Notes under the pieces: model-generated
Told to the model about the DNA's origin: nothing
Databases searched by the model: none
What the model saw: only the letters and a program-made list of their open reading frames with translations
Source of the DNA: Neptunicoccus cionae
GTDB taxonomy: Bacteria; Pseudomonadota; Alphaproteobacteria; Rhodobacterales; Rhodobacteraceae
DNA length: 48,547 bases
Direction: 5' to 3'
NCBI RefSeq assembly: GCF_014643735.1
Contig: NZ_BMKA01000012.1
Coordinates: 1-48,547 of the forward strand
Shown here: piece by piece, positions 1 through 48,547 of the stretch
Numbering within the stretch: position 1 is the first letter of the stretch
Layout of the letters: the number at the start of each line of letters is the position of its first letter
Program-made: the position numbers and the translations under genes

Positions 1-266
1 TCACAACCGACACCGTGCTGAAATCATTTCTAGGTGCACAAATCCATCGGCTTCGCAGGTATCGTGAAGATTCTGACCCCATCTTTACTGATCATGAACG
101 GCCCATAGCTGCCACTGGCTGGTATAGCCGATGCCGCGACGCAGCTTCACCAGACCGGCCATTCGTCCATGGCGCAGCATTTTCGAAGGATGAAGGTCGG
201 CAGAGCGGACGGAGCTGTCGTTCGAAGGCATGAGTTAAAGGGCGGCTTTTCATGGGAAAGCGGCCG

Positions 267-2702
267 CTAGTGACTGAGTTGAGCGAGAATGGTTTTATCG
301 ATAATCTTGTCGTCATCAATCAGCATATATGCTTTCGAAAGAATAATTGAAAACGTACCATCGCCAGCGAATGGGAGGCGTGTTGCTTCCGAGTTTCTGC
401 GTCCCGGGACAATGCACAAATATCTGTTCGACGGTCGTATTTGAATGTTCGAGGAACCGAGGTGAATCACGTAGTCATTCAACTTTCCACGAACTACCAA
501 GAATTTCCCTTCAATGGAGCATCGTTGCGCAATAGCGAGGCTTGGAAGGATGTCTTCAAGCAATTCCTTACGGGATTGGGCACTTTGGCTGAGGTCACCG
601 AATGCGTGTTCGTGCCAGTACCGTCCGAACCGTCCTTCAGGCCCGCCATCCGTCCAAGCAGGATCATTGGCAACGCTTGAAACAGCCACAAACAGGTCCA
701 CTTCGCGCATCAGTTCTGAGAAAACGATTGGCTCTACCTCAGTCAGCGGTACTCGATTATTTTCGGTGTCAAGAAAGCTGACTTGGTCTGTTGCGACGTG
801 TGAGGAAATACCGGTTTCACTGGCTTGGCCATCCTCGACAACTTCAACAGTATATTCGGCTTTCAAACCGAGAGATGGGAGCGGGCGCTCGGGGATGTTG
901 TGTCCATCAAAGTGCGCGCCCATCAGGTTGAAGCGCCAACCACGTGCATCACAAAGGGCCTTGAACTGATGCTGACGGAGGATATGTGCAGCAAAACGAT
1001 TGGAATACACCTCAGTTTGGCGCTCTGCTTCCGTTAACACATACACTTCGCGATAGACCTGTTTGATGGGCTGCGTTAGGCCTGCCTGAATGATATTGCG
1101 GCGCCACGACAGAACCGTCTCAGGATCGCAATTGAGAGGATGCCAAAGACTGACGCGAGCCTTTTCCGGAAGCTCGACTGGCGCCCCATCAGGCCCAACC
1201 CAACCTGCATCGCTGGGCAATCCTGAGACTGTCGCGTCACCGCACGTCAGTTGCCAGATCAGCGAACGGGTGATTTGCCGCCGTACGGGGTGTTGCTCAA
1301 ATAGCGTTCTCCATTCTTCGAGGTCCCAGTCCAAGCTGTCGACCCAACTTGCTTCCAATCGCGCGACTGTAGCCTTGCGCGCGTTCTCTATATCTTTCTG
1401 CTTAGATTTTAGTGCTTTTAGCGTTTCCGGATGGTTTTCACGTACTTGCTTAGGAATCGATTTGAGTTCTTTTCCATTAGAGCTCCGCCACGCCAGTTTT
1501 GTTTCGAGGGCAGTTACGCGAAGCGTAGCACAGTACCGTTCTAGCGCGACTTCTACGTACCCTTCTTGATTGAGCCCGAAGTCGGGAAGGCTTCGGTCTT
1601 CTAGCTCCGTGACATCGAGTCCAGCCGACTTTGCAACGCGGGCCAAACGCTGGGCGATCTGATCTCTGACAGAGGCGTATTTAATATCACGCAACAATCT
1701 TGAAAGTTCGGCAACCGCTGCAAAATTTGTCCCCATACCTTCCAATGCAAGCAGACATGCGTTGCCAAGCTTTATTGAGCGCGCGCCGATCTGTGGGACT
1801 TTCTTGAAACATACCTGACAGAAGCGACCAATCTGTGGAGCCATCTCAGGCGGTGCCAGCCAGATCAGGGATTTCAGAAGATCCAGGGACATATCAGGTT
1901 TCGACGGGTCCGGCACTTCTGATTCCAACCAAATGCTTAGCTGATCCCACAAATCGCTCACGAGTTTGGTGCGTGCCGCGCCTTCTTTCAGCCAAGTCTT
2001 GGTTGGCTTTGATTTGTCGAAGGCCTCGTTGAGGTGGCTCGCCAATGCGACACGCGAAGGTTCCTTGCCAACCCATTGCATGAGCTTCTTTGAAAATGCA
2101 CCCGAAGGTAGCGAAGCGGCGCCGCCAGCGGCATTTGGGTTCAGCATCGCCTTTGCCCTAATCCCCATTTTGCGTACCGCCTGAGTTGCGTGGCCCTCTG
2201 TTTCCGTTCGACGGACAAAAGCTTCGAGTGCGCGGCGTAACGCTTTGGTTGGTGCCTGTTCCGCCAGATGCCGTTCGCAAGCCCCTAAAACTGTTGAGAC
2301 CGGGAACTGGTATTCGAGGTGGTCCGTTTGCGTTGCCTTGTTGACAAGCCTGACAAGGTCTTCCTCGCTGATCTTTATTGATTTTTTTTGAAGGATAAGC
2401 CGCGCAATGGAAAAAGGTATGTCGCGGCGCAACCAATAGTCCCAACCGCCCCCGCCGCTCATACCGCGCTTGTTTTTGGCCAAAGCCGCCAGAGCAACAC
2501 TGACTTGAACCTCCCTTGGTTCTTCCATCAGCGCACGCCAGCGCGCCGAGTCCTTCAAACTCTTCACCCCGTCCCATCCTGTGTTCTGCTCTCTGCGAAC
2601 CGCCACGATTTCTTCGATGATCTGAGCGAGCACGGCCTTGGCTTCGCCGGTTTGGGAGGCAGCAGAATTGCGCAATCCAAGTATTGCCAGAAGGCGTTTC
2701 AT
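267..2702 (-). CDS. DUF4132 domain-containing protein
   Basis: This 811-residue protein has no signal peptide or membrane segment and is probably cytoplasmic. The C-terminal half carries the conserved block of the DUF4132 family: a VYVLTEAE stretch followed by YSNRFAAHILRQHQF, and a later IVFSELMREVDLFVAVSSVAND segment (given here in pieces of that block). The N-terminal half is helical and repeat-like. The start ATG overlaps the stop of the upstream 140-residue gene (ATGA), and the SD (GGAGG) lies inside that gene's last codons, so the two are translationally coupled. E. coli MolR/YehI belongs to the same domain family, but its old molybdate-regulation label is not reliable evidence for function. 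The biochemical role is unknown. The family assignment is from memory of the motif pattern; the gene itself is certain by length and coupling. Confidence 0.85.
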   Translation of the reverse strand: MKRLLAILGLRNSAASQTGEAKAVLAQIIEEIVAVRREQNTGWDGVKSLKDSARWRALMEEPREVQVSVALAALAKNKRGMSGGGGWDYWLRRDIPFSIARLILQKKSIKISEEDLVRLVNKATQTDHLEYQFPVSTVLGACERHLAEQAPTKALRRALEAFVRRTETEGHATQAVRKMGIRAKAMLNPNAAGGAASLPSGAFSKKLMQWVGKEPSRVALASHLNEAFDKSKPTKTWLKEGAARTKLVSDLWDQLSIWLESEVPDPSKPDMSLDLLKSLIWLAPPEMAPQIGRFCQVCFKKVPQIGARSIKLGNACLLALEGMGTNFAAVAELSRLLRDIKYASVRDQIAQRLARVAKSAGLDVTELEDRSLPDFGLNQEGYVEVALERYCATLRVTALETKLAWRSSNGKELKSIPKQVRENHPETLKALKSKQKDIENARKATVARLEASWVDSLDWDLEEWRTLFEQHPVRRQITRSLIWQLTCGDATVSGLPSDAGWVGPDGAPVELPEKARVSLWHPLNCDPETVLSWRRNIIQAGLTQPIKQVYREVYVLTEAERQTEVYSNRFAAHILRQHQFKALCDARGWRFNLMGAHFDGHNIPERPLPSLGLKAEYTVEVVEDGQASETGISSHVATDQVSFLDTENNRVPLTEVEPIVFSELMREVDLFVAVSSVANDPAWTDGGPEGRFGRYWHEHAFGDLSQSAQSRKELLEDILPSLAIAQRCSIEGKFLVVRGKLNDYVIHLGSSNIQIRPSNRYLCIVPGRRNSEATRLPFAGDGTFSIILSKAYMLIDDDKIIDKTILAQLSH

Positions 2703-3121
2703 CCTCCAACCAAGGGTACGAGGCGCAGGAAAGTGATTTTGCTTTGATCTGTGACCGTTAGATCTGCATCAAAGTCCTCTACCTCAAAGTCATCGAACAA
2801 TACGATTACTCTCCTTGACTCGATGGCATCCAAAGCAGCTTCGATTTCCTTGGTGGGATCAAGGGCTTTGGGGCCTTTACGGTTCGGCTTGTTCAGTTTT
2901 CGCTCCAACTCGTGCGAGTGATCACCAACGAGAAATGAAGCAACTCGGTCGTGTTCTACGTGTCTGCGGCGCGCGAGATCATTCAACCGATCAACTTCAT
3001 CTCGAACATGCTTCGCTACGACGTCGCGCGCTGAAATACGTTCGCTCGCCAGTCGAAGCGAGAATGCCTGCCGTTGAGTTTGACCAACAATTTTTTCGAC
3101 AATAGATAACTGCGCCAACAC
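2699..3121 (-). CDS. Small protein coupled to DUF4132 gene, C-terminus ends Leu-Val-Gly-Gly
   Basis: This is a 140-residue, charged protein without a signal peptide. The N-terminal ~75 residues look helical. The last ~40 residues (VIVLFDDFEVEDFD, then a DLTVTDQSKITFLRL stretch, ending PLVGG) have the beta-strand/turn rhythm and terminal Gly-Gly seen in MoaD/ThiS and ubiquitin-like beta-grasp proteins. That similarity is my inference, not a family match. It is the first gene of a two-gene operon, and its stop overlaps the DUF4132 start by 4 bases. The two Gly codons (GGA GGA) also form the SD of the next gene, which could on its own explain a Gly-Gly end. Function unknown. Confidence 0.75.
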   Translation of the reverse strand: MLAQLSIVEKIVGQTQRQAFSLRLASERISARDVVAKHVRDEVDRLNDLARRRHVEHDRVASFLVGDHSHELERKLNKPNRKGPKALDPTKEIEAALDAIESRRVIVLFDDFEVEDFDADLTVTDQSKITFLRLVPLVGG

Positions 3122-3360
3122 AAAAATCCTCTACTTGATCTATCGGCGAAACATAGCGTGATTTCCATTAATCAGCCAAGTCTCAAGTTCGACGATTCTG
3201 AGCGACAAACTTTGCGGTTTCCCGACATTGGTGCAACTTGCAGCATTAAGTAGTTTGGGCTCACTGCCGACCTCAGAGGCAGCGCAGCATCATGTGATAT
3301 GATGTCTTGTCAACGTCGGGTTGTCGATGTGGGAGGGCGTGGTGGATCGGAGGATCCATC

Positions 3361-3993
3361 ATGGAAACATCAAACTTACCCGCCATCCGCGCACTACGTC
3401 CGGTCTGGAACAAAGGCCGGATCGTCGGCCAGAAACGGCCTCTCAAGCCCAAACATGTCTGGGCTATCAGAGTGCGGCTGGAACTGGCTGAAAACCATCG
3501 TGATCTGGCCCTCTTCAATCTTGCCATCGACAGCAAGCTGCGCGGCTGCGATCTGGTCAAGATGAAGGTGGTCGATGTCATGGCCTCAGGCCAAATCAAA
3601 GAACGCGCGTCGGTTCTTCAGAGCAAGACCCGGAAACCTGTGCGCTTCGAAATCTCCGAAGGCACCCGTGCATCGCTGGCAAGATGGATGCGGGAGCCGC
3701 TGATGGTCGGATCCGAATACCTCTGGCCTGGGCGTTTTCACGAACGGCTTCACATCTCGACCCGCCAGTACGCGCGAATTGTGCGTGACTGGGTGACATC
3801 CATTGGTCTGGAGGCAAGCGCCTATGGCACGCACTCGATGCGGCGAACGAAGGTCACGCAGATCTACAAGAAGACAGGCAACCTGCGGGCGGTCCAGCTG
3901 CTGTTGGGTCATACCAAGATGGACAGCACTGTCAGGTACCTCGGCGTCGAGCTTGAAGATGCACTTGTGATCGCCGAAGCTATCGAAATCTAA
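3361..3993 (+). CDS. Short tyrosine recombinase (phage integrase family)
   Basis: This is a 210-residue site-specific recombinase catalytic domain. All expected catalytic residues are visible: Arg61 in LRGCDL, a Lys-containing beta-hairpin (KTRKPVRF), His158 and Arg161 in HSMRRT, His184 in LLGHTKMD and the nucleophile Tyr193 in VRYLGV. It lacks the N-terminal core-binding/SAM-like domain of ordinary 300-400 residue integrases. It therefore resembles the compact FimB/FimE-size class. The ATG at 3361 is preferred over an upstream in-frame ATG at 3307 because CGGAGG lies at 3348-3353. It sits between two accessory modules, so it may have mobilised one of them, but no att sites were identified. 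It could equally be an inversion switch recombinase. Confidence 0.85.
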   Translation: METSNLPAIRALRPVWNKGRIVGQKRPLKPKHVWAIRVRLELAENHRDLALFNLAIDSKLRGCDLVKMKVVDVMASGQIKERASVLQSKTRKPVRFEISEGTRASLARWMREPLMVGSEYLWPGRFHERLHISTRQYARIVRDWVTSIGLEASAYGTHSMRRTKVTQIYKKTGNLRAVQLLLGHTKMDSTVRYLGVELEDALVIAEAIEI

Positions 3994-3999
3994 ACGGCT

Positions 4000-4021
4000 G
4001 GGCCGTCGCCACAGACGGCCC
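4000..4021 (+). terminator. Hairpin just after the recombinase gene
   Basis: A perfect 8-bp stem GGGCCGTC/GACGGCCC with a GCCACA loop starts 7 bases after the recombinase stop codon. There is no U-tract, so it is a transcript-end or mRNA-stabilising hairpin rather than a textbook intrinsic terminator. Confidence 0.4.
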
Positions 4022-4183
4022 TGACCAGACCTTTGGGATAGAAGTCAGCGCGCAGTGCAGTTTCACCGAACCAGCCGTTCTTGAAGCGCGCAGAAATTTA
4101 GCAAGTTGAGTGGGCCATTGCGATGCAGAATTCGCGCTTACACGGCCGCACATACGGAGGCTTCCAGAAGAATTTTCGGCTGC

Positions 4184-4789
4184 TCAGTTCTTTAAGTAGT
4201 CCATAGTGGCTGCCCCATTGCCGCGTTTGTCGGTCTGGCCGTTCACAACAGCGTCGTTCATGCCGGGGTGGCCTTTGGCCCACCCCCATATGGAAGTCGC
4301 ACCTGTGCAGAAGCGGGCGGCGGCCATCCCGATCTCCTTCCACCATTTGCCGCTTGTCCTGTGGCAGGTTTCGTAGAGCTCTTGGCAAGAGATGGTCTCG
4401 GAGGTTTGATGCTTGGCGGCAATTATGCCCAATAACTTTTCTGCGTCGAAACCTTGCGCTTCGATGTATTGCTCGCAGTTCGCTGATAGAAGCGCCTTGC
4501 CTTGTGCGACCGCCTCAGGCTTGGCAGTGTCTAAGGCTTTTTCGATGCGAGCCTGATGTTCCTGTAATTCGGGGAATGATTTTCCCACTCTCTGCCCTCC
4601 AGGCTTGGCCTTAAACTCCTCTTTAGCTGGTCTCTCCAACTCGGCCAAGTGCCAATAACTACGCCAATGTTCACGAGGCGAGAGTAACTTGGTTTTCGGA
4701 CGTAATTGTCCCGTGGTTGCCGATAATAGCTGACCGTCTGCCGCTTCATGGCGTTCCCGAAACGCGTCGTTCACCACTGTCCTTCGCAA
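4184..4789 (-). CDS. Hypothetical protein, orphan ORF in accessory region
   Basis: This 201-residue soluble ORF opens with MRRTVVNDAFRERHEAADG. It has a basic, helical middle (for example LLSPREHWRSYWHLAELERP) and a C-terminal part with two cysteines (ISCQELYETCHRTSGKWW). I do not recognise a family. There is no convincing SD upstream. Another open frame (4746-4931, minus) overlaps its beginning, so the true 5' end is unsure or the gene has been truncated or frameshifted by rearrangement. It lies between the recombinase and the membrane-protein pair and points away from the latter. It may be a decayed mobile-element gene. Confidence 0.4.
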   Translation of the reverse strand: MRRTVVNDAFRERHEAADGQLLSATTGQLRPKTKLLSPREHWRSYWHLAELERPAKEEFKAKPGGQRVGKSFPELQEHQARIEKALDTAKPEAVAQGKALLSANCEQYIEAQGFDAEKLLGIIAAKHQTSETISCQELYETCHRTSGKWWKEIGMAAARFCTGATSIWGWAKGHPGMNDAVVNGQTDKRGNGAATMDYLKN

Positions 4790-4981
4790 AAACTGCCGCT
4801 TTCTGCCACTGCGGATCGATTGATCGAAAGGAAGTTACTTTCGTCCGGCGTGCCGCTGCACCATGAGCTTTGAAATTTCTTTCGGGAAAAGCTTGATTAT
4901 AGGCTGCCGCCCGCTCACTATGAAATTCCAATAATGGCCTCGCGATATGGCCTGCCCGCAGTCAGGCAACCGAGAAACGTG

Positions 4982-5662
4982 ATGACTTTAACAGCCCCGG
5001 CGCATCCGCTCGACCCAGCGGTAGAGCTCGAGATGATCCAGTGGAAACAGGCGCACTTCGAGCGAATAACTGAACAAGTGGAGAACGCTCTGCCCGATCT
5101 CATGGCGGAAATTGAAAGAACCGTCGCATCGATTTCCTCGATCGCCGCGAGCAAGGCGCAAGTTTCGCCCGACAGGCTTTGGAAGGAACTTTTCGAACCT
5201 TGGGCGCAGCGAACCGCCAGCCGCGTCGAGGCAGAGATGGACACCGAAATTGGAGCGCTTGTCTCAGCGCTCTCCGAGAAGGGCACCCGCCAAGACGCCC
5301 TGCGCGTCGCGCTGCCCGCTCTTACCGGAGCTGGCGTGCTCGCCGCTTCTCTTGCAGCCATCCCCACTGTTGTTTCGCTCGCGACGGTGACCACGACCTC
5401 CTTCATCATCTTCACCACCACGGCGATCTCCTGGCCCATGCTCGCATTGGGAGGCACCGGTATCGCCTTGGCTACGCTGACCGGCAGCCGCGTCGTTGAT
5501 CGGCTCAGTGATCGAAATCGCAGACATCTCGTAGTCCGCCTCCAGGGCCGCGCCCGCATCGCGGCGTTGGGTCACGGACTTGCGCCGGGCGAGCGCTGTC
5601 TCGTGACCGATCTCCAAGCGATCACGCTACGCAGTCTCGAAGCTGAACTGCGGGCCGCTTGA
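4982..5662 (+). CDS. Membrane protein of unknown function, first gene of a coupled pair
   Basis: Starting at the ATG at 4982, the protein has 226 residues; an in-frame ATG at 4934 would add 16 but has no visible SD. The first half is acidic and helical. The second half contains a ~60-residue very hydrophobic, Ala/Gly/Thr-rich stretch (from about ALPALTGAGVLAASLAAIP through ISWPMLALGGTGIALATL) that would form two or three membrane helices. A basic C-terminal tail (SDRNRRHLVVRLQGRAR) follows, probably cytoplasmic. The stop TGA overlaps the next start (TGATG at 5660-5664), so the two products are made together. No catalytic motif and no family recognised. The layout (soluble helix plus hydrophobic hairpins) recalls pore-forming or membrane-remodelling proteins, which is speculation. 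Confidence 0.7.
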   Translation: MTLTAPAHPLDPAVELEMIQWKQAHFERITEQVENALPDLMAEIERTVASISSIAASKAQVSPDRLWKELFEPWAQRTASRVEAEMDTEIGALVSALSEKGTRQDALRVALPALTGAGVLAASLAAIPTVVSLATVTTTSFIIFTTTAISWPMLALGGTGIALATLTGSRVVDRLSDRNRRHLVVRLQGRARIAALGHGLAPGERCLVTDLQAITLRSLEAELRAA

Positions 5663-6675
5663 TGCCTCTCCTCTACGCCATCCCTCCTGGCCTCGACGCG
5701 CTTGTTTCGTCCGGTAAGGCTCAGTTGATAGGCGCGATCATCAAGGATGTCTCCTCCGGCCAAATCCTGGGGCACGTTCAGCAGACGCAAGGTTTCGTCC
5801 AAGCTTTTGCTCAGGCCGGAGGCGCAGCTGCACAAACCGGTTTCTCGCCCCTCGGGATTGTCGGGATGGTGCAGAACGAACAGATCAAATCTTCGCTCGA
5901 ACAACTGCGTCAGGGCATGGCCCTTCTGCAAAATCTGCAGATTGCAAACATCGCTCTCACCGGGATCGGGCTCGGCGTGTCCATCGCCGGCTTTGCGATC
6001 ATGAACATGCGCCTGATCGCCATCGAGAAAAATCTCGGGACGTTGCGCGAGGAAGTTCGCGATATTGGCAGGTTAATACAGGAGGCCGAAATCCGCCGCC
6101 TCTTCAGCGACATCCGCGCGGCGCTTAAAGACCTTGATGGCGTCGCGACGCGGACGGACCACCTCGCGATTGCAGGCGCTCTGCAAAGACAGCTTTCCAC
6201 ACACGTGAGCACAATCTCCGACTTGCTACGGGAAGCCATGGATCCCGCCGAGGCGACCGCCCTCCCTATGGAGCGACTGGACCTGATCTGGACCTTGGGC
6301 TCGGCAAAGTGGCTCTGCGAGGAAGCAGAGCTGCGGGCACTATTCATTTCCGAAGATCTGGCCCATGCGGGCGAATACGCTGCGCAGTACCGAGACGACA
6401 ACCTCAGGTGCCTTGATCGGATGAACCCGGATGCGCTGGCCCGACTGATCGCCGCTGCCGAAAAGGATTTGGCCACGTCGATCACCGTTCGTCGTGAGGC
6501 CGCTGTGCGCCTTAGCCGTATCGCCGACGGCTTCGCCAGCGCCGTGGCCGGCCTCGGTCAGCAGCACGCACTGTCGCGAGCCCTCATCGACGGCGGAGTA
6601 GGCGGACGTGACTTCATCCTGGCCGCCTCGCGGGAAACAAAAAGCCCCTTCCTCATCGTCACACCGGAGCAGTAG
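5662..6675 (+). CDS. Coiled-coil membrane protein of unknown function, second gene of a coupled pair
   Basis: The protein has 337 residues from the ATG at 5662, which shares bases with the upstream stop. The N-terminal ~75 residues are Gly/Ala/Gln-rich. One hydrophobic helix (ANIALTGIGLGVSIAGFAIM, about residues 95-115) follows, then a long amphipathic/coiled-coil region (IEKNLGTLREEVRDIGRLIQ onward) and an all-helical C-terminal half. No signal peptide and no enzymatic motif were seen. A helix-membrane segment-coiled coil design fits a structural or pore-type partner of the preceding gene. I do not recognise the family. The neighbours are a recombinase and other accessory genes, so a mobile (possibly defence) cargo is plausible but unproven. 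Confidence 0.75.
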   Translation: MPLLYAIPPGLDALVSSGKAQLIGAIIKDVSSGQILGHVQQTQGFVQAFAQAGGAAAQTGFSPLGIVGMVQNEQIKSSLEQLRQGMALLQNLQIANIALTGIGLGVSIAGFAIMNMRLIAIEKNLGTLREEVRDIGRLIQEAEIRRLFSDIRAALKDLDGVATRTDHLAIAGALQRQLSTHVSTISDLLREAMDPAEATALPMERLDLIWTLGSAKWLCEEAELRALFISEDLAHAGEYAAQYRDDNLRCLDRMNPDALARLIAAAEKDLATSITVRREAAVRLSRIADGFASAVAGLGQQHALSRALIDGGVGGRDFILAASRETKSPFLIVTPEQ

Positions 6676-7038
6676 CTGGCGGGCCTCGCCGCATTTGCAT
6701 GCAGCCGCGGGACATCGTAACAGACGCCGGTTGTTCGACTATGAAACGACGAACCAGCGCGACGCGGAACTCTTCAATGGGTCAACGTAGCGCAGGCCCA
6801 ATTCAATCGGCTACCCTCGACATTTCAATCTTGCGAGGCCAGGTGTCAGCCTACTCGTTAGACCGGTTGTCACGGAAGACAGAAGTTCGCTTCGACTTGG
6901 GGCGAGGCAAAAGAGGTTGAAAGTCCGCTTTTGTGTCCGGCCGAAGCTCTTTTGCATCATGTAGCGAAAGCCCGCTTTCCGCCATTGGTGACGGTCGCAG
7001 CAAACGGCAGTTCCGAGCCCAATCTTCTTACTGCTGCA
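6676..7038. other. Gap without a convincing gene
   Basis: The gap lies between the membrane-protein pair and the convergent tetR gene. Short open frames here look like chance. The right part contains one copy of a dispersed degenerate repeat (see 6997-7030). Confidence 0.5.
6997..7030. repeat. Dispersed intergenic repeat, copy A
   Basis: The core reads GCAGCAAACGGCAG, TTCC, GAGCCCAAT, CTTCTTA. It aligns without gaps with copy B at 8407-8440 (GCAGCGAATGGCAG, TAAA, GAGCCCAAT), and a weaker copy is at 13244-13272. The flanking bases are also related. This looks like a decayed repeat family typical of non-coding DNA in this group. Confidence 0.6.
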
Positions 7039-7617
7039 CTATTCAGGATCGGTAAGCCTCGCCACAAGGGCAGCGATCAGATCCTTCTGCGAGTGTTTCA
7101 ACGGGTCTTTGATCCCGTTTGCGAGACCAAACATCAGAGCAAGCCCCAAGACCGCACAATGGATCGATGTTGCCTGCTGGCGAGCGAACAGCGGATCTCC
7201 CCCAAGGCAGTCGGCCAGGGCGCCATACATTCGGCTCGTGGTGGCATGCACCTGATCGAGCGCCCCCGTTTCCATCGGGGCCTGCATTTCGACCTTCAAG
7301 GTCTGCGGCGCTAAATACATCATTCGGAACCGATCCAAGTCACCTAAATGGAACGCCGCAACAGCCTCGACAAAGGCAGAGATTGCAGCGTTGGGCGTAT
7401 CTTTACCGTCAACGGCATTCACAGCTACGTCCGCCTCCGCCGCCAACCAAGAGCCAAGCATTGCAGCAAGCAACTCTTGTCTGGATGGATACCAATAGAG
7501 TACGGCCTGTTTCGACATTCCAAGAGCACGCCCAATTGCGTCAAAAGAGACTGCCCCGAACCCATCCGACGCCAATAACGCCTGTGCGGTCTTAAGGATT
7601 TTCTCGTCCGTCTTCAT
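7039..7617 (-). CDS. TetR family transcriptional repressor
   Basis: This is a 192-residue regulator. The N-terminal TetR helix-turn-helix is clear (residues ~1-50: KILKTAQALLASDGFGAVS, then IGRALGMSKQAVLYWYPSRQELL). The rest is the ligand-binding/dimer domain. The gene is divergent from a MAPEG family gene. Two near-identical palindromes (7642-7656 and 7664-7678) lie in the shared promoter region and are the obvious operators. It probably represses the MAPEG gene and itself and is released by a hydrophobic or electrophilic ligand; the ligand is unknown. Confidence 0.92.
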   Translation of the reverse strand: MKTDEKILKTAQALLASDGFGAVSFDAIGRALGMSKQAVLYWYPSRQELLAAMLGSWLAAEADVAVNAVDGKDTPNAAISAFVEAVAAFHLGDLDRFRMMYLAPQTLKVEMQAPMETGALDQVHATTSRMYGALADCLGGDPLFARQQATSIHCAVLGLALMFGLANGIKDPLKHSQKDLIAALVARLTDPE

Positions 7618-7634
7618 CCAATCACCCGAAAATA

Positions 7635-7663
7635 TTGACTACTTACCAACGGTAAGATATACA
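7635..7663 (+). promoter_or_regulatory. Sigma70-type promoter of the MAPEG gene
   Basis: TTGACT (7635-7640) and TATACA (7658-7663) are separated by exactly 17 bp. The first TetR palindrome fills the spacer and the second begins at the end of the -10 box, so a bound repressor would exclude RNA polymerase. Confidence 0.7.
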
Positions 7664-7678
7664 CTTACCATTGGTAAG
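7642..7678. promoter_or_regulatory. Double TetR operator
   Basis: Two copies of CTTACC-N3-GGTAAG are present, at 7642-7656 (spacer AAC) and 7664-7678 (spacer ATT; extended to ACTTACC...GGTAAGT). The centres are 22 bp apart, about two helical turns, so two dimers would bind on the same face. They lie between tetR and the MAPEG gene. Confidence 0.85.
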
Positions 7679-7725
7679 TAAATAAACATATGGTTTGAAC
7701 GCTAAGGCCTAAAAGGAGATTTACG

Positions 7726-8190
7726 ATGCAGGAAATCGGCTTTGAAAACCCGATCTTTGTGACCTACGCAGTTGCATCGGCCCTAATGGTCCTAAAAGTG
7801 ATGGGGCAAGGTTGGATGACCGTTTACCGGATGCTTCGGAGCAACTCAGGCCTGGCGAGTCCGGAAGACCTGCGCGCTGGCCCGATCAATAAAAAACCGG
7901 ACCCCTCTCAGCTTGAAGCCAATGACTACGTAGATCGCTCACGCCGCATGCATCGCAATGACCTTGAAAACATTCCGGCGTTCTGGATTGCCGGGCTGCT
8001 GTTCGTGCTGACAAATCCACCGCTTATCCTTGCCCAATTCTTGATGTATGGGTTCGTCACAGCCCGCGCGGCACACTTCGTCGCATATGCGACACGGCAG
8101 ACACACGAAGTTCGGGCCACCTGCTATACCATTGGTTCTTTGATTGTCATCTATATGGCTCTCCACGCACTGATCGCCCTTTTAACGTAG
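7726..8190 (+). CDS. MAPEG family membrane protein
   Basis: This 154-residue integral membrane protein has about four hydrophobic segments (residues ~10-32, ~85-105, ~108-125, ~133-152). The block between segments 1 and 2 contains the family hallmark region (DRSRRMHRNDLENIPAFWIAG), as in microsomal glutathione S-transferase 1-like proteins. These proteins conjugate glutathione to hydrophobic electrophiles or reduce lipid peroxides. The actual activity here is not known. A strong SD (AAAAGGAG, ~7709-7716) precedes the ATG. The TetR control region upstream suggests induction by a toxic or lipophilic compound. Confidence 0.88.
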   Translation: MQEIGFENPIFVTYAVASALMVLKVMGQGWMTVYRMLRSNSGLASPEDLRAGPINKKPDPSQLEANDYVDRSRRMHRNDLENIPAFWIAGLLFVLTNPPLILAQFLMYGFVTARAAHFVAYATRQTHEVRATCYTIGSLIVIYMALHALIALLT

Positions 8191-8594
8191 GAAAAGGGCT
8201 AAAGGCGTTGAGGGGAAGTGTCACGATACTAGCAAAGCCGACTTTAATTCAGGTCGCTTCGGGTGTCATCTCTTCGCCCAAGAAATTGAAACGCTGCATC
8301 GCAGAAATCGGCACTTCTGGCGGGAAGCGGCCCTTCGCTGCGTTCGCGAAACTTGGTTTTCGCTTATGAAGAAGCGGACGTTCGGCAGCACGCGATGTTT
8401 CCAATTGCAGCGAATGGCAGTAAAGAGCCCAATTTGCGTTTTACTGCGTTGCCGCGAATGTCAGTTTCATACAACCCGTGCTTGAAATCAGGCTCCATAA
8501 CAAAATGTGAACATCGCGGTGCGGGACATATGTTAACCAACTAAGGGTTGAATGGAGGTGATGATGTTGAAGCTTTTCAGGACGTCAGAGAACT
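8191..8594. other. Gap without a gene; contains dispersed repeat
   Basis: No convincing coding region was seen. The stretch 8340-8480 is repeat-derived (copy B core at 8407-8440). Base composition becomes visibly AT-richer to the right of about 8540. Confidence 0.5.
8407..8440. repeat. Dispersed intergenic repeat, copy B
   Basis: The core is GCAGCGAATGGCAG, TAAA, GAGCCCAAT, TTGCGTT, collinear with copy A (6997-7030). The following bases (CGCGAATGTCAGTTT, 8453-8467) also resemble the left part of copy C (CACGAATGTCCGGTTT near 13199). Confidence 0.6.
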
Positions 8595-8849
8595 TCAGTT
8601 TTTGGGTGTTGGCTTGTTCTCTAAATCATCCACAAAAGGAAGAATATTGTTTGAGTCGGTTTTCAGAAGTTCAGTTGCATCCAAGTAATATGCGACCTCG
8701 AGCAGTCATCCGGCTGGATCGTTGAAACGCTCTGGGGTGGGGTTTTTAACGCCGTACATACGATCTTTGAGGTAGATACGTGAGTCTGGAGGGTAAGGGC
8801 GCTAAAAATCACGTTTGACAATCCTCAACTTTAGATATTCATTTGCCAT
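8595..8849 (-). pseudogene. Remnant of a VOC/glyoxalase-like protein with two in-frame stops
   Basis: Reading the minus strand from an ATG at 8849 gives 85 codons in one frame, ending with TGA at 8595-8597, with an internal TAG (codon 15) and TGA. Between the stops the text is protein-like: RPYPPDSRIYLKDRMYGVKN, then PTPERFNDPAG, stop, LLEVAYYLDATELLKTDSNN, ILPFVDDLENK. The FNDPAG-x-LLEV signature, with x being the stop, matches the F-x-DP-x-G-x-LLE metal-ligand motif near the end of VOC-superfamily (glyoxalase/dioxygenase) domains. TGG to TGA would explain the second stop. The fragment is too short for a full VOC domain, so it is truncated as well as interrupted. The family call is tentative. 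Confidence 0.4.
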
Positions 8850-8858
8850 GAAACTTGT

Positions 8859-9323
8859 ATGTTAGGAAAAAAATTGCGTCGACGTGGGATATTTTTGTTC
8901 GCAAGAAAAATCTTTCTTCTAAAATTTTTGCTAATGGGTGCTTGCCTTGTACTTGCTGAGAAAGTGAGTTCAGAAGTAAATATTCTAAAACCTGATTTTG
9001 TCGATGAAGTCGTCAAAGTTACTAGCTTTGGAAATGTAGTTTTTAAAAACCACGGTGAAATTCGGCTTTGGGGTCTGATCACCGAACCAACCAAGTTACG
9101 AACGCATCTCATTCATGGCCGATACGCATGCTTTTCATTAGAAAAATCTAAAGTGATTTTCGCCAAACAAAAAGAAGTCAACGCAGCAATATGTACTAAT
9201 ATTGATCCGATTTCAGGGCAGGCCAAATCTATGTTCTCGCTTTATAGCAAACTATTCGCGGTAAATTCAGCTCGGGAATATTGCCAAGAAACAAAGAATT
9301 ATTTTGGGTCCTGTTCAGAATAA
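8859..9323 (+). CDS. Small secreted protein, diverged thermonuclease (SNase)-like
   Basis: This 154-residue protein has a long basic N-terminus and a hydrophobic stretch (IFLLKFLLMGACLVLA, ~residues 18-33) acting as a signal peptide or anchor. The mature part contains GEIRLWGLI, which resembles the GxxIRLWGIDAPE strand of staphylococcal-nuclease-like proteins, followed by spaced cysteines (YACFSL, AAICTN, REYCQE, GSCSE) in the pattern of Rhodobacteraceae SNase-like proteins. The catalytic Arg/Glu residues after IRLWG are not evident and the domain is short, so it may be inactive. It is AT-rich like the next gene. No strong SD was found, and the start is uncertain. The family call is tentative. 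Confidence 0.55.
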   Translation: MLGKKLRRRGIFLFARKIFLLKFLLMGACLVLAEKVSSEVNILKPDFVDEVVKVTSFGNVVFKNHGEIRLWGLITEPTKLRTHLIHGRYACFSLEKSKVIFAKQKEVNAAICTNIDPISGQAKSMFSLYSKLFAVNSAREYCQETKNYFGSCSE

Positions 9324-9362
9324 TTAGAACCATCAAGTTTCATATTTAAGAAAGCAATTTTC

Positions 9363-12300
9363 ATGGCACTTCAAGATGTACTAAACAAAATTCAGATTTC
9401 ATCAAACGGACCGCCAGGATCGGACAACTCGTTTCAAATAAAGGCGACGGCAGTTTTAACAAACCTGTATGAGAATGGTGGAGCAGAAGCTCGCCAAATG
9501 CTAGATGGAATTGCTTCTAGCAGTAGAAATTATCTTATACAGTTTACAGATAACAATGCTCGTGCTGACATCGGAGTTAACAATGAAAATGGTTTAGATA
9601 CCCATGTTGTTTCTATCGACTTTGAGTGGGTGGAGCAGGAATTCCTGTTCATTGATCAAAATGGCGTTGCAAAAAACATCAGTTCTGAATCTGTTTTAGC
9701 ACATGAGTTAGCACATCTACATTTTGGAACCGATACAGTTGCGAATGATGACGATCCTGACGGACAATCACCAAACGAAATAAGAGACGCGTTAACATTG
9801 ATGGACGCGAGTGGTTTTCCTGTACATAAAGGTTCTCAAGTATTATTAGAGAACAGCGTTCAATTGGCACTTGACGAGGGGTCAATTCGAGTAAGCTATC
9901 GCGGAGCTTCAACGAACTCTGGCGTTGACACTCCGAATGGCAATGCTTCAACAGAATTAGAAATTGGCTACGACTATACTCCTTTAAACGAGCAAACATT
10001 TGATATCGTGTTCGTAGATTCGACCAACAATATTAACGACGCGTTCGCCAATCTCGATCTAGGAAGTTTCTCATCAACTGTTGAATATCTTATCGTCCTT
10101 GGCACTGCTGACAACACCATCACCGGCAATTCAGCCAACGACATTTTGCACACTGGCAGTGGCTACGATGTGATCTACGCTTCACTTGGGAGCGATTACG
10201 TTAATGGCGGCGATGGTGTAGATATTCTAAGTTATCTGTCTCTAATCAACAGTCCCTTGGGGGCACGCCAGACAGGGATTTCGGCAAATATTACTGGTTT
10301 GAATGCAGCAGTATCAGACGGCTTTGGGGGCACAGATATTGTTCAAAAAATAGAGCAATATCGTGGGACCAATTTTGATGACACTTATTCTCTCAGCGGG
10401 AAATTTTCAGAATTTGTTAACGAAACTGGGAACGTGCAAATTACTCTGTCCGCTTTTGGTAATACATCTGTTGGAGATACAATTGATGCGAATGGCATGA
10501 CTGAAACTGGTGGTGTCTTGATCAATCTTGGCCCTGGTTCGACCAATGGCTATGTGTCAAAAAATGTTGCACTGGAAAATGTTGATTTCGCTAACACTGT
10601 AACTCTTAACGATTTCGAAAACGCTATTGGCTCCGACTACAACGATGTGATCATTGGCAACGACGGCAACAATGTTTTGATCGGCGGTGCGGGTGCCGAT
10701 AAAATTGATGGCGGTGGCGGGATTGATGTCATTCGGTTTGACCCAAATAGCGCAGGGGTGACAATAGAACTTCTTCCGTCATTGCCAACCCCTCCTGGTG
10801 TTGACCCCTTTGGTGGGCCAACTGCGTCTGGCGGAGATGCAGAAGGTGATCTTTATATCAATATTGAAGCAGTGCTTGGCACAAATAACGTTGATACATT
10901 CAATATTAATGCTGGCGGATTTATTTATGCTGGCGGCAGCGGAAACGATGTTTTCGAAATTAACACTAACGGTTTGGGGCCGGCGATTGTTTGGGGTGGC
11001 GGTGGGGCAGATACATACCGCTTCAACACAGCGGGTGGCGAAAACGCCGCCATAATGACCGTCAATGTTTCAAACCTGACAGAAGAAAACTTCCATCTGT
11101 TTGACTACAATGATTTAGGCCTGCCTTCAGACTTTGATTGGTCAGAAATTGATGCCATTATTTTGAATGCTGATAGTACTGATCAGATTGTCATGGACTA
11201 TGGCCACTTCGAACGTGTTCTAGGCACAACAACGGTTCAACAGACAGTTACAGAAATTTCCTCTGGCGAAGAATATGGGAACTTTGATCACCTTACTCAA
11301 CTTGATCTAAATTACTCAAACAACTTTGAACAATTGGTTGCTCAATACACTGCAAGCTTTCTGGGCTCGACTAACTTTAGCGTCTTCGCAGCCGCCGCCA
11401 GTTATGGAGTCTTTACAGTCAGAGAATATATCGATGACAGCGGCGTTCATTACGTGAATGCGGAAGATTACAATTTTGCAGACACGCTGAACCTTTCTAC
11501 TGCCAACTTTATGAGTGCTTGGGTTGATCCGGGAAACGGCGGTCACAGATTTCGGGAACTCAGCTGGTTAACCTATTTGGTGGATCAAGATGGTGAACGA
11601 ATTGATATGTGGCCGGGCAGTGACGACCCGTATCAGATAGGTGTCGAGAACTTTAGTGAAATCCCAGCGTTTTCTGATGTTGAGGATATCGGAAACTGGT
11701 TCATCCTTGGCGGCTCTTTAACCGGAACCTCATTGGTTACGACTGGTGAATTTAATGTCACACTCCCAACGATTGGTGAAATAGAAACAACCGTGCCAGA
11801 GATACCAAATCTCGAAGGCGGTGATGACTCTGGAACTGTGGCTGGATCATCTGGAGACGACACGATCGGAGTTGGTTTCATGGATGCAGGCGGTGATACA
11901 ATCACCGATGAATATGCAGAATTTGTAATTGAAGCGGGCGAAGGCGACGACAATATTACATTGACACGAAGTGTAGATAGCGAGTTCTACGGGGGCGATG
12001 GGAACGATACGATCAATGTTCATTACAGCAGTGGTGCAACGTTCTACGGTGGTGAAGGCAATGACCGTTTGTTCTTAGGTGTGCGTGAAAACGAAGCCTT
12101 TGGTGGTGCTGGCGATGATTTGATATCGGGGGCTCTGAGCCACGGATCTGGCCACACGATGACAGGTGGTGAAGGAACGGACAGCTTTGTGTTCACCAAT
12201 GCAGGAACGGCAGCCACCATCAGCTTGATTACCGACTTTGAAGTGGGTGTAGATAGCCTAACGGTTGATGGTCGCATCCTGAACGCAATGCACATCAACC

Positions 12301-13049
12301 AGATCCCTGCCGAATTCCAATACGCCCACAACAGCGATGGTAATCTGGTGATCAACTTCCAAGGCACGGCAGACGGCTTTGTTCACACCATCGAGCTTGA
12401 TGGTGTCACAGCTGCGGACTTCTTCCTCGCAGAACGCATTGAGCAGCGCACTTGGGATGGTACGTCAGGCGACGACACTATGGGCATTGGCTACACGGAT
12501 GCTGATAGCGACATCATCACTGATGAATACTCAGAGTTTTTTGTTTATGGCGGTGACGGTAACGATAATATCAACTTCCTGCGTAGTGTGGACAGCGAGT
12601 TCTATGGTGGGGATGGGAATGATACGATCAATGTCAAATACAGCAGTGGAGCAACCTACTACGGTGGCGAAGGCGATGACCGCTTGTTCCTGAATGTACG
12701 TGAAAACGAGGCTTATGGCGGCGCAGGTGACGATTTGATCGTGGGTGCCCTAAGCCACGGCTCAGGACATACCATGACAGGTGACGAAGGGGCTGACAGC
12801 TTTGTGTTCAACAACATCAAGCATAAAGCGACAAGCAGCGTTATTACCGACTTCGAAGTCGGTGTGGACAGCTTGACAGTTGGCGGCCAGGAATTGAACC
12901 TGTTTCAAATTGATGCCCTGCCCACTGGCTTCCAACACACCCACAATGGGGATGGTGATTTAGTTATTAGTTTCCAAGGCACTGCCACTGATTACGTGCA
13001 CAGTATTGAACTAGATGGGGTGACGGCTGATCAGTTCTTCATGGCGTAG
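9363..13049 (+). CDS. RTX (hemolysin-type calcium-binding) protein with N-terminal zinc-protease-like motif
   Basis: This 1228-residue protein has no classical signal peptide and many Gly-Asp-rich nonapeptides (for example GNDGNNVLIGGAGADKIDGG near residue 437, GGDGNDTINVHYSSG and GGEGNDRLFLG in the tail). It is a likely type I secretion substrate that folds with calcium outside the cell. Near the N-terminus, residues 114-118 are HELAH (HELAHLHFG), the HExxH zinc-binding motif, with a following Glu region (NEIRDAL) reminiscent of M10/M91-type metallopeptidases. The C-terminus is a tandem duplication: residues 828-1032 and 1033-1228 are near copies. No transporter genes lie nearby, so export would use a distant system. 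Codon usage is AT-rich, unlike its neighbours, which suggests acquisition by transfer. Confidence 0.88.
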   Translation: MALQDVLNKIQISSNGPPGSDNSFQIKATAVLTNLYENGGAEARQMLDGIASSSRNYLIQFTDNNARADIGVNNENGLDTHVVSIDFEWVEQEFLFIDQNGVAKNISSESVLAHELAHLHFGTDTVANDDDPDGQSPNEIRDALTLMDASGFPVHKGSQVLLENSVQLALDEGSIRVSYRGASTNSGVDTPNGNASTELEIGYDYTPLNEQTFDIVFVDSTNNINDAFANLDLGSFSSTVEYLIVLGTADNTITGNSANDILHTGSGYDVIYASLGSDYVNGGDGVDILSYLSLINSPLGARQTGISANITGLNAAVSDGFGGTDIVQKIEQYRGTNFDDTYSLSGKFSEFVNETGNVQITLSAFGNTSVGDTIDANGMTETGGVLINLGPGSTNGYVSKNVALENVDFANTVTLNDFENAIGSDYNDVIIGNDGNNVLIGGAGADKIDGGGGIDVIRFDPNSAGVTIELLPSLPTPPGVDPFGGPTASGGDAEGDLYINIEAVLGTNNVDTFNINAGGFIYAGGSGNDVFEINTNGLGPAIVWGGGGADTYRFNTAGGENAAIMTVNVSNLTEENFHLFDYNDLGLPSDFDWSEIDAIILNADSTDQIVMDYGHFERVLGTTTVQQTVTEISSGEEYGNFDHLTQLDLNYSNNFEQLVAQYTASFLGSTNFSVFAAAASYGVFTVREYIDDSGVHYVNAEDYNFADTLNLSTANFMSAWVDPGNGGHRFRELSWLTYLVDQDGERIDMWPGSDDPYQIGVENFSEIPAFSDVEDIGNWFILGGSLTGTSLVTTGEFNVTLPTIGEIETTVPEIPNLEGGDDSGTVAGSSGDDTIGVGFMDAGGDTITDEYAEFVIEAGEGDDNITLTRSVDSEFYGGDGNDTINVHYSSGATFYGGEGNDRLFLGVRENEAFGGAGDDLISGALSHGSGHTMTGGEGTDSFVFTNAGTAATISLITDFEVGVDSLTVDGRILNAMHINQIPAEFQYAHNSDGNLVINFQGTADGFVHTIELDGVTAADFFLAERIEQRTWDGTSGDDTMGIGYTDADSDIITDEYSEFFVYGGDGNDNINFLRSVDSEFYGGDGNDTINVKYSSGATYYGGEGDDRLFLNVRENEAYGGAGDDLIVGALSHGSGHTMTGDEGADSFVFNNIKHKATSSVITDFEVGVDSLTVGGQELNLFQIDALPTGFQHTHNGDGDLVISFQGTATDYVHSIELDGVTADQFFMA
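11844..13046 (+). repeat. Tandem duplication of a ~200-residue RTX module
   Basis: Two coding modules, 11844-12458 and 12459-13046, each begin G-(S/T)-SGDDT-(I/M)-G. Each runs through TRSVDSEFYGGDGND or LRSVDSEFYGGDGND, SHGSGHTMTG, DSFVF, ITDFEVGVDSLTV, and ends near IELDGVTA. They are strongly similar at the DNA level too, indicating a recent intragenic duplication. Confidence 0.9.
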
Positions 13050-13702
13050 GTGCCAGCGCTGCTGCGTTCCTTTGGGCGCAGTAGCCCTTATATGTTTACC
13101 ACTCGACCCGCATCCGAAAGCGGACCTTGGTCTTTGTTTCGGATGGGGTCGCTTTGTCCACAAAGCAGACCTCAGGCATGCTAAAATTCTACATGATGCA
13201 CGAATGTCCGGTTTAAGGAAGCTGCGCCGCAGCGCCCGACATTGTTGTGAAAGGCAGCTAAGGGCCGTTCGCGTAACATTACAAACTCCACTTCCTGCGC
13301 TCAACTGCCGTACATTCTGGTCGCAACGAAAGTCGGTATTCCGCCCAGTGGTGTCCGACAACACGATAAGACACCATTCCCACCAATGCGTGAGGGAAGG
13401 CCGTACGAGAAGCGTAAAGTACGAGTTACCGACTGCAATGTGTAAGCATTTCTTCAACTGCGAAATGTAAGATAAAATTGTAGATGTTTTTTGTATCTGA
13501 TGCACTACTACTAAGTAATATTGTGCATTAAGGCCTTGACGATATGACCGCCGGAGGCGTTGGGCCCTTGACGTGAATGCAACTGTCTCACCCTTGCGAC
13601 ACATCCTTTGGCAAACCGCCTGTTTTTGCGCCAGTGCGTGGCATGGCGCCCCTTTCCCTTGGATTGAAACCTGCTACATTTTGCGTAACCAAGGATATTG
13701 CA
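13050..13702. other. 653-bp gap between RTX gene and cox cluster
   Basis: No convincing gene was seen. The open frames on either strand are short, without SD, and read poorly. The region contains a weak third copy of the dispersed repeat (13244-13272) and an AT-rich stretch at ~13460-13530. The right end must contain the promoter for coxD, but I could not pick out clear -35/-10 boxes. Confidence 0.5.
13244..13272. repeat. Dispersed intergenic repeat, weak copy C
   Basis: TTGTGAAAGGCAGCTAAGGG followed by CCGTTCGCG aligns with the cores at 6997 and 8407 (GAA-GGCAG-AAG-GCC positions shared). The preceding CGAATGTCCGGTTT matches sequence flanking copy B. Confidence 0.4.
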
Positions 13703-14599
13703 ATGCCATCACTGCCCCAATCCATCGACGCAACGCAAACGATGCTGTCGGATGAAAACTATATTTGCGACAGATCACTTGCGACGCTGGTGTATCTGGC
13801 GCTGACGCTGAAACGACCTGTCTTTCTGGAAGGGGAGGCTGGCGTTGGCAAGACCGAACTGGCCAAGACCCTTGCCACGGCGTTGGGGCGGGATCTGATC
13901 CGGTTGCAGTGCTACGAAGGACTGGATGCGGCCTCGGCTGTGTATGAGTGGAACTTTGCAGCGCAGATGATCGCTTTGCGCGCTGCGGGCGATGGCGGTT
14001 TGCCCGAAGATGCCTTGTTCAGCGACAAATACCTGATCCGCCGCCCGTTATTGGAAGCGATGCAGCCCCATGAAAACGGCCCGCCGATCCTGTTGATTGA
14101 TGAAATCGACCGCACGGATGAACCGTTTGAGGCGTTCCTTCTGGAAGCACTTTCGGATTATCAGGTGACGATCCCCGAACTTGGCACCATCAAGGCACCC
14201 GAACCACCCATCGTGATCCTGACCTCGAACCGCACCCGCGAAGTGCATGACGCGCTAAAGCGGCGCTGCCTTTATCACTGGGTCGACTATCCGTCGTTTG
14301 ACCGCGAATTTGACATCCTGCAAGCCCGCGCTCCAGAAGCAAGCGAGACTCTCAGCCGCGAGGTTGTTGCTTTTGTTCAGGCGCTGCGTGAAGCTGATCT
14401 GTTCAAGAACCCCGGTGTGGCCGAGACGATCGACTGGGCCAAATGTCTTGTGGCGCTGGATGCGGTTGCTCTCTCGCCCGAGGTGATTGCCGACACTTTG
14501 GGCGCTGTTCTGAAGTATCAGGATGACATCGCCAAACTGGCCGGATCAGAGGCAACGCGGATACTCGATACAGCGCGCGCTCGTTTGTCCACCCAATGA
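13703..14599 (+). CDS. coxD: MoxR-type AAA+ ATPase, CoxD
   Basis: This 298-residue AAA+ ATPase belongs to the MoxR/CoxD class. Walker A is GEAGVGKT (residues 44-51) and Walker B is LLIDEID with Asp133-Glu134; sensor 1 is in VILTSNRTREV. CoxD proteins are chaperone-like ATPases needed to mature the [CuSMoO2] or related active site of CO dehydrogenase-type molybdoenzymes, acting with the VWA protein CoxE. The ATG at 13703 is chosen because AAGGA lies at 13691-13695; an in-frame ATG at 13577 is upstream non-homologous sequence. It is the first gene of a tight operon, and coxE starts 8 bases after the stop. Confidence 0.92.
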   Translation: MPSLPQSIDATQTMLSDENYICDRSLATLVYLALTLKRPVFLEGEAGVGKTELAKTLATALGRDLIRLQCYEGLDAASAVYEWNFAAQMIALRAAGDGGLPEDALFSDKYLIRRPLLEAMQPHENGPPILLIDEIDRTDEPFEAFLLEALSDYQVTIPELGTIKAPEPPIVILTSNRTREVHDALKRRCLYHWVDYPSFDREFDILQARAPEASETLSREVVAFVQALREADLFKNPGVAETIDWAKCLVALDAVALSPEVIADTLGAVLKYQDDIAKLAGSEATRILDTARARLSTQ

Positions 14600-14606
14600 G
14601 CTACAG

Positions 14607-15848
14607 ATGAGCCGCACAAACGGAATCCTTCCGCCGCAAGGGCGTTTGTCGCGCAACATTATCTACTTCGTGCGCACCCTGCGGCGTGCGGGTGTGCCGG
14701 TTGGTCCGGCCCAAACCCTTGGCGCAATTCGCGCGGTAGAGGCTGCGGGATTCACAGAGCGGCGGGACTTCTTCTTTACATTGCGCGCCTGTCTTGTGTC
14801 CCGCGCCGAGCATCTGGACGTGTTCGAGCGGGTGTTTTCCATGTTCTGGCGCGATCCCGAATTTATCGAAACCATGATCCAGACCATGTTGCCGATGATC
14901 CAGACGCAGCACGCGCCCAAAGCCCCAAAGACTGCGGAACAACGGGCCGCCGAGGCAATGCTTGAAGGCGCACCGCCGCCTGCGCAACCCGATGTCGAAG
15001 ACGCACGAGAAGAAGTGGAACTGGACGCGCAGTTCAGTCTGTCGGCCAACGAAAAGCTGCAATCAATGGATTTCGAGCAGATGTCCAACGCCGAAATGGC
15101 CGAAGCAAAACAGGCGATTGCTCGGATGAGTTTGCCGATCAAGCCAATCCGCAACCGCCGCTTGACGGCGAGCCATTCCGGCAGCCGTATCGACGCCCGC
15201 GCCACGATGCGGCGCGCCATGCGCACAGGGGGGGAGGTTCTAAAACTGCCCCGTAGAACCCAAGGTCAGCGCAATCCTGATCTGGTGGCGCTGTGTGACA
15301 TTTCAGGTTCCATGTCCACCTATTCGCGGCTGTTCATGCATTTCCTGCATTCTGTTTCTGTCACCAAAGGGCAAGGCTGGGCGCAGGTGCACAGCTTTAC
15401 CTTTGGCACCCGCCTAACCAATATCACCCGCAGCCTGTCCCAGCGCGATCCTGATGCCGCGTTGAAAACGGTGGGCCAGCAGGCCGAGGATTGGGACGGC
15501 GGGACACGGATTGGTGAATCCCTGGCTGCATTTAACAAAGACTGGTCCCGCCGTGTCCTGTCGCGCGGGGCTGTGGTTCTGTTGGTCACTGACGGGCTGG
15601 AGCGACAGGATCCCGAAGAGCTCGCTCGTGAAGCCCGCCGCTTGCGTCTGTCGAGCCGTCAGGTGATCTGGTTGAACCCGCTGATGCGCTGGGACGGATT
15701 TTCGCCCCAAGCCGCTGGCATCCGCGCGCTTCTGCCCCATGTTGACAGTTTCCATTCCTGCCATAGTCTGAACGCACTGCGCGATCTGACAGAAGCTCTG
15801 TCCTCGGGCGGGTCTGGCGAAAAACAACGATTGATGGGGATGCTATGA
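14607..15848 (+). CDS. coxE: VWA-containing protein CoxE
   Basis: This 413-residue protein has a C-terminal von Willebrand A domain. The metal-ion-dependent adhesion site is visible as Asp231-x-Ser233-x-Ser235 (CDISGSMSTYS), with the Thr in GGTRIGE and the Asp in VTDGLE. The N-terminal half is the CoxE family region (FVRTLRRAGVPVGPAQTLGA). It is the partner of the CoxD ATPase in active-site maturation of the cox molybdoenzyme. The ATG at 14607 sits 8 bases after the coxD stop. The stop overlaps the start of the next gene (ATGA, 15845-15848), so the genes are coupled. Confidence 0.92.
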   Translation: MSRTNGILPPQGRLSRNIIYFVRTLRRAGVPVGPAQTLGAIRAVEAAGFTERRDFFFTLRACLVSRAEHLDVFERVFSMFWRDPEFIETMIQTMLPMIQTQHAPKAPKTAEQRAAEAMLEGAPPPAQPDVEDAREEVELDAQFSLSANEKLQSMDFEQMSNAEMAEAKQAIARMSLPIKPIRNRRLTASHSGSRIDARATMRRAMRTGGEVLKLPRRTQGQRNPDLVALCDISGSMSTYSRLFMHFLHSVSVTKGQGWAQVHSFTFGTRLTNITRSLSQRDPDAALKTVGQQAEDWDGGTRIGESLAAFNKDWSRRVLSRGAVVLLVTDGLERQDPEELAREARRLRLSSRQVIWLNPLMRWDGFSPQAAGIRALLPHVDSFHSCHSLNALRDLTEALSSGGSGEKQRLMGML

Positions 15849-16819
15849 CACAGTCCAATCTCGATAATATGCCTGAAGTTGTTCTTGGGTATATCAATCA
15901 GGGCTACCGCGCCGCCCTTGCCACGGTTATTGAAACATGGGGCAGCGCACCGCGTCCGGTGGGCGCACAACTGGCGATCCGCGATGACGGCGAATTTCAG
16001 GGCTCGGTTTCGGGAGGCTGCGTTGAAGGTGCTGTCGTAGCCGAAGCGCTGGAGGCGTTGAACACCGGAGACTGCCGCGTTCTGGAATATGGTGTGTCGG
16101 ATGAAGAAGTCTTTGCCGTCGGTCTGGCCTGTGGCGGCACGATCAAGGTTCTGGTGGAACCTGTCGGGAACGGGCAGGGGCCATCGGTTGAGGATATCCA
16201 AGCCATCGCTGCGGCGCGCAAAGACCGCCGCCCAGTCGGTATCCAAACCAATCTGACCAACTGGCACCGCCGCTTGATCGGGCCTGCCGATGCTGGCGCG
16301 CGATTTGCGTCTGATAAATCCGGTATGGACGACGATGTGTTCACCGTGATCCAGAACCCGCCCCTGCGGCTGGTGGTGGTCGGGGCGGTGCATATTGCAC
16401 AGGCGCTGCTGCCAATGGCGCGGATTGCAGGCTATGCGCCGTACCTTGTGGACCCGCGCGACAGTTTTGCCAGCCAGTCGCGGTTTCCGGGTGAAACGAT
16501 CCTGAATGACTGGCCGGATGCGGCAGTTGAACAGCTTGGCCTTGATGCCCGCACGGCGTTGGTGACGCTGACCCATGATCCCAAGCTGGACACACCAGCG
16601 CTGGCGGCCGGTTTGAAATCGGATGCGTTTTATATCGGCGCGCTCGGGTCGACGCGGACCCATGCAAAGCGGCGTGCCGAACTGGAAGAGCTTGGCTTTG
16701 ACGCAACGCAAATCGCGCGGATCAGCGGGCCGGTGGGGCTGGATATTGGTGCCGCCACCCCGTCTGAGATTGCTTTGTCGATCATGGCCGAAATGACCCA
16801 AACGCTCCGGCAGCGATGA
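15845..16819 (+). CDS. XdhC/CoxF family molybdenum cofactor insertion chaperone
   Basis: This 324-residue protein has the N-terminal XdhC_CoxI domain (TVIETWGSAPRPVGAQLAI, then SVSGGCVEGAV with the conserved Cys) and a C-terminal Rossmann XdhC domain (LRLVVVGAVHIAQALLPMAR; ALVTLTHDPKLD; FYIGALGSTRTHAKRR). XdhC-type proteins bind the molybdenum cofactor, promote its sulfuration and deliver it to molybdenum hydroxylases. In cox clusters they are called CoxF or CoxI. It is coupled to coxE (ATGA) and to the next gene (the stop at 16817-16819 overlaps the start at 16816, also ATGA). Confidence 0.9.
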   Translation: MTQSNLDNMPEVVLGYINQGYRAALATVIETWGSAPRPVGAQLAIRDDGEFQGSVSGGCVEGAVVAEALEALNTGDCRVLEYGVSDEEVFAVGLACGGTIKVLVEPVGNGQGPSVEDIQAIAAARKDRRPVGIQTNLTNWHRRLIGPADAGARFASDKSGMDDDVFTVIQNPPLRLVVVGAVHIAQALLPMARIAGYAPYLVDPRDSFASQSRFPGETILNDWPDAAVEQLGLDARTALVTLTHDPKLDTPALAAGLKSDAFYIGALGSTRTHAKRRAELEELGFDATQIARISGPVGLDIGAATPSEIALSIMAEMTQTLRQR

Positions 16820-18426
16820 AGTTCGGCCCGCTTCCCGTTCCCCAAACGCTTGGCCACACGCTGGCCCATTCCTTCCAGCGCGACGGGCTGCGACTGGCCA
16901 AGGGACATGTGATTACGCAGCAGGATATTGTCGGGCTTCATAAACGCGCCGTTCGTGAACTGACCGTAGCGCAGTTTGATCCCGACGATTTACAAGAGGA
17001 CGCGGCGGCAGCAGAGCTGGCGGCAGGGCTTTCCCCGCCGATGATCCGTGTGACCCAGCCCATGAACGGACGTGTAAACCTGATCGCAACCCGCGATGGC
17101 GTGCTGCGGGTTAATGCGGCATCTATAACGGGGTTTAACACCGTTGATCCCGCCATCACCATCGCCACCCTGCCGGCTTATGCGCGGGTGCATGACGGCA
17201 CGATGATCGCTACTATAAAGATCATTCCTTACGCAGTGCCGCGGGTGCAGGTGGAACAGGCTGCTGCAATGCTGACGGCGGACAGCCTGATGCTGCATCC
17301 CTTCCGCGCGAAAACCGCGCGGCTGATCCTGACCCGCACCTCTGGTTTTAAACCTTCGCTTCTGGCCAAGGGCGAAGCTGCGGTGCGGGCGCGGGCCGTG
17401 GCCTTGGGTCTGACATTGCAAGGGGTTGAAACAGTGGATCACACCCAAGATGCGATTGGCGCGGCGATCGCGCGGGCAGGGGGTGCGGATATGGTGTTGA
17501 TTCTCGGAGCCTCGGCCACGTCTGATCCGAATGATGTCGCACCCGCCGGACTGGTGGATGCAGGCGGAACGCTAACGCGCTTTGGTATGCCGGTTGATCC
17601 GGGAAACCTGCTGTTTCTGGGGGATTTGCACGGCAAGCCTGTGATCGGGCTGCCCGGATGTTGCCGCTCGCCCGCATTGAACGGGGTGGACTGGGTGTTG
17701 GAACGGTTAATGGCGAACCTGCCTGTTAGCCATGATGACATTGCTTTGATGGGAGTTGGCGGTTTGCTGAAAGAGGTTCCAGCCCGTCCGCAACCCCGCC
17801 GCATTCGCAGCACCCGCAAGGCGCAGGCGCCCCATGTCCTGTTACTTGCCGCCGGTCAGTCCAGCCGGATGCGCGGCGACCACAAGCTGTTGCGCGAAAT
17901 TGACGGCGTGCCGCTGGTGCGGCGTACGGCGGACCGCCTGCTGGGATCTTCGGCTGGGGGGCTGAGCATCGTCATCAACCCTGCAAATAAAGCGGTGAAG
18001 GACGCTCTGACGGACTGCCCCGCGCAACTGGTCCCCGCAAAGGATGCAGCCAGCGGTCTGGCGGCGAGCCTTCGGGCCGGTATCAACGCCCTCCCACCAG
18101 AGGCGAGTGCCGTGATTATCGCGCTGGCGGATATGCCCGAAGTTACGGGCGACGATATTGATGCGCTGATAGGTGGCTTTGATCCGGCGCAAGGGGCGCT
18201 GATCGTGGCGCCGGTTGCGCCGAACGGCAAACGGGGCAATCCGGTGTTGTTTGACAAACGCTACTTTGAAAGCCTCGCCAGTTTTAGCGGGGACAGCGGG
18301 GCGAAATCCCTGATCGAAGCGGAAAGCGACAGCCTCCGGCTGGTGCCGCGCGGCGCTGGTGTGCTGGTCGATCTCGACACGCCAGAGGCTTGGGATGCGT
18401 GGATGGCACAGTATACACGCACCTGA
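16816..18426 (+). CDS. Molybdopterin-binding / MocA-like cytidylyltransferase fusion
   Basis: This 536-residue two-domain protein has N-terminal residues ~1-320 resembling the MoCF/MoeA-type molybdopterin-binding fold (for example AGGADMVLILGASATSDPND and the VIGLPGCCRSPALNG loop). Residues ~340-536 are a nucleotidyltransferase of the MobA/MocA type, with LAAGQSSRMRGDHK at 344-357 (the GxSxRM...K signature) and ALADMPEV. MocA adds CMP to the cofactor to make molybdopterin cytosine dinucleotide, the form used by CO dehydrogenase-family enzymes. The fusion thus couples cofactor handling to MCD synthesis for the downstream enzyme. Its start overlaps the upstream stop. Confidence 0.88.
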   Translation: MKFGPLPVPQTLGHTLAHSFQRDGLRLAKGHVITQQDIVGLHKRAVRELTVAQFDPDDLQEDAAAAELAAGLSPPMIRVTQPMNGRVNLIATRDGVLRVNAASITGFNTVDPAITIATLPAYARVHDGTMIATIKIIPYAVPRVQVEQAAAMLTADSLMLHPFRAKTARLILTRTSGFKPSLLAKGEAAVRARAVALGLTLQGVETVDHTQDAIGAAIARAGGADMVLILGASATSDPNDVAPAGLVDAGGTLTRFGMPVDPGNLLFLGDLHGKPVIGLPGCCRSPALNGVDWVLERLMANLPVSHDDIALMGVGGLLKEVPARPQPRRIRSTRKAQAPHVLLLAAGQSSRMRGDHKLLREIDGVPLVRRTADRLLGSSAGGLSIVINPANKAVKDALTDCPAQLVPAKDAASGLAASLRAGINALPPEASAVIIALADMPEVTGDDIDALIGGFDPAQGALIVAPVAPNGKRGNPVLFDKRYFESLASFSGDSGAKSLIEAESDSLRLVPRGAGVLVDLDTPEAWDAWMAQYTRT

Positions 18427-18478
18427 CCGCTTGATTTATCAAGACGCCCGTGGTCTGGTTGCTGCGGGAGGATCCATT

Positions 18479-19438
18479 ATGCCAGCGCAAAACTACGCCA
18501 GCCATGTGGAAAAAGTACATGCACAGGTTGAGAGCCGCGCGCCAGCGCGCTCTGCCATTGCCGCATCTTGGGCGCGGTCCATGTTTCATCACAGGCTGGA
18601 ACCTGATCTACGCAGGCCGCATGATCTGCTAAGCCAGTCGGAACTGCGGTTTGAACAGCAGCGGCTTGACCGTTTGCTGCATATTGCCAAGCCAATCATG
18701 GAGAATCTTTTTACAGCCGTAGTGAAAACCGGCTGCTGTGTGATGCTGACCAATAAGGACAGCGTGGTCCTGCACCGCTTGATCCACGATGTCGACGAAC
18801 GCTCGCTCAACGTGCTTGGCGCCCGATCCGGCGCAATCTGGAGCGAAGAACGTGTCGGCACCAACGGGGTTGGTACTTGCGCTTTGGAAGAACGCCCCGT
18901 GCTGATCTACAAGGATCAGCATTATCTTGAAGAAATCATCTGCATGTCCTGCGCCGGCGCGCCGATTTTTGATGCCAGCGGAGACCTGATCGCAGTTCTT
19001 GATATTTCCTGTGCGCGGGATGACATGCACGATAGTTTTGCGCGGATGATGGCCTCTTTGGTGGTGAGCGCGGCAAACCGGATCGAAACGGAGTATTTCC
19101 GCGCGGCCTTTGACGGTGCGCGCATCATTGTTGCGGATGAGATCACGGCCCTTGGCACGCCGCTTCTGGCGTCTGATCGGGATGATCTGGTGATCGGGGC
19201 GAACCGTGCGGCGCGGCGGCTTTACGGGTTGCAGAATGAAACCTTCGATATTCCTCTGCCACGCACCGAAATCCTGCCCGAAGAAGCTCCACCCTTGGGG
19301 TTAAAGGACGCAGAGCGGGCCGCGATCCGGCGCGCGATGGCGGCGGCGCGGGGGAATGCGACCCTTGCGGCCAAGCAACTCGGGGTGAGCAGGGCGACCT
19401 TTTACCGGCTGTTGAAAAAGCACCAGCTGTCCGCCTGA
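18479..19438 (+). CDS. GAF/Fis-type transcriptional regulator lacking the AAA+ domain
   Basis: This 319-residue protein resembles AcoR-type activators. The N-terminal and central region is GAF-like (SEERVGTNGVGTCALEERPV, then a CMSCAGAPIFDASGDLIAVL block), and the C-terminal ~45 residues are a Fis helix-turn-helix (AAARGNATLAAKQLGVSRAT). The ~240-residue sigma54-interacting AAA+ domain between them in AcoR is missing, so it should not activate sigma54 promoters. The ATG at 18479 follows GGGAGGAT; an in-frame upstream ATG overlaps the previous gene. It lies just upstream of coxGSLM, whose promoter looks sigma70-type, so it probably regulates that operon. The GAF ligand is unknown. Confidence 0.88.
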   Translation: MPAQNYASHVEKVHAQVESRAPARSAIAASWARSMFHHRLEPDLRRPHDLLSQSELRFEQQRLDRLLHIAKPIMENLFTAVVKTGCCVMLTNKDSVVLHRLIHDVDERSLNVLGARSGAIWSEERVGTNGVGTCALEERPVLIYKDQHYLEEIICMSCAGAPIFDASGDLIAVLDISCARDDMHDSFARMMASLVVSAANRIETEYFRAAFDGARIIVADEITALGTPLLASDRDDLVIGANRAARRLYGLQNETFDIPLPRTEILPEEAPPLGLKDAERAAIRRAMAAARGNATLAAKQLGVSRATFYRLLKKHQLSA

Positions 19439-19445
19439 CACCTGT

Positions 19446-19463
19446 TGTCGCAAACATGAGACA
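19446..19463. promoter_or_regulatory. Candidate regulator binding site upstream of coxG
   Basis: An inverted repeat TGTC-N10-GACA lies ~51 bp upstream of the -35 box at 19514. The position suits an activator site for the neighbouring GAF/Fis protein. It is short and could be chance. Confidence 0.35.
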
Positions 19464-19513
19464 GTTTGCCCTAGGATTATAGCAGCCAAGCACGCTGCAC
19501 ACCGGCGGGATCG

Positions 19514-19543
19514 TTGACAGGTTTAAGTCTTTTGCGGTCTAAT
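19514..19543 (+). promoter_or_regulatory. Sigma70-type promoter of coxGSLM
   Basis: TTGACA (19514-19519) and TCTAAT (19538-19543) are separated by 18 bp, ~30 bp before the coxG start. The full -35 consensus and 5/6 -10 match make this the best promoter in the cluster. Confidence 0.65.
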
Positions 19544-19571
19544 TTTCCAAACTACGGGAGGATTACATCAC

Positions 19572-20015
19572 ATGGACATGTCAGGCGAATACCGCATAGC
19601 AGCCCCCATTCAAACCGTTTGGGACGCTATTCAAAACCCCGACATCCTGCGCGGCGCCATTCCGGGCTGCGAGGAGCTGGAAAAGACCAGCGACACCGAT
19701 ATGACCGCGAAAGTGTCTCTGAAAATCGGGCCGGTAAAGGCCAAGTTTTCCGGCGATGTGACTTTGAAAGATATGGTCGCGCCGAACGCTTTGAAAATCG
19801 AAGGCGAAGGCAAGGGCGGGATCGCTGGTTTTGCCAAAGGCGGCGCGGATGTGCAACTGGCCGAAGACGGCGACGAGACCATCCTGACCTATCAGGCCGA
19901 AGCACAGGTGGGCGGCAAGATTGCGCAGCTCGGCTCGCGGTTGATCCAATCCACAGCGGCCAAGCTGGCGGATAAGTTTTTTGCCAATCTCAAGGGCGAA
20001 CTCGAAGAAGCCTGA
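19572..20015 (+). CDS. coxG: CoxG family SRPBCC protein
   Basis: This 147-residue protein has the CoxG/SRPBCC hydrophobic-cavity fold: MSGEYRIAAPIQTVWDAIQN, then ILRGAIPGCEELEK, and the KVSLKIGPVKAKFSGDV segment. CoxG is associated with CO dehydrogenase operons and has been linked to membrane recruitment of the enzyme or quinone handling. This copy lacks a long C-terminal membrane anchor. GGGAGGAT precedes the ATG. It is first in the coxG-S-L-M transcript. Confidence 0.9.
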   Translation: MDMSGEYRIAAPIQTVWDAIQNPDILRGAIPGCEELEKTSDTDMTAKVSLKIGPVKAKFSGDVTLKDMVAPNALKIEGEGKGGIAGFAKGGADVQLAEDGDETILTYQAEAQVGGKIAQLGSRLIQSTAAKLADKFFANLKGELEEA

Positions 20016-20069
20016 CACTAAGAACACACATTTAAGGGCCGGTTTGCCCGTCAATTCTGGGAGGAATTC

Positions 20070-20549
<480 letters not shown>

Positions 20550-20563
20550 GGGAGGGTTTAATC

Positions 20564-22927
20564 ATGACAGATCAAGGAATTGGCGCCCGTGTCCTGCGCA
20601 AAGAGGACAAACGCTTCATCACCGGTAAAGGCAAATACACTGACGACATCGTCCAGCCAAATCAGGCTTATGCGGCGTTTGTCCGCTCTCCTCATGCTCA
20701 TGCGAACGTGAAAAGCATCGATGCGTCTGCTGCCGAAGCAATGGACGGCGTTGAGGCGGTTCTGAACGGTCATCAACTGACCGGCGACGCAATCGGCAAC
20801 ATCATTTGCGGCTGGGGTATCACATCCAAGGATGGCAGCCCGATGAATATGGGCGCATGGTCGGCACTTGCCACTGAAAAGGTCCGCTATGTGGGCGATG
20901 CGGTTGCGGTTGTGATCGCGGACAGTAAGGCACAGGCACAGGCCGCTGCCGAGGCGGTGATGGTAGAGTACGAAGTTCTGCCAGCCACATCCAACGTGCG
21001 GGATTCCATGAAGGAAGGCGCACCGCAAATTCATGAAAATGCCCCCGGCAACCAGATTTTTGACTGGGAAATCGGCAACAAGGACGAAACAGACGCAGCG
21101 CTGGCGTCCGCCCATCACACAACAACGATGGACATCACCAACAACCGTCTGTCGCCAAACCCGATGGAACCCCGTTCTGCCGTTGCGACCTTCGATGAAT
21201 CCGAAGATCACTACACGCTTTACACAACCTCCCAGAACCCCCACGTTGCGCGGCTTGTGCTGTCGGCCTTCTACAATGTTGCGCCAGAGCATAAGCTGCG
21301 GGTGATCGCACCGGACGTGGGTGGAGGTTTTGGCGCGAAGATCTACATCTATCCAGAAGAAATCGTCTGTCTCTGGGCCTCTATGAAGACCAATCGTTCG
21401 GTCAAATGGACGTCCACCCGTTCCGAAGCTTTCCTGACCGATGCACATGGTCGTGATCACGTTTCAACAGCGACGATGGGATTTGATGCGGACAACAATA
21501 TCGTTGGCTTCAAGATTAACACCAAGGCGAACCTCGGCGCATATATGTCGCTGTTCTCTTCCTCGGTGCCGACCTATCTTTATGCGACACTGCTGTCGGG
21601 TCAGTACAATATCGCCAATGTTTATTGCGATGTGCAGACCTATTACACCAACACGGTGCCTGTTGATGCGTATCGCGGGGCAGGGCGTCCCGAGGCGTCC
21701 TATCTTGTCGAACGCATGATGGAAACAGCCGCGCGGGAGCTCGGGGTTGATCCGGGTGAATTGCGTCGGCAGAACTTTGTGCGCGAATTCCCCCATCAAA
21801 CGCCGGTTATCATGGCTTATGACAGTGGTGATTTCGCTGGCAATCTGGATCAGGCCAAAGCCGCCGCGGATGTGGCCGGTTTTGCGGCCCGCAAGGAAGA
21901 AGCCGCCAAACGGGGCAAACTACGGGGCATGGGATATTCCAACTATATCGAAGCCTGCGGCATCGCACCTTCAGCAGCAGTTGGTTCGCTTGGCGCAGGG
22001 GTTGGCCTTTGGGAAAGTGCCGAAGTCCGCGTGAACCCTGTTGGCACGATTGAAATCCTGACCGGTTCACACAGCCACGGGCAAGGGCATGAAACCACCT
22101 TTGCACAGCTTGTGTCGGAACGGTTTGATCTGCCAACAGAGAACATCCAGATCGTCCACGGCGATACGGATAAGGTTCAGTTCGGTATGGGCACCTACGG
22201 GTCGCGCTCCGGCGCGGTCGGGATGTCCGCGATTTCCAAGGCGCTTGATAAGGTGGAAGCCAAGGTCAAGAAAATCGCGGCCCATGTTCTGGAAGCAGCC
22301 GAAGACGACATCGTCATTGAAGGCGGCGAAGTGAAGGTCAAAGGCACCGACAAGGCGATGGGCTGGCACGAAGTTGGCTTGTCCGCCTACACCGCGCACA
22401 ACCTGCCCGAAGGAATGGAGCCGGGCCTAAAGGAAGGCGCGTTCTACGACCCGACCAACTTTACCTTCCCTGCGGGCTGTTACATCTGCGAGGTAGAGGT
22501 CGATCCGCAAACCGGTGTAACTGAAATTGTGCAGTTCACCGCGTCAGATGACTTTGGCACCATCATCAACCCGATGATTGTGGAAGGTCAGGTCCACGGC
22601 GGTATTGCGCAAGGGATCGGACAGGCCATGCTGGAACATGCGGTCTATGACGATGACGGGCAACTGTTGTCAGGGTCTTACATGGACTATTGTATGCCCC
22701 GCGCCGACGATGTGCCAAACTACACCGTCAGCCATCACAGCACCACCTGTCCGGGTAACCCCCTTGGCATGAAAGGCTGCGGCGAAGCGGGGGCCATCGG
22801 TTCACCGCCAGCGGTGATCAACGCCATCACCGATGCTATTGGCAACAACAACCTGTCCATGCCAGCCACCCCGTCGCGGGTCTGGGCAGCCCTGCAACAG
22901 GTCTCTGCGGCGCAAGCGGCCGAATAA
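20564..22927 (+). CDS. coxL: Form II CO-dehydrogenase-like molybdenum subunit
   Basis: This 787-residue subunit binds the molybdopterin cytosine dinucleotide cofactor. Family motifs are present (DVGGGFGAKIYIYPEE, GSHSHGQGHETTFAQL, GCGEAGAIGSPPAVINAI with the catalytic Glu). The active-site loop is AYRGAGR (residues 369-375), the form II signature. True CO dehydrogenases (form I) have AYRCSFR, whose Cys carries the copper. The gene order S-L-M is also the form II order; form I is M-S-L. The substrate may be an aldehyde, heterocycle or other compound rather than CO. It lies 14 bases after coxS, with GGGAGGG as SD. Confidence 0.93.
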   Translation: MTDQGIGARVLRKEDKRFITGKGKYTDDIVQPNQAYAAFVRSPHAHANVKSIDASAAEAMDGVEAVLNGHQLTGDAIGNIICGWGITSKDGSPMNMGAWSALATEKVRYVGDAVAVVIADSKAQAQAAAEAVMVEYEVLPATSNVRDSMKEGAPQIHENAPGNQIFDWEIGNKDETDAALASAHHTTTMDITNNRLSPNPMEPRSAVATFDESEDHYTLYTTSQNPHVARLVLSAFYNVAPEHKLRVIAPDVGGGFGAKIYIYPEEIVCLWASMKTNRSVKWTSTRSEAFLTDAHGRDHVSTATMGFDADNNIVGFKINTKANLGAYMSLFSSSVPTYLYATLLSGQYNIANVYCDVQTYYTNTVPVDAYRGAGRPEASYLVERMMETAARELGVDPGELRRQNFVREFPHQTPVIMAYDSGDFAGNLDQAKAAADVAGFAARKEEAAKRGKLRGMGYSNYIEACGIAPSAAVGSLGAGVGLWESAEVRVNPVGTIEILTGSHSHGQGHETTFAQLVSERFDLPTENIQIVHGDTDKVQFGMGTYGSRSGAVGMSAISKALDKVEAKVKKIAAHVLEAAEDDIVIEGGEVKVKGTDKAMGWHEVGLSAYTAHNLPEGMEPGLKEGAFYDPTNFTFPAGCYICEVEVDPQTGVTEIVQFTASDDFGTIINPMIVEGQVHGGIAQGIGQAMLEHAVYDDDGQLLSGSYMDYCMPRADDVPNYTVSHHSTTCPGNPLGMKGCGEAGAIGSPPAVINAITDAIGNNNLSMPATPSRVWAALQQVSAAQAAE

Positions 22928-22940
22928 GGAGTGATTGAAC

Positions 22941-23735
22941 ATGTATGATACAACTTACTACCGTGCGTCCTCTGTTTCGGACGCGACATCGAAACTGGCA
23001 GGCACCGAGGACGGCAAGTTCCTCGGTGGCGGTCAAACCCTGATCCCGACAATGAAGCAACGGCTCGCGGCACCGTCCGATCTAGTGGATGTTTCGGGGA
23101 TTGATGCCCTTAAAAACATCAGCGTAGAGGGCGACACAGTGACCATTGGTGCGGCCTGTACCCATGCCCAAGTGGCTGGCTCATCAGAGGTGGCCGAGGC
23201 CATTCCCGCACTGGCAAGTCTTGCCAATGGGATCGGAGACCCCGCCGTGCGCGCCCGTGGCACCATAGGCGGTTCCATCGCCAACAACGATCCGGCGGCA
23301 GATTATCCGGCGGGCTGTCTGGGCCTTGGCGCAACAATCGTCACGGATGCGCGGGAAATTCCTGCAGACGAGTTCTTTGTGGGCATGTTTGAAACCGCAC
23401 TGGACGAAGGCGAGATGGTCACGGCGGTGAAATTCCCCAAAGCCACCAAAGCCGGTTATGCCAAATTTCCAAACCCTGCCTCGCGCTATGCGATGGTTGG
23501 CGTGCTTGCCGCACAAACCGCCAATGGCGTGCGTGTGGCGGTGACAGGGGCTGGCAATGACGGTGTGTTCCGCCACGCCGCTTTGGAAGAGGCGCTCGGT
23601 GCGAACTGGTCCGCGGATGCCACGCAAGGGGTATCCACCGATGAAGGCGATATGCTTGCTGACATCCACGGTTCGGCTGAATACCGCGCCCATTTGGTGG
23701 GGGTTATGGCCGGACGTGCCGTTGACAACAGCTAA
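22941..23735 (+). CDS. coxM: CO-dehydrogenase-type medium (FAD) subunit
   Basis: This is a 264-residue FAD subunit. The two flavin-binding motifs are GGGQTLIP (residues 29-36) and TIGGSIANNDPAADYPA (from residue 108). It takes electrons from CoxS and passes them to the respiratory chain or another acceptor. AAGGAG at 22926-22931 fixes the ATG at 22941 as the start. It is the last structural gene, followed by a strong terminator at 23753-23788. Confidence 0.94.
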   Translation: MYDTTYYRASSVSDATSKLAGTEDGKFLGGGQTLIPTMKQRLAAPSDLVDVSGIDALKNISVEGDTVTIGAACTHAQVAGSSEVAEAIPALASLANGIGDPAVRARGTIGGSIANNDPAADYPAGCLGLGATIVTDAREIPADEFFVGMFETALDEGEMVTAVKFPKATKAGYAKFPNPASRYAMVGVLAAQTANGVRVAVTGAGNDGVFRHAALEEALGANWSADATQGVSTDEGDMLADIHGSAEYRAHLVGVMAGRAVDNS

Positions 23736-23752
23736 GAACTGCTAAATCACGG

Positions 23753-23788
23753 AAAGGGCCTTCGCCAAAGCTGGCGGAGGCCCTTTTT
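23753..23788 (+). terminator. Intrinsic terminator after coxM
   Basis: The stem GGGCCTTCGCC/GGCGGAGGCCC has one G-T pair and loop AAAGCT, and TTTTT follows directly. It ends the cox transcript and separates it from the LysR gene. Confidence 0.85.
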
Positions 23789-23810
23789 GTTTGCATAAGG
23801 CGGGACCGGC

Positions 23811-24683
23811 ATGGACATCATTCATATGAAAACCCTGATCGCCGTGGTCGAGGAAAGCAGCTTCACTGCTGCGGCCGCGCGGCTTGGGATTGCCAAATCG
23901 GTCTGTTCGCGCAGGATCACCGATCTGGAAACCGATCTTGGCGCGCAGCTTGTGAACCGGTCTACCCGTTCTGTGGTGCCAACCGATCTGGGGCGGGATT
24001 ATTACCACAACTGTCTCGATATTCTGGCGCGGATTGATGCCGCAAATGAGGCCGCGAAATGCAGCAGCGCAACCGTAAGCGGTCGCCTGCGCCTGTCCCT
24101 GCCGATCGCCTATACAGAAGCTGTTCTCGCTCCGAAACTGCAAGAATTTGCCTGTACTTATCAAGACGTTGAACTGGTTCTTCAATTGTCGGACAAGCGG
24201 GTGGATCTGATCTCGGACGGGTTCGACGCTGCTGTGCGCATTGGCCATCTGGATGACAGCGGTCTGTTCGCCCGCAAAATCGGTGTGACTCAACTGATGT
24301 GCTGTGCTGCGCCTTCCTACATCGAACGCCACGGTGCGCCGCGTGACATTGACGATTTGTCGAACCACGAATGCCTGCGCTACAACAATTTAACCTCCGG
24401 TTCGGAATGGGTGGCGTACAAGGGCGGCAAAGAAGTGCGCAAGCGGATCACTGGCCGGTTTTCAAGCAACTCCGGCGCATATAACAAGCGGCTGACGATT
24501 GCAGGTCTGGGTATCTCCGTACAGCCGGATTTCCTGATCGGTGACGCGTTTGAAACCGGAGCACTGGTCCCGGTTCTTGGCGATTACCAATTTCCCCAAG
24601 GCGACATCAATATCGTTTACCCCCAGAAACGAAACATGCCTGCGTCGTTACGCACCTTGATAGATTTCTTGACTGATAAGTGA
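23811..24683 (+). CDS. LysR family transcriptional regulator
   Basis: This 290-residue protein has the N-terminal winged HTH of LysR regulators (MKTLIAVVEESSFTAAAARL, then GIAKSVCSRRITDLETDLG) and a C-terminal effector-binding domain of the type found in DsdC/AaeR-like members (VSGRLRLSLPIAY). It is preceded by the cox terminator, so it is probably transcribed alone. No divergent partner is present. Its targets are unknown, and a role in cox regulation is only positional. Confidence 0.9.
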   Translation: MDIIHMKTLIAVVEESSFTAAAARLGIAKSVCSRRITDLETDLGAQLVNRSTRSVVPTDLGRDYYHNCLDILARIDAANEAAKCSSATVSGRLRLSLPIAYTEAVLAPKLQEFACTYQDVELVLQLSDKRVDLISDGFDAAVRIGHLDDSGLFARKIGVTQLMCCAAPSYIERHGAPRDIDDLSNHECLRYNNLTSGSEWVAYKGGKEVRKRITGRFSSNSGAYNKRLTIAGLGISVQPDFLIGDAFETGALVPVLGDYQFPQGDINIVYPQKRNMPASLRTLIDFLTDK

Positions 24684-24913
24684 TTCGTTTACTTATCTTG
24701 GGTAGCAAAACAGGTTGTCGCGCGTAAACTTATATTTTCGTTGATGGATCAACCAACTGAACTTAAACACTTTATAAATTTCCTGTGACTCTATCTTGAA
24801 TTGCCAATTTCCTATATAAATAAGGGGCTGAAGGGTGCTGCTTGCAACAAACATCCTAGGCAAAAAGTAAAGTATTTGATGGGTATCTAAAACTTTCATG
24901 AGGGTGATTGGGA

Positions 24914-25159
24914 ATGGTGCAAACAGCACAAGATGTAAAAACAGGGCACGTTCTGTGGTATGATGCGAGCCGTGGATACGGTTTTATTCGGCAGGCGGAC
25001 ACGGGCGTGGATGTTTTTCTGCCCAAAGACGCGCTAGACGCCTTTGGGATCAGTGGCGTACCAAGTGGCGCTGAGATTGACTACAGCGCATATGAGGGTG
25101 TGAACTCTTCGAAAGTTGCGTCAATTCGCAAACTGACGGGCCGGCAGATGCTCAGCTGA
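24914..25159 (+). CDS. Cold-shock domain protein
   Basis: This 81-residue single-stranded nucleic acid binding protein has RNP1 as RGYGFI (residues 20-25) and RNP2 as VDVFL (32-36). The start is the ATG at 24914; an upstream TTG at 24908 is less likely. It is preceded by a ~230-bp AT-rich gene-free stretch that may supply a long 5' leader, as is common for cold-shock mRNAs. Confidence 0.85.
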   Translation: MVQTAQDVKTGHVLWYDASRGYGFIRQADTGVDVFLPKDALDAFGISGVPSGAEIDYSAYEGVNSSKVASIRKLTGRQMLS

Positions 25160-25170
25160 GCCTCCAAAGC

Positions 25171-25196
25171 AAAAAGGGCGTGCCGATGACGCGCCC
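25171..25196 (-). terminator. Intrinsic terminator after ilvH
   Basis: On the minus strand the hairpin GGGCG(C)GT...ACGCCC has a one-base bulge and is followed by TTTTT. It lies between the convergent cold-shock gene and ilvH. Confidence 0.6.
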
Positions 25197-25224
25197 TGAT
25201 TGCAATCTATAGAGGTCTTTAGGG

Positions 25225-25785
25225 TTAGTTGCCCCGCATGATCGCGGCAACACCGGTGCGGGCCACCTCGACCAGGCCAAGAGGGCGCATCATTTCGACA
25301 AAGGCGTCGATCTTTTCCGGTGCGCCGGTAATTTCAAACACAAAGCTTTCCAGCGTGCTGTCCACAACATTGGCGCGGAATACCTCTGATGTGCGCATCG
25401 CCTCGACCCGTTTTTCCCCGACACCGGCCACTTTGACCAACGCCAGTTCGCGCTCCACGCTTGGGCCTTCAACTGTCAGGTCGTGTACATCATGCACCGG
25501 TACCAACCGACCCAATTGTGCCTTGATCTGTTCGATCACTTGCGGCGTGCCCGTGGTTACAACTGTGATCCGTGACAGATGTCCCGCGTGATCGGTTTCA
25601 GCCACTGTCAGGCTCTCAATATTGTACCCGCGACCTGAAAACAGGCCGATGACGCGGGCCAGAACACCCGCTTCATTGTCCACCAGCACGGCCAGCGTGT
25701 GGGTTTCGATTTCATCACCATAGGTGCTTTTTAGGTCATAGGCGCTTTTGCGGGAGGCGCCTTTCTTGATCCGGAGTGCGTTCAT
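25225..25785 (-). CDS. ilvH: Acetolactate synthase small (regulatory) subunit
   Basis: This 186-residue subunit has an N-terminal ACT domain (HTLAVLVDNEAGVLARVIGL, FSGRGYNIESLTVAETD) that binds valine for feedback inhibition, followed by the AHAS small-subunit C-terminal domain. It activates and confers valine sensitivity on the catalytic subunit encoded just upstream (39 bp gap). It is the last gene of the ilvIH transcript. The N-terminus carries a ~25-residue extension before the ACT domain. Confidence 0.95.
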   Translation of the reverse strand: MNALRIKKGASRKSAYDLKSTYGDEIETHTLAVLVDNEAGVLARVIGLFSGRGYNIESLTVAETDHAGHLSRITVVTTGTPQVIEQIKAQLGRLVPVHDVHDLTVEGPSVERELALVKVAGVGEKRVEAMRTSEVFRANVVDSTLESFVFEITGAPEKIDAFVEMMRPLGLVEVARTGVAAIMRGN

Positions 25786-25824
25786 TTTCTATTCCATTCT
25801 AAGCGTTGAAGGGCAGGGAGCGGG

Positions 25825-27579
25825 TTAAACCATCACCGCGCCGCCGGATTCAATCGCACCTTCGGTGGAGGCGTTGCCGAGTAGCATTTCATTGTGGGCC
25901 TTGCCTGACGGGATCATCGGGAAGCAGTTTTCGTGCTTTTCGACCAGACAGTCAAACAGGACCGGCCCGTCGTAGTTCAGCATCTCAATGATGGCATCGT
26001 CCAGATCGTCCGGATCTGAAACTTGGATACCCTTGGCGCCAAATGCCTCGGCCAGTTTTACAAAATCGGGGAGGGATTCAGACCAGCTGCTGGAGTAGCG
26101 TTCGCCGTGCAGAAGTTCCTGCCACTGGCGTACCATGCCAAGGCGTTCGTTATTCAGGATGAACTGTTTAACGGGCAGGCGGTATTGCATGGCGGTGCCC
26201 ATCTCCTGCATGTTCATCAACCAGCTTGCCTCCCCCGCGATATTGATGACGAGGGACTCTGGATGGGCCATTTGCACGCCGATAGAGGCCGGGAAACCGT
26301 AGCCCATTGTGCCAAGCCCGCCCGATGTCATCCAGCGGTTCGGATCATTAAACCCAAGGAACTGCGCCGCCCACATCTGGTGTTGGCCCACTTCGGTGGT
26401 GATATAGCGGTCATGATCCTTGGTCAGCGCCTCAAGCCGTTGCAATGCATACTGCGGCTTGATGATCTTGCCTTCCTGCTTGTAGCCAAGACAGTCCTTG
26501 GCGCTCCAGTCGTTGATCTGGCCCCACCATTTGGTGATCGCCTCAGTCTCTGTTTTGCGGCCACGGGATTTCCAAACTTTCATCAGGTCTTCCAGCACAT
26601 GGCCAATGTCCCCGATGATCGGCACGTCCACGCGGATCACCTTGTTGATCGAGGAGGGATCAATGTCGATGTGAACCTTTTTGGAGTTCGGGCTGAAGGC
26701 ATCCACGCGACCGGTGATCCGGTCGTCAAACCGCGCGCCAATGCAGATCATCAGATCGCAATCGTGCATGGTCATATTGGCTTCATAAGTGCCGTGCATC
26801 CCCAGCATACCGAGCCATTTGTCTCCGTTTGCAGGATAAGCCCCAAGCCCCATCAGGGTAGAGGTCACGGGGAATTTGGTCGCGTCAGCCAGTTCGCGCA
26901 GCAGCATCGAAGCCGCCTTACCGGAGTTAATCACACCGCCGCCGGAATAGATGATCGGCTTTTTCGCAGTTTCCATCAGCGTGGCAAGCTCTGTGATCTT
27001 ATCCATGTCACCCTTAACCCGGGGGTTATAGTGTCCCTTGTCCGCTTTGGCAGGCGCTACATAAGTCCCGTTGGCAAATTGCACGTCTTTAGGAATGTCG
27101 ACCAGCACCGGACCAGGGCGGCCGGATGTGGCCACGTGGAAGGCCTGATGCATCGTCTTGGCCAGCTCGTTCGTGTCACGCACCAGCCAGTTGTGTTTGG
27201 TGCAGGGGCGCGTGATGCCAACGGTGTCCGCTTCCTGAAAAGCATCGTTGCCAATCATAAACGTGGGCACCTGACCTGTCAGAACGATCATCGGGATGCT
27301 GTCCATCAGCGCGTCGGTCATACCGGTTACAGCGTTTGTTGCGCCCGGACCGGAGGTCACAAGAACTACACCGGGTTTACCCGTAGAGCGCGCGTATCCT
27401 TCAGCCGCGTGAGTTGCGCCCTGTTCGTGACGCACCAGAACGTGGCGAATATCGTTTTGCTGGAAGATCTCATCGTAAATCGGTAGCACCGCGCCACCCG
27501 GGTATCCGAAGACTGTGTCCACACCCTGATCCTTCAGGGCTTTAACAACAATTTGGGCTCCACTCATCTGACGTGTCAT
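25825..27579 (-). CDS. ilvI: Acetolactate synthase large (catalytic) subunit
   Basis: This 584-residue ThDP-dependent enzyme makes acetolactate and acetohydroxybutyrate, the first common step of valine, leucine and isoleucine synthesis. The catalytic Glu52 (VRHEQGATHAAEGYA) activates ThDP. The metal/diphosphate motif reads GEASW with Glu450 instead of the usual Asp of GDGS, ending in FILNN. Expression is very likely controlled by the leader peptide and attenuator upstream (27616-27725). Confidence 0.96.
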   Translation of the reverse strand: MTRQMSGAQIVVKALKDQGVDTVFGYPGGAVLPIYDEIFQQNDIRHVLVRHEQGATHAAEGYARSTGKPGVVLVTSGPGATNAVTGMTDALMDSIPMIVLTGQVPTFMIGNDAFQEADTVGITRPCTKHNWLVRDTNELAKTMHQAFHVATSGRPGPVLVDIPKDVQFANGTYVAPAKADKGHYNPRVKGDMDKITELATLMETAKKPIIYSGGGVINSGKAASMLLRELADATKFPVTSTLMGLGAYPANGDKWLGMLGMHGTYEANMTMHDCDLMICIGARFDDRITGRVDAFSPNSKKVHIDIDPSSINKVIRVDVPIIGDIGHVLEDLMKVWKSRGRKTETEAITKWWGQINDWSAKDCLGYKQEGKIIKPQYALQRLEALTKDHDRYITTEVGQHQMWAAQFLGFNDPNRWMTSGGLGTMGYGFPASIGVQMAHPESLVINIAGEASWLMNMQEMGTAMQYRLPVKQFILNNERLGMVRQWQELLHGERYSSSWSESLPDFVKLAEAFGAKGIQVSDPDDLDDAIIEMLNYDGPVLFDCLVEKHENCFPMIPSGKAHNEMLLGNASTEGAIESGGAVMV

Positions 27580-27615
27580 AATCTTGCTCCAGCTTCACAT
27601 CATAGGATCAGGCAT

Positions 27616-27638
27616 AAAAAAACCCCCGATCAGGGGGG
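27616..27638 (-). terminator. Attenuator terminator of ilvIH
   Basis: On the minus strand CCCCC(C)-TGATC-GGGGG is followed by seven T. It lies 36 bp before the ilvI start codon and after the leader ORF. Competing arms lie upstream: GCGCATGG at 27677-27684 can pair with CCATGCGC at 27640-27647, and GGCGCG at 27673-27678 can pair with CGCGCC at 27637-27642, which intrudes into the terminator stem. Confidence 0.8.
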
Positions 27639-27683
27639 CGCGCATGGGTGTAGGAACGATTGTTACCGTTTCCGCGCCATGCG

Positions 27684-27725
27684 CTAAGTCACCACGACTA
27701 GAATATATACCATTTCCGTTCTCAT
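27684..27725 (-). CDS. ilvIH leader peptide (attenuation)
   Basis: A 13-residue ORF reads MRTEMVYILVVVT. Six of its last eight residues are Val, Ile or Leu, the end products of the pathway. AAGG sits 8 bases before the ATG, and the stop codon abuts the first competing hairpin arm. Ribosome stalling at these codons when charged Val/Ile/Leu-tRNA is scarce would favour an antiterminator and let transcription enter ilvI. This is the classic arrangement for ilv operons. Confidence 0.8.
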   Translation of the reverse strand: MRTEMVYILVVVT

Positions 27726-28142
27726 GGCGGTGACCTTATGGAGGGCGGTTCGGAGGGTCAAGGGGCTTTTGTCAAGAAAATGTCGTTTCGACACCTGTTT
27801 TTGAAACTTTCGCAAAATCCGCAAAATTCCGACATGCAGATTCGGCCTCAACTGGCATCAGAGAATCCGCTCGGCCAATCTTTTGCATACCAATGCAGAT
27901 TCGCAGGCGGTCCAAATGCGGAATTGCCAATTTTTTCATCATTGTCCGACACTAATTTAACCTTAGCTTGGCGTTTCGCTGGCATTATCCTCAATATTTA
28001 CTGGCTCTAGAACGGTTGCTTTGATTATTTGTTGATTTCTTCTTTGTGTCCATTGCATGGTAACGGAGCATACGGCGGATCGCTTGGGAGAGCTTAAATA
28101 TCCGTGAGAAAATGCTAAAGAAAACATGGAGGAAATCTTTAT
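27726..28142. other. Divergent promoter region, ilvIH / TRAP operon
   Basis: This 417-bp gap is gene-free and AT-richer than its flanks. It must hold the promoters for the ilv leader (minus) and dctP (plus). On the minus strand a TTGACC occurs shortly before the leader, but no good -10 is at correct spacing. A good SD (GGAGG at 28129-28133) precedes dctP. Confidence 0.5.
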
Positions 28143-29231
28143 ATGGAACGTCGTAAGTTTCTAACGAGTGCGGCGCTTGGTGCCGGTGCTGCGGCGCTGG
28201 CCAGCCCTGCAGTCGCGGCAAGCCACGCAAAACAACTGACAATCGTATCAACCTGGCCACGGGACTTCCCGGGTCTGGGTACTTCTGCACAGCGTCTTGC
28301 CGAACGGATCGCCGTTCTGTCCAATGGCGCATTCAACGTTGAATATTTCGCCGCAGGGGAGCGCGTTGGCGCATTTGACTCCTTTGACGAAGTCGCATCC
28401 GGCAACAGCCAAGCCTATATCGGCGCTGACTATTATTGGGGCGGTAAGCACCCTGCGTTCAACTATTTCACCTCCGTGCCATTCGGGATGTCCACACCAG
28501 AGTGGAACGCCTGGATCAAACACGCTGGCGGTCAGGCTTTGTGGGACAAACTGTCCGGCGAATTTGGTCTGAAAGCGATCGGTTGTGGGTCCACCGGCAC
28601 GCAAGCTGGCGGTTGGTTCAACAAAGAGATCAACTCTCCGGATGATTTCAACGGTCTGAAAATGCGTATTCCGGGCCTTGGTGGTCAGGTTCTGTCCAAA
28701 ATGGGCGCATCCACTGTGTCCCTGCCAGGTGGCCAGATTTACGAAAACCTTGTGTCCGGTTCCATTGAAGCAACGGAATGGGTTGGTCCTTACAACGACT
28801 ATTTCATGAAGTTCTACGAAGCGGCAAAATACTACTACACTGGTGGTATGCACGAGCCAGGCGGCGGTATCGCCTTTGGTATGAACAAAGCTTGGTGGGA
28901 AGGTCTCTCGGATTACGAGAAAGCCATCATCGAAGCCGCTTGTGCCGAAGAACTAGCCTCATCCCACGAAGAAGCCATCGCCAAAAACGGCGAGTTTCTT
29001 GGCAAACTGGTGGATGATCACGGCGTTCAGGTCCGTGCATTCAACGACGATGTTTGGGATGCCTTCGGTGAAGCATCTGCAGAAGTGTTCGAAGATGCCC
29101 GTGCACACTCTGCGCTTGCAACAGAAGTGGATGATCACTTCCAGAAGACCTTGCGTGCCCAAGGGGCAATGCTGGCGGCCTTCGAGGGCACCTTCATCAA
29201 TCAACGGAACCGTGTGCTTGGCCTGATCTAA
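28143..29231 (+). CDS. TRAP transporter substrate-binding protein (DctP, TakP-like)
   Basis: This 362-residue periplasmic solute receptor has an N-terminus with a twin-arginine signal (ERRKFLTSAALGAGAAALA) and cleavage likely after SPAVA. Motifs shared with TakP of Rhodobacter sphaeroides are clear: YYWGGKHPAF, GGWFNKEIN, GLKMRIPGLGGQVL, GGQIYENL and EATEWVGPYND. This subfamily binds 2-oxo acids or related organic acids via calcium, so a carboxylate substrate is likely but not proven. It is first of three genes and is followed by a terminator-like hairpin that would raise its level over the membrane subunits. Confidence 0.93.
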   Translation: MERRKFLTSAALGAGAAALASPAVAASHAKQLTIVSTWPRDFPGLGTSAQRLAERIAVLSNGAFNVEYFAAGERVGAFDSFDEVASGNSQAYIGADYYWGGKHPAFNYFTSVPFGMSTPEWNAWIKHAGGQALWDKLSGEFGLKAIGCGSTGTQAGGWFNKEINSPDDFNGLKMRIPGLGGQVLSKMGASTVSLPGGQIYENLVSGSIEATEWVGPYNDYFMKFYEAAKYYYTGGMHEPGGGIAFGMNKAWWEGLSDYEKAIIEAACAEELASSHEEAIAKNGEFLGKLVDDHGVQVRAFNDDVWDAFGEASAEVFEDARAHSALATEVDDHFQKTLRAQGAMLAAFEGTFINQRNRVLGLI

Positions 29232-29254
29232 GGCTGTCGCATATGCGATTAGGG

Positions 29255-29280
29255 GCGGGGCTTAGCGGCCCCGCTCTTTT
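29255..29280 (+). terminator. Intra-operon hairpin between dctP and dctQ
   Basis: The stem GCGGGGC/GCCCCGC with loop TTAGCG is followed by TCTTTT. It is probably a leaky terminator or 3' stabiliser giving excess binding protein, as is usual in TRAP operons. Confidence 0.65.
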
Positions 29281-29374
29281 CCCGTATCCAGACATGTAAT
29301 CCGACCAGGCACAACAGATGCGGGCAGATTGTATGGATGCAGGCAACACCAATACTTGATCCCGGGGGGGACAA

Positions 29375-30364
29375 ATGGCCGACGCAGAACAACCCGTCGT
29401 ACTTAGAAAATATGGAGCACCAGCACCGCTGGTACGTATCTTAGGCTGGACGGTTCTAGCCTGTCTTGCAGCTTTTCTGATTAACAACATTCTTAATGTA
29501 GGCTTTGGCTATGCCCGCGTGATGGACTTTATTCAGGGGCAGGGCGGCGCTTTGGCTCTGGGGATATACGCTGGCGCCATCGCCTGTGCTGTGGTCTTCG
29601 TCCTGATGACCAAGGACGTGACATTACGATGGGACGCAAACCGGATACACCGGTTCAACCTGTACCTGATCCGCGTTTGCTTTTGGTCCGTCCTTCTGGT
29701 CGGCATCGCTGATTCCGCTATTGCGATCATGCGGGTGGAAAAGGTGCTGCAATATTTCTTTGCGGATGACACGGTGCGTTCGCTCGGTCTGTCCCGCTAT
29801 GTGGGCACCTATGTGCATCTGCCGCTGATCGGGATCAGCTTTATCATCGCGCTGTTCACCCGAACGCTCGGCTTTACGTGGTTGACGCTGATGATCGTTG
29901 CCTCAGAGCTTCTGATCGTGATTTCCCGCTTTGTCTTTTCCTACGAACAAGCCCTTATGGGTGATCTGGTGCGCTATTGGTATGCTGCGCTGTTCCTGTT
30001 TGCTTCGGCCTACACCCTTTATGAAGAAGGCCACGTTCGGGTTGACGTGCTTTACGCCGGTTTCTCTGACAGAACACGGGGTTTTGTGAACGCTTTTGGG
30101 TCTTTGTTCCTCGGGGCGGCCACCGCTTGGGTTATTCTTTACATCGGGCTGAACGGAAAACAGTCCATCATCAACGCACCGCTTATGAACTTTGAAATTA
30201 CCCAGACAGGGGGCGTCGGCATGTTTGTGAAATACCAGATGGCCGGTTTCCTCGGGCTGTTTGCGATCACCATGCTGATCCAGTTTGTAAGCTATTTCTT
30301 CGAAGCAGTCGCTGACTATCGCAGTGAACCGGGCAAGCGAGAACTCGCGCCTGTGGCCCACTAA
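29375..30364 (+). CDS. TRAP transporter small membrane subunit (DctQ), N-terminally extended
   Basis: This 329-residue membrane protein is nearly twice the usual DctQ size (~160-200). The C-terminal part (from about VGTYVHLPLIGI onward) has the DctQ features, including the conserved YTLYEEGHVRVDVLY segment. The N-terminal ~150 residues add about three extra membrane helices (for example ILGWTVLACLAAFLINNIL, GIYAGAIACAVVFVLM). It is followed by dctM with a 12-bp gap. GGGGGGGA precedes the ATG. Confidence 0.88.
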   Translation: MADAEQPVVLRKYGAPAPLVRILGWTVLACLAAFLINNILNVGFGYARVMDFIQGQGGALALGIYAGAIACAVVFVLMTKDVTLRWDANRIHRFNLYLIRVCFWSVLLVGIADSAIAIMRVEKVLQYFFADDTVRSLGLSRYVGTYVHLPLIGISFIIALFTRTLGFTWLTLMIVASELLIVISRFVFSYEQALMGDLVRYWYAALFLFASAYTLYEEGHVRVDVLYAGFSDRTRGFVNAFGSLFLGAATAWVILYIGLNGKQSIINAPLMNFEITQTGGVGMFVKYQMAGFLGLFAITMLIQFVSYFFEAVADYRSEPGKRELAPVAH

Positions 30365-30376
30365 GGACCGAATATC

Positions 30377-33031
30377 ATGGAAATTCTCTTTCTCGCCATA
30401 CTGGTCCTTATTATGGCCACTGCCCTTGGCTCCGGTTATCCGGTGGCCTTCGCGTTGCCTGGTGCAGCCATCATCACCATCGGCCTTGCGGCCGGTGCCG
30501 GTTATCTGTTTGACGGCAGTACCGATGCCTATTTCCACTCTGGCGGGCCGCAACAGTGGCTGTCTGCGGGGGTGACGAACCTGCGCGGTGTCTATTGGGA
30601 GGTCGAGAGGGATACGCTGATTGCGATTCCCTTGTTCATCTTCATGGGCATCATGCTGCAACGCTCCAAAATCGCCGAAGACCTGCTGGTCACAATGGCG
30701 CAACTGTTTGGCCCTGTGCCAGGTGGTCTGGGTATTTCGGTTGTGTTTGTGGGGGCCTTGCTGGCGGCGACGACCGGTATTGTGGGCGCGACTGTGGTGG
30801 CGATGGGGCTGATTTCCCTGCCAGCCATGCTGCGCAACAATTATTCGCCATCACTGGCAACAGGTACGATTGCGGCCTCTGGCACGCTTGGGCAAATCAT
30901 TCCGCCTTCCATCGTGCTGATCATTCTGGCCGACCAATTGGCCAGTGCGACAGATCAGGCATCCACAGCGCGTAAAGCGCTTTATAAGGAAGCCACTGGC
31001 GAACTGTCTATGCCGTCTGTGTTCGATGTGGCATCGACCTCTGCGGGCGAGATGTTCCTTGGCGCGTTTATCCCGGGCTTGGTTCTTGTGGCGCTTTATA
31101 TGCTCTACATCCTTGTCTACGCGATCATCCGTCCGGCTTCGGCCCCTGCGGTGAAATATGCGGGCAAGTTCAACGCCGCTTTCTGGGCTAATGTAGCGCT
31201 GACACTGATTCCGCCGCTTGCCCTGATCTTTCTGGTTCTGGGGTCCATCATCGCCGGTATCGCCACGGTGAACCAAGCCGGTGCCATTGGCGCGGCAGGG
31301 GCGATGATCATGGCGGGGTATCGTCTGGCAGCGGGGCGCAAGACCACCTACGTGCCTGCGATTATCGCAATGGTGTCCCTTGGTGTGATTGCCTATTGCT
31401 TGTCGAACTTTGAGATGAACATCAAAGGGATGCAAACCGACAACGACCGGCTGGGTGTGATGATCGGTCTGGCGGCTTCAGCGGCTTTGCTGGTCTCCCT
31501 GATTTGGTCCGGCTGGCGCACGTTGCGGATTGATAACACGCTGCACGGGGTGATGCTGGAAACGGCAAAAACCACGTCATTGGTCTTCATCATTCTGCTT
31601 GGTGCTGCCATGCTGACCGCCGCCTTCCGCGCTTTTGGCGGTGAGGAATTGGTGCGTGAGTTCCTGAACTCTCTTCCGGGAGGCTTCTGGACGCAGTTCA
31701 TTATCGTGATGGGCGTGATCTTCGTGCTCGGGTTCTTCCTCGACTTTATCGAGATCGCGGTTGTGGTTGTGCCGATTGTTGCACCAATCCTGCTTGCCGA
31801 TCCCGAAGCGAATATCACGGCTGTATGGCTTGGCGTGATGATCGGTCTGAACATCCAAACATCGTTCCTGACACCGCCCTTCGGCTTTGCACTGTTCTAT
31901 CTGCGCGGGGTTGCACCGGCGGCTGTTAAGACCGTTCAGATGTATAAGGGCGTGATTGCGTTCATCTCCCTTCAACTGTTCGCACTGTTTATTGTCGGCT
32001 TCTACCCGCCGCTGGTGAACTATCTGCCCAACCGGGTGAGCTATTTGTCCGAGACCTCTCCGCCACCGCGCAATCCAAAGCTGCAATATTGCATGGAAGA
32101 ATACGTGGGTGGTGTGATCGCCGAAAGCAACGGAGCGGTGGCACAGGCCGTGCAAACCGCACAAGGGCTGAACTTCTCTATCCTGCCAAACAAGATGGCC
32201 AAGACGCTTGAAACCGATATTGCTGGCGCGCAGGAAGCTTTGGACTCCCTACAGGCTGCATTCATCGCTGAAGAGGCGGTTCAAGTTGCCGGTGTAGAAT
32301 ACCGCCCAAGACTGCGTGTGGTCCGGAGCATCGAAAAGAAAATCCGCCACGAGGACGAGATTCTTCAAGAAGCGCGCAAACTTTTGGGTCGCTTGCAAGG
32401 AGACGACACTGCGCGGCGGGCTGAACTGGAGGCGGAAATCGCTGAGGCCGAGGCGAATATCGCCGAGTTGCAAGCCCAAGTACCGGCAGAGTGGGAAGAA
32501 ACCCACACCACCTTTGCCAAGCTGACAAAGGCGGAAACCGATGCACGCAACAATTATCGCCGCAAAGCGGACGCCTCTTATACAACGGCCGCAGAAACAC
32601 TTGACGCGATGGACGGGACGGCGGCCTATCTGGCACTTGAACAAGAGTTGCGCGATCTTGCGGGAATCATCGCAACCGGTGAACCCGAGGAGACAGAAGG
32701 CATGGTGAACGACCTGTCCCGCAAGTTTTCCGAGATCGGGGCAACGGACGAAGTTCGCTCGGCGCTGAGCAAGGCGCGGCGCAAGCTAAAGTCACGTACA
32801 CCGGATGTAGATGCCGCACTTGAGGAATACGCCGATGCATTGGCCGCCTATGAAGAAGGCAAGGTCTGGCGCGCGGCCGCTGAAACGGAACTGCGGGTCG
32901 GTCTGGCAAGCTACCTTGATGCCATCCGTGGCACGCTGGGAACCCGCGTGCAGCCCAAACTGAACCGTGAGCAGGCGCTCTTTCTTGCGTCTTGTTCGGC
33001 AGAGCATCGGGATATTTCCCTGAACTTCTAG
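30377..33031 (+). CDS. TRAP transporter large permease (DctM) fused to a long coiled-coil tail
   Basis: This protein has 884 residues. Residues ~1-550 are the multi-helix DctM permease, with typical blocks such as GPVPGGLGISVVFVGALLAA, GTIAASGTLGQIIPPSIVLI and a late TSFLTPPFGFALFYLRG. From about residue 552 it turns into a ~333-residue hydrophilic, Glu/Ala/Arg/Lys-rich helical region (RRAELEAEIAEAEANIAELQ is typical), predicted coiled coil. Ordinary DctM is ~430 residues, so both the permease (by an insert) and the tail are enlarged. The tail's function is unknown. The open reading frame is continuous with no sign of frameshift. Confidence 0.9.
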   Translation: MEILFLAILVLIMATALGSGYPVAFALPGAAIITIGLAAGAGYLFDGSTDAYFHSGGPQQWLSAGVTNLRGVYWEVERDTLIAIPLFIFMGIMLQRSKIAEDLLVTMAQLFGPVPGGLGISVVFVGALLAATTGIVGATVVAMGLISLPAMLRNNYSPSLATGTIAASGTLGQIIPPSIVLIILADQLASATDQASTARKALYKEATGELSMPSVFDVASTSAGEMFLGAFIPGLVLVALYMLYILVYAIIRPASAPAVKYAGKFNAAFWANVALTLIPPLALIFLVLGSIIAGIATVNQAGAIGAAGAMIMAGYRLAAGRKTTYVPAIIAMVSLGVIAYCLSNFEMNIKGMQTDNDRLGVMIGLAASAALLVSLIWSGWRTLRIDNTLHGVMLETAKTTSLVFIILLGAAMLTAAFRAFGGEELVREFLNSLPGGFWTQFIIVMGVIFVLGFFLDFIEIAVVVVPIVAPILLADPEANITAVWLGVMIGLNIQTSFLTPPFGFALFYLRGVAPAAVKTVQMYKGVIAFISLQLFALFIVGFYPPLVNYLPNRVSYLSETSPPPRNPKLQYCMEEYVGGVIAESNGAVAQAVQTAQGLNFSILPNKMAKTLETDIAGAQEALDSLQAAFIAEEAVQVAGVEYRPRLRVVRSIEKKIRHEDEILQEARKLLGRLQGDDTARRAELEAEIAEAEANIAELQAQVPAEWEETHTTFAKLTKAETDARNNYRRKADASYTTAAETLDAMDGTAAYLALEQELRDLAGIIATGEPEETEGMVNDLSRKFSEIGATDEVRSALSKARRKLKSRTPDVDAALEEYADALAAYEEGKVWRAAAETELRVGLASYLDAIRGTLGTRVQPKLNREQALFLASCSAEHRDISLNF

Positions 33032-33034
33032 CGG

Positions 33035-33061
33035 GCTGGGCGAGTTGTTCGCCCAGCTTTC
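33035..33061 (+). terminator. Terminator 1 after the TRAP operon
   Basis: A perfect 9-bp stem GCTGGGCGA/TCGCCCAGC with loop GTTGT is followed by TTTC; it starts 4 bases after the dctM stop. Confidence 0.7.
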
Positions 33062-33070
33062 AAACAGATT

Positions 33071-33109
33071 ATCCCCATTGGATCGAAAGGTTCGATGGGG
33101 ATTTTTTTG
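33071..33109 (+). terminator. Terminator 2 after the TRAP operon
   Basis: ATCCCCAT...ATGGGGAT, with an inner CGAA/TTCG stem, is followed by a run of seven T. It forms a tandem pair with the hairpin at 33035. Confidence 0.75.
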
Positions 33110-33210
33110 TGGTTTGGTTGGAAAAGGGGGGGCTTGTTGTCGTTTCCTGACCGGATGAAGAGCCAGTAACAAATGTAACTTTCTGACGTTGCTGTGTTTT
33201 TTCGTTTATG

Positions 33211-33300
33211 ACCCTGCAAATATGAAGCGTCATACAAGAAGCTTCATATAACACGCTTCATAAATGAAGCTTCATATAAGAAGCGTCGATATTGCAGGGT
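33211..33300. repeat. Five 14-bp repeats inside an inverted repeat
   Basis: The outer arms are ACCCTGCAA (33211-33219) and TTGCAGGGT (33292-33300). Between them, starting at 33224, five 14-bp units follow head to tail: GAAGCGTCATACAA, GAAGCTTCATATAA, CACGCTTCATAAAT, GAAGCTTCATATAA, GAAGCGTCGATATT. Units 2 and 4 are identical, and each contains the palindrome GAAGCTTC. The array lies between convergent genes, so it is not a promoter element. Function unknown. Confidence 0.85.
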
Positions 33301-33407
33301 GATCGCAGCATGATACGCGACTCGGAAGGCGATCCATCGCGCAGCCCAATCCCGCGCGCAAGCTGATGCCACGCGGTGAACTTCTCGCAAATCCAAAAGT
33401 GAAACCG

Positions 33408-35867
33408 TTACTCAGTTGGCAACAGATGGTTGATCCCCACAGCACCGCCCCGCGCCAGATCAGGATCGAGCGACATCAGGATATATTCCCCCCGCCGCCA
33501 CAACCCGGCCAGATCATCATAATGACGCGACAGGAAATGCCCGGACTGGCCGGTCGAAATCACATAAACCGAACTGTCCGGATCGGAAAAATCGATCACC
33601 GATCGAAAGCCCGCCGCATGCACATTCGCATAAGGTTCGGCACCTGTGCCACTGGTGCGTGCCCGCATCAATGTCTGGTCGCCTCCCGAAGTTTCCTGAC
33701 GGATGTTTGCAAACCACGACAGAATTGGAACCTCGCTCAAAACCTGATGGTCATGCTGCGCCTGATGGGCCTGACCCCAGCGCCAGCTGTCAATATGGGA
33801 GCCGTATTTCTCGGTCAATTCTAAAATTGCAGCATCAAGCGACAGGCGGGCGACGTCCGCGCAGGTTTCTTCTTTTGTAGATTGCCTGATATCGCACCAC
33901 ACGCCTGCATTTTCCACATTGCGGTAGACCCGTTCTAAAAACACCGGATCGGGGCGGGGGAAGTGATCAGCAAGGTTGGCCAGTTCATCCCGGATCAGCC
34001 GATTTTGCAACTGGCGCATCCAAGCGGCATAGATCAGCGGTTCGGGAATATGTTCATCCATCTGACCGTTCCACGCAGCCAGCATCTCTAACGCAATCTG
34101 TCGCTGTCGCTCAGGTGTTCCGGCAGGCGCGGCCTCTCCGGTGAACCACAGCTCCCGTGCAACCAGCGGCAAAAGCGACACCGCCGCAAAAGATCCCGTG
34201 TCCAACTGTGCTTCGATAAAACTGTCGCGCGTGTGAACCTCTCGATCGTTCATCAACGAAGACAGACGCAGGAAACGGTAGGTATCCCCCCAACGGTACG
34301 ACACATGGTTGGGGAAGGGTTCGTCCGTGATTTTGTTATTGGTGTTTGCAACGATGCCACTGGCCGGATCGCGCACGCTTGGATTATCCTCGAACGGCAG
34401 ATAGCTGTTCCAGCGGTTTTCCGGCAGCCAGCCCTGCGAAGGATAGCGTCCCTGACTGCGGTGCTCTGGATCGCGGGCAGGCTGTTTGCCAACCATCTGC
34501 AACATCACACCATTGCGATCTGCAAGGGTCACGTTCTGGCTTGGGGATTTGAAAAAGGACAGGGCCGCTCGTGCTGCGGGAATGGATTTCGCTCGCATCA
34601 GATTGACCGCGGCAGTCATGGACTGGTCGTTAGCTTCCAGCGCGGCCCAGCGGATCGAGGTCACATGTCCAGGCGGTGTGATCGTCCCGAGGTCGTAATG
34701 GTTGGGTGGGATCACCGGCCCGTTTTCCGTCCAGCGCATCTCAACCGTGCGCGGAGGCTGATCCTTGATCCGCATCAGAACCTGTTGTGTGCGGAAAGGT
34801 TTATAGCCATCGGGCGTCAGATATTCGTCGGGATTTTCGGGGTTCAGTTTTTCCACGTAGACATCGAGATCATCCAGCGTACTTGTGGTCAGCCCCCAAC
34901 CAAGCGCAGCCGAGCGCCCCGACAGGATCAATGGCATTCCCGGAATAGTTCCGCCAATCACCCCGCCGTCAGGAAAATCCATACGCGCCAGCATCCAGAT
35001 TGACGGTGCCGACAGCCCAAGATGGGGATCATTAGCGAGGATCGGTTCCCCGGTGGCAGAGCGGCTGCTGGCAGCCGCCCAGGCATTACTGGCACCAGCC
35101 ATATCAAACGGCGCAACAGGGTCAAGCGGATGATGGGGCGCAAGGGCTGCAAACTGCGTCGGGGGTGTTTCAAACAGATCGGCATATTCCGGTAACGCAA
35201 CGCGACCTTGTCCAGGAGCATCGGGAAGAATATCGCGCACCCTGTTCTTCCCCACCGCCAGCGTAACCTGCGCGCGGACAATTTCATTGCGCAAATGGCC
35301 CGAAAGCTGCAGCGCCATAACACGCAGGATGGACAGGCTATCCGCTGGCGTCCAAGGTTCGATTTCCGGTGAAAACAAAAAGAATTCTGGTGCACCGCGG
35401 CCAAGAGCATCCTTCTGCACCACGCCAAGCCAAGCATTTACACCTGCAGAATAGGCCTGCAACGCCGCCTTAACTTCTTCGGTTTGATAAGCAAAAGACG
35501 CGCGGGACAACTCTGCGAGATCAAGCCGGCGGACGAAGTCGTCAATCTCGGCAGTTTCGGCACCAAAAAGTTCGCTCAACCGCCCCTGTGCCGTGCGTCG
35601 CAACATGGTCATCTGCCACAGACGGTCCTGCGCATGGGCAAATCCAAGCCCGAAATATACGTCCTCGGATTGGTCGGCAAAGATGTGGGGGACGTTATTG
35701 GTATCCCGAACAATTTCCACCGGCCCCTGAAGGCCGCGGAGACGAAAGCTCGCATCATAGTCAGGCAGAGAGCGGGTCGCAAAATAGTAAATGAGTGAAA
35801 GAACAAGGGCTATGATCAGGGCAAGCCCCAGAAATCCCCGCAGCAACCAGCGAAATGCAACAGCCAT
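33408..35867 (-). CDS. Penicillin acylase family (Ntn-hydrolase) protein
   Basis: This 819-residue protein has an N-terminal membrane anchor/signal (FLGLALIIALVLSLIYYFAT, ~residues 12-31), so it is probably periplasmic. The N-terminal nucleophile is expected at Ser260 in AGASNAWAAASSRSATGEP, followed by ILANDPHLGL, the standard family block; cleavage before this Ser would give two chains. N-terminal family motifs (VEIVRDTNNVPHIFAD, GFAHAQDRLWQM) are present. Members hydrolyse amide bonds in penicillins, acyl-homoserine lactones or other N-acyl compounds, and the substrate here is unknown. The start at 35867 is chosen because GAGGATTAT precedes it; an upstream in-frame ATG lacks an SD. Confidence 0.92.
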   Translation of the reverse strand: MAVAFRWLLRGFLGLALIIALVLSLIYYFATRSLPDYDASFRLRGLQGPVEIVRDTNNVPHIFADQSEDVYFGLGFAHAQDRLWQMTMLRRTAQGRLSELFGAETAEIDDFVRRLDLAELSRASFAYQTEEVKAALQAYSAGVNAWLGVVQKDALGRGAPEFFLFSPEIEPWTPADSLSILRVMALQLSGHLRNEIVRAQVTLAVGKNRVRDILPDAPGQGRVALPEYADLFETPPTQFAALAPHHPLDPVAPFDMAGASNAWAAASSRSATGEPILANDPHLGLSAPSIWMLARMDFPDGGVIGGTIPGMPLILSGRSAALGWGLTTSTLDDLDVYVEKLNPENPDEYLTPDGYKPFRTQQVLMRIKDQPPRTVEMRWTENGPVIPPNHYDLGTITPPGHVTSIRWAALEANDQSMTAAVNLMRAKSIPAARAALSFFKSPSQNVTLADRNGVMLQMVGKQPARDPEHRSQGRYPSQGWLPENRWNSYLPFEDNPSVRDPASGIVANTNNKITDEPFPNHVSYRWGDTYRFLRLSSLMNDREVHTRDSFIEAQLDTGSFAAVSLLPLVARELWFTGEAAPAGTPERQRQIALEMLAAWNGQMDEHIPEPLIYAAWMRQLQNRLIRDELANLADHFPRPDPVFLERVYRNVENAGVWCDIRQSTKEETCADVARLSLDAAILELTEKYGSHIDSWRWGQAHQAQHDHQVLSEVPILSWFANIRQETSGGDQTLMRARTSGTGAEPYANVHAAGFRSVIDFSDPDSSVYVISTGQSGHFLSRHYDDLAGLWRRGEYILMSLDPDLARGGAVGINHLLPTE

Positions 35868-35997
35868 ATAATCCTCGTATCTTGACCCGTTGGACGTAAC
35901 AGTCCAAACCCGAAGTGACAATATAAGCCGCCCTTGAACAGGCGGAATTCAACAGCTTCGTTGCTCTGTGGCGACGCAAATTTCGGGAGAATGGACT

Positions 35998-36861
35998 ATG
36001 GCAAAACTGGCGTTTCTGGGAATGGGTGTAATGGGATACCCGATGGCAGGACATCTGGCGGCCAAAGGTCATGAGGTGACCGTGTATAACCGCACTGCCG
36101 CCAAAGCCGAGGCTTGGGCCAAAGAACACGGTGGCCATTGCGCCGACACCCCGCGCGCGGCTGCAGACGGGGCCGAGGTGGTTTTTGCCTGCGTCGGCAA
36201 CGACGACGATTTACGTTCTGTTGTGTTGGGCGAAGATGGAGCACTTGCAGGGATGGATGCGGGAACTGTGTTTGTGGATCACACAACCACATCTGCCATA
36301 GTTGCACGGGAACTGGCCGAACTGGCAAACGACAAAAGCATCGGTTTCATTGATGCACCCGTTTCCGGCGGACAGGCCGGTGCCGAGAATGGCGCACTAA
36401 CCGTGATGTGTGGTGGAGACAGCGAGACTTATGCCCGTGTTGAAGATCACATCGGCTGTTTTGCCAAATCCTGTCGCCTGATGGGTGAGCAGGGGGCAGG
36501 GCAACTGACAAAAATGGTAAACCAGATCTGTATCGCTGGGCTTGTGCAAGGACTGAGCGAGGGGATGCACTTTGCGCAGAAGGCCGGTCTTGACGGTGAT
36601 GCCGTGCTTGATGTGATTTCCAAAGGGGCAGCAGGAAGCTGGCAGATGGAAAACCGTGGCAGCACCATGTTGAAAGACGAGTTCGAGTTCGGCTTTGCCG
36701 TGGACTGGATGCGCAAGGACCTCGGGATTGTTCTGGAAGAAGCCAACGCAAATGACGCGAGCCTGCCTGTCACGGCCCTTGTGGATCAGTTTTATCACGA
36801 TGTGCAAAAGATGGGCGGCGGGCGTTGGGACACCTCCAGTCTGATGCGCCGGTTGAAATAG
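35998..36861 (+). CDS. NAD(P)-dependent beta-hydroxyacid dehydrogenase (3-hydroxyisobutyrate dehydrogenase family)
   Basis: This 287-residue protein has an N-terminal Rossmann motif (LAFLGMGVMGYPMAGHLAAK, GxGxMG), the substrate-binding DAPVSGGQAGAENGALTVM block, and the catalytic Lys in GAGQLTKMVNQ. Family members oxidise 3-hydroxyisobutyrate, tartronate semialdehyde, glyoxylate or related acids; the exact substrate cannot be told. The start ATG follows GGGAGAATGGACT. It is divergent from the acylase gene with a short shared promoter region. Confidence 0.9.
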   Translation: MAKLAFLGMGVMGYPMAGHLAAKGHEVTVYNRTAAKAEAWAKEHGGHCADTPRAAADGAEVVFACVGNDDDLRSVVLGEDGALAGMDAGTVFVDHTTTSAIVARELAELANDKSIGFIDAPVSGGQAGAENGALTVMCGGDSETYARVEDHIGCFAKSCRLMGEQGAGQLTKMVNQICIAGLVQGLSEGMHFAQKAGLDGDAVLDVISKGAAGSWQMENRGSTMLKDEFEFGFAVDWMRKDLGIVLEEANANDASLPVTALVDQFYHDVQKMGGGRWDTSSLMRRLK

Positions 36862-36864
36862 GAT

Positions 36865-36894
36865 CCTTCGGGGCGCTGCCCCGGACCCCGGGAT
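36865..36894. repeat. GC-rich intergenic hairpin repeat
   Basis: CGGGGC-GCT-GCCCCG (36869-36883) is followed by GACCCCGGGATA, starting just after the stop of the preceding gene. I recall the same phrase (GGGG...CTGCCCCGGACCCCGGGATA) as a common intergenic element in Rhodobacteraceae genomes. It probably acts as a transcript-end hairpin. Confidence 0.5.
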
Positions 36895-36912
36895 AGTTCG
36901 GCCAAAAAGAGC

Positions 36913-36939
36913 CGCTATTGCTGCGACGCAGCGATAGCG
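36913..36939. terminator. Hairpin upstream of the helicase gene
   Basis: CGCTATTGCTGCG/CGCAGCGATAGCG has one mismatched pair, with a single-base apex before pairing relaxes, and is followed by TTTG. It is a candidate terminator for the dehydrogenase gene. Confidence 0.45.
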
Positions 36940-37051
36940 TTTGACCTTTGCCGTGGTTTCTGTGCATAAGGGCGCGAATGGGCACATAAGCCCGCAACCG
37001 CGCCGGACTTTCATTTGATCGCCCCAGCGCATCATATGAAAAGAGAATTGC

Positions 37052-38404
37052 GTGAATTTCACCGACCTCGGCTTGTCAACGCCGATCCTTAAGACGTTGT
37101 CTAACAGCAACTATTCCACCCCAACCCCAATTCAGGCACAGGCCATTCCGGCTGTTATGGACGGCAAGGACCTTATCGGTCTGGCCCAGACCGGCACCGG
37201 TAAAACTGCTGCGTTTTCGCTGCCGGTTTTGCACCGTCTGTCTGCCACCAAACCTTCCGAGCCGCGCAAACTGCGCGCATTGATCCTTGCACCGACGCGG
37301 GAACTGGCGACACAGATCAACGATGCGATCTGGACCTATTCCAAGGGTCTTGGCCTGCGCAGCGCCTTTGTGATCGGTGGTGTGCCGATCCGTAAGCAAC
37401 AACGTCAGCTGGCGCAGGGGATTGATATTCTAGTCGCCACACCGGGCCGTTTGGAAGACCTGATTTCGCAGAAATCCGTGACCTTGAAGCATATCGAGAC
37501 TGTTGTTCTTGATGAGGCGGACCAGATGCTCGACATCGGGTTCATGCCTGCGATCCGCCGGATTTTGTCCCAGACACCGAAGTCCCGTCAAACCCTGCTG
37601 TTTTCGGCAACCATGCCCAAAGAAATCGCAGCGCTGGCGGACGATCACCTGTCTGATCCGGTCGAAGTGTCGGTCACGCCTGTGTCTTCCACCGCGGAAC
37701 GGATTGAACAATCTGTTGTGCATATGGATGCCTCTGCCAAGCCGACAGCAATTTTCAAGTTGATCCAGAAACATCCGGGCAAACGGGTGATCGTCTTTAC
37801 ACGGACCAAACGCGGTGCGGATAAAGTGGCCAAGAAGCTTGGCGCTGAAGGCATTGGCGCGGATGCGATCCACGGCAACAAATCCCAAGGCCAGCGCCAG
37901 CGCGCGCTTGATGCCTTCCGCAAGGGGGACAAGCCGGTTCTGATCGCCACTGACATCGCTGCACGCGGGATTGATATTCGGGATGTAGAACTGGTGGTGA
38001 ACTATGATCTGCCGCAAGTTCCCGAAGCTTACGTCCACCGGATCGGTCGGACAGCGCGGGCCGGTGCCTCCGGTTTTGCGGTGACATTCTGTTCGCCCGA
38101 GGAGCAAAAGCTTCTGCGCGGGATTGAAAAGATCATCAAGAAATCCATTCCTGCCAGCATGGCAGACGGATCGCCAGCGCCGGCTATGGATGCACCACGG
38201 GGCAAACCTGCGGGTGGCGCACGTCGTGGAAACGGTGGTGGTCGTGGCCGCGGGCCTGCGAAATCCGGTGATGCGGGCGAGGGGGGCAACCCTAACAAGC
38301 GCCCGTGGCACAAGCGTCGCAGCGCAAATGCTGACGGCAACGCTGCACCCAAAGGCAAACGCCCCAGACGCAGCAAAGCATCCGGGGCGCAAGCAGCGTC
38401 CTAA
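37052..38404 (+). CDS. DEAD-box RNA helicase (RhlE-like)
   Basis: This 450-residue ATP-dependent RNA helicase has its Q motif around TPTPIQAQAIP, motif I AQTGTGKT (residues 45-52), motif II DEAD (154-157), motif III SAT (LLFSATMPKEI) and motif VI HRIGRTARAG. The C-terminal ~80 residues are Gly/Arg/Lys-rich (GGARRGNGGGRGRGPAKSG) and likely bind RNA. The start is a GTG at 37052; the nearby ATG at 37036 is out of frame. Such helicases act in ribosome assembly, RNA decay and cold adaptation. Confidence 0.93.
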   Translation: MNFTDLGLSTPILKTLSNSNYSTPTPIQAQAIPAVMDGKDLIGLAQTGTGKTAAFSLPVLHRLSATKPSEPRKLRALILAPTRELATQINDAIWTYSKGLGLRSAFVIGGVPIRKQQRQLAQGIDILVATPGRLEDLISQKSVTLKHIETVVLDEADQMLDIGFMPAIRRILSQTPKSRQTLLFSATMPKEIAALADDHLSDPVEVSVTPVSSTAERIEQSVVHMDASAKPTAIFKLIQKHPGKRVIVFTRTKRGADKVAKKLGAEGIGADAIHGNKSQGQRQRALDAFRKGDKPVLIATDIAARGIDIRDVELVVNYDLPQVPEAYVHRIGRTARAGASGFAVTFCSPEEQKLLRGIEKIIKKSIPASMADGSPAPAMDAPRGKPAGGARRGNGGGRGRGPAKSGDAGEGGNPNKRPWHKRRSANADGNAAPKGKRPRRSKASGAQAAS

Positions 38405-38407
38405 ACA

Positions 38408-38432
38408 AAAGGCCGGGAGTTACTCGGCCTTT
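38408..38432. terminator. Bidirectional terminator between convergent genes
   Basis: AAAGGCCG (38408-38415) pairs with CGGCCTTT (38425-38432). The loop contains the stop codon of the minus-strand hydrolase gene (38420-38422), so the hairpin overlaps its coding end. A-rich and T-rich flanks allow use in both directions. Confidence 0.65.
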
Positions 38433-39748
38433 GGCAGCTCCTCATAGCGCAGCCCTGCGGCTGTGCGATTGGGGAAACCTGTCCAATACGTGTGGTCTTC
38501 CTTGAAGCTGCCATCCTCATTCGCGGACCAGACGCCATCTTTGGCGTTTGGCTCCAGCGACAGGAACGGTTCCATATCGCCGTCATTCCCGAGATATTTG
38601 CCAAGCCATGCTGTCACAAAATGCTGCGCGATGTTGTTCATCCGTGCTGTATCCCAAACCGGATCAGCATAGTGATCAAACGCCGCAAAGCCGAGATCCG
38701 CGTCCACTTCGCGCCCTTCCTGAGGCGCTGGATAAGGTGCGGCGGCGTTGTGGTTGGCATTTTCAAACGTCAAAAGCGCGCGATCCACATTCACGGCCCC
38801 TTGCCAGATAGAACGAACGCCGGGATCATAGCCGGACACATCATCCACCGAACCGGCAATAAACAGCATCGGGATTTGCACGCCCTTCAAGGTTTCTGCA
38901 TCCCAGAAGCCGTAGGTCAGCCCCCAAGGCGCGAAAGCCACGGCGGTCTTGAAACGCGCATCGGGCAGGGCATTGTGGGTTTCAGACCCTGACAAATGCA
39001 CGCCAAGCGTTCCGTGCGGACCGCCCCAAGCGTAATCCACTGCCGCCTGCGTGACACCGCCACCAGCTGAAATCACCGCGCCATAACCGCCCATGGAATA
39101 GCCGATCAGCGCACTGTTATCCGTATCTGCCAAACCGGAAAGGAACCCTTCGCCCCCTTCGGACAGAGCGGCGATCTGGTTGAGAACAAACTTCTGATCA
39201 ATTGAACGGTTCACCAGCGTGGACCCGAATGCGGCCTTATCGGAATAAATACTGTCGGTGTGATCAATCGACGCCACCACATAGCCTTTGGAGGCAATGT
39301 TTTCAGCCAGATGGGACATCAGGAACCGGTTTCCGGGATACCCGTGGCTGATCAGAACGAACGGGTATTTCCCGTCTTTGGGCGCGGCATCGCGCATGGC
39401 TTGACCGTGTAGGTCCACGACTGTTTTACCATCGCGGATCTCGGCCTGTAGCACAGTATCTCCGGTGGCATCATCCGCTGCAGGGTACCAGACTTCAACT
39501 GTCAAATCCCGATCATAGCGGGGCATTTCCCCCGGTTTGTCCGCTGCCGGATCAATCGCCAGAATGTTGATCTGGTCTGGGTTGGTCATTTCAAGCTGAC
39601 GCACGCCGACTTTGTGGCTGCCATATGCGGCCAGTGATGGCGCGTCCGGCCTTTGGGTGTCAATCCGGTTTTCCGCCATTAAGGGGGCTCCTGTCAGGAC
39701 CGCAGCAGTGGCAAGAACCACGCCGAGGCTTGTCTTATTCATCTTCAT
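38420..39748 (-). CDS. Secreted alpha/beta hydrolase (dienelactone hydrolase / PAF-acetylhydrolase-like)
   Basis: This 442-residue protein has a Sec signal peptide (MNKTSLGVVLATAAVLTGAP, cleavage likely near LMA-EN). The nucleophile elbow is GYSMGGYGA with Ser218. The acid is probably the Asp in GSVDDVSGYDPG and the His is in ENANHNAAAPYP. The oxyanion region VLISHGYPGNRFLMSH resembles the acetylhydrolase/dienelactone hydrolase class. The substrate is unknown, probably an ester. The start at 39748 is supported by GGGAGAAGAG directly before it, and a second Met two codons on is possible. Confidence 0.88.
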   Translation of the reverse strand: MKMNKTSLGVVLATAAVLTGAPLMAENRIDTQRPDAPSLAAYGSHKVGVRQLEMTNPDQINILAIDPAADKPGEMPRYDRDLTVEVWYPAADDATGDTVLQAEIRDGKTVVDLHGQAMRDAAPKDGKYPFVLISHGYPGNRFLMSHLAENIASKGYVVASIDHTDSIYSDKAAFGSTLVNRSIDQKFVLNQIAALSEGGEGFLSGLADTDNSALIGYSMGGYGAVISAGGGVTQAAVDYAWGGPHGTLGVHLSGSETHNALPDARFKTAVAFAPWGLTYGFWDAETLKGVQIPMLFIAGSVDDVSGYDPGVRSIWQGAVNVDRALLTFENANHNAAAPYPAPQEGREVDADLGFAAFDHYADPVWDTARMNNIAQHFVTAWLGKYLGNDGDMEPFLSLEPNAKDGVWSANEDGSFKEDHTYWTGFPNRTAAGLRYEELPKAE

Positions 39749-39946
39749 TCTCTTCTCCCTAGATGTGTCCGCTTTATACGCGCGGTCTGTGAACTGTTTG
39801 TTACACGTCTTATTACACACCGGATAAGCTTGGGGCGGGGATGCCTTGTCGTCCAGAAGTTTGTATAAAAACCTTGCGTCGGGTCTTTCACCGCTGGAAA
39901 AATCTGCGTATCAGGGCACAAGCTGCTTAACCGAAGGACTGCTGCC

Positions 39947-40630
39947 ATGCCTGTGGAATTTGACCCTGCCCGTGACCTGAAAATTGCGCCCTCCATCCTT
40001 TCAGCCGATTTTGCCCGTTTGGGAGAAGAAGTCCGCGCGATTGAGGAACAGGGCTGTGACTGGGTGCACATTGATGTAATGGACGGGCATTTCGTACCCA
40101 ACATTACCATCGGCCCCGATGTGGTGGCGGCACTGCGGCCCCATTGTAAGACTGTGATGGATTGCCATCTTATGATTTCACCTGCTGATCCGTATCTTGA
40201 GGCCTTCGCCAAGGCGGGTGCAGATATTATCACCATCCATGCAGAGGCCGGACCCCATCTGGATCGCTCTCTGCAATACATCCGCTCGCTTGGCTGTAAG
40301 GCAGGTGTGGCGTTGAACCCGTCCACCCCTGAGAGCGTGATTGAATACTGTCTCGACAAGATCGACATGGTTCTGGTGATGACGGTGAACCCCGGTTTTG
40401 GCGGGCAGAAGTTCCTCCACAGCCAGCTTCCCAAAATGGAGCGGGTGCGCAAGATGATTGGCGAGCGTCCGATCTGGCTGCAAATCGACGGCGGCGTCAC
40501 ACCGGAGACCGCACCTCTGGCGCGGGCTGCTGGCGTGGATTCCATGGTGGCTGGCTCTGCCGTGTTCAAAGGCGGCACGCCGCAGCATTACGGCGAGAAT
40601 ATCGCAGCAATCCGTAAAGCCTGCGCTTAA
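39947..40630 (+). CDS. rpe: Ribulose-phosphate 3-epimerase
   Basis: This 227-residue TIM-barrel enzyme interconverts ribulose 5-phosphate and xylulose 5-phosphate in the pentose phosphate pathway. Signature motifs: [34 protein letters not shown] with the catalytic Asp, the DCHLMI strand, [12 protein letters not shown] and [11 protein letters not shown] with the second catalytic Asp. Length is normal. It is a single gene ending in a strong bidirectional terminator. Confidence 0.96.
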
Positions 40631-40659
40631 TTTGTTGAACTACGCACTGTAAGTGTCCG

Positions 40660-40684
40660 AAAAGACGTGCTTTTCACGTCTTTT
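40660..40684. terminator. Bidirectional terminator between rpe and the LysE gene
   Basis: A perfect 10-bp stem AAAAGACGTG/CACGTCTTTT with loop CTTTT. Its right edge touches the stop codon of the minus-strand LysE-type gene. Confidence 0.85.
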
Positions 40685-41301
40685 CAATACGATCCGAGGC
40701 TTGCGATCAGGCCGAAAGCGATCAGCCACATCACAATGCCAATTCCAATATCAAGCACCCGCCAAGTGGTGGGTGTTTGCATGACTGGTGCCAGCAGTCT
40801 CGCGCCGTAACCCAGACCGAAAAAGAAACTGAAAGAGGCAAAGGCGGCTGCGGTCCCGAACGCCCATTTTTGTGAAGCTGGTTCAAACTGCGTGCTCACC
40901 GCGCCGATCAGGCCGAGTGTATCCAGATAGACATGAGGGTTCAGCCATGTGCAGGCAAAAACCACCCCAAGCGCAGGCCACAGGTCCAGACCTTTGCCAG
41001 ACAGTTCCATTTCGTAACCGCCGCGCCATGCGGCAAGGAAACGGGTGGCCCCGTAGAACAGCAGAAACGCTGCGCCAAAGAGGGATAGGAAAAACGGCAT
41101 ACGGGGGAAGTATTCCACCATTGCGCCGAAACCCGCGACACCTGCTGTAATCAACAGCGCATCAGAGACTGCGCAAAACAGACAGATCAGAAAGACATGG
41201 CTGCGTAGCAATCCCTGACGCAGCACAAAAGCATTTTGCGCGCCGATTGCAAGGATCAGGGAGAAAGCCGTGAAGTATCCGGTAAGTGCGGCGGACAGCA
41301 T
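40684..41301 (-). CDS. LysE/ArgO family amino acid exporter
   Basis: This 205-residue membrane protein has about six hydrophobic segments and the LysE signature near the N-terminus (LILAIGAQNAFVLRQGLLRS). The family exports basic and other amino acids; ArgO exports arginine and LysE exports lysine and arginine. The ATG overlaps the stop of the DUF502 gene by one base (TAATG), so it is co-translated as the end of the minus-strand operon. Confidence 0.92.
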   Translation of the reverse strand: MLSAALTGYFTAFSLILAIGAQNAFVLRQGLLRSHVFLICLFCAVSDALLITAGVAGFGAMVEYFPRMPFFLSLFGAAFLLFYGATRFLAAWRGGYEMELSGKGLDLWPALGVVFACTWLNPHVYLDTLGLIGAVSTQFEPASQKWAFGTAAAFASFSFFFGLGYGARLLAPVMQTPTTWRVLDIGIGIVMWLIAFGLIASLGSY

Positions 41302-41990
41302 TAACTGTGTCTTACCTTAACGGATTGGGCGCGACCTGCAGCAATTTCCTCTTTGCTTGGTGGCATGACCAGACCGGCGGAAATCACCAGCTTCGCGGCC
41401 GCCTCCACGTCCATATCAAGGTAGATCACATCCTCGGTCGGGACGAACAATAAAAAGCCCGATGTGGGGTTCGGAGTAGTGGGTAGGAACACAGACATCA
41501 TCGCCTCTTGTCCGGTCTTTGACAGGATTTCACCCTTTGAAGACGTAGAGACAAAGGCAATCGCCCAAATGCCTCTGCGGGGGTATTCCACCAGACAGGC
41601 CTTTTCAAAACTTGCGTTTGACTGGTTCAGGATGGTTTCCACGATCTGCTTCACACCGTTATAAATGGTGCGCACGATCGGCATCCGGTCCACAAGGCTT
41701 TCGATGTATTTCAGAAGCTGCCGTCCGAACAGCCCCTTGAAACTGGCGCCGACCACGGTGGTGAAGGCCAGAAAGACGATGACGCCATAGCCGCGCCACT
41801 CGTTCGAGGGTTTATAGGACTCCGGTACAAAAGGCAGCACGCGGCTGTCTACAAAACCGACAAAAGCCCAGATCATCCAGATGGTTAGCGCCACAGGCAG
41901 CACAATGGCCAGTCCCGTCAGGAAGTTGCCGCGCACCCTGACGAACAGGCCGGGGCGTTTGCGCCGGGGAGTATTTGGTTTTCGGGCCAT
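41301..41990 (-). CDS. DUF502 family membrane protein
   Basis: This 229-residue protein has two N-terminal membrane helices (GNFLTGLAIVLPVALTIWMI and GYGVIVFLAFTTVVGASF) flanking a WxxGFVDSR-like loop. A soluble C-terminal domain follows with family motifs (PIVRTIYNGVKQIVETIL, VFLPTTPNPTSGFLLFVP). The function of DUF502 is not known; plant relatives (COV) influence vascular patterning. Basic start region RKPNTPRRKRPG. Confidence 0.93.
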   Translation of the reverse strand: MARKPNTPRRKRPGLFVRVRGNFLTGLAIVLPVALTIWMIWAFVGFVDSRVLPFVPESYKPSNEWRGYGVIVFLAFTTVVGASFKGLFGRQLLKYIESLVDRMPIVRTIYNGVKQIVETILNQSNASFEKACLVEYPRRGIWAIAFVSTSSKGEILSKTGQEAMMSVFLPTTPNPTSGFLLFVPTEDVIYLDMDVEAAAKLVISAGLVMPPSKEEIAAGRAQSVKVRHS

Positions 41991-42097
41991 GGATCGTTCG
42001 CTCTATAATACAGAAGAATATCTAGGACTTCTGCAACGGGGGTGCAATCCCGCTGTGTTGGATGAGTATTTTTGGAACATTGAAGCGATAGAGGGGA

Positions 42098-42613
42098 TCA
42101 GGCTTCGTCTGCATCCAGTGCGTCAATGTAGGGTTTGAGTTTCGGGGTCTTGGCCCAGCGGGACTTGCGTGCTTGAAATTGGGCTGTTTCGGATTGGTCT
42201 TGCAGGAACTCCGGTGTGAAATCCGCGCAGTATTCGGGCAGGTCGTTTTGCAAAAAGGTTTCGATACGATCCCAGAACGCATCTTCGCTTATGGCGGCAT
42301 CGTGTTTTGACCAAAACGGATCAAGCGGAGCAGTCAGTTCGTAGAGCGCATCCTCGCGGGAGTTGGCGTAGTCTTCGTCCCATTCAAGATCCAGTTTGAT
42401 ACAGTCCAGCAGATAGTCGAAAATAGCCTGCACGTCCGCTTTGCGCGGTTTGAAATTGCCAAGGCTTTCGCGCAGGTGTGGTTCGCTGATCACCATATAG
42501 GCGAGCGCGCGTTCAGAAATGTCCTTGCTGGCCTGTGCCTTGCGCAGCAGATCGATGGAGAGTTTTCCATCCTCCAGCGCGGCTTCGATGCGGGTGATTA
42601 GCGGGGTTGTCAT
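42098..42613 (-). CDS. Conserved-type hypothetical protein
   Basis: This 171-residue soluble, acidic protein opens MTTPLITRIEAALEDGKLSI and ends YIDALDADEA. It contains Trp/Tyr-rich helices (DYLLDCIKLDLEWDEDYANS) and no recognised motif. The start ATG overlaps the psuG stop by one base (TAATG), so it is translationally coupled to PsuG. I do not recognise the family. Confidence 0.8.
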   Translation of the reverse strand: MTTPLITRIEAALEDGKLSIDLLRKAQASKDISERALAYMVISEPHLRESLGNFKPRKADVQAIFDYLLDCIKLDLEWDEDYANSREDALYELTAPLDPFWSKHDAAISEDAFWDRIETFLQNDLPEYCADFTPEFLQDQSETAQFQARKSRWAKTPKLKPYIDALDADEA

Positions 42614-43524
42614 TATACGTCTTTCAGGGCGCGGGCAATTTTTGCGCCAAGGACTGCGTTGTTTTTCACAAGCGCAATGTTGGATTTGAGGGATTTGCCT
42701 TCGGTCAGTTCCACAATGCGTCCCAAAAGGAACGGCGTGACCTGTTTCGCGCCGATGTTCTGGGCTTCCGCCTCGGCCACGGCCTGTGCGATGATCGGGT
42801 TCAGGTAATCCGCGTCGATTTCAGCGTCTTGGGGGATCGGGTTTGCCACAAGTTGACCGCCTTGAAGGCCAAGGGCTGCGCGCATCTTATGGGCTTTGGC
42901 GATGGCATCGGGCGCGTTCATGCGAAGCGGCGCTGCGAGGCCGGAGACGCGGGACCAGAAGGCAGGGAAGTCATCGCTTTGGTAGGCGATGACAGGCACG
43001 CCGTTGGTTTCCAGCACTTCGAGCGTTTTTGGCAGGTCGAGGATCGCCTTGGCACCCGCACACACCACGGTGACAGCGGTTTGGGACAGCTCTGTCAGAT
43101 CGGCGCTGATGTCAAAACTGGTCTCGGCACCCTTGTGAACGCCGCCGATGCCGCCGGTTGCAAATACGGCAATACCAGCCAGTTCAGCACAGATCATGGT
43201 CGCCGCCACTGTGGTGGCACCTGTGCGACCGTTCGCAACCGCGACGGCCAGATCGGCGCGGGACAGTTTCATCACGTCTTTGGCTTGTGCGAGGTTTTCC
43301 AGCGTGTCTGCTTCCAGACCGATATGGATTTTATGGTCAATGATCGCAATGGTCGCCGGAACCGCGCCATTGTCCCGCACCACCTGTTCGACTTCCTGAG
43401 CCGTTTCCAGATTGGCCGGATAAGGCATTCCGTGGGTGATGATCGTGCTTTCCAGCGCCACAACTGGGGCGCCCTGTGCCATAGCTTTGCTGACTTCGGC
43501 GGAATAAACGAGAGGTAGGGTCAC
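42613..43524 (-). CDS. psuG: Pseudouridine-5'-phosphate glycosidase
   Basis: This 303-residue enzyme cleaves pseudouridine 5'-phosphate to uracil and ribose 5-phosphate. Recognisable stretches: PVVALESTIITHGMPYPANLE, GRTGATTVAATMICAELAGI, VFATGGIGGVHKGAETSFDI and PVIAYQSDDFPAFWSR. Its start overlaps the psuK stop (ATGA), so kinase and glycosidase are co-translated, as expected for the two-step pseudouridine degradation route. Confidence 0.95.
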   Translation of the reverse strand: MTLPLVYSAEVSKAMAQGAPVVALESTIITHGMPYPANLETAQEVEQVVRDNGAVPATIAIIDHKIHIGLEADTLENLAQAKDVMKLSRADLAVAVANGRTGATTVAATMICAELAGIAVFATGGIGGVHKGAETSFDISADLTELSQTAVTVVCAGAKAILDLPKTLEVLETNGVPVIAYQSDDFPAFWSRVSGLAAPLRMNAPDAIAKAHKMRAALGLQGGQLVANPIPQDAEIDADYLNPIIAQAVAEAEAQNIGAKQVTPFLLGRIVELTEGKSLKSNIALVKNNAVLGAKIARALKDV

Positions 43525-44414
43525 AGCGGGGTCTCCGTGGATATATATTTAGAAGTATGGTCGAGCGCGAAATCGAGCGCGTCAGCACCCGTCAGTCCGC
43601 GGCTTTCGGCAACGATATGGCTGGCCATGAACACATCCCCCGCACCCGTGACCCGCAGAACCTTAACAGCAGGCGGGGTTTGGGACAGGGTGCCGGACGC
43701 ATCTGCCACGGCGGCGGCGTTCGGGCCGTCCGTTACAACAGCACGGTAAAGTCCGGTTGCGGCCAGTTGGCTGGCTGCCTCGGCGGCGCTGTCGAGTTTG
43801 GTGTTCAGAAGGATGTTCGCCTCAATCAGGTTCACATATGCTGTGGCGTGGCGATGGCCGACAAAGGGTTTCAGCCGCTCTGCCTTGCCCGGTGAGGCTG
43901 GGGCAAGCCGGATGTCCGCAGCGCGGAATTCAGCAGCGGTGCTGATATAATCAAGCGTAACGCTTGGCAGATTGCCCTCGCAGACAACAAGGCCCTCGAA
44001 CGGATCATCTTTGGTCCCAAGCCGTCCGTCCGACAAAGGTGCAATCACGGCGTCGGCTTGTTCTTCCAGCGAATGGGCATCGGCAATGGCTGCGATCAGC
44101 CCGTTACTGCCTTCGATCGCCATGTACTGATCGGTCGGGAATTGCTTTGAGACATGCACAAAGGCCGTTTCCATGCCCCGCGCAGTGGATTCCATCAACA
44201 ATTCCCGTCCCGCCGCATCATCGCCTAAGGCGGTCAGCAGCGACACAGGCACATCATGGGCGCGCAGGGCCATAGCGATATTCATGGCAACGCCACCGGG
44301 AATGCGAATGATCCGACCGGGCACATCATGGCCCGCTTTCATCGCACGATCAGAGCGGCCAACAATGTCCCAGAGAACGGAACCGATACAGAGAATGGGG
44401 GCAGGGGGTGTCAT
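43521..44414 (-). CDS. psuK: PfkB family sugar/nucleoside kinase, probable pseudouridine kinase
   Basis: This 297-residue ribokinase-fold enzyme has its N-terminal substrate region in IRIPGGVAMNIAMALRAHD and the C-terminal PfkB signature VTGAGDVFMASHIVAE with the catalytic Asp. Overlap with psuG makes pseudouridine the likely substrate, giving pseudouridine 5'-phosphate for the glycosidase. It is the first gene of the minus-strand group. Confidence 0.92.
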   Translation of the reverse strand: MTPPAPILCIGSVLWDIVGRSDRAMKAGHDVPGRIIRIPGGVAMNIAMALRAHDVPVSLLTALGDDAAGRELLMESTARGMETAFVHVSKQFPTDQYMAIEGSNGLIAAIADAHSLEEQADAVIAPLSDGRLGTKDDPFEGLVVCEGNLPSVTLDYISTAAEFRAADIRLAPASPGKAERLKPFVGHRHATAYVNLIEANILLNTKLDSAAEAASQLAATGLYRAVVTDGPNAAAVADASGTLSQTPPAVKVLRVTGAGDVFMASHIVAESRGLTGADALDFALDHTSKYISTETPL

Positions 44415-44586
44415 GGCGCTCTTTTGATCTGTGGGGCGCGGGCTGGCAAGGGAAAATAGCGCCCGAGCCGATTGAATTTACCGCAAGTTAAGGAGTATAA
44501 TTGCGAAGGTGCGATGATAATCAAGCAATCGGCCCGAATAATCGCTGTTCTTAGTGAAAACAGCACGGAATGACCGCCGAAACCAC

Positions 44587-44615
44587 TTGCCAAGGGCATG
44601 TATGCCCCCTATAGC
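44587..44615 (+). promoter_or_regulatory. Candidate sigma70 promoter of rpsB
   Basis: TTGCCA (44587-44592) and TATAGC (44610-44615) are separated by 17 bp. It would give a leader of about 120 nt before the rpsB ATG. Confidence 0.55.
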
Positions 44616-44651
44616 GACCTCACTTAAATCCACAGGCGGGGTCTGCGGGTT

Positions 44652-44687
44652 TTGGGGGAGACATCCCCAAAGCTCCAACCGGTTGGA
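44652..44687 (+). promoter_or_regulatory. Structured rpsB 5' leader
   Basis: Two adjacent hairpins lie in the putative leader: TTGGGG/CCCCAA (44652-44670) and the palindrome TCCAACC/GGTTGGA (44674-44687). S2 autoregulates rpsB in other bacteria through its leader, so this may be the S2 site. It does not match a motif I can name. Confidence 0.4.
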
Positions 44688-44741
44688 ACGGCAGGTGCCA
44701 TTCCTTCTCCCGCTGAGGCTAAACCGGAAAAGGAAATTCCA

Positions 44742-45500
44742 ATGGCTCTTCCCGAGTTCACATTGCGTCAACTGCTTGAAGCAGGCGTACACTTCGGCCA
44801 CCAGACACACCGCTGGAACCCACGCATGGGTCAGTACATCTATGGTCAGCGCAATGGCATCCACATTCTTGACCTGACACAAACTGTTCCTCTGCTGGAC
44901 CAAGCCCTGCAAGTAACACGCGAAACAGTTGCCAAAGGCGGCCGTATCCTGTTCGTCGGGACCAAACGTCAGGCTGCAAACGCTGTTGCCGAAGCTGCCG
45001 AACGTTCTGCACAATACTACATGAACCACCGTTGGTTGGGTGGCACGCTGACAAACTGGCAAACAGTTTCCAAGCGTATCGCGCACCTGAAAGACATCGA
45101 CGAAAAACTGGAAAGCGGCGCTGAAGGTCTGACCAAGAAAGAACGTCTTGGCATGGAACGCGAGCAGGCTAAATTGCAAGCGTCTTTGGGCGGTGTTCGC
45201 GAAATGGGCGGTGTTCCCGACCTGATCGTTGTTATCGACACCAACAAAGAATCCCTTGCGGTTCAGGAAGCCAACAAACTGGGCATCCCTGTGATTGCGG
45301 TTCTGGACTCCAACTCTGCGCCTGAAAACATCGACTACCCGATCCCGGGCAACGACGATGCGGCCCGTGCGATTTCGCTTTATACCGACCTGATCGCCCG
45401 CGCGGCACTGGATGGCATGGCAGCAGCTATGGGTTCTGCGGGTATCGACATCGGTTCCCTTGAAGAAGCGCCTGCTGAAGAAGCTGTCGCAGAAGCCTGA
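44742..45500 (+). CDS. rpsB: 30S ribosomal protein S2
   Basis: This 252-residue ribosomal protein has canonical segments: [57 protein letters not shown] and [20 protein letters not shown]. The ATG at 44742 follows AAAAGGAAA; the longer in-frame start at 44652 lies in the leader. It is followed by tsf, as in most bacteria. Confidence 0.98.
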
Positions 45501-45523
45501 TCGGCTTTTACAATACTGATACC

Positions 45524-45547
45524 TCGGGGGTGTAAACGCACCCCCGA
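45524..45547 (+). terminator. Hairpin between rpsB and tsf
   Basis: A perfect 9-bp stem TCGGGGGTG/CACCCCCGA with loop TAAACG and no U-tract. It is likely a partial terminator or RNase processing site that sets different S2 and EF-Ts levels. Confidence 0.55.
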
Positions 45548-45574
45548 CTCTTATTGCATTTAGGAGAGATGAAG

Positions 45575-46450
45575 ATGGCTATCACAGCTGCACTCGTTAA
45601 AGAACTGCGCGAAAAATCCGGCGCAGGCATGATGGACGCAAAAAAAGCGCTGACAGAAACCGACGGCGACATGGAAGCCGCAATGGACTGGCTGCGCACC
45701 AAAGGTCTGGCCACCGCTGCCAAGAAATCCGGTCGTACAGCGGCTGAAGGTCTGGTTGGGGTCAAAGTTGAAGGCGGCGTTGGTGTTGCGGTTGAAGTGA
45801 ACGCGGAAACCGACTTTGTTGGCAAAAACGCTGACTTCCAAAAAATGGTTAACGGCATCGTTGCGACTGCTGTTTCTGTTGACGATGTTGAAGCACTGAA
45901 ATCCGCCGACATGGGTGGCAAGACAGTGACTGACGTTGTAACCGATGCGATTGCGACAATCGGCGAAAACATGTCCGTACGCCGCATGGCCAAAGTATCC
46001 GGCGATGTTGTGGGTTCCTACATCCACGCCGCTGCTGCTGACGGTCTGGGCAAAATCGGTGTTCTGGTTGCGCTGAAAGGCGGCGATGAATCTTTCGCCA
46101 AACAGGTTGCGATGCACGTTGCTGCGACAAACCCGGCGTCCCTGTCCGAAGAGGATCTGGACCCAGCCGTGATCGAGCGTGAGAAAAACGTTCTGACCGA
46201 GCAAGCCCGTGAATCCGGCAAGCCTGAGAACATCATTGAAAACATGATCAAAGGCCGCATGAAGAAGTTCTACTCTGAAGTGACGCTGAACAATCAAGCT
46301 TTCGTAATCAACCCGGACGTGACTGTTGGTCAGGCTGCTAAGGACGCAGGTGCGGAAATCGTATCCTTTGTGCGTCTTGAAGTCGGTGAAGGCATTGAGA
46401 AAAAAGAAGAAGACTTTGCAGCTGAAGTTGCAAAAACAATGGGCGGCTAA
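45575..46450 (+). CDS. tsf: Elongation factor Ts
   Basis: This 291-residue protein is the guanine nucleotide exchange factor for EF-Tu. The N-terminal UBA-like domain is [20 protein letters not shown]. The EF-Tu-contacting core includes [40 protein letters not shown] and [20 protein letters not shown]. The ATG at 45575 is 6 bases from AGGAGAG; the ATG at 45569 is too close to the SD. Confidence 0.98.
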
Positions 46451-46474
46451 ACTCGCTACATTGACTGCTTTACG

Positions 46475-46506
46475 AAGCCCTGCCTTTTGGCGGGGCTTTT
46501 TTTTGG
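46475..46506 (+). terminator. Intrinsic terminator after tsf
   Basis: The stem AAGCCCTGCC/GGCGGGGCTT with loop TTTT is followed by a long T-run. Confidence 0.9.
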
Positions 46507-46526
46507 TTTTAAATTGGCTGGATAAA

Positions 46527-46574
46527 GCAGGTCCGAAGTGTTTTGAACCGGGAAGAACGACCCTTCGGACCTGC
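46527..46574. repeat. Long inverted repeat between tsf terminator and ThDP enzyme gene
   Basis: A perfect 12-bp inverted repeat GCAGGTCCGAAG (46527-46538) / CTTCGGACCTGC (46563-46574) encloses a 24-nt loop. There is no T-run. It lies ~120 bp before the next start codon, so it may be an operator, a leader structure or a decayed repeat element. Confidence 0.6.
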
Positions 46575-46694
46575 GAGTCAAACTGCTTTCGCGTTTGGCT
46601 AAGATGACTGTCCCATTTTTCGATTGTAAAATAAGTGAGTTCTGTCACACATTCCGCATAATTTTTGCTGCACATCAAAAGAGGGTAGGGCGAA

Positions 46695-48326
46695 ATGACG
46701 ATGACTGGCGGAGAATTGTTGATCAAATGTCTTTTGGAACAAGGCGTTGATACGGCTTTCGGGGTGCCTGGCGAAAGCTACTTGGCAGTGCTTGATGCGC
46801 TCTACGATGTGCAAAACCAGATGCGCCTGATTACAACACGCCACGAAAGCGGTGCATCCTTCGCAGCCGAAGCCTACGGCAAGCTAACCAATAAACCCGG
46901 CATTTGTTTCGTGACGCGGGGACCGGGTGCAACGAATGCATCCATCGGGGTTCACACGGCGATGCAGGACAGTACCCCTATGATCCTGTTTGTGGGCCAG
47001 ATCGGTCGGGATATGCGCGATCGTGAAGCCTTTCAAGAGGTCGATTATCGCGCGTTTTTTGGCCCAATCGCGAAATGGGCAACTGAAGTGGATAACGCAG
47101 ACCGCATCCCCGAGATTGTCGCGCGTGCATTCCAGATGGCCACGTCAGGGCGCCCTGGTCCCGTGGTTGTGGCGCTGCCCGAAGATATGCTCACCGATAT
47201 GACCGACGCGGCCCCGTGCAAGCCGGTAAAGCCGTTCCATCCTGCGCCTGATCCGGCCGCAGTTGCAGAAGCCGCCAAAGTTTTGAACGCTGCAAAGACG
47301 CCACTGATGATCGTCGGCGGCGGCGGATGGGATCAACAGGGCAGGGACGCCCTTGCCGATTTTGCTAAAAAAACCTCCATTCCTGTAGCTTCGGTTTTCC
47401 GCAGTCAGGATCTGATCGACAATCGCGGACCGAATTTCATCGGAGATGCCGGCTTTGGCATGGCGCCCCATATCCGCGAGGCGATCACCAACGCAGATGT
47501 AATTCTTGCAGTTAACATCCGGTTCGGTGAAACCGTGACAGACGGTTGGACCCTGCTAGATGTTCCAAATGCAAAACAGAAAATCATTCACAGCCATATA
47601 TCGGCGGACGAGATTGGCAAAATCTACCAGCCCGACGTTGCAATACAATCTGCGCCTCACGCTTTCATTACCGCATTAAACTCAAAAATAACAGCTGATT
47701 ACAGTGCGTATCTAAATCAAATTCAACCCAAATATCAGTCCACGCTGGCCCCCAAACCTGCCAAAGGCCCGGTAGATATGGCAAAGGTTTGTGATCACTT
47801 AAGGGACGTTCTGGATGACGACGCTATTCTGACGAATGGCGCAGGCAACTTTGCTATTTGGTCAGGCCGCTATATTCAGTATCACGGCGAAAAACGTCTT
47901 CTGGGCCCACAGTCCGGCGCGATGGGTGCCGGTCTACCGGCAGCACTGGCGGCCAAGGCTGTAGATCCCAAACGACAAGTTGTCTGTTTCGCAGGCGATG
48001 GCGATTTTCAGATGTCTTCTCAAGAACTTGGGACCATGCTTCAATACGGTCTCCAACCGATCATACTGCTGTTAAATAACGGTCTTTATGGCACGATCCG
48101 ACTGCACCAGGAACGCCGCTACGAAGGACGGCCCAGTGGAACAGAAATCGTAAATCCGGACTTTACACAACTCGCCAAGGCTTATGGGTTCTGGAGCCAG
48201 CGCGTAAATAAAACCGAAGAGTTCGCAGACGCTTTCGCAACCGCAACGAAAACATCGAAGGGCGCGTTGATAGAATTGATTATCGATCCCGACGACATAG
48301 CACCAAATGTTATTTTGTCTTCATAA
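46695..48326 (+). CDS. Thiamine-diphosphate-dependent enzyme of the acetolactate synthase superfamily
   Basis: This 543-residue protein has the three ThDP-enzyme domains. The catalytic Glu51 lies in TTRHESGASFAAEAYG, and the diphosphate/metal motif is GDGDF (residues 434-438) ending in ILLLNN. It resembles IlvB but has no small subunit nearby and differs strongly from IlvI at 25825-27579. A catabolic acetolactate synthase, oxalyl-CoA/benzoylformate-type decarboxylase or sulfoacetaldehyde-type role cannot be decided. The start has GAGGGTAGGG upstream, and a second in-frame ATG at 46701 is possible. Confidence 0.88.
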   Translation: MTMTGGELLIKCLLEQGVDTAFGVPGESYLAVLDALYDVQNQMRLITTRHESGASFAAEAYGKLTNKPGICFVTRGPGATNASIGVHTAMQDSTPMILFVGQIGRDMRDREAFQEVDYRAFFGPIAKWATEVDNADRIPEIVARAFQMATSGRPGPVVVALPEDMLTDMTDAAPCKPVKPFHPAPDPAAVAEAAKVLNAAKTPLMIVGGGGWDQQGRDALADFAKKTSIPVASVFRSQDLIDNRGPNFIGDAGFGMAPHIREAITNADVILAVNIRFGETVTDGWTLLDVPNAKQKIIHSHISADEIGKIYQPDVAIQSAPHAFITALNSKITADYSAYLNQIQPKYQSTLAPKPAKGPVDMAKVCDHLRDVLDDDAILTNGAGNFAIWSGRYIQYHGEKRLLGPQSGAMGAGLPAALAAKAVDPKRQVVCFAGDGDFQMSSQELGTMLQYGLQPIILLLNNGLYGTIRLHQERRYEGRPSGTEIVNPDFTQLAKAYGFWSQRVNKTEEFADAFATATKTSKGALIELIIDPDDIAPNVILSS

Positions 48327-48504
48327 TCCCAAGGGCTTAACAAAGCGTTACTCTGGTTAAATTCATCGCCAGAGTAGCATTTGACCGTAGTTACATAGTT
48401 TATTTAACATAATATTCATTATGCGGTAATTGCGCGCGACAAGGGCACATTCCATTTTGGATTGCATCACTAGATAAATTTCTGATGCAGATCAGGAGGT
48501 TGTG

Positions 48505-48547
48505 ATGAGACGACCCTACCGCAAATTGAACATAGATGAACGCAGAA
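48505..48547 (+). CDS. Partial ORF at window end, probable transposase N-terminus
   Basis: AGGAGG (48494-48499) precedes an ATG that opens 14 codons to the window edge: MRRPYRKLNIDERR. The basic start followed by L-x-IDERR resembles the N-terminal helix-turn-helix entry of IS30-type transposases (L-x-x-EER). The gene is cut by the window, so the identity is tentative. Confidence 0.45.
   Translation, partial: MRRPYRKLNIDERR

Follow-up and report, generated by a model that had tools for sequence, protein, structure and literature searches.

A small protein gene overlapping a DUF4132-DUF7737 gene in Neptunicoccus cionae belongs to a cross-phylum gene pair that includes DR_A0165-DR_A0166 of Deinococcus radiodurans

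We analysed a contig of Neptunicoccus cionae (the window, 48,547 nt; NZ_BMKA01000012.1), which carries near its beginning two overlapping genes of the same strand (Table 1). The upstream gene encodes a small protein, whose C-terminal end is ITFLRLVPLVGG, and the downstream gene a DUF4132-DUF7737 protein. The sequence-only reading had described a 140-residue protein ending RLVPLVGG with a stop codon inside the start of an 811-residue DUF4132 gene, which the ORF coordinates and the TGA/ATG overlap confirmed; the overlap suggests translational coupling of the two window genes. The DUF4132-DUF7737 proteins share invariant polar residues (Q, R, E, Y, H, S and D), and an extra N-terminal DUF5724 is present in the partners of four Deinococcus members and Bacteroides and absent from those of the window and Novosphingobium.

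Table 1. Features of the gene pair in the window
Feature	Position	Strand	Details
811-aa DUF4132-DUF7737 protein gene	267..2702	-	Pfam matches
DUF7737 domain, residues 708-809	276..581	-	PF24879, 3.8e-34; invariant Y..H.GS, I.D..I..Q
DUF4132 domain, residues 410-589	936..1475	-	PF13569, 1.4e-47; invariant HP, QP..Q..RE.Y..T..E, S.R, R.W
Overlap of stop and start codons (ATGA)	2699..2702	-	4 nt shared
Small protein gene	2699..3121	-	GTG start, 140 aa, terminal residues RLVPLVGG
Conserved C-terminal segment, residues 104-140	2702..2812	-	end S-K-I-T-F-L-R-L-V-P-L-V-G-G

At the level of sequence comparison the 140-aa ORF was confirmed as a real gene, because reciprocal profile searches recovered its relatives first in both directions, which ruled out a chance ORF. 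With a profile of the Deinococcus and Bacteroides proteins, the Novosphingobium and window proteins ranked first and second among 493 ORFs (E 3.6e-8 and 1.6e-6; next E 1.8), and in the reciprocal search the five known relatives topped 534 ORFs (next E 3). As judged by these profiles, homology of the small-protein family across phyla is significant in both search directions. Its intact members (n = 7) come from the window, Novosphingobium, four Deinococcus and Bacteroides, with one Fusobacterium remnant besides; they are 134-144 aa long, and the relatives were all found in plasmid records, so the counts are not genome-wide frequencies. In all seven the small gene lies directly upstream of the DUF4132-DUF7737 gene, with gaps of -4, -1, 2, 2, 2, 2 and 37 nt, and the proposed two-gene unit thus proved to be conserved across phyla. 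The DUF4132-DUF7737 genes of Nonomuraea and Acetobacter have no such small-protein neighbour (for Nonomuraea by neighbourhood reading only). No homologue was found in genome contigs with the window protein or a two-member DUF4132 alignment as query, or in phages with the window or Bacteroides small protein, and none was accepted from viral contigs. A 20-residue viral-contig match (L013), near an ORF that by eye was terminase-like, was dropped as chance. A separate candidate (H113/L041) fell within a 4-kb hypothetical gene and was dropped as well. The family gave no convincing match in Pfam, NCBIfam or PADLOC. Three further weak profile matches were seen in two Deinococcus records (E 0.007-0.034).

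Residues D110, D111, S127, L134, L137 and G139 are invariant in all seven intact members, and the last Gly is kept in six, so that Gly-Gly forms the C-terminal end in 6/7, the window included. Most tails follow the pattern L-x-x-L-x-G-G and the others L-x-G-R-[LM]-W; the Bacteroides member ends SGRLW and the Fusobacterium remnant AGRMW. Conservation of Gly-Gly holds for most of the family but fails in Bacteroides, the sole member with a non-abutting partner gene (gap 37 nt). With this member, the loss of Gly-Gly where the genes do not overlap, which would count against the sequence-only reading, is found in part. The sequence-only reading had also cautioned that the GGA GGA codons double as the SD of the DUF4132 gene. 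With the anti-SD string used, the best duplex in the window at a spacer of at least 4 nt reached only -2.2 kcal/mol, and GGAGG itself touches the ATG (spacer 0 nt), which makes the caution a weak one there and led us to reject the view that the codons serve purely for ribosome binding. The caution has more substance for the four Deinococcus, whose Gly codons lie within a plausible ribosome-binding site (spacer 5-9 nt, same string). The place of the Gly-Gly codons tracks the end of the small gene and not the start codon of its partner, at -5 to +1 in the window, -8 to -3 in Novosphingobium and -11 to -6 in Deinococcus.

The likeness to ubiquitin and MoaD suggested from the sequence met with mixed results. 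AlphaFold models made without relatives were unusable, with a mean pLDDT of 40.3 for the small protein and of 55.9, with no strand, for residues 95-140, and searches of Pfam, PDB and NCBIfam gave no match to a ubiquitin-like family. Against MoaD/ThiS, PSSM scores were reached by 16-96% of shuffles, and single-sequence profile scores were mostly no better than 120 decoys. HHalign probabilities were 0.2-2.5%; in two of four profile settings just 1 and 3 of 300 column shuffles reached the score, and the other two were not significant. Since the PSSM and single-sequence tests failed and the profile tests were split, we make no claim of homology to MoaD at the sequence level. On the other side, the available passages of PMC9650054 describe an I-TASSER model of DR_A0165, a member of this family, with ten listed similar structures, all molybdopterin-synthase-associated and SAMP1 among them, which gives the ubiquitin-like guess independent, though modelled, support. 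By such modelling, the window protein may have a beta-grasp fold. To the eye its tail is strikingly MoaD-like.

The pair of D. radiodurans is DR_A0165 (SEP068184) and DR_A0166. Two features fix this identity, the DdrO site and a thioredoxin gene next to the pair, since both DR_A0164 and the upstream gene of the 13-kb record L008 encode a thioredoxin. DR_A0165 has been placed under the DNA-damage repressor DdrO, with a site listed for DRA0165 (PMC8533742). L008 contains exactly one copy of the listed site (1723-1742), which ends 82 nt short of the small gene; these letters stand upstream of the gene in isolate DRR11. According to Zhou et al., DR_A0165 has no RDRM upstream (PMC9650054), so that two published statements disagree, and the site found in L008 agrees with PMC8533742. 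Scored against an RDRM consensus, an RDRM-like palindrome precedes all four Deinococcus copies, with 17, 17, 17 and 15 of 17 bases (0/500 shuffles reached each), and sites in the window, Novosphingobium and Bacteroides were at chance level. DdrO control may, by sequence, extend to Deinococcus species other than D. radiodurans. The window pair shares family and gene order with DR_A0165-DR_A0166 but differs from it in a partner without DUF5724 and in having no DdrO-like site above chance. A LexA-type GTTC repeat with at most one mismatch was likewise not found within 300 nt upstream of the small gene (3122-3420), and across the window GTTC-N7-GTTC at this threshold occurred 36 times against 40.3 expected, so LexA-type control was dropped as chance. 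The window thus shows no damage-type promoter site, an observation against the damage-induced view for this copy. For DR_A0165, the published passages available report induction, cytoplasmic location and a pull-down with Trx1, higher H2O2 survival on deletion, and viability with the small gene alone deleted; those on co-immunoprecipitation name Trx1 and others but not DR_A0166, the full list being in the supplement. DR_A0165 is described as Deinococcus-only in the accessible part of PMC9650054, and the family is now extended to other phyla.

Taken together, the small protein is best read as a MoaD-like and obligate subunit of its DUF4132-DUF7737 partner, and as one that is induced by damage in Deinococcus. 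The two gene products would form a unit of two subunits with a link to stress, in Deinococcus at least, where it would be off under DdrO and made after DNA damage. The small protein would be made together with the DUF4132-DUF7737 protein as its dedicated partner, and would most likely be of the MoaD/SAMP type, a beta-grasp with a helical insertion between the first helix and the last strands. The tail of MoaD docks with MoaE, and by this analogy the small-protein tail could dock into a conserved site of its partner; the physical partnership, like any activity of DUF4132, is what we infer. As a whole, the joint reading of a DdrO-repressed unit with a MoaD/SAMP-type partner is plausible but tentative. 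It would offer a handle on DUF4132 function, in a branch whose dedicated small partner is shared by Alphaproteobacteria, Deinococcus and Bacteroides and is damage-induced in D. radiodurans.

A small helical or mixed adaptor without a beta-grasp, whose tail likeness and Gly-Gly arose from chance and G-rich translation signals, is a doubtful alternative, though one to be taken seriously. The failed fold predictions, the missing database matches, the non-significant comparisons with MoaD/ThiS and the plausible ribosome-binding site in Deinococcus agree with it, but in the window a spacer of 0 rules out the Gly codons as an ordinary ribosome-binding site, two profile settings beat nearly all shuffles, and the published threading, in the passages available, lists solely molybdopterin-synthase-associated structures (PMC9650054). 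A covalent modifier role is possible but not favoured. The Gly-Gly tail would be activated by a housekeeping E1 of the MoeB/ThiF type, encoded elsewhere in the genome, and attached to proteins once damage has occurred, and DUF4132-DUF7737 would be the ligase, the receiver or the main target; we regard this as unlikely. Gly-Gly in 6/7 members, placed by the stop codon, and the polar invariants of the partner are in its favour, as is a JAMM protease of D. radiodurans whose action on MoaD yields a C-terminal Gly; the authors of that work speculate on a Ubl modification system in this species (PMC8832034). The ends SGRLW and AGRMW speak against it, as does the lack of ThiF and Prok-JAB matches on the relatives' replicons (0/6 each, the search covering these six replicons from plasmid records and no main chromosome). 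A Pfam scan of 14 window ORFs likewise showed no E1- or JAB-type gene. The modifier/target system of the sequence-only reading is therefore left as a candidate, given the lost Gly-Gly, the lack of these matches and the mixed fold comparisons. A fuller version is less likely still: a damage-induced modifier lacking its own E1/E2 cassette and using MoeB/ThiF, in which DUF4132-DUF7737 would be a ligase or receiver of a new kind and the GR[LM]W members precursors for trimming. If the tail is indeed conjugated, this would be a new type of modifier with a link to stress.

The small protein could also be a sulfur carrier like MoaD/ThiS, supplying sulfur for a compound that DUF4132-DUF7737 would make. 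The MoaD-like fold proposed in the available part of PMC9650054, the Gly-Gly ends and the D. radiodurans locus, with YeeE/YedE and thioredoxin genes upstream and thi genes downstream, would fit, but no annotated sulfur-transfer gene lies in the stretches of about 5-7 kb inspected around the other three Deinococcus copies and the Bacteroides copy, and tails ending GR[LM]W would have to be trimmed; this is improbable. Least probable is a toxin-antitoxin or phage-defence pair. Damage induction in Deinococcus and a lone integrase beside the window pair point that way, as do transposase-like ORFs, noted by eye, adjoining the Novosphingobium pair. Against it, the published passages report the small gene alone as deletable, and PADLOC matched neither window protein. 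Its matches for relatives were weak and partial: the Novosphingobium small protein to PDC-M02B (E 0.0061), the D. ficus DUF4132 to OloA (E 1.3e-4) and the Bacteroides DUF4132 to HEAT-ARM_XIII (E 1e-4). Nothing about the pair spoke directly for phage defence or for conjugative transfer, and the suggested mobile defence or conjugation aspect was not borne out. A tRNA-linked island was rejected, with no tRNA in the window and no Rfam match in 1-9500.

Compared with known systems, the family resembles MoaD, SAMP1 and Urm1 in the published DR_A0165 model, as far as it was available, and in its Gly-Gly ends, but its proteins are longer, probably with a helical insert, and have a variable tail, no ThiF on the relatives' replicons and no ubiquitin-like match in PDB or Pfam. 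Bil and Bub systems carry E1/E2 and deconjugating JAB-type genes. The same holds for Cap2/Cap3 in the passages available (PMC10097602), and those on Bil, Bub and CBASS Cap2/cGAS describe a stress or immunity context and an activated C-terminal Gly (PMC10097602, PMC13373217); the likeness lies in this context and the C-terminal Gly, and the replicons of our family differ in having no ThiF or Prok-JAB match. The literature found on DUF4132 proteins, in its available passages, names no activity for them and rarely uses the term. Those linked to MoxR-type AAA, DUF5682, VWA and SWIM genes, which we take to be of the MolR/YehI type, have the DUF4132 domain in common with our partner proteins but other neighbours; of two examined, both lack DUF7737 and one carries WGR. 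E. coli has DUF4132 proteins, and so do plasmid records from more than ten genera.

The small gene and its neighbour proved to be arranged as the sequence-only reading had described, with a 140-residue ORF ending in RLVPLVGG whose stop overlaps the start of the 811-residue partner gene (ATGA). The coupling to DUF4132 also held, as a DUF4132-DUF7737 gene lies directly downstream of the small gene in 7/7 intact members of the family. Scans of all seven members against Pfam and NCBIfam gave no convincing match to the small family (best E 0.08 in each), and PADLOC returned a single weak match (E 0.0061, Novosphingobium only).

Coordinates of the gene pair, the partner's domains and the D. radiodurans homologue (L008, record of isolate DRR11)
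Feature	Location	Strand	Details
Small-protein ORF	2699-3121	minus	140 residues, GTG start, C-terminal RLVPLVGG
DUF4132 domain	residues 410-589 of 811-residue partner		Pfam
DUF7737 domain	residues 708-809 of 811-residue partner		Pfam
D. radiodurans small gene	L008:1805-2209		after thioredoxin gene, before DUF4132 gene

With the window protein as query, tblastn against plasmid records found a sole relative. It is encoded by Novosphingobium humi, shares 35% identity with the query (E 7e-8) and is followed immediately by a DUF4132-DUF7737 gene, which has 46% identity to its counterpart in the window. Four Deinococcus relatives were located by inspecting the regions upstream of other DUF4132 genes, and a Bacteroides finegoldii relative was found with the D. 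ficus protein as query (E 9e-10). BLAST gave no cross-detection between the alphaproteobacterial and the Deinococcus/Bacteroides groups. A Deinococcus and Bacteroides profile ranked the Novosphingobium and window ORFs as the top two of 493 (E 3.6e-8 and 1.6e-6; next E 1.8), the reverse search placed the five known Deinococcus/Bacteroides members at the top of 534 ORFs (E 2.3e-10 to 2e-6; next 3), and HHalign between the two groups gave 97%. A degraded relative with one in-frame TGA was found in a Fusobacterium vincentii record (L012:7019-7138; last 54 profile positions matched, E 1.4e-4), in which DUF4132 was not found. Outside Deinococcus, no link between this small family and DUF4132 was found in the literature searched.

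Among nine DUF4132 plasmid records inspected, a non-random choice out of 30, the small gene was present in five and absent from four. Nonomuraea and Acetobacter carry DUF4132-DUF7737 genes without a small-gene neighbour, while Sinorhizobium and Iodobacter carry DUF4132 without DUF7737, next to AAA ATPase, DUF5682, VWA and SWIM genes; DUF4132 thus has at least two gene contexts. No additional DUF4132 record came up when four different members were used as tblastn queries against all plasmid records. DUF5724 is also present in the partners of the four Deinococcus members and Bacteroides, and is absent from those of the window and Novosphingobium.

The pair is an uncharacterised two-gene unit that appears to be damage-controlled in Deinococcus. 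Passages of PMC8533742 place a DdrO site at -83 of DRA0165, the D. radiodurans small gene, in a putative operon with drA0166 (DUF4132), and report that DdrO depletion strongly upregulates this operon and that mitomycin C raises tagged DRA0166 in the wild type, a rise not seen when IrrE is missing. The 20-mer site given there matched L008:1723-1742 exactly, with no match expected by chance, and the DUF4132 gene that follows is the only one on its 412-kb replicon. We found a palindrome resembling the RDRM (DdrO-type site) upstream of 4/4 Deinococcus copies (17, 17, 17 and 15 of 17 bases; 0/500 shuffles each), and matches only at chance level upstream of the window, Novosphingobium and Bacteroides copies. 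According to passages of PMC9650054, the same protein, studied as SEP068184, is cytoplasmic, bound Trx1 in pull-downs and is upregulated after gamma rays and H2O2; its deletion gave higher H2O2 survival, a gain lost in an overexpressing complemented strain. Those passages also describe it as exclusive to Deinococcus and lacking an RDRM, statements that disagree with the cross-group profile matches and with the DdrO site at L008:1723-1742, respectively.

The MoaD/ubiquitin-like fold that had been proposed draws its support from a published model. The I-TASSER model of SEP068184 was likened to 5MPO, 3PO0 (SAMP1), 1WGK, 1VJK, 2QIE, 6JBZ, 1V8C, 6JC0, 2L52 and 2M19, all ten tied by the authors to the molybdopterin synthase complex, in the passages concerned of PMC9650054, where SEPs are at most 100 residues whereas the D. 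radiodurans small protein has 134, so that the modelled extent may be partial. AlphaFold on the window protein alone, without relatives, gave a mean pLDDT of 40.3, and residues 95-140 alone gave 55.9 and no strand, values too low for either model to be of use. Sequence searches of the PDB, taken to E 10, turned up nothing ubiquitin-like, and a PSSM scored E. coli MoaD and three ThiS at chance level (17%, 16%, 69% and 96% of 300 Gly-Gly-preserving shuffles each reached the score). HHalign against nine MoaD, or nine MoaD plus three ThiS, gave probabilities of 0.2-2.5%, with 48, 3, 1 and 41 of 300 column shuffles (last two columns kept) reaching the score in four settings. Single members mostly did no better against MoaD/ThiS than 120 decoys, 6-7 of which reached even the best scores (window, D. 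ficus and Bacteroides; local, MoaD plus ThiS). These sequence comparisons are mixed, and the reading of the small protein as probably MoaD-like, with a beta-grasp fold, draws mainly on the published model and on the pattern seen by eye. Of the structures in that model's list, 1WGK is Urm1.

The tails read PLVGG in the window, PLKGG in Novosphingobium and ALAGG in 4/4 Deinococcus, and MLSGRLW in Bacteroides and VLAGRMW in the Fusobacterium remnant (read from sequence). The penultimate Gly position is invariant and the last Gly is kept in 6/7 intact members; the only well-separated pair (37 nt, Bacteroides) lacks Gly-Gly, a counter-case of one lineage plus the remnant and only a first answer to the check proposed with the sequence-only reading, namely whether Gly-Gly is conserved where the genes do not overlap. 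Counted from the next ATG, the two Gly codons occupy -5..+1 in the window, -8..-3 in Novosphingobium and -11..-6 in Deinococcus, so Gly-Gly tracks the stop codon. The earlier caution that these codons double as a ribosome-binding site appears plausible in Deinococcus, where they could so serve, and fails in the window, where GGAGG has a spacer of 0 to the partner's ATG and, on this spacing, cannot be a normal one. The tracking of the stop codon and the spacing in the window favour a protein-level role for the tail, but the Bacteroides pair speaks against it.

The sequence-only reading had suggested that the pair may form a two-gene modifier/target or sensor system. Passages of PMC8832034 report a JAMM protease acting on MoaD-MoaE in D. 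radiodurans, and its authors speculate on a Ubl system there. ThiF (PF00899, E1-type) and Prok-JAB (PF14464, deconjugating-type) gave no match at E 0.001 on 6/6 replicons holding intact relatives, both models giving matches in control genomes, and the remark that the window has no E1- or JAB-like gene was borne out among 14 ORFs scanned with Pfam. The two-gene unit stands; a covalent modifier is possible and not favoured. We favour an obligate subunit, whose tail would dock into the DUF4132-DUF7737 protein. This partner keeps invariant polar residues, the positions invariant in 9/9 aligned proteins (two of the nine without a small gene) being H521, Q544, Q548, R551, E552, Y554, E560, S567, R569, R587, S662, R666, D669, Y744, H747, S750, D802 and Q808.

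Adjoining the pair in the window is a lone tyrosine recombinase/integrase (PF00589; 3240-4022), a unit recurring among roseobacter plasmids. Its identity is 94% with a region of a Sulfitobacter pontiacus plasmid, in keeping with the bacterial, Rhodobacterales-like character of the window, and 81-89% with plasmids of Phaeobacter. On the other side, about 80-135 nt within 96-231 show similarity in 24 plasmid records (identity 76-92% among the 10 matches listed, nine of which fall where no feature is annotated) and may be the end of an insertion sequence. The window further holds two overlapping genes (4934-6675; 242 and 338 aa) without a significant Pfam match, and a 1228-aa protein with RTX calcium-binding repeats (9363-13049); the 154-aa protein encoded before it had no Pfam match. 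Within 13577-23735, genes for an AAA ATPase, a CoxE-type VWA protein and XdhC are followed by ORFs that, by eye, resemble a molybdenum hydroxylase operon.
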